Made by a program: the position numbers and the translations under genes. The notes under the pieces are model-generated. The model saw only the letters and a list, made by a program, of their open reading frames with translations, was not told where the DNA came from and ran no database searches. From a virus, in IMG/VR virus record IMGVR_UViG_3300029787_000290, positions 1 to 25,631 of that record: a stretch of DNA of 25,631 nucleotides, one strand, 5' to 3'. Every line of letters starts with the position of its first letter. Position 1 is the stretch's first letter. This document shows, one piece after another, positions 1-25,631 of this stretch.

Positions 1-587
1 GTATCATCATCGTCAGGTATAATGTTAGAATCTACGTCTGCACCAAACACAACATTATCTGTAGCAGCATCACCCAACGTCATTGTACCACCATTGAATG
101 TGGTTGTACCTGTAACAGTTAAGTTACCACCTACTCCTAAGTTGCCTGATACATCTACTGCACCATTTATGTCAATAGTTGTTGCGGCTATTTGTACTTC
201 TGTGTCTGCAACAATGTCAAGTTGTCCATCGGTACTTGAATTGATGTATATTGCTGTATCTCTGAATTGTAGCTTCTCTGTAGAAGCAATAAGTATGTCA
301 TCACTAAACTCAAAATAATCCTCGTCTTCCATCCATTTTAAAACACCATCTGCTGTTTCACCATCAAATGTAATTGTTATATCTGTACCTGCAGTACCTG
401 CTCCAAACGTAAGTGCGTTACTTAACAGTTTAGTTATAGGACCACCTTCTCCTGTAGTACCATCGTGTGAGTGTCCTGTGCTTGATGCAAATGCTGCTAA
501 TAACTGATTAAACTCATTATTGGTATGAGCTGCAGTTATCACATCTCCATCTGTATACGAGGACTGTCTAGTATATGTATCACCCAT
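1..587 (-). CDS. Tail fibre or tail-associated protein, N-terminal part (cut by window edge)
   Basis: An open frame starts at an ATG that overlaps the stop of the upstream gene (TAATG) and stays open for about 195 codons to the left edge, so only the N-terminus is seen. The protein begins MGDTYTRQSSYTDGDVITA, has a GHSHDGTTGEGG segment near residue 40, and continues as low-complexity Thr/Gly/Asp-rich beta sequence with repeated VSGNLGVGGNLTVTGTT-like stretches. This composition is usual for phage tail fibres and for collar or tail proteins of marine phages. It is last of the visible structural genes, after the nozzle-like protein, where fibres normally lie. The fibre role is inference from composition and position; no enzymatic motif is visible. 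Confidence 0.72.
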   Translation of the reverse strand, partial: MGDTYTRQSSYTDGDVITAAHTNNEFNQLLAAFASSTGHSHDGTTGEGGPITKLLSNALTFGAGTAGTDITITFDGETADGVLKWMEDEDYFEFSDDILIASTEKLQFRDTAIYINSSTDGQLDIVADTEVQIAATTIDINGAVDVSGNLGVGGNLTVTGTTTFNGGTMTLGDAATDNVVFGADVDSNIIPDDDD

Positions 588-2101
588 TAACGTCTAGCTC
601 CTAACTGATATTCTAATTGAAAACCTTTAAGTGAGTATGGTGCAGTTGTACCACCATCTTCTACTTTTAATGCAACAGCAAAACCTGAACCTTCAACTGA
701 TTGTCTTACTAAGGGTTGTGATGCTCCACCATATATAGGTACTCCATAAACAGATGTACCATACAAAGCAACAACATCTTCTGAATCTAAAGCATATGCT
801 GCAGGTCTAGCAGAATCTTTACTTTCATAGTCATACCTAACAAATAAATCTGCATCTATAGCCGCTTCAGGTTGATAATTAATTATAACCCTTTGCATAT
901 GTTTTCTTATTCCAGAATCATTAAAAGTTAAATCAGGACTTCTATACCTACCAAGTATATCTGTACCATCAAATGTGTTACCTGATTCTTGTCTGTATAT
1001 GTACCCTGTTTGAAATGCACCATGTAAAACTATTACATTTCCTTCTGACACAAAGCTATCTGTACAAGCAGGTCTTATGCCTTGTATCTCAGAGAACTCA
1101 AATCTTTGTCCTTTTAATACACATATAATACCTTTAGTTTGATTCTCACCAACATTAGACTTAGTAAAGAATATTCTATATTGTGTTTTATCTGTTATAA
1201 CAACAGAGTCAAATAAAGAAGCATTAGCTATATTATCATTAAAGATAGATTGCACACTAGAACTAATAGTTCCTAATTCAACGTCACCAATTCTTGCTGT
1301 ACCTGCAATGGTTCTTAAACCATCAGGACCTAAGAATATTAAGTCACCTGCAAATTCTTGGATTGTATCGCCATTAATACATCCTATATCTCTTGTTACA
1401 TCTGATACTGCAAAGTTAGAACTTGAGCTACCTGATAGTTTAAATATCCTAGTTTCACAGAATATAAATAAGTCATCACGGAAAACTTTAAGTCCTGTTA
1501 CTTCGTCATCAACTTTAAAACTACCTGCTCCTGAACCACTGTTAAAAGCATCTTCATCAAAAGGTTGGCTAAATACAACTTCTTGTTTTGTTGTAGATTT
1601 ACCTGCATAGAACATGTGGTTCTTAAATGAAACTACAAACTTAGCACCTGATACCGAACTATCGCTTACATCTGTAGCTGCTAAACTAGAGTTAAATACA
1701 GTAGGTGCATTAGTACCATCTACTACAACTATCTTATCTGTGCCATCAAAGTTAAATCGTTCAAATCTATATTTACCTGCACTAGTTCTACCTGTATCTC
1801 TTTCTGTCCATGAAGAGCCACCCGGAGTTGCACTAAATATCTTTTCACCTCTAGCTGCTAAAACAACATCACCAAAAGTTGCTACCATAAGTATTCTTTC
1901 AGAAGAGCTAGATGTAAAAGGAACTATAGCAGTTACATATTTAGAGAATCCATTTATTCTTCTATAGCCACCATCAACAGAAGGTTCAAAGTTTCTAAGC
2001 TCTAATGCTTCACCCGGTTGCATCATAAAGGTAGATTTGTTCAGTACCAAACCACCTTCGCAGTTAAATGCTACAGGTTGTACTTGTGAAGAATCAGGCA
2101 T
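587..2101 (-). CDS. Putative tail nozzle / tail tubular protein B-like structural protein
   Basis: This 504-aa protein is rich in beta-forming and aromatic residues, with no signal peptide or membrane segment. It has propeller-like repeats of short strands ending in Gly/Asp turns (for example LIFLGPDGLRTIAG near the middle). It follows the adaptor-like gene with no gap and precedes the fibre gene with a one-base overlap. In podoviruses this slot is taken by the nozzle (T7 gp12 or P22 gp10 type), a hexamer closing the tail tip, and the length fits. I see no diagnostic motif, so the assignment rests on gene order, size and fold character. The gene was chosen over several plus-strand open frames on the opposite strand because it is collinear and longest. 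Confidence 0.6.
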   Translation of the reverse strand: MPDSSQVQPVAFNCEGGLVLNKSTFMMQPGEALELRNFEPSVDGGYRRINGFSKYVTAIVPFTSSSSERILMVATFGDVVLAARGEKIFSATPGGSSWTERDTGRTSAGKYRFERFNFDGTDKIVVVDGTNAPTVFNSSLAATDVSDSSVSGAKFVVSFKNHMFYAGKSTTKQEVVFSQPFDEDAFNSGSGAGSFKVDDEVTGLKVFRDDLFIFCETRIFKLSGSSSSNFAVSDVTRDIGCINGDTIQEFAGDLIFLGPDGLRTIAGTARIGDVELGTISSSVQSIFNDNIANASLFDSVVITDKTQYRIFFTKSNVGENQTKGIICVLKGQRFEFSEIQGIRPACTDSFVSEGNVIVLHGAFQTGYIYRQESGNTFDGTDILGRYRSPDLTFNDSGIRKHMQRVIINYQPEAAIDADLFVRYDYESKDSARPAAYALDSEDVVALYGTSVYGVPIYGGASQPLVRQSVEGSGFAVALKVEDGGTTAPYSLKGFQLEYQLGARR

Positions 2102-3043
2102 TTAGTTTATCCTTATGCTTAAATCTGCACTACTGCTGTATCCTACTTTGGGTATAAATGTAGACCTTATATACTCAAATCTATTTACAAGTAATGTCTG
2201 CATATTTTTTATACCTTGCTCAAATCTTGCAAAGTTTAATTGATATTGATTTGTCTCACCTCTGTATTGATATACAAAAGCAGTTGCTCCATCAACTATC
2301 ACTGCGGCAAATCTATCAGGTATTGTAGTTGTATCGCTGTGAGCAGACATATCTGTTGGGAAAGAAAAGAAGTCATACTTTAAACTAAATCCTTTAGTAG
2401 GAAACGGATATAATAAAAAGTTATTGTCAGGTGTTCGTGCTACGTATTGTGGTACACCACCTTGTTCAAACTGTGCTACCTGCACTCCACTTGCTATTGA
2501 AGCAGCAGTGGTATCATTTGCACCTCTAGTGCATCCTGTAAAAGTAGTGCTTGAACCTACTGCAGTATATGTTATCTGCTCATTGCCTATAAACAAAGTT
2601 CCTGTAGCATCAAAGCCTGTTGTACTTGCTACAGTAATTGTTGTTACACTATCTGTGTGTGTTGTGCTAGTTGTAGTAGTTGTTATTTCATCTTCTTGTG
2701 TTATATAACTATTTATATAATCATTATAATTTATTACGTATAATCTACCACCACTAGACCCTAAATCTGAATCTTTTACTAATCTAAATGTATTGTAATC
2801 TACAGTTTTTGCAGTTGTAGGTATTGAATACCTTACAGTTCCACCTACTAACGTTTCTGTTTTTGTTGAATGATTAAAAGGATATTGAAATTCTTTTTGA
2901 TTGATATATCTAATAGATTCATTAACTGCATTTTGAGTTTGAACCTGTATACCTCTAGCACTAGTAAAGTCACTTGAAGTTAATTGCACTTCATTTAATC
3001 TTGCCAAAACTTTATTTGTTAATGTTAAGTAACTTTCTGCCAT
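2102..3043 (-). CDS. Putative head-tail adaptor / tail tubular protein A-like, with inserted beta domain
   Basis: The protein has 313 aa. Its N-terminus (MAESYLTLTNKVLARLNEV) and central helical parts resemble the gp11/gp4-type adaptor proteins that join portal and tail in podoviruses: conserved 'NxVLxRLNE', a run of Asn/Gln-rich helix, and an aromatic C-terminal helix region. Between about residues 125 and 190 a Thr/Gly-rich module is inserted. It contains TGFDATGTLFIGNEQITYT and FTGCTRGANDT, a small beta domain found repeatedly in marine phage structural proteins. A Shine-Dalgarno AGGA lies about 6 bases before the ATG. It sits between the capsid-proximal gene and the nozzle-like gene. The structural role is likely; the precise adaptor identity is inferred. 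Confidence 0.6.
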   Translation of the reverse strand: MAESYLTLTNKVLARLNEVQLTSSDFTSARGIQVQTQNAVNESIRYINQKEFQYPFNHSTKTETLVGGTVRYSIPTTAKTVDYNTFRLVKDSDLGSSGGRLYVINYNDYINSYITQEDEITTTTTSTTHTDSVTTITVASTTGFDATGTLFIGNEQITYTAVGSSTTFTGCTRGANDTTAASIASGVQVAQFEQGGVPQYVARTPDNNFLLYPFPTKGFSLKYDFFSFPTDMSAHSDTTTIPDRFAAVIVDGATAFVYQYRGETNQYQLNFARFEQGIKNMQTLLVNRFEYIRSTFIPKVGYSSSADLSIRIN

Positions 3044-3060
3044 TGTAATTCCTAAAAGTG

Positions 3061-3088
3061 TAGGAGAGCAAGTTGCCCTGCTCCCCTA
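3061..3088 (-). terminator. Hairpin between capsid-proximal gene and tail genes; possible weak terminator
   Basis: A 10-bp stem with one A-C mismatch (TAGGaGAGCA paired with TGCTCcCCTA) and an 8-nt loop lies between the stop of the 176-aa gene and the ATG of the adaptor-like gene. Reading leftward it is followed by CACTTTT, a short T-run. Its place just after the capsid genes suits partial termination, which lets capsid protein outnumber tail proteins. The T-run is short, so it could instead be an mRNA stabiliser or processing site. Confidence 0.42.
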
Positions 3089-3096
3089 GAAAAAGT

Positions 3097-3627
3097 TTAA
3101 GCTAATTGGTCTCTATCGACTTCATCAGGCTTATCATCTAAACCATGACCTGCTAAATCAATAACAGTGGCATACATTCTAAGTCTGCCTGTAGCTGGGG
3201 CGGCACCTGCAATCTTAGCATCAATAGTATCTGTAGTAGTTACAAATTGAGTATAAGTTGAAGCTCCACTTCCGACAATAGTGTTGGTTTGACCATTACT
3301 ACCTGCGGCACAAAAGCCTGTAGATGTAATATCTGCACCATCAATAATGTCATCACCTGCTGCGAAGTCCATGTCAAGAGTACAACTGCCTGTGAATGCT
3401 TTCATCACTTCTGCACCTGCATTTATGACCAAGGTATTTGCAGGTATTTCTAATACCTGAAATATATCTCCGTCTGAGAAACTACCACCTGCTGCTACTA
3501 ACGCATCAATATCAAGGTAAGCCTCAATATTTCTCATAACATTAGTATTCTTAGCTGATGGCATAGCCACGATAGAGTCAGAAAAGATACCTGTGGTATC
3601 CTTTGAGGTTAAATCAAAAGTTGCCAT
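3097..3627 (-). CDS. Putative virion protein downstream of capsid (decoration or head protein candidate)
   Basis: This is a 176-aa acidic protein rich in Ala, Thr and Asp, with no membrane segment. The first 20 residues (MATFDLTSKDTTGIFSDSIV) are followed by a beta-rich body containing FQVLEIPANTLVINAGAEV, a pattern seen in a common family of small marine phage head proteins. It lies directly after the major capsid gene, where decoration or capsid-stabilising proteins are often encoded. A GGGAG-like ribosome site lies before the ATG. I recognise the family only as a recurrent phage protein; the decoration role is inference from position and size. Confidence 0.6.
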   Translation of the reverse strand: MATFDLTSKDTTGIFSDSIVAMPSAKNTNVMRNIEAYLDIDALVAAGGSFSDGDIFQVLEIPANTLVINAGAEVMKAFTGSCTLDMDFAAGDDIIDGADITSTGFCAAGSNGQTNTIVGSGASTYTQFVTTTDTIDAKIAGAAPATGRLRMYATVIDLAGHGLDDKPDEVDRDQLA

Positions 3628-3638
3628 TTATATCTCCC

Positions 3639-4712
3639 TTATCCTACGTTATACTTGGCAGTAACGATTGCTTCAGGTCGAAGAATCTTTCTACCATACA
3701 TATGCATACCACGAACAATATCAGCAAAAGAATCAGGGTCTCTATAAGTCTCTGTCTTATTGATTTGCTCTGCAGTCGCTACTGAGGAACTATGTCCTGC
3801 AACGATAACACCATAGTTTGAGTTTTGGTTAGCAGTTCCAGATGTTCCCGGACCTGTACCGACTGAAGGTAAGTTATTGGACATATACACATCAAAGCCA
3901 TGTATCTTTCCAACAGATAAACCTGCTCTCAATCCACCTGATTCACCGAAGTCACCATTTAGAAGACGTGAATCTTCATCCTTTAGAACTTCAATAAATG
4001 TTGGGTGTAGAACAAGCCATCTACCATCAGTGTCTACAAACTGTGTATCTAACAATCTGCCCATTCTTGCTATAACCTGTAAAGGAGTAGCAGTAGCAGT
4101 TGCTTGTGCAGTTGCACCACCTAGTCTTGGAGCTATTGGGATAGAGTGGTCACCTGCACTAGAAGTAGTGATGTTACCAAAGCTATCTTTTCTTAGCTTC
4201 ATGCTTGTCAACAATTCATCTGAACCTGCAGTTGACACTGCCTTAGTTCCGTTAACTGTTGAGTTAGCTGAACTTGCTAAAGCATTGTTAGATGCTTGTG
4301 CAAATCCTGACAAATAACCAAGTACGTCTTGGTCGTAGTTATCTTTCAGTCTATAACCTGCTCTGTCACTTGCTAGTTGAGAGAAGTTTACGTGACTGTG
4401 AGCCTCTTCAATATCGTCTATTTTAAAAGCAAAGTAGTTTGCTTTGTCAATAGTCAATGTGAAGTCCTCATCATCAAGGTCTTGAGGTTGTACGTTTGCA
4501 CCTCTAGCATATTCCTTGACAGTGATTTCTGGCTCTTTTATTATTTTTACGGAATCACCCATGTTGGCAATCTCTCCGAAGTAATCGGAGTTAGTGATAT
4601 TTTCAACAACGGATGTCTTCCTGAAGGCTAACTGAACCTGCTTAGAGTAAATAACTGGGGAGAAATTACCATTAGGCAGATTACCATAACCTGCTGCAGT
4701 TTTAAATGCCAT
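3639..4712 (-). CDS. Major capsid protein (HK97-fold / P22 coat-like)
   Basis: The protein has 357 aa from the ATG giving MAFKTAAGYGNLPNGNFSP. This start is preferred to an upstream in-frame ATG because GGAG lies 6 bases before it; the upstream start would add 18 unusual hydrophobic residues. The sequence has SVVENITNSDYFGEI followed by GDSVKIIKEPEITVKEY, then RAGYRLKDNYDQDVLGYL and a C-terminal half with GFDVYMSNNL. This is the layout of capsid proteins annotated in many marine podo- and siphoviruses. It follows the scaffold gene, with a promoter of its own about 190 bp upstream, and is expected to be the most abundant virion protein. The identification is firm from motif pattern and context, though no structure comparison was possible. 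Confidence 0.87.
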   Translation of the reverse strand: MAFKTAAGYGNLPNGNFSPVIYSKQVQLAFRKTSVVENITNSDYFGEIANMGDSVKIIKEPEITVKEYARGANVQPQDLDDEDFTLTIDKANYFAFKIDDIEEAHSHVNFSQLASDRAGYRLKDNYDQDVLGYLSGFAQASNNALASSANSTVNGTKAVSTAGSDELLTSMKLRKDSFGNITTSSAGDHSIPIAPRLGGATAQATATATPLQVIARMGRLLDTQFVDTDGRWLVLHPTFIEVLKDEDSRLLNGDFGESGGLRAGLSVGKIHGFDVYMSNNLPSVGTGPGTSGTANQNSNYGVIVAGHSSSVATAEQINKTETYRDPDSFADIVRGMHMYGRKILRPEAIVTAKYNVG

Positions 4713-4901
4713 TTTTATCTCCATTGAAATAAACAAATGTGTATTAAGTATACACAACAAATTCACTCGTCATCGGCTAATAGTGTTGGAGGTGTGTGTT
4801 TAGTAGCTATTTAAACACAGGCTCGTACCATCAGGTAGGCTTCCAAGTTTAGTGTGAGTGCGAGTGTCCTAGAAAAGGGGTCACACTCCTAGTTACATAT
4901 A

Positions 4902-4929
4902 GTTATATTCATAAATAACTATTTGTCAA
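4902..4929 (-). promoter_or_regulatory. Sigma70-like promoter upstream of capsid gene
   Basis: On the minus strand TTGACA (4929-4924) is followed after 16 bp by TATAAC (4907-4902), both close to the sigma70 consensus. Transcription would start near 4895, leaving a leader of about 180 nt before the capsid ATG. The same two hexamers occur at the two other leftward promoters in this window. The -10 region lies within a partial inverted repeat (ATAGTTAT...ATAACTAT). The interval 4713-4934 otherwise holds no gene. Confidence 0.65.
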
Positions 4930-4934
4930 TACTT

Positions 4935-5822
4935 TTATCTAGCAGAACCTGAAACATCATAAATAAAGTTTCCTGCTCTAATAGCTTCCATGATTGTATC
5001 TGAATTAGCTTCGTATTCATCAGCAGTCATTTTTTGTATATCTGATTCTCTAATCATAGAGTTTTTGCTTTCAGCATCTGGGACAGTCTTCTGAGTTTTA
5101 GTTGAGACTGCTTTAGCAGCTTCTTTGCTACTATCGACCTTTTCTTTTGTGCCAATATTTCTATCTGATTTGTAGAGGTCAATGGCTCTTGCTGCTGACC
5201 TTGCATCTTCACTATTCTCATATAATGCATCCTGTACCCATTTAGGCTGTTCGTCTGCCCATTCATGAAAGTCATCACTTTCTCTTATGTCAGCAAAGTC
5301 AGGATGAATCTTTAATAGTTCTACTTCTGCCCTGTCTTTTGTAGTCTTTGCGTTTAACTCATCAATCTCTTTGATTCTTTTTTCTAAAGCATCAGATTGT
5401 TCTTTTGCTTTTTTAATAGCGATTGTTTCTACTATTCCTGCTACATCAGGATATTCTTTTGCCCACTCTTCTATTTCAGCTTCTGATTTGGGTAACTTAA
5501 TTTCTTTCTTAGTAGCTTTCTCTAGCTGTACTTTTAAGTCATCAAGTTGTTTTTGAAACTCTCTTTCTTTTTCTTGAGAGTGTCTTCGTAAATCTCCATA
5601 ACGTTTTTTAAAAGTTTTTTCTTCAGCATTCTTCGGTTTCTCCTCATCCTCTGCTTTCTCTTCTGTAACAGGTTCTTCAGTTTCACCTTCAGCTTGTTTC
5701 TTTAATAGTTCTAGTTCTTGCTCATCTTTTTTTATTCTGTCTTCATGAGTAGAACGTTTATCCATAAATGCTGTTTTCTTTGGTGTAGCATCTACCACCA
5801 TCTCTTGAGCTTGTTCAGCCAT
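4935..5822 (-). CDS. Capsid scaffolding protein
   Basis: This is a 295-aa, highly charged Glu/Lys-rich protein. It is predicted to be mostly helical, with coiled-coil character over about residues 25-120 and 135-165 (for example RIKKDEQELELLKKQ). It has a conserved-looking central segment (LPKSEAEIEEWAKEYPDVAGI and HPDFADIRESDDFHEW) and a short C-terminal helix. It lies between the portal-side genes and the major capsid gene, the standard place for a scaffold that directs procapsid assembly and is then lost. Length and composition fit P22 gp8-type scaffolds. SD GGAG precedes the ATG (AAGGAGAAACTAAATG). Confidence 0.85.
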   Translation of the reverse strand: MAEQAQEMVVDATPKKTAFMDKRSTHEDRIKKDEQELELLKKQAEGETEEPVTEEKAEDEEKPKNAEEKTFKKRYGDLRRHSQEKEREFQKQLDDLKVQLEKATKKEIKLPKSEAEIEEWAKEYPDVAGIVETIAIKKAKEQSDALEKRIKEIDELNAKTTKDRAEVELLKIHPDFADIRESDDFHEWADEQPKWVQDALYENSEDARSAARAIDLYKSDRNIGTKEKVDSSKEAAKAVSTKTQKTVPDAESKNSMIRESDIQKMTADEYEANSDTIMEAIRAGNFIYDVSGSAR

Positions 5823-5836
5823 TTAGTTTCTCCTTG

Positions 5837-5893
5837 GGGTTATCGTAGCCAATTATTGTTGGGGGATAAGTAGCCTATATTATGGGTTATCGT
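5837..5893. repeat. Direct repeat GGGTTATCGT flanking a 37-bp gap
   Basis: GGGTTATCGT occurs at 5837-5846 and again at 5884-5893 in the same orientation. The second copy covers the stop codon of the upstream 689-aa gene. The spacing of 47 bp could reflect a small duplication or a regulatory pair before the scaffold gene. No function is evident. Confidence 0.45.
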
Positions 5894-7956
5894 CTTGAAG
5901 CTAACCCACCTTGCTTCTTGCTTTTAATATTTGTAGCTCTTCTTCTAGATATAAAACCACCCTCTGCTGTATATCCAAAATCTCCTGTATCAGAAGAACT
6001 AAAAGAACCTCCAGCAGTTTCTCCACTAGGAGACGAGGGTGTTCCTGATTGTCCAAAACCACCCTCTGAACCTGCTCCTCCACCTTCTTCGTCATAAGTA
6101 TCTGCTAACTCTTGAGAGCCTGAGTAGTCTGCACCTGTTGCTGATAAACTTACAGATGCAGGTGGAGCGGCAGGAATGTCTCCTGCATCAGGACTAAATA
6201 TACCTGCTGTAGGTGTCTCTTTAATTTTTCCTGTAATATCAGGAATAGGGTCTCCTATCATTGGGTCTCCTCTTAGTCCTATTTTTGTAGTTCTAAAGTC
6301 TCCAAGTTTACCACTCTTACCTGCTACAATAGTTCCTCCACCCGGACCCATGTTATATTGTAACTCACCTCTACTATTTCTAGTCCATGTGCCACCTGTT
6401 ACAACACCACCACCATTTTCTCTTACATATATATCTTTACTAGTATCTCTATTAGGGTTTAAATTATAACCTGTGTTAAATTTAGCTAGTTCTTTTAATG
6501 CAGAATCTCTATCAGGTAAGCTAGGCATATTTGTTAATTCTCTATATTTATTTTCTCTTTCTCTAGCAATATCTGATAAAGTAGCAGATGCACCTAATCC
6601 TGTATATCCACCTGCCCATTCTGTATTATACATATCTTTTAAATCTTGATAAAAACCTTTTTTAGTAGCTCTTATAGGAACACCATTAGAATCTCTTTTA
6701 CTACCCCCATAATCTAAACTAGTTTTATCTAAATTTACTAACAAACCTTTACTGTTATAAACACTTTTTTTATTTAAAGGACTTATAGAACCCGGAGTAT
6801 GCCCTATAGATAAGTTACTTTTACTATCTTTTAATCCTAATTGTTCTAATATAGCATTTACTCCACCAAAACCTAGTTCTTTGGCTCTACTAGTTTGAAG
6901 TTCAGGAGTTATATCTTTTGCTTTTGCAGGTGCTACTAGTTCTCCAATAAAAGGAAGCACTGCACTAAATGCACCTGTAAGGTCTGCTTTTACATCTTCA
7001 AAAATTCTAGACAAAGTTCCCGGAGCTTTATAATTAGCAGCACCAAGCTGCCCTTGTTGCATCCTTCTTTCATTTTCTAATATATCTTTTTGTTGCTTTG
7101 TTAAAGTGCTTTCTGTTGTTGTATCTCCCATCGTAAAAACATTATCATCACCACTATCTCCCTCTTGTGGTCTAACTTGTGTTGTTTTTATAGCTTCTGT
7201 AGGTTTTTCTTTTGCCTCTTCTTTTTCTACATCCTCTTCAAATATAAAACCTGTAGGTATAGGATATACAGGTTCTCCCTTTACAAAGGGTATAAATAGT
7301 TCTTCTCCTGTTTCAGGATTTACATACTTTTTTGTTTTTGATTGTTGAAGTTGTCCAAACTGTGTGCCTATTAAATTACTAAAATTAGGTGTAGCAGCAG
7401 AGCTAGTGGATGTTACATACTTTGGTGGCTCATATACAGTCTGTTTTGGAATGTCTACTTTAGGTGGTACTCCAACATTAGGTAGCATAGTCTTTTGTGA
7501 ATATATAGAAGGTCTAACTGCAGGTGCTACAGGTGGAGTATATACAACTCCCGGAACTTGATTTTGTTGTTGTACATTAGGTATTATTTGAGGGTTTTGT
7601 ACTTGGGGATTTTGTATAGCTACACCACCTTGTTGATAGTTTTGTGGTTGAAAAGGTATAGTATCAGGTAATGTAGCTTGGTCAGAGTTGCCCATCTGAC
7701 CCATCTTATTCATAAGCTCTAAACCTGACTTAGCATTTTGTCTCATATTCATAATCTTTTCTAGACCATGATAACGCACAACATCTGCAGGTAAAACAAA
7801 TTCACCTTCACTAATATTTATAGGAACATCATCTCTTACTTCTTTCTTTAAAGAACCAACAGGAACTTTATTATTTGACTTTCTATCTGTAGTTTCTCCT
7901 TGGTCTTTTAAACCACCAAGGTCAAACATTTCCATTTGTTTTTTATAGTTAGCCAT
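5887..7956 (-). CDS. Large marine-phage structural-region protein of unknown function (FVLPADVVRYHG family)
   Basis: The protein has 689 aa. Residues 30-85 contain VPVGSLKKEVRDDVPINISE, the motif GEFVLPADVVRYHGLEKIM, and then a KMGQMGNSDQATLPD segment. This signature recurs in many marine phages next to portal and capsid genes. The rest is low-complexity, rich in Pro, Gln, Gly and Ser, with extended PQVQNPQ-type stretches (about 105-150) and a Gly/Ser-rich tail ending in KSKKQGGLASRR. No membrane segment is seen. It lies between the portal-linked genes and the scaffold and overlaps the 68-aa gene by 8 bases, suggesting co-translation. The family function is not known to me; a virion or head-assembly role is inferred from position. 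Confidence 0.75.
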   Translation of the reverse strand: MANYKKQMEMFDLGGLKDQGETTDRKSNNKVPVGSLKKEVRDDVPINISEGEFVLPADVVRYHGLEKIMNMRQNAKSGLELMNKMGQMGNSDQATLPDTIPFQPQNYQQGGVAIQNPQVQNPQIIPNVQQQNQVPGVVYTPPVAPAVRPSIYSQKTMLPNVGVPPKVDIPKQTVYEPPKYVTSTSSAATPNFSNLIGTQFGQLQQSKTKKYVNPETGEELFIPFVKGEPVYPIPTGFIFEEDVEKEEAKEKPTEAIKTTQVRPQEGDSGDDNVFTMGDTTTESTLTKQQKDILENERRMQQGQLGAANYKAPGTLSRIFEDVKADLTGAFSAVLPFIGELVAPAKAKDITPELQTSRAKELGFGGVNAILEQLGLKDSKSNLSIGHTPGSISPLNKKSVYNSKGLLVNLDKTSLDYGGSKRDSNGVPIRATKKGFYQDLKDMYNTEWAGGYTGLGASATLSDIARERENKYRELTNMPSLPDRDSALKELAKFNTGYNLNPNRDTSKDIYVRENGGGVVTGGTWTRNSRGELQYNMGPGGGTIVAGKSGKLGDFRTTKIGLRGDPMIGDPIPDITGKIKETPTAGIFSPDAGDIPAAPPASVSLSATGADYSGSQELADTYDEEGGGAGSEGGFGQSGTPSSPSGETAGGSFSSSDTGDFGYTAEGGFISRRRATNIKSKKQGGLASRR

Positions 7957-8155
7957 TTTTTTCTAGTACCTCTTCTCTAAGAAACTTTAACCTACGCAAT
8001 GCATTTATTGCACCTTGAGTTCTGTGTAATGTAATTACATCATCTGCTTGTTCCATAGCTCTATGATGTTGCTCTATCAGAGCATCTAAATATTTATTGA
8101 GTTGGAGCTGGTGGTTGACCAGTGGCTTGAGGTTGCTCAATATTGCCTTGTCCAT
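7949..8155 (-). CDS. Small helical protein overlapping the portal gene end
   Basis: The protein has 68 aa. The conserved-looking part is LDALIEQHHRAMEQADDVIT followed by AQGAINALRRLKFLREEV-like sequence (here TQGAINALRRLKFLREEV). Small proteins of this type commonly lie just after portal in marine phages. The ATG at 8155 lies inside the portal coding sequence, overlapping it by 62 bases, with only a weak AAGGA upstream; no in-frame ATG, GTG or TTG lies closer to the portal stop. The true start may therefore be this one or a rare codon near residue 20. The stop overlaps the next start by 8 bases. Function unknown. Confidence 0.7.
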   Translation of the reverse strand: MDKAILSNLKPLVNHQLQLNKYLDALIEQHHRAMEQADDVITLHRTQGAINALRRLKFLREEVLEKNG

Positions 8156-10220
8156 TACCTGTAAATCCTTGTTCGTTTGGTTGAGGTGCTTGTCCTACAC
8201 CTATAGTACCACCACCTGCTCCTGTTGGGTCAGCAGGATTAGCACCTGCAGGAGCTTGTTGCTGTGGCATATCACCTTGCATTCCTTTTAACATCTCTGC
8301 TTGTAAGACTGCTTCATCCATATTATTAGTAACCTTTGATGGGTCTAAATCCATAGACTTTGCTATCTCTCTTACTATGTAATTAAACTTAGCAAAAGGT
8401 GCAAGAGCAGGATTAGATGCAACTTGTAAGAACTGCATTAGTCTTTGGCTACGTACTTCATTAGCCATTAGACTTTCTGTTCCACGTGCAACAACCTCTA
8501 AGTCTCCCTTTATAGCAGGGTCAAAATTAAACTGCATATTAAATCTAAATAAACCTTCACCCAAAGGTTTTAATAAATAATCATCTACATTCTTAATAAC
8601 AGTCTTAACACTTCCTGAAGCAGCTCCCATCAACATACTGATACCTGCTGCAGTTCTACCTACACCTGATACACCTGTCTGCCCATGAGCAAATGATGGT
8701 AGTCCTGTGCTTTCATCTGCTAACTGTCTTGCCTTATCAAACAACTGTAAGTTTTCATTTGATACGTTAGGAAACTTTGTACCAAAGATTGCTTGACCCG
8801 GAGCACCACCTTGTCTTCTAAATATTTTACCCGGATATACTGATAAGTCTTGACCCGGAACTAAGTTTGTCTCATCTACTTCTATAAGTAAGTTACCTGA
8901 TAATACAGCATTATCTACAGCCATTCTCATAAAACCATTCATAAGAGTTTGTGTATCATCCATATTCTCTGCTAAACCTACACCAAAGAAAGAGTATGGG
9001 TTTAATTCATATGGTGCAGCCATAAAAGGTATCTTGGCAGGTTTGAATGGGTTTAATACTGCACGGAGTAACTTCCCATTACAAACCCATATATTAGCTT
9101 GTAACTCTTCAAAGTTTTCTAACTCTTTAGGTATGTCAACATTCTGCTCTAGAAGCATCTCAACATCCATCATACCCCAATACTCTAATACTTCAAATCT
9201 TTCTATATAGTTATCATGATTATAATCTGTTAAGTCATCTTCCCAATATTTTTTATAATAGTTCTCACCATCTGCTATAGCTTCTTCTATAACTGTCTCT
9301 CTAAAATAAGGTCTACGTTTTAAGCCACGTAACTCTGTCCTAGACATCTTATGTCTTTCTATTACGTATTGAGCTTGGTCTACGTTAGTAGAGTCAGGGT
9401 CAGGATAGAAGTTCCATACAGATACATGACTTACTTGTGGTATAGTTTTAAATATAGGATTGTACTCACCTTCATCATTCCAATTAGGATACTCTTTATC
9501 TACAGCAAAAGGTCCTTTCATAACACCTGTGCCAAATAAAGCCATCTCAAAGGCTGTACTTCTTAAATGTTTATTTGCATTTGATTCTTGTAGTTGGTCT
9601 ACTATTTGTTTTTCCATAGCCTTTGCGGCTACCATAGCAGGACTAAAAGTTATCGCTGACGGAGTTTTACCAGAGCCTTCTTCCAAGCCTTCAACATCTT
9701 GCAAAACTTCTTGCAGAGGACCAAGCCTTTCTTGTAAAGTGTCTGCAGTAGCTCCTTTAGGTAACTCAGCACCATCTTCAGGGAAACCATAAGGAGATTG
9801 TAAGTCTCCTTCGTCTTCATTATTACGTAACTCTTGAGGTTCTTTAGGGTCGAAATTAACATTTTTTGCAACTCCTTCAGGTAGTTCAGTTGGTTCTATA
9901 CTTATAGGAAATTTATTTCCTGCAAATAAAACATCAGCTATTTGCCCATAGGCTGCTAGTGTTTTAGTTTTTGTTATCTTTATAAATACTCTAGACTTTT
10001 CTGCTTCTGTAAATTGTACATCAGGTCCATATAAACCTCTGTAGTTTCTATATGCTCTAATCCATCTTTGCTCATCTTCGTATCTATAGTCTTCTGACTT
10101 TTTAAAGTTAGCCATAACATGGTCTACGATACTAGATACACCTGCATCTGTTAAGTCTGAATCTTCTGCATCTTCTAAAGCAATAGCTTCGTCTTCAATA
10201 TTTATTTCATCTTCTGCCAT
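8094..10220 (-). CDS. Portal protein
   Basis: The protein has 708 aa from the ATG giving MAEDEINIEDEAIALED. This ATG, one base after the terminase stop, is preferred to a TTG four codons upstream. Domains run from an acidic N-terminus, through a YEDEQRWIRAYRNYRGLYG segment typical of podoviral portals, and a central beta/helix body (MAAPYELNPYSFFGVGLAE; TLMNGFMRMAVDNAVLSGN). A crown-like helical region near GRTAAGISMLMGAASGSV follows, and then a Gln/Pro/Gly-rich disordered tail. The length matches large podoviral portals. The portal forms the dodecameric DNA gate and motor docking site at one capsid vertex. It follows directly after large terminase, as in most tailed phages. Confidence 0.88.
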   Translation of the reverse strand: MAEDEINIEDEAIALEDAEDSDLTDAGVSSIVDHVMANFKKSEDYRYEDEQRWIRAYRNYRGLYGPDVQFTEAEKSRVFIKITKTKTLAAYGQIADVLFAGNKFPISIEPTELPEGVAKNVNFDPKEPQELRNNEDEGDLQSPYGFPEDGAELPKGATADTLQERLGPLQEVLQDVEGLEEGSGKTPSAITFSPAMVAAKAMEKQIVDQLQESNANKHLRSTAFEMALFGTGVMKGPFAVDKEYPNWNDEGEYNPIFKTIPQVSHVSVWNFYPDPDSTNVDQAQYVIERHKMSRTELRGLKRRPYFRETVIEEAIADGENYYKKYWEDDLTDYNHDNYIERFEVLEYWGMMDVEMLLEQNVDIPKELENFEELQANIWVCNGKLLRAVLNPFKPAKIPFMAAPYELNPYSFFGVGLAENMDDTQTLMNGFMRMAVDNAVLSGNLLIEVDETNLVPGQDLSVYPGKIFRRQGGAPGQAIFGTKFPNVSNENLQLFDKARQLADESTGLPSFAHGQTGVSGVGRTAAGISMLMGAASGSVKTVIKNVDDYLLKPLGEGLFRFNMQFNFDPAIKGDLEVVARGTESLMANEVRSQRLMQFLQVASNPALAPFAKFNYIVREIAKSMDLDPSKVTNNMDEAVLQAEMLKGMQGDMPQQQAPAGANPADPTGAGGGTIGVGQAPQPNEQGFTGNGQGNIEQPQATGQPPAPTQ

Positions 10221-10221
10221 A

Positions 10222-11769
10222 TTAATATCCAAATGTTGCGTCAGCTACAGGCATCTCTCTTCTTGGTCTGCCCATAGGTTCATAGTCAAATATACTAAAT
10301 CTAGGTCTTGACATTATACCATATCTTAGAGCATCATACAAGTGGTCTTCTGCTCTAGTATCCACATCTTCAGGATTCTTTTTATCTAAAGGTATAGCAG
10401 GTAATTGTGAGATTGTTTCTGTGCAAGTGTTAAAAAATACCATTCTTGGTTCTTCAGTAAACTCGTCAACCTGTAGCCTTCTATGAATCTCATTTTTTCC
10501 TGATACTCTACTTCCCTTACTTCTATCTGATGGTCTAAATCTACAACCCTTTTGTATCATCTGTTCTGCTAGTGAAGGTCCTGTATCTCCACGTTTATGC
10601 CAAAGAGAACTATCTAATACACCATATCTAATATTACCATCATCAGTTTCTAAGTCTAATATCATATCTGCCAAATCTGTGGCAAGGACTTTAGAAACAT
10701 ACAACTCTCTATATACAACAATCTGCTCATCTGGAGAAACAGCAAACCACAACACAGCACTATAAGAACCATAACCATAATCACAAGACCTAAACTTAAC
10801 CCAATTTCTTGGAATGTCAAAAGGTTCAATAACGTGAGTATCCCTATTAAACTCAGTAAAAGCAGCACCTTCTTTAATATCCCAATCACCTTCAAGCAAC
10901 TGCTTCTGTTGGTGTTCAGGTAAGGAAAGAAGCATTGCTTCATAATCACCTTGACTTGAGAGGTACGGATTATCAGATAATCTAGCAGGTATGAATCTTC
11001 TTTTAAATAATGACTGACCTGCTTTACTGTGTCCGTTAGGATATTTAAGAACTTTTCCTGTCTCAATATTTGTGGCATCAAATGCTCTTCCATAAGGTGC
11101 TGGGTCAATAAACATTTTTTTAACCCACTGATGCCCCGGACCTCCGGGGTTAGTTGTTGCTCTCATATACACAGGTAAATCGTGTGCAGTAGAACGTAGT
11201 CGTGACCTCATGTAATTCCAAGAAAATGGTGTTGCCCATTGTGTTAACTCATCAAAGCCTATCCAACTAAAAGCTAAACCTTGATATCTTAGTACGTCAT
11301 CATCTCGGTCTAGGTAGGACATCCACAGTCTTGCACCTGAAGGAGCTACCCATTGCATCTTTCTTTCTGACCACTTTATCCCTTTCCATATGAGGGGATA
11401 TAATTCTCTAGACTTCCAAACAAGTTCTCTTAATTCTTCTGTCGTGTGTCGTAATAACAAGCCACTAAATTGTGGGTGACCCATATAACGTAGTGGGTCT
11501 GCTAACATTGCATATGATTTGCCACCACCTGCTGAACCACCATATAATACTTCTCTTTCAGGAGAAGCAAGAAACTCTGTTTGAGGTCCTTTATTTGGTT
11601 GAAAAACTATATTCTGTTCTTCTTGAGGTAAAGCCTCTACATCATGTACTATGCTAGGCTTTTGCTCCGATTCTACTTTCTTCAATGGCTTTCGCTTTCT
11701 CGATTGCTTTCTGGGCATACTCGGACCATCGTTTAAGAGTTCTAGCCTTGTTCTTACGTTGTCGTTCAT
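10222..11769 (-). CDS. terL: Terminase large subunit
   Basis: The protein has 515 aa. The ATPase domain has Walker A GGSAGGGKS (about 77-85) and Walker B WIGFDE (about 169-174), followed by RATTNPGG (coupling motif region). The C-terminal RNase H-like nuclease domain has candidate metal-binding Asp residues in SCDYGYG (D330), GVLDSSLW (D386) and EDHLYDALRYG (D475 or D479). It is the ATP-driven motor and nuclease that packages and cuts DNA. The ATG chosen overlaps the upstream HTH gene by 116 bases and has AGGAAAAG upstream. An internal ATG at residue 18 (MPRKQSRK) is possible but has no clear ribosome site. Confidence 0.95.
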   Translation of the reverse strand: MNDNVRTRLELLNDGPSMPRKQSRKRKPLKKVESEQKPSIVHDVEALPQEEQNIVFQPNKGPQTEFLASPEREVLYGGSAGGGKSYAMLADPLRYMGHPQFSGLLLRHTTEELRELVWKSRELYPLIWKGIKWSERKMQWVAPSGARLWMSYLDRDDDVLRYQGLAFSWIGFDELTQWATPFSWNYMRSRLRSTAHDLPVYMRATTNPGGPGHQWVKKMFIDPAPYGRAFDATNIETGKVLKYPNGHSKAGQSLFKRRFIPARLSDNPYLSSQGDYEAMLLSLPEHQQKQLLEGDWDIKEGAAFTEFNRDTHVIEPFDIPRNWVKFRSCDYGYGSYSAVLWFAVSPDEQIVVYRELYVSKVLATDLADMILDLETDDGNIRYGVLDSSLWHKRGDTGPSLAEQMIQKGCRFRPSDRSKGSRVSGKNEIHRRLQVDEFTEEPRMVFFNTCTETISQLPAIPLDKKNPEDVDTRAEDHLYDALRYGIMSRPRFSIFDYEPMGRPRREMPVADATFGY

Positions 11770-12055
11770 GCAGTAATCTTTTCCTTAATCCTATGTGAGA
11801 TATTTGTCTATTTGTTTTTGTGGTCAACCAATTAGCAACTTGTCTTAGTGAATATTGTTTTACATATTTTCTTGCTAATTCTATTGCTTCTAACTCGTAG
11901 GGTATAGGGTCAAGTAATTCTTTATCATCTTTGTTAATCTTGTATCCGAATGGAACAGTCCTAGCTATGCGTGGTATTTGTATCCATTCTTTTTGTTCTT
12001 CATCTTTTAAATCTGTTGGTTGGGGTAACTTCCATTTACCCACACTTCTATCCAT
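11654..12055 (-). CDS. Helix-turn-helix protein adjoining terminase (unknown role)
   Basis: The protein has 133 aa. It contains RTVPFGYKINKDDKELLDPI followed by ELEAIELARKYV, SLRQVANWLTTKTNRQISH and IGLRKRL. The second part reads as a helix-turn-helix, and the first resembles the linker preceding the HTH in serine recombinases (PFGY...), but no recombinase catalytic domain is present. The C-terminus is basic. It overlaps the start of the large terminase by 116 bases and is joined to the gene before it by TAATG. A DNA-recognition job in packaging is reasonable by context, but a better small-terminase candidate lies at 12757-13122, so I leave the function open. Confidence 0.72.
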   Translation of the reverse strand: MDRSVGKWKLPQPTDLKDEEQKEWIQIPRIARTVPFGYKINKDDKELLDPIPYELEAIELARKYVKQYSLRQVANWLTTKTNRQISHIGLRKRLLHERQRKNKARTLKRWSEYAQKAIEKAKAIEESRIGAKA

Positions 12056-12753
12056 TACTTCTTTTTCTTTCTATTCTTTTTCATCATTTTATCAAAATAA
12101 AATCCAGATTTAGGATTATATCCTAAGTCACCTAATTCTTTTATTGCTCTAGTAATTGAACCTTTGGTATTATTTAATTGATTTTTAGTAACATAATTTC
12201 TTCCTTCTTCAAATGATTTGCCCATAACTTTAGCCTTTTCATTAATTTTTACTGCTTGTGAAAAGTTTAACATTTGTTTTTCCGTAAGAGGTTTATGTTG
12301 GTCTATCTTCTTTAAAATACTTTGTTCTGTATTTAAATATTTTTTAGGAACTTTAACGTAATTATTAGGAAGATTAGTTGTTGGTTTTTTCTTTACTGAC
12401 TTTTTCTTTGTTACTTTTTTTAATAGTTTACTTGCTAAACCACCAGCACCATAATTTCTTGTATCTAATTTCTTTTGTAATATTCTTATGTCATCTTTTA
12501 ACCCAGCTATTAATTCTTTATCCACTGCTGTTTTTATTCTATCCTTTTTATGTTGTATTATATCCTTTAATTGATTTCTATCCTTTTCCTCTGCTTTCTT
12601 TTTTAAGAAAACTGTTTTTTTATCTTCCGTCTTTTTCTTTATTTGCATCTTAGACTTAAATGTTGTATTTGGTGATTGTTTAATTTTACCTTTTATTTTA
12701 GGCTTTTTCTTTGTCGCTTTCTTTACTAACTTAGATATAATACTTGCTACCAT
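12055..12753 (-). CDS. Lysine-rich protein of unknown function
   Basis: The 232-aa protein is dominated by Lys (blocks such as KKATKKKPKIKGKIK and the ending MMKKNRKKKK), with predicted helices and no membrane segment. The N-terminus MVASIISKLVKKATKKK is like that of the 291-aa protein at 16657-17532 (MAVASLLSKITRRKR), and both end in a Lys run, so they may belong to one family. It lies between two DNA-packaging-associated genes and is coupled to the HTH gene by TAATG. The charge suggests nucleic-acid binding; this is inference. Confidence 0.68.
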   Translation of the reverse strand: MVASIISKLVKKATKKKPKIKGKIKQSPNTTFKSKMQIKKKTEDKKTVFLKKKAEEKDRNQLKDIIQHKKDRIKTAVDKELIAGLKDDIRILQKKLDTRNYGAGGLASKLLKKVTKKKSVKKKPTTNLPNNYVKVPKKYLNTEQSILKKIDQHKPLTEKQMLNFSQAVKINEKAKVMGKSFEEGRNYVTKNQLNNTKGSITRAIKELGDLGYNPKSGFYFDKMMKKNRKKKK

Positions 12754-12756
12754 TAT

Positions 12757-13122
12757 TTACTCCTGTGTTTTTGGTGGTAATAACATTACCCCACCTGATG
12801 CTTCTACTTGCACCTTTTCTGTTTTAATTAGACCTACTCTATCTAACAACTCTTTTGATGCAGATAGTCTATCTCTAATACCTAGTTGTGTAGGGTCATC
12901 TACACCACTCACCATAGCCACAGCAGCTTTAGGTGCATTGCGACTCATATACATTTGAGTTGCATCCATAATCTCTTCTTTCATAGAAGCTACAACACTA
13001 GAAGTAGGTGTCTTCTCTGAATAACCTGCAAGTAGTTTTGCTTGTACAACATCACCATTTGCTTGGTCAAAGAGGACATTTAAAAACTTTTGTTGTCTTT
13101 CTGTTAGTTCCCTCTTTGTCAT
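12757..13122 (-). CDS. Putative terminase small subunit
   Basis: The protein has 121 aa. It begins MTKRELTERQQKFLNVLFDQ, then GDVVQAKLLAGYSE, the pattern of the N-terminal DNA-binding helices of phage small terminases (ERQ.xF...L....DxxxAA..AGYS). The central region NAPKAAVAMVSGVDDP and a helix RDRLSASKELLDRVGL resemble the oligomerisation part. Small terminase recognises phage DNA and loads the large subunit. Its ATG overlaps the endolysin stop (ATGA), and large terminase follows about 1 kb downstream with two genes between. The assignment is from motif pattern; the competing candidate is the HTH protein at 11654-12055. Confidence 0.72.
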   Translation of the reverse strand: MTKRELTERQQKFLNVLFDQANGDVVQAKLLAGYSEKTPTSSVVASMKEEIMDATQMYMSRNAPKAAVAMVSGVDDPTQLGIRDRLSASKELLDRVGLIKTEKVQVEASGGVMLLPPKTQE

Positions 13123-13574
13123 ATAGGTACTCCATATCTTATAACTCTTTCTATTAATCTTTGTGCTCTATTAGTTGTTTGTTTGTACCAACGTGAGTCT
13201 TCCATCTGCTCTGCCATTTCAGGATAGTCTTCATCTTCTACAGCAGCAATCATTTTTTTAAATTTAGATAAACGAGGCTTCCCTAATTGAAATGACATAT
13301 TTATTAATACATGTTGTATATCTTCAGGTAAACTATCAAAGTTACTAAATAAAGACTGACAATCTTTTATAGATACTTCTATATCATTTTCAAACCATGC
13401 ATCAACTTGTTCATTAGGTACTTTTGTTCCTACAGGTTTACCATAATAATCTACATCCCATTCTGTAATAAGATGTCCTATTCCCCCAGTCAAATGTGAT
13501 TCTGAACATAAGTACAATTCATATTTTATCCCTTCATCTTCAGCTATCTCATTTTGTAATGTAACTAAATTCAT
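13119..13574 (-). CDS. Endolysin, T4-type lysozyme (GH24) with Glu-Cys-Thr catalytic set
   Basis: The protein has 151 aa. It aligns with T4 lysozyme by eye: DEG (E14), GIGHLI (31-36), INMSFQLGKP matching the INMVFQMG region, and SRWYKQTTNRAQRLI matching SRWYNQTPNRAKRVI. The enzyme cuts the peptidoglycan glycan chain. In T4 lysozyme the catalytic residues are E11, D20 and T26; the ungapped alignment gives E14, C23 and T29, the known E-8aa-(D/C)-5aa-T arrangement with Cys in place of Asp. No signal peptide is visible, so release would need the holin at 13956-14348. It starts with a TAATG overlap with the 39-aa gene. Confidence 0.9.
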   Translation of the reverse strand: MNLVTLQNEIAEDEGIKYELYLCSESHLTGGIGHLITEWDVDYYGKPVGTKVPNEQVDAWFENDIEVSIKDCQSLFSNFDSLPEDIQHVLINMSFQLGKPRLSKFKKMIAAVEDEDYPEMAEQMEDSRWYKQTTNRAQRLIERVIRYGVPI

Positions 13575-13693
13575 TATATTAATCTTCTTGTTTGATTCTT
13601 ACGTACTTCTTTAACATGTAAATGCCAAAAGTAATTACCTATCTTACAGGTTATAGCAGATATCTTTAAAAATGTCAAGGCTTTTAGTGTCAT
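13574..13693 (-). CDS. Small 39-aa protein between NifU-like gene and endolysin
   Basis: The product is 39 aa: MTLKALTFLKISAITCKIGN followed by YFWHLHVKEVRKNQTRRLI. It has an amphipathic or hydrophobic first half and a basic second half. The ATG overlaps the NifU-like stop (ATGA) and its stop overlaps the endolysin ATG (TAATG), the same junctions as its neighbours, which argues that it is a gene and not a gap. A promoter is embedded in it, so part of the constraint may be regulatory. A role in lysis is possible from position only; no motif is recognised. Confidence 0.58.
   Translation of the reverse strand: MTLKALTFLKISAITCKIGNYFWHLHVKEVRKNQTRRLI
13650..13678 (-). promoter_or_regulatory. Sigma70-like promoter for endolysin, packaging and structural genes
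   Basis: On the minus strand TTGACA (13678-13673) is followed after exactly 17 bp by TATAAC (13655-13650), with TGC just before the -10 (extended -10 TGn). Transcription would start near 13643, inside the 39-aa gene and about 70 nt before the endolysin ATG. The hexamers are identical to those at 18930-18958. Confidence 0.68.
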
Positions 13694-13956
13694 TGGTAAT
13701 ATGGACTCACTGTAGAATTAGGGTCTTCTATACCTTCAACAGCTAATACTTCAGGTATATAATATTTTAACATATTCTCTATTCCCATCTTTAGTGTTAG
13801 TGTAGACATTGCACATCCACTACATGCACCACTTAAAAATACTGTAACTATACCATCCTTGAAAGATTGTAGCTCTACATGTCCACCATGCATTTGAACA
13901 CTAGGTAATATAGACTCTGTTATTATTTTATTAATCTTTTCTTCAACGTCAGACAT
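13690..13956 (-). CDS. NifU-like C-terminal domain Fe-S cluster protein
   Basis: The protein has 88 aa, equal to a single Nfu/NifU C-terminal domain. It shows MHGGHVEL (about 22-29), then VTVFLSGACSGCAMS with the CxxC cluster-binding pair C45 and C48, followed by the helix TLTLKMGIENMLKYYIPEV and VEGI. Proteins with this domain hold and transfer Fe-S clusters to target enzymes in the cytoplasm. It lies between holin and lysis genes, coupled by TAATG to the holin and ATGA to the 39-aa gene, so it is expressed with them. It is probably an auxiliary gene from a host that supports host or phage Fe-S proteins late in infection; the target is unknown. Confidence 0.9.
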   Translation of the reverse strand: MSDVEEKINKIITESILPSVQMHGGHVELQSFKDGIVTVFLSGACSGCAMSTLTLKMGIENMLKYYIPEVLAVEGIEDPNSTVSPYYQ

Positions 13957-14348
13957 TACTTCTTTTTAAACATCTTTGCTGCTTGTCCGACACCCTTAAT
14001 CCCAAATGATGCACTAATTGCGATATATAAGAGGTACTGATACCACTCTGGTAAAGTTGCCAATATACTAAATCCATGTTCCACATACTCTGTCATCCCG
14101 GGAATGAAGACTAATATAGCAGGGGTTAGTAGGACAACTAAAGCAAACTCATCTTTCCAAGACTCGTTTGTGGCATCAGCCATCTTGCCTTCCCACTCTA
14201 TTTCACCTGCAGCTACCTTCTCTGCAACAGTAGCTCTTGCTTTTGCTTCAGCTACTTTAGCGAGACCATCTGCTTTTGTTTTTTCTACTTTGTTTTGAAA
14301 CCACGTTCCTGCGAGATTTGCGAGTGGTCCTATCAATGCTTGTATCAT
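13956..14348 (-). CDS. Holin-like membrane protein (GTA holin 3TM type)
   Basis: The protein has 130 aa. It has a short hydrophobic N-terminus (MIQALIGPLANLAGTWF), an Ala/Lys/Glu-rich helix (residues 20-52), a segment EWEGKMADATNESWKDEF, and two strong membrane segments (about 68-87 and 101-119) before a basic tail AAKMFKKK. This order matches the 3TM holins found in gene transfer agents and marine phages. It would form membrane lesions that release the endolysin. It starts the visible lysis cassette: holin, NifU-like, 39-aa protein, lysozyme. Confidence 0.8.
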   Translation of the reverse strand: MIQALIGPLANLAGTWFQNKVEKTKADGLAKVAEAKARATVAEKVAAGEIEWEGKMADATNESWKDEFALVVLLTPAILVFIPGMTEYVEHGFSILATLPEWYQYLLYIAISASFGIKGVGQAAKMFKKK

Positions 14349-14395
14349 TCTTTATTTTCTCCTGCATTCTTGCTAGTCTTAGTTGCTCTTTTACT

Positions 14396-14767
14396 TTAGC
14401 TGAATCTACGAAATCTTGATGTTTTTTTTGCAGTCTTGCCGGGTTGTTTAGAAAATTGTTTACCTCGTTTAGTCGCTTTTCGTTTAGCAGCCGAAGAGGC
14501 GGCATATTCAGAGGAAGATAAAGCCTTAATCGCTTTTTCAGGTAAATAACGTTCACCAGTTGCTTTACTCCCTTGTGTACTAGGTTTACCAGACTTTGTT
14601 CGCCATTTTTGTTTTCCCCACGCAACTAGTGACCTCTGTGATTTTTTTAATGCCATACTATTTTCATATGCCTCTTTAATCTCTTCTATTGTTCTGTTGC
14701 ATCCTATACACACATCATCTTCTAATGTACATATACCAATGCAAGGTGTTAAAGTTTGCCTGTCCAT
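14396..14767 (-). CDS. DUF1289-like zinc/cysteine motif joined to a basic marine-phage domain
   Basis: The product is 123 aa from ATG 14767 (a TTG five codons upstream is the alternative). Residues 4-35 carry CIGIC....DVCIGCNRTIEEI, the four-cysteine pattern of bacterial DUF1289 proteins. From an internal Met (MALKKSQRSLVAWGKQKW) the sequence becomes a basic domain with RTKSGKPSTQGSKATGERYL and KQFSKQPGKTAKKTS, a common stand-alone phage family. The two parts are fused in one frame; an internal start could also make the second alone. It overlaps the upstream gene by 19 bases. Function unknown for both parts; DUF1289 is suspected to bind a metal. Confidence 0.75.
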   Translation of the reverse strand: MDRQTLTPCIGICTLEDDVCIGCNRTIEEIKEAYENSMALKKSQRSLVAWGKQKWRTKSGKPSTQGSKATGERYLPEKAIKALSSSEYAASSAAKRKATKRGKQFSKQPGKTAKKTSRFRRFS

Positions 14768-15189
14768 TTGCCGACAATCCAAGCTAATAATCCTCCAAAG
14801 AATAATACAAATATAAAAGCTATACTATAACCAAAATATTCCATTAACTCTGCTTGTCTTCTCTCTCTCATCTTCTCTTGATAACGTCTAGACTTTCTTG
14901 CTTCTGCTTGGAACTCTTGCCAATCCTGCCATAATCCGGGTCTACCTATGTATATCATCATCTTCTTGAGTTCTGCTTCTTTTTCTTTTATCTGCTCAAG
15001 AGCCATGAACTCTTCTAGGTCAGAACCACCACCTTTTGACTTTTGTTTACTTGCTTTCTTTTCTAACTGTTCTTTTGAAAACACAAAGTCAGATATGTGT
15101 TTAGCACAACCTGTAAGTTCCTTTCCGTTAGACACGAAACTTTTTATTACACTGAAAGCGGCATTTGCCGCAGCTAGTTCTGCTAACAT
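14749..15189 (-). CDS. Membrane-anchored protein of unknown function near lysis genes
   Basis: The protein has 146 aa. It begins MLAELAAANAAFSVIKSFVS, has a charged helical middle (EQLEKKASKQKSKGGG; MALEQIKEKEAELKKMM), then the motif IGRPGLWQDWQEFQAEARK and a single C-terminal membrane helix (about 119-141, IAFIFVLFFGGLLAWIVGKW). This family is common in marine phages close to holin genes. A cytoplasmic coiled domain with a tail anchor could serve lysis or membrane organisation, but no function is established. It is linked to its upstream neighbour by TAATG. Confidence 0.74.
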   Translation of the reverse strand: MLAELAAANAAFSVIKSFVSNGKELTGCAKHISDFVFSKEQLEKKASKQKSKGGGSDLEEFMALEQIKEKEAELKKMMIYIGRPGLWQDWQEFQAEARKSRRYQEKMRERRQAELMEYFGYSIAFIFVLFFGGLLAWIVGKWTGKL

Positions 15190-15371
15190 TATCTTTTCCT
15201 TCTTGGCTTACAATATGCTGTTATCTGTAGATTAGGTCCTTCCTGTTGTGGTATTGAAGGTTGCTTATGCAATCTCTCTGCGAAGTACAAACATCTATCT
15301 ATGTCTTCAAAGGTTTGTGTTTGGTCTACTACTCTTAATCCCATCATAAACACAAGCACAAACTCAATCAT
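15189..15371 (-). CDS. Small protein with hydrophobic N-terminus
   Basis: The protein has 60 aa. The first 12 residues (MIEFVLVFMMGL) form a short hydrophobic stretch, followed by DIDRCLYFAERLHKQ and ITAYCKPRRKR. Similar small proteins accompany lysis clusters in marine phages. The two Cys and hydrophobic start could fit a secreted or membrane-attached peptide. The stop and start are both in TAATG overlaps with neighbours. Function unknown. Confidence 0.68.
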   Translation of the reverse strand: MIEFVLVFMMGLRVVDQTQTFEDIDRCLYFAERLHKQPSIPQQEGPNLQITAYCKPRRKR

Positions 15372-15481
15372 TATACAGGTACTCCTTGTACCTCCTCTTC
15401 TTTTTCATCGTGGCAATCACAGTTGCATTCATCGCAGTCACATTCATAACACTTACAAGTGTCGCACTTTTCTTTATCCAC
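15371..15481 (-). CDS. Cysteine-rich 36-aa metallothionein-like mini-protein
   Basis: The frame opens at a GTG (15481) that overlaps the previous stop by 8 bases, with AGGTGG about 8 bases upstream, and ends in TAATG shared with the next ATG. It exactly fills an otherwise empty gap of about 100 bases. The product has eight Cys in 18 residues: CDTCKCYECDCDECNCDCHD, then a Glu-rich tail EKEEEVQGVPV. The spacing CxxCxCxxCxCxxCxCxC is that of metal-thiolate proteins, so binding of Zn, Cu or Cd is likely. Metallothionein function is inference; a zinc-storing or redox role in the phage cycle is open. Confidence 0.7.
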   Translation of the reverse strand: MDKEKCDTCKCYECDCDECNCDCHDEKEEEVQGVPV

Positions 15482-15665
15482 GATATCCACCACCTGCTGA
15501 CTTATATGCTTTAGCCATCATCTGTGCCTTACGTGCTGACCATTGACCCGGAGCACCACCTTTACCACCTGCTTTTATTCTGTTAAATATTCTTTTACGT
15601 AGTTCAGGTTTAGTATAGTTACCTGCTTTGTTTACTGTGCTTTTGCTTTTTCTTTTTACTGCCAT
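15474..15665 (-). CDS. Small basic protein (AGNYTKPxLRKRIFNRIK family)
   Basis: The protein has 63 aa, very basic, with the recognisable signature AGNYTKPELRKRIFNRIKAG and GQWSARKAQMMAKAYKSAGG followed by GYRG. This is a widespread small family of marine phages and some bacteria. No catalytic motif is visible; nucleic-acid binding is suggested by the charge. It overlaps the upstream 234-aa gene by 47 bases and the cysteine-rich gene by 8. Confidence 0.76.
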   Translation of the reverse strand: MAVKRKSKSTVNKAGNYTKPELRKRIFNRIKAGGKGGAPGQWSARKAQMMAKAYKSAGGGYRG

Positions 15666-16323
15666 TAGTATCCTCGTATAGATTATTAAATGTGGTGAAA
15701 GGGTCTAGGTAGGATTCGTGTGACTCTGCTGAGTGAGTCCACTGTGAGGGTGTAAAATCAGGAGCACCTTCTCCTGTTACCCATAATGCAGGACTTGTTG
15801 CTCTAACTCTGTTATTAGGTAGTGCGACAATATTACCTGTCCACTTACCTGCATTCAACAAATACATTACATGTGATTGTTTATGTTGTGCAGGGTCATC
15901 TGCTATATCATGGTCTGTATAATCTACAGTAAACATATATCTAGCAGTATAGAACTCATTAGCTATCTTGCATATCCACGGAGAAGAACTAACTCTATCC
16001 ATAACTATAACACTATGGTTTCTAGATTCACAATCCCAAGGTTGACACAGATGGTCTTCCATTGGTTCTGCCCACTCATCTACAGGTATATCAGCCACTA
16101 GTGCTTGTATTGGCATTCTTGCCCACATTGCACCACCATGTACATTCTCTTCTTCTGTACATCCTGTGAAAACTACCTGAAAACTTAGTGACCTGTCAGG
16201 TATAGTATTAACTGCAAAAGCTAATGCGTGTAGGTATTCACCATGATAATCCATATGATTACAAGTGAACTCCTTACGTACCCAACATTTAAAATGTGGT
16301 ACGTTACTTATAAGATAAGACAT
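15619..16323 (-). CDS. Conserved marine-phage protein of unknown function (MSYLISNVPHFKCWVRKE)
   Basis: The protein has 234 aa. It opens with ISNVPHFKCWVRKEFTCNH, then YHGEYLHALAFAVNTIPDRS and LSFQVVFTGCTEE. The middle is rich in aromatic, His and Asp residues (MARMPIQALV-like segment; CQPWDCESRNHSVIVMDR). The C-terminal tail is disordered and basic (NGSKKKKQKHSKQSR). I know this family from marine phages near lysis or late hypothetical genes but not its function. The start is in a TAATG overlap with the upstream gene. Confidence 0.75.
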   Translation of the reverse strand: MSYLISNVPHFKCWVRKEFTCNHMDYHGEYLHALAFAVNTIPDRSLSFQVVFTGCTEEENVHGGAMWARMPIQALVADIPVDEWAEPMEDHLCQPWDCESRNHSVIVMDRVSSSPWICKIANEFYTARYMFTVDYTDHDIADDPAQHKQSHVMYLLNAGKWTGNIVALPNNRVRATSPALWVTGEGAPDFTPSQWTHSAESHESYLDPFTTFNNLYEDTNGSKKKKQKHSKQSR

Positions 16324-16655
16324 TATCTACGTCTAGCGGCTCCACCACGAGACATCATCTTTGTCTTCTTTTTCATTCCACCTTTAGCCATGTACTTTGT
16401 TTTCTTCATGCCACCTTTAGCCATGTATTTAGTTTTCTTTTTCATCATTCCACCTTTCATTGCCAAAGCTCTAGGCTTTGTTACACGTATTTTTTTATCC
16501 GTGGGTTTTTTCCTAGGCATCTTTTTTACAAAGAACTCCCTAATCATTCTTTCACCCTCTTCACCCGGATACTTTTTTAGAATCTTCTCACGTTCTCTTT
16601 TCATGTAGGATTCAAACTCTTTAATAGATTTTTTATTATCCATCTCTTTTGCCAT
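16323..16655 (-). CDS. Basic protein with C-terminal KTKYMAKGGM repeats
   Basis: The protein has 110 aa. Residues 1-65 are charged helices (IKEFESYMKREREKILKKY; GEEGERMIREFFVKKM). From about residue 70 it has repeats of KKKTKYMAKGGM, with two near-identical copies and two degenerate ones, ending SRGGAARRR. Lys/Gly/Met repeats of this kind occur at the ends of several marine phage proteins. A nucleic-acid or membrane-surface interaction is possible; function unknown. It is next to the lysine-rich 291-aa gene with a one-base gap. Confidence 0.7.
   Translation of the reverse strand: MAKEMDNKKSIKEFESYMKREREKILKKYPGEEGERMIREFFVKKMPRKKPTDKKIRVTKPRALAMKGGMMKKKTKYMAKGGMKKTKYMAKGGMKKKTKMMSRGGAARRR
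16378..16427. repeat. 33-bp-period coding tandem repeat
   Basis: The 17-bp string CCACCTTTAGCCATGTA occurs at 16378-16394 and 16411-16427, 33 bp apart, with a diverged third copy near 16450. It encodes the YMAKGGM unit of the 110-aa protein. The near-identity of the DNA suggests recent duplication or slippage. Confidence 0.75.
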
Positions 16656-16656
16656 G

Positions 16657-17532
16657 TTATTTACCTTTCTTTTTCTTTTTCATCATGTCTAATACTATCA
16701 TGACCATACCACCTTTACGATAGTCCATATTATTTATCTTAGGTTTCTTAGTCATGCCACCACCATACATATAACCCATCTTGTTACGTACTTGAGTAGG
16801 TAGTTTTCTTAGACCTGTTTGGTCAGCACTAGGCATTTTTAACCCCATACCACCTTGAGCCTTACTATTCTTAGCTCTTAGCTTTTTTAGTCTTTCTGCT
16901 AATTCTTTTGCAGTTAAACCTTTTTTTGCACCCCCTATAGAATCAGCAGGATTTTTAGGTTTAATATTTAACATAGCTTTTGTAAGATTTTTATTCTTTG
17001 CTAAATTAGCATCTCCTCTTCTGAGCATAGCATCTCTAACTTTAGCTTGTGCATCTACAAAGTCTCTATATTGATTTTGTGTATACTTACCTGATTTAAT
17101 TTTATCATACAAGTCTTTAACTTTATCTGCTGCTTTATCAAAACCTTTAGCAGGTCCTGCAGCTAAAAGCATTTGTTGTTTACCCTTGAAGTTACCTTCA
17201 GCTTTGTCAGCAAACAATCTATTTATTTTGCCTTTTTGGTCTTGACCTATATTTTTCTTTACCTTCTCTAGTCTTTTAATTCTAGGAGTGTCTAGCTTCT
17301 TTGCATCTTTTGCATCTCCCCTAGCAGGTCTAGCAGCTTTCTTCTCTGCAGCCATCTTAGGCGAACTAGCTTTCTTATCAGCCTTGTCTGCCTTTTTCTT
17401 ATCAGCTTCATCAGCTTTCTTCTTAACTTCTTCAAACTTCTTAGATTTAGTTTTTCCTTTAACTTCTCTAGTTCTGTCTTTTAAAGTTCTTTTTCTTCTA
17501 GTTATTTTAGATAATAAACTTGCTACTGCCAT
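16657..17532 (-). CDS. Lysine-rich protein of unknown function
   Basis: The protein has 291 aa. The N-terminus MAVASLLSKITRRKRTLKDR leads into a Lys/Ala/Asp block (about 35-65, repeated KKADEADKK and KADKADKK). A helical middle (AKGFDKAADKVKDLYDKIKS; DFVDAQAKVRDAM) and a Gly/Met/Lys C-terminus ending MKKKKKGK follow. The repeated KADKADKK resembles histone H1-like tails. No membrane segment or enzyme motif is seen. It may be related to the 232-aa protein at 12055-12753. DNA or RNA binding is inferred from charge only. Confidence 0.7.
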   Translation of the reverse strand: MAVASLLSKITRRKRTLKDRTREVKGKTKSKKFEEVKKKADEADKKKADKADKKASSPKMAAEKKAARPARGDAKDAKKLDTPRIKRLEKVKKNIGQDQKGKINRLFADKAEGNFKGKQQMLLAAGPAKGFDKAADKVKDLYDKIKSGKYTQNQYRDFVDAQAKVRDAMLRRGDANLAKNKNLTKAMLNIKPKNPADSIGGAKKGLTAKELAERLKKLRAKNSKAQGGMGLKMPSADQTGLRKLPTQVRNKMGYMYGGGMTKKPKINNMDYRKGGMVMIVLDMMKKKKKGK

Positions 17533-17536
17533 TTTA

Positions 17537-18085
17537 CTATCCCTTCTTTTTTAATTTATTGAGATAGTCTTTAAGAGACATACCTTTTAGTTCAGACTTA
17601 GTAACTGTGCTGTACTTCTTTCCTTTGTAAGTAAAGAACTTTCCTGTACCTAATTTTTTTCTAGCAGCACGAAAGGCAGCACCAAAAGAAGAAAACTTCT
17701 CTGTCTTCTTTGCAGGTGGCTTTGCACCTAAAGCACTCTTAGTTATATTTTTAGTTGTGGGAGCTTGACCTGTTGGTCTATTTCTTGCACCTAATGAACT
17801 CTTCTTAATAGTTCCTTTAGGAGCTTTTGGTGTTTTAGAATAATCTACCGAAGGATTCAGTCTAGATTTAGACTTCTGCATTCTTTTGCTTTTACCTGAT
17901 ATGGGTAATGCAGCAAGTTTGCTTGTTGGCTTTTTCTTAGCACGTGTTCTAACAATATCCTTTTCAGGACCCATTGTTTTCTTCTTAGCTAACTCTCTTT
18001 GTTTAGCTCTTTTCTTTTGTTGTGCGAGTATACGTTTTCTTTTTTCAAGATACGACTCATTCTTTGGTACTATTTTAATAGGCAT
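17537..18085 (-). CDS. Basic protein with C-terminal FGxAFRxARKKLGxGxFFxYKGKxY motif
   Basis: The protein has 182 aa and is strongly basic. The first two-thirds are low-complexity (Lys, Arg, Ser, Pro; repeated K-SxLGA units at about 96 and 118). The last 50 residues hold FGAAFRAARKKLGTGKFF and YKGKKYSTVTK, a small domain recurring at the C-termini of marine phage proteins. The order, disordered basic linker and then small globular domain, suggests a virion or nucleic-acid-associated protein. Function is not known. The gene abuts its neighbour upstream without a gap. Confidence 0.7.
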   Translation of the reverse strand: MPIKIVPKNESYLEKRKRILAQQKKRAKQRELAKKKTMGPEKDIVRTRAKKKPTSKLAALPISGKSKRMQKSKSRLNPSVDYSKTPKAPKGTIKKSSLGARNRPTGQAPTTKNITKSALGAKPPAKKTEKFSSFGAAFRAARKKLGTGKFFTYKGKKYSTVTKSELKGMSLKDYLNKLKKKG

Positions 18086-18391
18086 TTAACATCTCCATCT
18101 TTTTCTAGCTTGTCTTAATCGGCTATTCGGGTCTTTTGCAGCTTTAGGGAATTTTTTCATCTGACCTGCACTTCTAGCACAGTAAGACTTTCGCCTATTG
18201 GCTCTAGTTTTAGATGGACTCTTTTCTGTTACTGCTGTTTTTAGCTTACTGCCCGGGTTTTGCCTTTTATATTTAGCGACACCTTTTTTGGTCATCCCTG
18301 CACCAGTCTTAGTGGGTCGCATATCTCCACTCTTTTGAGTGAATCCTTTTAGTCCTCCACGTTTTGTGGGTTTCTTTCTTTTTTCTGCCAT
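18086..18391 (-). CDS. Conserved basic phage protein (SYCARSAGQMKKFPKAAKDP family)
   Basis: The protein has 101 aa. It has the hallmark GMTKKGVAKYKRQNPGSKLK and then SYCARSAGQMKKFPKAAKDP and SRLRQARKRWRC, which is strikingly constant in a family found in many aquatic phages. It is highly basic, with two Cys (one at the very end). The conserved Arg/Lys-rich core suggests nucleic-acid binding, but I know of no demonstrated function. It overlaps the upstream 84-aa gene by 43 bases. Confidence 0.8.
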   Translation of the reverse strand: MAEKRKKPTKRGGLKGFTQKSGDMRPTKTGAGMTKKGVAKYKRQNPGSKLKTAVTEKSPSKTRANRRKSYCARSAGQMKKFPKAAKDPNSRLRQARKRWRC

Positions 18392-18603
18392 GTTGTGTTT
18401 ATCTTACCTTCTAGGTCTTTTTCAACTTTCATACATTTGTATTTGACAGCTTCATAATTAGGCATATGTTCTGGTAATTCTGCTGCTATTTCATAAGCAC
18501 GTGTTATACATTGCTTTTTATTATTGTATGGTCCATATTCATCAACTAAAGTGTGGCACAATGGACTTCCTATGGCACATACGAGTACCCATGTCTCAAA
18601 CAT
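18349..18603 (-). CDS. Small protein with hydrophobic N-terminus and four Cys
   Basis: The protein has 84 aa. A short hydrophobic start (FETWVLVCAIGSPLC) is followed by DEYGPYNNKKQCITRAYEIA and MPNYEAVKYKCMKVE. The four Cys fall at positions that could form disulfides, and the N-terminal stretch could be an export or anchor signal. The family occurs as small hypothetical proteins in marine phages. The ATG overlaps the upstream stop by 8 bases. Function unknown. Confidence 0.66.
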   Translation of the reverse strand: MFETWVLVCAIGSPLCHTLVDEYGPYNNKKQCITRAYEIAAELPEHMPNYEAVKYKCMKVEKDLEGKINTTWQKKERNPQNVED

Positions 18604-18808
18604 CGTCTAACATCCCTTCATGTTTCATTGCATTCTCTACGTGCTTGAGTGTATAACGAACACCTGTATCTGCCTCAATGGCAGCACGTACATAAAACAC
18701 GGAACTATGAGGAATATGTAGGTCTTTTAGTTTGTTACTACGAACAGCATCATAAAATGCATCGAGCATATTCTCTGGTACATATAGTTTTACTGATTTT
18801 TTAGGCAT
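18596..18808 (-). CDS. First leftward gene; small hypothetical protein
   Basis: The product is 70 aa from ATG 18808 (a TTG two codons upstream is in frame). It contains KSVKLYVPENMLDAFYDAV and AAIEADTGVRYTLKHVENAM, probably two helical pieces around a short linker. It might be a small DNA-binding or regulatory protein, but no HTH is clear. No Shine-Dalgarno sequence is visible before the ATG, unlike most genes here. It is the first gene downstream of the leftward promoters and operator repeats at 18858-18958, so it is read first of the whole leftward block. Confidence 0.66.
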   Translation of the reverse strand: MPKKSVKLYVPENMLDAFYDAVRSNKLKDLHIPHSSVFYVRAAIEADTGVRYTLKHVENAMKHEGMLDDV

Positions 18809-18857
18809 TGTCAAGCACGAAATTAAATTAACTTACGGAGGCTTCTATTCTTTAGTA

Positions 18858-18928
18858 CATTTAAGTGTATCATATAAGTGTTTTTTATATATTAAGTTAT
18901 TATACATTTAAGTGTTTCATTTAAGTGT
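18858..18928. promoter_or_regulatory. Four operator-like repeats CATTTAAGTGT in two pairs
   Basis: CATTTAAGTGT occurs at 18858-18868, 18905-18915 and 18918-18928; CATATAAGTGT lies at 18871-18881. Within each pair the starts are 13 bp apart, and the pairs are 47 bp apart. With flanks the unit reads TACATTTAAGTGTA, close to a palindrome. The right-most copy covers the expected start site (about 18923) of the promoter at 18930-18958, so binding there would block leftward transcription. A related inverted ACACTTAA lies at 19052-19059. Confidence 0.65.
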
Positions 18929-18929
18929 A

Positions 18930-18958
18930 GTTATACCCCCACTCGGCATTTTTGTCAA
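18930..18958 (-). promoter_or_regulatory. Sigma70-like promoter of the leftward block
   Basis: On the minus strand TTGACA (18958-18953) is followed after 17 bp by TATAAC (18935-18930). The transcript would begin near 18923, within the operator-like repeats, about 115 nt before the first ATG. It is the proximal of two leftward promoters. Confidence 0.7.
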
Positions 18959-18983
18959 GAGCATTTTTTTCTACTCTTGTACG

Positions 18984-19012
18984 ATTATACCATACTTGTG
19001 ATATTAATGCAA
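18984..19012 (-). promoter_or_regulatory. Second, upstream leftward promoter
   Basis: On the minus strand TTGCAT (19012-19007), a 17-bp spacer ending in TGG, and TATAAT (18989-18984) make a good extended -10 promoter. It lies about 54 bp upstream of the first and would transcribe through it and the operator repeats. Confidence 0.6.
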
Positions 19013-19025
19013 CACTATTTATTAT
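18996..19025 (+). promoter_or_regulatory. Possible rightward promoter
   Basis: TTGTGA (18996-19001) and TATTAT (19020-19025) are separated by 18 bp. A start near 19032 would give a rightward transcript with a leader of about 475 nt carrying all the hairpins before the first gene. It overlaps the -35 of the upstream leftward promoter, so the two would compete. Confidence 0.3.
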
Positions 19026-19148
19026 ATATGTGTCAGTTACCCCTGTGGTTAACACTTAATTTTCCCCATCTGTGTAGATATTCATGCATACGTACCCCAT
19101 ACCCCCACCTGACCCATGCCCACCCCCCTGTCTGTTGTGTGTTTTGAG

Positions 19149-19189
19149 TGCGATATGTGTGTTTGATGTGCAGGAATATGCGATATGTG
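19149..19189. repeat. Direct repeat TGCGATATGTG, 30 bp apart
   Basis: TGCGATATGTG occurs at 19149-19159 and 19179-19189. The 30-bp spacing is about three helical turns, which would put bound proteins on one face of the DNA. It could be a regulator or replication-protein site. Confidence 0.5.
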
Positions 19190-19203
19190 GTGTATATGCA
19201 TTG

Positions 19204-19407
19204 ATTTTCTAAAGAAAATGTAGCAAATTCAATACTTTAGTATTGGTTGGAAACTCATTTACTATCAGTTGCCATGCTTTAGCATGAAAGACTGTGGTAT
19301 TTTTGCAACAAGCAGACTGTTGAAGAGGAGGAGTACAAAAAGGACTACCCCCCTAGGGTAGTATGGTCATTCCGATTGTCGGAAGCTCTAGATACTAAGA
19401 GTATCTA
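19204..19407 (+). other. Hairpin-filled leader of the rightward module
   Basis: Five perfect stem-loops besides the TTCCGA element lie here: 19204-19219 (7 bp), 19230-19245 (7 bp, CAATACT/AGTATTG), 19273-19286 (6 bp), 19344-19362 (7 bp, ACTACCC/GGGTAGT) and 19389-19407 (8 bp, TAGATACT/AGTATCTA). Loops are 2-5 nt. None has a following T-run, so they are not terminators. They look like the same class of element as those inside the genes downstream. Confidence 0.7.
19370..19384 (+). repeat. TTCCGA hairpin element, copy 1 (leader)
   Basis: TTCCGATTGTCGGAA: 6-bp stem, loop TTG. This copy lacks the usual ACC before and ACTTT after, and lies about 120 bp before the first rightward gene. Confidence 0.85.
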
Positions 19408-19416
19408 AAAGAATAC

Positions 19417-19446
19417 TTGACAGAAAGACTAAGGTTATAATATTTT
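19417..19446 (+). promoter_or_regulatory. Possible rightward promoter near first gene
   Basis: A perfect TTGACA (19417-19422) is followed by TATAAT after only 13 bp (19436-19441), too short for sigma70; TATTTT at 19441-19446 gives an 18-bp spacer. It could drive the rightward genes with a short leader, or be coincidental in AT-rich DNA. Confidence 0.35.
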
Positions 19447-19484
19447 AAAAACATCCCTTTATGGGTAAAATGTTTTTAAAATAT
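19440..19484 (+). promoter_or_regulatory. Long AT-rich hairpin before the first rightward gene
   Basis: A perfect 15-bp stem (ATATTTTAAAAACAT, 19440-19454, with its complement at 19470-19484) has an inner CCC/GGG stem in its apical part. It ends 10 bases before the AGGAG ribosome site of the gene at 19507. There is no T-run of the terminator kind; a 5' mRNA stabiliser or processing site is more likely. Confidence 0.75.
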
Positions 19485-19506
19485 ATATAACATAGGAGAA
19501 ACCAAC

Positions 19507-20118
19507 ATGGCTAAAAAACATTCCCTTCCAACTCAGTCAGAGCTAAAAGCTCAAGGTTCAAATCTAGCTAAGCTAGATGCTACAGAGACAAAGTCTCTCA
19601 AGGCTAAAACCACAAAGCTAGTTCATGACAAAGATAGTCTTGACTATCTACTTGGTCAGCTTCAAGTTAATATTCTCAAGATTGAGAATGTTAAGATAAT
19701 TAGCAAGGAACTTGCTAAGAAGTATGGAATTGCTTCTATTGAAGCAAGAAGAAGAAACGAATCAAAGATTCTGTTTCTAAAGTATGACGAAGTCATTGCT
19801 TGGCTAAAGTCTACTAGAAAGAGATATACTTCTCTTTCTGCTCTGCTCAAGGCATTTGCTAAAGCAAATAAGCCAAAGACAGAAGATAAGCCAAAGGCTT
19901 CTGATGAGACAAAGTCTCAAGAAGAGACAGAGTCTCAACCTTCCGACAGTTCGGAAACTAAAGAAGAACCAAAGGTTCAGAAGAAGCTAACAGCTTCTGA
20001 AGTAGCACTTGAAGTGCTAGTTCAACTAGAGATACATGGTATCTCACCAAAAGACTTTGCTAGAGAGTTTAACTCTCAGTACAAGGAACTTAAAGTTCCT
20101 TCACAGAAGGTAGCTTAA
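19507..20118 (+). CDS. 203-aa basic protein of unknown function; gene saturated with hairpins
   Basis: AGGAG lies 8 bases before the ATG. The protein is Lys/Ser/Glu-rich. Residues 1-65 are charged helical; about 60-115 form the most ordered part (KIISKELAKKYGIASIEARR; YDEVIAWLKSTRKRYTSLSA); 120-155 are a disordered acidic linker (ETKSQEETESQPSDSSETKE); the end is another short helical region (ASEVALEVLVQLEIHGISP). I do not recognise the family. The coding DNA holds 23 perfect short inverted repeats, many with loop AAA. A DNA-binding or structural early protein is possible, and the transcript itself may be a functional RNA. It is the first and probably most strongly expressed rightward gene. 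Confidence 0.75.
   Translation: MAKKHSLPTQSELKAQGSNLAKLDATETKSLKAKTTKLVHDKDSLDYLLGQLQVNILKIENVKIISKELAKKYGIASIEARRRNESKILFLKYDEVIAWLKSTRKRYTSLSALLKAFAKANKPKTEDKPKASDETKSQEETESQPSDSSETKEEPKVQKKLTASEVALEVLVQLEIHGISPKDFAREFNSQYKELKVPSQKVA
19941..19956 (+). repeat. TTCCGA hairpin element, copy 2 (inside a gene)
   Basis: TTCCGACAGTTCGGAA, 6-bp stem with 4-nt loop CAGT, lies in frame and encodes part of QPSDSSETK. The flanks ACC and ACT match the intergenic copies, so this is the same element carried within coding sequence, one base longer. Confidence 0.8.
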
Positions 20119-20127
20119 TGCTACCTT
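20107..20127 (+). terminator. Hairpin over the stop codon, followed by T-run
   Basis: AAGGTAGC (20107-20114) pairs with GCTACCTT (20120-20127); the loop TTAAT contains the TAA stop. The downstream TCTTTTT makes it resemble an intrinsic terminator, possibly partial, which would make the first gene the most abundant transcript of the module. Confidence 0.55.
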
Positions 20128-20132
20128 TCTTT

Positions 20133-20147
20133 TTAATCGGAGATTAA
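20133..20147 (+). promoter_or_regulatory. Ribosome-site hairpin of the 77-aa gene
   Basis: TTAATC and GATTAA form a 6-bp stem around loop GGA, which is the core of the Shine-Dalgarno sequence CGGAG, four bases before the ATG at 20151. The site is therefore held in or next to a hairpin loop. Confidence 0.7.
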
Positions 20148-20150
20148 TAT

Positions 20151-20384
20151 ATGGCTAAGATATTTAAAATTACAAAGAGTAATTTTGCTAAAAGAATAAA
20201 CCCTCATAAGAGGGTTCGTTCAAATTGGGTTGGTCATGAGAATGACCAAAAGAGATTAGAACCAATCATTTATGATTGTGGTGCTTTTGCTATCCAAAGA
20301 TTGAATCAAAAGTCTAAAGCACTTTTGGAGCATGAAGAAACTCTTCGAGTTTTACAAGAGTTTGAGGATTTATATAATAATTAA
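20151..20384 (+). CDS. 77-aa hypothetical protein
   Basis: The protein is basic at its N-terminus (MAKIFKITKSNFAKRINPHK), with YDCGAFAIQRLNQKSKALLE and a C-terminal helix HEETLRVLQEFEDLYNN. No known motif is recognised. The gene contains hairpins at AACCCTC/GAGGGTT, GGTCAT/ATGACC, CAATCAT/ATGATTG and AAACTC/GAGTTT. Its stop codon lies in the long AT-rich hairpin that follows. Ribosome site in a hairpin loop, see 20133-20147. Confidence 0.68.
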   Translation: MAKIFKITKSNFAKRINPHKRVRSNWVGHENDQKRLEPIIYDCGAFAIQRLNQKSKALLEHEETLRVLQEFEDLYNN

Positions 20385-20413
20385 ATATAGATATTTATGA
20401 TATATTTAATTAT
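20377..20413 (+). other. Long AT-rich hairpin over the stop of the 77-aa gene
   Basis: A perfect 13-bp stem (20377-20389 with 20401-20413) and an 11-nt loop cover the stop codon and sit just before the TTCCGA element. No terminator T-run follows. Confidence 0.75.
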
Positions 20414-20430
20414 ATATATTAACATTAACC

Positions 20431-20445
20431 TTCCGATTGTCGGAA
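20431..20445 (+). repeat. TTCCGA hairpin element, copy 3
   Basis: TTCCGATTGTCGGAA between the 77-aa and 63-aa genes, with ACC before and ACTTT after. The ribosome-site hairpin 20450-20460 (TTAC-GGA-GTAA) follows 4 bases later. Confidence 0.9.
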
Positions 20446-20449
20446 ACTT

Positions 20450-20460
20450 TTACGGAGTAA
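20450..20460 (+). promoter_or_regulatory. Ribosome-site hairpin of the 63-aa gene
   Basis: TTAC-GGA-GTAA places the Shine-Dalgarno core in a 3-nt loop of a 4-bp stem, four bases before the ATG at 20465. The stem alone is weak. Confidence 0.5.
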
Positions 20461-20464
20461 TATT

Positions 20465-20656
20465 ATGAAAATTACAAAAACTTCCCCTTTTAGTGGTAAC
20501 ACTAACGTCATGGAAATTGACGTAACTCAAGAGCAATTAAGCTCTTGGGAGAGTGGTGTTCTGATTCAGAATGCCATGCCGAATCTTTCGGCAGATGAAC
20601 GAGAGTTCATCATGACAGGGATTACCCCTGCCGAATGGGATAGTGCTTTTAATTAA
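20465..20656 (+). CDS. Conserved small marine-phage protein (MKITKTSPFSGNTNVMEIDV family)
   Basis: The protein has 63 aa: KITKTSPFSGNTNVMEIDVT, then EREFIMTGITPAEWDSAF. It belongs to a small family frequent in marine phage early regions, with conserved SPF.G..N.ME and REFI.TG..P.EW; function unknown to me. The 192-bp gene holds at least nine perfect hairpins, including TTAGTG/CACTAA, CAAGAGC/GCTCTTG, GCCGAA/TTCGGC and CAGGG/CCCTG. The last one (20642-20661, 7 bp) covers the stop codon. Confidence 0.78.
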   Translation: MKITKTSPFSGNTNVMEIDVTQEQLSSWESGVLIQNAMPNLSADEREFIMTGITPAEWDSAFN

Positions 20657-20670
20657 GCACTTCCCAAACC

Positions 20671-20685
20671 TTCCGATTGTCGGAA
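20671..20685 (+). repeat. TTCCGA hairpin element, copy 4
   Basis: TTCCGATTGTCGGAA with ACC before and ACTTT after, between the 63-aa and 72-aa genes. Confidence 0.9.
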
Positions 20686-20693
20686 ACTTTAAC

Positions 20694-20708
20694 TTAAACG
20701 GAGTTTAA
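20694..20708 (+). promoter_or_regulatory. Ribosome-site hairpin of the 72-aa membrane protein gene
   Basis: TTAAAC-GGA-GTTTAA: 6-bp stem with the Shine-Dalgarno core GGA(G) at the loop, directly before the ATG at 20710. It is the clearest example of the pattern. Confidence 0.7.
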
Positions 20709-20709
20709 A

Positions 20710-20928
20710 ATGAGCAAAAAGATTGATGGAATATTATTATTCCTTATAGGAATCCCTGTGTTTTTAATGGCATGGGTAACCCTTGGGGAAGCTGATGGGT
20801 ATTACATGAGCGAAGCTATAAACACCCCCTTCCCTTTAGGGATAACCTTCACAGTTCTTGTTGGAACTATGGGGTTGACTTTGTCAATAGCAGGATTATT
20901 AATAATTTTTAAATGGAGAAACGTATAA
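20710..20928 (+). CDS. 72-aa protein with two membrane helices
   Basis: The two hydrophobic segments are about residues 7-24 (ILLFLIGIPVFLMAWVTLG) and 46-68 (ITFTVLVGTMGLTLSIAGLL), joined by a loop with a few charges and ending in KWRNV. The topology is probably both ends inside. It is likely an inner-membrane protein acting early in infection; no family is recognised. Hairpins in the gene include GGAATA/TATTCC and ATTCC/GGAAT. Its stop overlaps the next ATG (TAATG). Confidence 0.72.
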   Translation: MSKKIDGILLFLIGIPVFLMAWVTLGEADGYYMSEAINTPFPLGITFTVLVGTMGLTLSIAGLLIIFKWRNV

Positions 20929-21059
20929 TGTATAAGAATACAAAAGCCAAAAGAAACTTTTGGGATGAACATGATAAACTAATTGCATCTATTGATGCAA
21001 AAAAGATATGTCAGAAGACATATACTAAAGCACGAATAACTTGCTACACAAAAGTATAA
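20928..21059 (+). CDS. 43-aa basic hypothetical protein
   Basis: This short gene is read from ATG 20928, which overlaps the previous stop by one base, to TAA at 21059. The product MYKNTKAKRNFWDEHDKLIA continues with SIDAKKICQKTYTKARITCY and TKV. It is basic with two Cys. Three perfect hairpins occupy much of it: CCAAAAG/CTTTTGG, TGCATC/GATGCA and ATATGTC/GACATAT. The TAATG coupling and position in a tightly packed operon support it; function unknown. Confidence 0.6.
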   Translation: MYKNTKAKRNFWDEHDKLIASIDAKKICQKTYTKARITCYTKV

Positions 21060-21096
21060 TTATTTATATATGAATATATATGAATATATAAATAAT
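21059..21096 (+). other. Long AT-rich hairpin after the 43-aa gene
   Basis: A 13-bp perfect stem (21059-21071 with 21084-21096) has a 12-nt loop. It starts at the last base of the stop codon and precedes the next TTCCGA element, in the same arrangement as at 20377-20413. Confidence 0.75.
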
Positions 21097-21105
21097 ATAT
21101 AAACC

Positions 21106-21120
21106 TTCCGATTGACGGAA
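21106..21120 (+). repeat. TTCCGA hairpin element, copy 5 (variant)
   Basis: TTCCGATTGACGGAA has one change in the stem, leaving TTCCG/CGGAA around a 5-nt loop. The flanks ACC and ACTTT are conserved. Confidence 0.85.
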
Positions 21121-21137
21121 ACTTTAATGGAGTTAAT

Positions 21138-21356
21138 ATGGCTAGACAGTATAAAAGAAAAATACCAAACATAACACATAATGGCATAATAAATGTATGG
21201 GATTATGTATCATTTGAAGATTATCCAAATGAGTATGGTAAAAGAATTTACTTAGATATATCATCATTAGTAGATTCAGCAGAACATGAATTACAAAGTA
21301 ATAAAAAATATAAAAACTTTGAAGTTGAATCTTATGGTGTGAAAAGGTGGGAGTAG
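21138..21356 (+). CDS. 72-aa hypothetical protein, gene without hairpins
   Basis: The protein is MARQYKRKIPNITHNGIINV followed by WDYVSFEDYPNEYGKRIYLD and a charged C-terminus. TGGAG lies five bases before the ATG. No family is recognised. This gene is more AT-rich than its neighbours and shows almost no short inverted repeats, making it the exception in the rightward module, perhaps a recent arrival. Confidence 0.66.
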   Translation: MARQYKRKIPNITHNGIINVWDYVSFEDYPNEYGKRIYLDISSLVDSAEHELQSNKKYKNFEVESYGVKRWE

Positions 21357-21360
21357 TAAT

Positions 21361-22074
21361 ATGCCGAATGGATATGTAATTTTTGATGGTGCTTCTCTTC
21401 TCAATGGAGAACGTATCATTGCTATCGCTTTGACAAGTGAATCTAAAAATGCCAAGACAGGTGCTATGATGCAGACTTACATCATCACACCCCATGACCC
21501 AAGGGAAGCCTCTAAGTATGGCTTAGATGAAGCTAACTGTGGTCAATGTCCTCATAGAGGAACACCGACTAATGACCCCAATCGTAAACAAGCTATTGGT
21601 AGAACTTGCTATGTCAAGTTATATCAAGGGGTACTTGTTACTTGGAAACAATGGATGAAGGGTGCTTACCCTTCCTTGCAAGGACATGATGCCTTGGCTT
21701 CTCTTGGAGAAGATGAAGACGTAAGGATTGGAACTTATGGAGATGGTGGAGCAGTACCCAAATATATTTGGGATAGCTTGATATCAAAAGCTAGGAAGCA
21801 TACTGCATATTGTCATCAATATGACAATCCAAGTTCTAGCTTTGACCCTACCATTTACATGGTATCGGCTGATAACTTAGCTACTGCTAAGACTCATTGG
21901 GATTTTGGACATAGAACATTCCGTGTCATTCAAGATGTCAACGAAGTTGTCAAGGGTCAAGAGATACTTTGTCCTGCCTCAAAAGAGATGGGCAGACGAG
22001 TACAATGCTCATCATGTATGTTATGTGGTGGGTCACAAGTCAATGCCAAGAGCATTGCAATCGTTCAACATTAA
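21361..22074 (+). CDS. 237-aa protein with Cys clusters, unknown function
   Basis: The protein begins MPNGYVIFDGASLLNGERII and has CGQCPHRG (about 60), RTCYVKLYQGVLVTWKQW (about 81-98), and a C-terminal CPASKEMGRRVQCSSC followed by MLCGG. The CxxC and CxxCxxCGG groups suggest a zinc- or Fe-S-binding protein. Proteins of this type are common in marine phages as hypothetical genes. The gene holds many hairpins, the best being ATTGTCAT/ATGACAAT (8 bp, near 21811), CTTCTC/GAGAAG, AAGGGT/ACCCTT, TACCAT/ATGGTA and CTTAGC/GCTAAG. Confidence 0.78.
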   Translation: MPNGYVIFDGASLLNGERIIAIALTSESKNAKTGAMMQTYIITPHDPREASKYGLDEANCGQCPHRGTPTNDPNRKQAIGRTCYVKLYQGVLVTWKQWMKGAYPSLQGHDALASLGEDEDVRIGTYGDGGAVPKYIWDSLISKARKHTAYCHQYDNPSSSFDPTIYMVSADNLATAKTHWDFGHRTFRVIQDVNEVVKGQEILCPASKEMGRRVQCSSCMLCGGSQVNAKSIAIVQH

Positions 22075-22076
22075 CC

Positions 22077-22091
22077 TTCCGACAATCGGAA
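22077..22091 (+). repeat. TTCCGA hairpin element, copy 6 (inverted loop)
   Basis: TTCCGACAATCGGAA has loop CAA, the reverse complement of TTG, while the flanks ACC and ACTTT keep their orientation. It lies between the 237-aa and 134-aa genes. Confidence 0.9.
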
Positions 22092-22094
22092 ACT

Positions 22095-22111
22095 TTAAAC
22101 TAGGAGTTTAA
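22095..22111 (+). promoter_or_regulatory. Ribosome-site hairpin of the 134-aa gene
   Basis: TTAAAC-TAGGA-GTTTAA: 6-bp stem with TAGGA, most of the Shine-Dalgarno sequence, in the loop; the ATG is one base beyond the stem. Confidence 0.7.
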
Positions 22112-22112
22112 T

Positions 22113-22517
22113 ATGGAAAAAGTTAGAGTATATTGGAACTTACACAGAAGATGTTGGAGTATCCAAAATGTCAAGAGTGGTCTAGTAATAGACCATAGAT
22201 ATGACATAACCCTTGAACAAGCAAAGTTTGTTGTTCGTAAGGGTGGGCAGAAGCGAGTACGTGAAGAAGGCAAGAAGAATGTTCATGCCTTTGCAGTAGG
22301 ATATATTGCTGAAGAGCAAGATATTGATAACTCGGCTTACCATCATAAGGTATCTTATAATCCTTATAAGAATGACTTCTTCATGAGGAGTAGCACAGAA
22401 CTAGGTTCTGATGAAGTATCAAGAGACTTCGTAGGGAATATTCGCATGGAGTCTGAGATGAAGATATTATCCAATGCTATAATATGGGGTGGGGTTCATC
22501 CTAGAGTATACATATAA
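22113..22517 (+). CDS. 134-aa conserved phage protein of unknown function
   Basis: The N-terminal part, VRVYWNLHRRCWSIQNVKSG with EQAKFVVRKGGQKRVREEGK and KNVHAFAVGYI, resembles a small family found in many phages; the C-terminal half (ISYNPYKNDFFMRS-like, here VSYNPYKNDFFMRS) reads as a second module. It is basic at first, without membrane segments. Hairpins include GGTCTA/TAGACC, TCTTATA/TATAAGA and CAGAAC/GTTCTG. Function unknown. Confidence 0.75.
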   Translation: MEKVRVYWNLHRRCWSIQNVKSGLVIDHRYDITLEQAKFVVRKGGQKRVREEGKKNVHAFAVGYIAEEQDIDNSAYHHKVSYNPYKNDFFMRSSTELGSDEVSRDFVGNIRMESEMKILSNAIIWGGVHPRVYI

Positions 22518-22529
22518 TCAACAGAATAA

Positions 22530-22571
22530 GTTATATAACTACTTGACTTTCAATGAAAGTAGTTATATAAC
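22530..22571 (+). other. 15-bp perfect hairpin between genes
   Basis: GTTATATAACTACTT (22530-22544) pairs fully with 22557-22571 around a 12-nt loop that itself can form CTTTC/GAAAG. It is the most stable-looking element of the module and lies just upstream of a GGAG ribosome site. No T-run follows, so it is not an ordinary terminator. Confidence 0.78.
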
Positions 22572-22589
22572 ATATATATGGAGTTCGAC

Positions 22590-22796
22590 ATGACAATTTT
22601 AGATACAGTAAAAATCAAAAACTTACTTGATGATTTAGTTAATGCTAAATCTATAAGCATAGATGACTTTCATTTTACCATAGGCAAGATGAATTACGAA
22701 GTTGAAACATTAGTAGTACAAACTTCCATTCCTCATCATGAGGCTATGGTTAGAGTCAAAGATAATAACAACAAGTATTACGTAGTAAAGGTGTAA
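22590..22796 (+). CDS. 68-aa hypothetical protein
   Basis: The start ATG 22590 (MTILDTVKIKNLLDDLVNAK) is preferred over ATG 22578 because GGAG at 22580-22583 lies 6 bases before it and would be inside the gene otherwise. The protein is mixed alpha/beta, ending VRVKDNNNKYYVVKV. No motif is known. Hairpins include GATTTAG/CTAAATC and CCTCAT/ATGAGG. Confidence 0.66.
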   Translation: MTILDTVKIKNLLDDLVNAKSISIDDFHFTIGKMNYEVETLVVQTSIPHHEAMVRVKDNNNKYYVVKV

Positions 22797-22797
22797 C

Positions 22798-22929
22798 ATG
22801 AAGATTAAAAAGATAAATCCTATAGCAAAAGCATTGCTTTCCATACGGAAGCAAGTAGTACCTTCAAAGAAAGGTAAGGGTTCATACAACAGAAAAAAGG
22901 AGAATATAATTGCGAAGCAAGTACGATGA
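22798..22929 (+). CDS. 43-aa basic protein (NPIAKxLLxxRxKxxVxxSKKxxxxYxRKK type)
   Basis: This short gene starts one base after the previous stop. The product MKIKKINPIAKALLSIRKQV continues VPSKKGKGSYNRKKENIIAK and QVR. The pattern NP.AK.L....K..V..SKK..Y.RK is one I know from small basic proteins of many phages. It is probably nucleic-acid-associated; function not known. It overlaps the next gene by 20 bases. Confidence 0.68.
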   Translation: MKIKKINPIAKALLSIRKQVVPSKKGKGSYNRKKENIIAKQVR

Positions 22930-23053
22930 ACAAACGTTTGAGAAGATATCTGTCAAGAAAACAATCAAGAAGCAGAAGCGAGATGATTGGAAGAAAGAAC
23001 GCAGATTACAACGCAAACAAAAGAATGCTAGGCAAGAGAAGTCTTTTGCCTAG
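22910..23053 (+). CDS. 47-aa highly charged protein, TTG start
   Basis: AAAAAGGAG lies 7 bases before TTG 22910. The product (M)RSKYDEQTFEKISVKKTIKK continues QKRDDWKKERRLQRKQKNAR and QEKSFA. I prefer it to the longer frame at 22926-23111, because that frame would run through the TTCCGA element, which elsewhere lies between a stop codon and the next ribosome site. The stop codon closes a hairpin (23028-23053, CTAGGCAA/TTGCCTAG plus inner pairs). It is a basic coiled helix; function unknown. Confidence 0.62.
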   Translation: MRSKYDEQTFEKISVKKTIKKQKRDDWKKERRLQRKQKNARQEKSFA

Positions 23054-23058
23054 ATACC

Positions 23059-23073
23059 TTCCGACAATCGGAA
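23059..23073 (+). repeat. TTCCGA hairpin element, copy 7 (inverted loop)
   Basis: TTCCGACAATCGGAA with loop CAA; ACC before and ACTT after. It lies five bases past the stop of the 47-aa gene and before the AAAGGAG ribosome site of the 125-aa gene, which has no ribosome-site hairpin. Confidence 0.88.
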
Positions 23074-23107
23074 ACTTACTTAACCAACAACAAAAGGAGA
23101 TTTTATT

Positions 23108-23485
23108 ATGAGTAAGAAAAATATCAACGTAGCCTATTGGGTACAGTCCACAGGTGTTACAGGTCAATGCTTAACTGAGAGAGGTCAAAAGTTATTTGAC
23201 ACTACCTCTGCTCTGTATCATCAAGTTACAGGCGAGAAGCTATCTAAGATGAAACTATATGATATAGTTCTTAGTGAGTGCAGAGAGACTAAAAAGTCTG
23301 ATGGTTTCTATATTAGAAACATATCAACTGCAGGTTTCATGGTAGCCATGCAGGACTTAGCCTCAATATGCAGAGCATACCTCAAGGATAGAGAGTACAA
23401 GTCTATATCCTTCGGACAGTTCAAGGTTGGTAAGTTACACAACCTAGCTAGAGGTAAGGTTGGTAGAAAAGGGAAGGTAGCATAA
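23108..23485 (+). CDS. 125-aa hypothetical protein
   Basis: The protein is mostly helical and basic: VTGQCLTERGQKLFDTTSAL, KLYDIVLSECRETKKSDGF, and AMQDLASICRAYLKDREYKS, ending in a Lys/Arg-rich tail (LARGKVGRKGKVA). It has an AAAGGAG ribosome site and three Cys. No family is recognised. Hairpins GTTTCTA/TAGAAAC and CATGG/CCATG lie within it. It may bind nucleic acid, by charge only. Confidence 0.68.
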   Translation: MSKKNINVAYWVQSTGVTGQCLTERGQKLFDTTSALYHQVTGEKLSKMKLYDIVLSECRETKKSDGFYIRNISTAGFMVAMQDLASICRAYLKDREYKSISFGQFKVGKLHNLARGKVGRKGKVA

Positions 23486-23487
23486 GA

Positions 23488-23676
23488 GTGGCTACTCGCT
23501 GTTACGAATGCAATGGTACGAACCTATGGAGTTTAATGTGGGTTCGTGCCAACCCTTTAGCTATCGTTCTAGAGCCACACTATGACACCGAACCTTATAC
23601 CAAAGGTATGAATGAGTATCACAAATGTGATGATTGTAATAAACAAGTTCAAGTAAAGGAGATTGAAGATGCTTAA
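23488..23676 (+). CDS. 62-aa zinc-ribbon-like protein
   Basis: It starts at GTG 23488, three bases after the previous stop. The protein has CYEC near the N-terminus and CDDC near residue 48, 40-odd residues apart, the layout of a zinc ribbon (CxxC...CxxC). The middle contains LEPHYDTEPYTKGMNEYHKC. A DNA, RNA or protein-binding zinc module is likely. The end overlaps the next gene by 8 bases. Hairpins at ATACC/GGTAT and ATCACA/TGTGAT. Confidence 0.7.
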   Translation: MATRCYECNGTNLWSLMWVRANPLAIVLEPHYDTEPYTKGMNEYHKCDDCNKQVQVKEIEDA

Positions 23677-23887
23677 CAAAGTTAGCACACTTCCAAATCG
23701 TAGTACATATCCTAAACCCTTTTGGGTTGTAGGTATATCTATTGATGGAAACAAAGGTAAAGTAAATGTACATCCACAGGCATTAGAAAAGAGTGGATAC
23801 AATTATGCTATTGACCATGCCATTGATATGGCAAGGTCAGTATATCCAAAATCAAGAATAGAATTTTTATTTATAGAGGAGTATTAA
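23669..23887 (+). CDS. 72-aa hypothetical protein
   Basis: ATG 23669 has AAAGGAG seven bases upstream; an in-frame TTG two codons earlier is less likely. The product MLNKVSTLPNRSTYPKPFWV continues VGISIDGNKGKVNVHPQALE and ends EFLFIEEY. It is a small alpha/beta protein without known motifs. It overlaps the zinc-ribbon gene by 8 bases and is followed by the coiled-coil gene one base later. Confidence 0.66.
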   Translation: MLNKVSTLPNRSTYPKPFWVVGISIDGNKGKVNVHPQALEKSGYNYAIDHAIDMARSVYPKSRIEFLFIEEY

Positions 23888-23888
23888 T

Positions 23889-24530
23889 ATGAAGATACAC
23901 AGAGTAGTTACAATGCTAGGTGCTACAACTACCACAGGTAGACTAGCTAGTGATATGTATGACTTGAATGACAAGACATACTATTCAGAAGCAGAAGGTA
24001 GAGATATACCTATCTCACACATGGACTTTCAGCATATGGTCAGAGCATTTGTAAAACAAAATGAGGAAACAGACAATGACTTTAGTAGGTCAATGAAGTT
24101 ACGTAATCATTTACAAGAAGAAAATGAAAATCTTGAAATGAAGAATGAGAAGCTGAAAGAAAACTTGCAGAAGCAAGAAGATAACTTACTATATCTTACG
24201 AGCAAGATTGAAAACATGAAAGGTATCATTGAGGAGAAAGATGATTTGTTAGATAAACAAACTGCCAATACAGAGTATTGGAAAAACATATACTACAACA
24301 ATCAACCTCAAGGATGTGGCTATGTATTCAGCGAGATACCCAATGATGAGTATGGCAAGAAGCTAACAAGAGGTATGAAAGTATATCTCAATAACGAGTC
24401 ATACTCTATGAGAGTACGTGGACAACACATTAAGCCTGAACTCAAAGGTACAGGTGCTACCTATTGGGGTCAGTCCATAGAACAATCAACACACCTTAGA
24501 GTGTACATAGACAAAAAGAAAGGAGCATAA
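23889..24530 (+). CDS. 213-aa coiled-coil protein
   Basis: Residues 1-60 form a small folded part (MLGATTTTGRLASDMYDLND; FQHMVRAFVKQNEE). Residues 75-135 are a strong coiled coil (LQEENENLEMKNEKLKENLQ; IENMKGIIEEKDDLLDKQ). The C-terminal part (about 140-213) has SEIPNDEYGKKLTRGMKVYL and RVYIDKKKGA. It is probably an oligomeric early protein; no family is recognised. Hairpins include CTACC/GGTAG, CTTGC/GCAAG and TACTCT/AGAGTA. Confidence 0.7.
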   Translation: MKIHRVVTMLGATTTTGRLASDMYDLNDKTYYSEAEGRDIPISHMDFQHMVRAFVKQNEETDNDFSRSMKLRNHLQEENENLEMKNEKLKENLQKQEDNLLYLTSKIENMKGIIEEKDDLLDKQTANTEYWKNIYYNNQPQGCGYVFSEIPNDEYGKKLTRGMKVYLNNESYSMRVRGQHIKPELKGTGATYWGQSIEQSTHLRVYIDKKKGA

Positions 24531-24532
24531 TC

Positions 24533-25381
24533 ATGCCATTAGACGGAACACCAAATCTATTTAAGTTAACAGAAGAACTTAACTTTGAATTATCCTATGA
24601 GGATAGTAAGTTAAGTGGACATAAGTTTGGATTCAATATGAATACAGGCGAAGCCATTAGTCATACAAGAAATACATTTAACTGTGTGTCTCATCCTACC
24701 TTTTTTAACTCTGTTAAAAATGTTATCATGGATAATAGAGAACCACATGAGTTGCTTAATGCAAAGGTCAAGCAGAAAACCTGTAGGAATAATGCTTGGG
24801 CAATGGTAGATATTACATTACCAAATGTAACCTATCGTATCTATACAGACAAGCATCATACAGACATCAGCGAAAGGATTATCCTTTTACATGGTGTTGA
24901 TGGTTCATGTTCTAATGTGGCATTGTTTGGTGGGATAGATATGTACTGCACCAATGGTCAGATTAGGGGTAAGTATGACAAGGTCAAGAAAAAGAATACA
25001 AGTGGTTTCAGTATTGAAACATTTGTGAGTGAGTTGCAAACTGCTAAAGCAGACTTTGATGCTCATTGTAAGATGCTTCAGATATGGGCAGAGACACCTA
25101 TCAAAGCTAATGTAAGATTACTTCTTGACAAGATTGTAAAATCTGAGAGAGTATCTAAGAAGATGAATGAGATTGCTAGGCAAGAGATTGCAAAGCGAGG
25201 TAAGAATATGTATGCTTTGTATTCTGCATTCACTAACTACTCATCTTATGCAGATGGTAGAAATGGATTTGCCTTAAAGAATACAGGCAATGACACAAGG
25301 GGAGAGTCTATGTGGAAGCGAGAGCAACAGGTATCTCAATGGATAGATTCCAAACCTTTCCAAGATTTATTGGTGGCTTAG
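24533..25381 (+). CDS. DUF932-like phage/plasmid protein
   Basis: The protein has 282 aa. The middle segment NVALFGGIDMYCTNGQIRGK and the later ALYSAFTNYSSYADG region match the DUF932 family (phage/plasmid-like protein, TIGR03299 group) as I know it: a conserved R.VCTNG-like strand followed by a helical C-terminus with N..Y.A.Tw..S. The family has no settled function; it is often near DNA metabolism genes. AAAGGAG precedes the ATG. Hairpins occur throughout, the best TTTTTAAC/GTTAAAAA (8 bp, near 24701) and AAAGGAT/ATCCTTT. Confidence 0.78.
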   Translation: MPLDGTPNLFKLTEELNFELSYEDSKLSGHKFGFNMNTGEAISHTRNTFNCVSHPTFFNSVKNVIMDNREPHELLNAKVKQKTCRNNAWAMVDITLPNVTYRIYTDKHHTDISERIILLHGVDGSCSNVALFGGIDMYCTNGQIRGKYDKVKKKNTSGFSIETFVSELQTAKADFDAHCKMLQIWAETPIKANVRLLLDKIVKSERVSKKMNEIARQEIAKRGKNMYALYSAFTNYSSYADGRNGFALKNTGNDTRGESMWKREQQVSQWIDSKPFQDLLVA

Positions 25382-25468
25382 ATGTTACCTAATAATAATG
25401 ATGAGATAGTAATTTTAATTGTGACAGGAATACTTGCAGTATTCTTTTCATGCTACATAGGAGTATAA
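25382..25468 (+). CDS. 28-aa single-span membrane peptide
   Basis: The ATG follows the DUF932-like stop directly and the frame ends just before the methyltransferase ATG. The product MLPNNNDEIVILIVTGILAV continues FFSCYIGV: an acidic start and one hydrophobic helix. It fills the gap between two genes without spare bases, which favours a real gene. A 7-bp hairpin GAATACT/AGTATTC lies in it. Function unknown. Confidence 0.5.
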   Translation: MLPNNNDEIVILIVTGILAVFFSCYIGV

Positions 25469-25469
25469 T

Positions 25470-25631
25470 ATGATATGTGCTAGTTTATTTAATGGGTGTG
25501 GTGTTGGTGCATTAGCTATGCTACGAGCCAACTTACCTATCACTAGGTTTTACTATTCAGAGATAGATAAGTATGCCAACATAGTTATGAAGGAGAACTT
25601 CCCTAGTGCTATACCTATTGGAGATGTTACT
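25470..25631 (+). CDS. C5-cytosine DNA methyltransferase, N-terminus (cut by window edge)
   Basis: The first 54 codons are seen. ASLFNGCGVGALAMLRA is motif I (FxGxG, S-adenosylmethionine binding) of C5-cytosine methyltransferases, YYSEIDKYA is motif II (SEID), and IPIGDVT is motif III. The enzyme would methylate a cytosine in a short DNA site, most simply to protect phage DNA from host restriction. AGGAG lies about 6 bases before the ATG. The target site cannot be told from this part; the recognition domain is outside the window. Confidence 0.86.
   Translation, partial: MICASLFNGCGVGALAMLRANLPITRFYYSEIDKYANIVMKENFPSAIPIGDVT

Follow-up and report, generated by a model that had tools for sequence, protein, structure and literature searches.

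The window analysed here, the whole 25,631-nt stretch of IMG/VR virus record IMGVR_UViG_3300029787_000290, carries a dense array of short hairpins that starts at about 19204, adjoining a conserved block between two divergent operons, passes through leader, genes and gaps alike, and fades along some 5 kb of the early operon, which runs rightward. We propose, with confidence that stops somewhat short of an even chance, that the first ~5 kb of this operon have been selected to fold as a dense chain of hairpins in the sense RNA, which would shield the early mRNA. Folding of the RNA in vivo and its shielding effect are what we infer from computed properties of the locus: the array itself, its boundaries, gradient and recurrence, compensatory evolution and a lower predicted single-strandedness.

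Hairpin content of the early operon

Sequence comparison places the window, as a genome fragment, among the HMO-2011-type marine podoviruses: its terminase, portal and coat are 79%, 75% and 73% identical to those of HMO-2011; a conserved divergent gene is 57% identical. The layout is likewise of the HMO-2011 type, with the late operon running leftward and the early operon rightward. In the rightward operon, which we call early from its gene order and content, the ORF at 19507-20118 is the first gene recognised. A ferredoxin-like auxiliary gene (PHROG 3704) lies at 15619-16323 in the leftward operon.

The first-pass annotation had singled out ORF 19507-20118 as built largely of hairpins, and its unusual richness was borne out. 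Using stems of at least 5 bp and loops of 2-6 nt, we found 21 perfect inverted repeats that do not overlap and that together take up 339 of 609 nt (56%), whereas 300 synonymous shuffles that kept the protein and the codon use gave a mean of 6.5 and never more than 12. Longer stems widened the difference: 15 hairpins were found against about 2.9 (maximum 7) in the synonymous shuffles for stems of at least 6 and loops of 2-8, 11 against 1.0 for stems of at least 7, and 5 against 0.3 for stems of at least 8. The coordinates of the annotated example hairpins were all correct. The count of 23 that accompanied them drops to 21 when overlapping repeats are counted once, while the statement that more than half of the bases are covered stands; the loop AAA, reported at least seven times, occurs six times by the non-overlapping count. 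As the annotation had argued, the pattern is not a protein repeat, since stems begin at each of the three codon positions and their number exceeds that of the synonymous shuffle. The predicted minimum free energy of the ORF was -211.2 kcal/mol compared with -146.9 (sd 6.9) in synonymous shuffles (z -9.4). In the predicted fold, unpaired runs of at least 8 nt numbered 2 against 8.0 when shuffled, and pairing was local, with a median pair span of 15 nt against 30 nt. Predicted folds of this kind, with the loop lengths and sense-strand loop signatures described below, are consistent with the "beads on a string" mRNA that had been suggested. At the level of sequence, the roles put forward with it (nuclease resistance, an RNase III substrate, a decoy RNA or recognition by a phage protein) would all look alike.

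What did not hold was the idea of one peculiar gene, as the array spans the promoter-proximal kilobases of the whole early operon, in related and unrelated phages. Positions 19190-22500 are dense throughout, with 57 hairpins against 3.9 when shuffled (loops of 3-6 nt), and 22500-25600 forms a weaker, fading part (+ strand; 19 against 3.5, 6.1/kb, 5.4-fold). The leftward late genes at 600-18400 are near background (38 against 21.6, only 1.8-fold). Within the early operon, the per-gene excess over synonymous shuffles was greatest in the first genes (Table 1). Both the excess over synonymous shuffles and the near-background late operon lend support to shielding. A single odd gene or a protein repeat is ruled out as an explanation, given that leader, gaps and downstream genes are also hairpin-rich and all codon phases are used, and a composition artefact is ruled out by synonymous, codon-order and Markov shuffles.

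Table 1. Features of the divergent junction and early operon in the window.
Feature	Position	Strand	Remarks
Divergent 72-aa gene, conserved	18596..18814	-	Anchor for early junctions in other phages
Conserved intergenic block between divergent late and early operons	19023..19129		C-rich on + strand; 74.5% identical to non-coding HMO-2011 53535-53640
Untranslated early leader	19204..19407	+	Six hairpins of stem 6-8
First early ORF	19507..20118	+	203 aa, pI 9.5; 21 perfect hairpins
8-bp hairpin	20107..20127	+	Spans stop codon of first early ORF
Hairpin with Shine-Dalgarno in loop	20133..20147	+	GGA|G; directly before ATG 20151
77-aa ORF	20151..20384	+	6 hairpins (26/kb) vs 1.2 in synonymous shuffles
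Repeated intergenic hairpin TTCCGA-N3-TCGGAA	20431..20445	+	6 matches, 0.00 expected by chance
63-aa ORF	20465..20656	+	4 hairpins vs 0.5 shuffled
237-aa ORF (phrog_2554)	21361..22074	+	11 hairpins vs 1.6 shuffled
134-aa ORF (L5 gp82 family)	22113..22517	+	4 hairpins vs 1.1 shuffled

A few elements of the region recur. The arrangement with a Shine-Dalgarno sequence in the loop is also present at 20694-20708 and 22095-22111, again directly before a start codon. Other copies of TTCCGA-N3-TCGGAA are found at 19370, 20671, 21106 (1 mismatch), 22077 and 23059, and the copies sit 15-125 nt upstream of early start codons. The conserved intergenic block is probably early promoter or regulatory DNA; a scan for sigma-70-like promoters around it returned matches at chance level. 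At 18857-18930 and 19040-19125, the divergent intergenic region holds imperfect palindromic repeats similar to ACATTTAAGTGT together with the C-rich block (TACCCC/ACCCCC) conserved with HMO-2011, and these could be an operator, promoter or origin. Terminator-like sites, defined as a G+C-rich stem followed by a T run, number only 3 on the + strand between 18600 and 25600, where about 80 hairpins lie, showing that the array does not consist of intrinsic terminators. Overall, such sites are in excess across 18600-25600 (19 against 3.6), and 16 of the 19 are antisense to early genes, which perhaps merely reflects the A-rich sense strand. Rfam 15 gave 0 matches at gathering score over the window.

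Recurrence among related and unrelated phages

HMO-2011, CRP-1 and CRP-345 show the same hairpin peak where the early region begins, and dozens of metagenomic relatives share the early gradient. The peak is absent from CRP-2, CRP-603, CRP-207, CRP-3, CRP-212, CRP-738 and HTVC033P. A host-determined trait is unlikely, as CRP-1, with the array, and CRP-2, without it, share the host FZCC0023. Using the conserved 72-aa divergent gene as an anchor that introduces no bias, we gathered 119 non-redundant early junctions. Hairpin density in the 30 densest reaches its maximum, 22-24/kb, some 1-1.4 kb away from this anchor and then declines smoothly to 4/kb by 5 kb; intermediate junctions have a gradient of the same shape and lower height, and the late side of the relatives averages 1.66 hairpins/kb over 375 kb. 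Comparing the density of a given gene with its distance from the promoter gave a mixed outcome, with small numbers. The L5 gp82 family was ruled out as a linked gene because it is found in many phages without hairpin-rich loci.

The one-sided start beside the divergent intergenic region, with a peak and then a fall by 5 kb, supports the shielding explanation. A one-sided array near the operon start that includes the untranslated leader would also be in line with an effect on transcription processivity, in which nascent hairpins block Rho loading, RNA polymerase backtracking or R-loops on a long early operon made of many tiny genes and gaps, and the finished mRNA is not the protected target. 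The loops are compact and fast-folding and they avoid C, which fits this alternative as well; however, linker C is just mildly low (0.181 against 0.210 for G), and in relatives the operon continues for about 17 kb, well past the 5 kb by which the hairpins have faded. We consider processivity an unlikely basis for the array.

The array is not restricted to relatives of the window. A 64-kb contig (G001/L056) encodes another kind of DNA polymerase (PHROG 1252), lacks PolA and has nothing that matches the window's terminase. Its second to seventh kb hold 15, 17, 11, 8, 10 and 5 hairpins/kb, and it is near background elsewhere. This contig and contig L057 share with the window's group the 3-nt loop optimum and the C-G loop closure. 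The same uncultured 64-kb phage (G001, L345-L348) carries a 4237-aa gene at 29901-42614 whose sole PHROG match is of unknown function. The early regions of T7 and SIO1 had no hairpin excess over shuffles. In N4 (L353 1-4000), a 4-fold excess (16 against 4) lacked the 3-nt loop optimum, and the terminal region of Vibrio phage VpV262 (L070 44800-46012) held 11 hairpins against 0.6 when shuffled.

The product of the first early gene offers another candidate for a role in the array. Its predicted structure (203 aa, mean pLDDT 77) consists of a helical N-domain (residues 1-122), a disordered linker and two C-terminal helices. There was no match in PHROGs and no sequence match in the PDB, and the best Pfam hit (E 0.026) fell below the cut-off. 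Structural comparison with the PDB gave no match with E<1 by Foldseek and none above Z 2.8 by VIA-align, and BFVD returned one match only (S4S2E1, E 9e-7), a 205-aa protein of the same length as HMO-2011 gp74. The hairpins could be an array of sites bound by an RNA-binding protein of the phage, perhaps this product itself, a member of the P0001 family. The gene heads the operon and encodes a basic protein (N-domain pI 10.0), and across the 119 non-redundant junctions hairpins outside the gene have a density of 8.7/kb where a P0001 member is present and 4.1/kb where none is (p=3e-11). This association is not phylogenetically independent, however, with few supported pairs and a median sign-test p of 0.125. 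A P0001 subfamily (L099, L101, L102 and others) occurs without the array, and no P0001 member was detected in L086, L135, L145 or in the unrelated G001 and L057, all of which have the array; these exceptions in both directions rule out the family as a strict requirement. Moreover, no known RNA-binding protein matches the product in structure, and the absence of a consensus in stems or loops, as far as the sequences tell, speaks against a single sequence-specific binder. A protein-binding array thus seems quite unlikely.

The strand likely to fold and the evolution of the hairpins

The loop-length excess is 17-fold at 3 nt and 11-fold at 4 nt and is nearly gone by 7-8 nt, a profile to be expected if one strand folds. 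Several signatures distinguish the strands. GNRA tetraloops number 37 on the sense strand (10.9 expected) and 10 on the antisense strand (6.8 expected; p=0.016), and C is depleted in loops (0.086, linkers 0.181) while G is not (0.197, linkers 0.210). Among stems with one opposition, G-T (31, 8 expected) outnumbers A-C (13, 8 expected), and low-hairpin loci show a G-T over A-C bias similar to that of high loci. Two further comparisons favour neither strand and, like the G-T bias of low-hairpin loci, weaken the sense-RNA reading: the folding-energy excess differs little by strand (-7.6 against -7.1), and changes between relatives in the non-redundant set show no asymmetry (G-T 119, A-C 125). For ORF 19507-20118, the folding-energy z was -9.4 for the sense and -7.2 for the antisense strand. 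Sense RNA is most likely the folded substrate, although not proven; we favour it because of the loop lengths, the sense GNRA excess, the C-poor loops, the scarcity of long unpaired runs and the one-sided operon gradient.

Folding at the DNA level, as cruciforms or single-stranded folds serving DNA entry, replication or N4-like virion RNA polymerase promoters, would also account for near-perfect Watson-Crick stems, which are alike on both strands. The predominance of C-G over G-C loop closure (154 against 21) and the GNA triloops resemble stable DNA hairpins, and N4 promoter hairpins also have 3-base loops (PMC4496689). Yet N4 requires its G..A loop on the template strand, while in this array it is the sense strand that has more GNA loops (GAA 34 against 12, GGA 25 against 2). 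The sense-strand GNRA loops, the C-poor loops and the one-sided start at the operon also weigh against DNA folding, as do tens of hairpins within genes with no shared sequence, and a scan of the large virion genes found no match to an RNA polymerase family. We regard DNA-level hairpins as improbable.

The hairpins evolve in a manner consistent with selection on pairing. When each was compared once with its closest non-redundant relative (n=568), 246 were unchanged, 53 had changed but were fully re-paired, 30 had G-U changes only and 239 were broken. Where both members of a pair had changed, complementarity was kept in 127 of 193 cases (66%) compared with 815 of 2220 control pairs (37%; p=3e-16). 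Substitution rates, from pairs that are not independent, were 0.048/site in stems and 0.085 in linkers at 85-95% identity, and 0.014 and 0.036 at 95-99.9%. Ten homologues of ORF 19507-20118, down to 56% DNA identity, retain 20-31 hairpins/kb, with most individual stems differing. Compensation, slower stems and a density maintained despite turnover of stems indicate selection on pairing and mostly on density; from these alignments, the conserved quantity is mainly hairpin density, plus partial compensation, rather than individual elements. The compensatory changes that the first-pass annotation had proposed to look for in relatives are thus present, but many single hairpins have been lost or replaced and the compensation is partial. 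Neither of the two outcomes that it had named as refuting, a similar hairpin number after synonymous shuffling or stems broken without compensation, was obtained.

Fast turnover of individual hairpins is also what a mutational by-product would produce, in which template switching during replication perfects imperfect palindromes without any function; template switching could, in addition, slow the divergence of stems and create paired changes. We find such an origin highly improbable. It sits poorly with the boundary at the divergent intergenic region, the gradient along the operon and the near-absence of hairpins in the rest of the genome, and with loops of 3-4 nt that carry a sense-strand bias. 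Amino-acid order also appears to be bent to the hairpins (synonymous shuffle 2.97, codon-order shuffle 1.28).

Proposed shielding of early mRNA and comparison with known systems

If the shielding explanation is right, early sense RNA would fold into local hairpins of 6-9 bp with loops of 3-4 nt across leader, coding and intergenic sequence, so that the first transcripts in the cell would expose few single-stranded stretches. These transcripts would then be shielded from host factors that require single-stranded RNA, such as endoribonucleases, Rho and RNA-directed defence, until phage products take over, and the fading with promoter distance would reflect that RNA near the 5' end is the earliest to be made and stays exposed for the longest time. 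Passive shielding is favoured because the predicted sense RNA of dense loci has fewer unpaired runs of at least 8 nt (9.1/kb against 13.8 when shuffled), a reduction not seen in low loci or on late sides. Counting against it, ribosomes unwind hairpins in translated RNA, and CRP-2, a close relative on the host of CRP-1, manages without the array. The threat to early mRNA has a precedent in T4, in which RNase E is the driver of early mRNA decay and RNase LS cleaves RNA on the 3' side of pyrimidines where it is single-stranded (PMC3014915).

More tentatively still, several dsDNA phage groups may armour their first transcripts. Unrelated podoviruses would then have converged on a gradient of tiny hairpins near the early promoter, with selection on the bulk structure of the RNA within coding sequence; such armour would work passively, whatever its sequence, against RNA decay or termination by the host or against immunity that targets RNA. 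Armouring of transcripts, if true, would be a structural layer of phage host takeover that has not been described before, and shielding would amount to a strategy of takeover or defence evasion invisible to gene annotation in the widespread HMO-2011-type marine phages. The data point to strong, measurable selection for RNA structure within protein-coding genes of DNA phages, at the place where infection starts. The cultured carriers CRP-1, CRP-345 and HMO-2011, together with the same-host non-carrier CRP-2, make these ideas directly testable, and the array provides a simple signature, readable from sequence, by which to find early operons in contigs of uncultured phages.

We found no description of an early hairpin gradient in phages in the open-licence literature, including the papers on HMO-2011-type isolates. 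The hairpins of lambda nut/boxB and HK022 put RNA also lie in early transcripts. These are few antitermination elements of defined sequence, whereas the array comprises dozens of hairpins without a consensus, inside genes. The N4 virion RNA polymerase promoters are similar in their short stems, 3-base loops, C-G closing pair, GNA-type loops and location in a podovirus early region, and in N4 the closing pair and the loop G and A are needed for extrusion (PMC4496689). N4, however, has three early promoters of conserved sequence with the active loop on the template strand (PMC4496689), in contrast to tens of unrelated hairpins that lie mostly inside genes, with a GNA excess on the sense strand; for the giant virion RNA polymerase gene, a scan of the large genes at family level gave no RNA polymerase match. 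In T4 infection, single-strand-acting nucleases likewise attack phage mRNA (RNase E, RegB and RNase LS), but RNase LS is countered by the protein Dmd and not by structured coding sequence (PMC3014915). A further likeness is one of bulk structure, in that folding energy beyond shuffles (z -9.4) is a property of the whole and not of single elements. The genome-scale ordered RNA structure (GORS) of RNA viruses is such a property, a widespread, sequence-order-dependent folding in coding sequence that extends over the whole genome. Here, by contrast, the genome is that of a dsDNA phage, and the structure is graded, made of many tiny perfect hairpins and confined to about 5 kb of the early operon. 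Structured coding RNA is a known kind of feature in viruses; in the open-licence literature searched, no DNA phage was found described whose early operon carries a gradient of hairpins close to the promoter.
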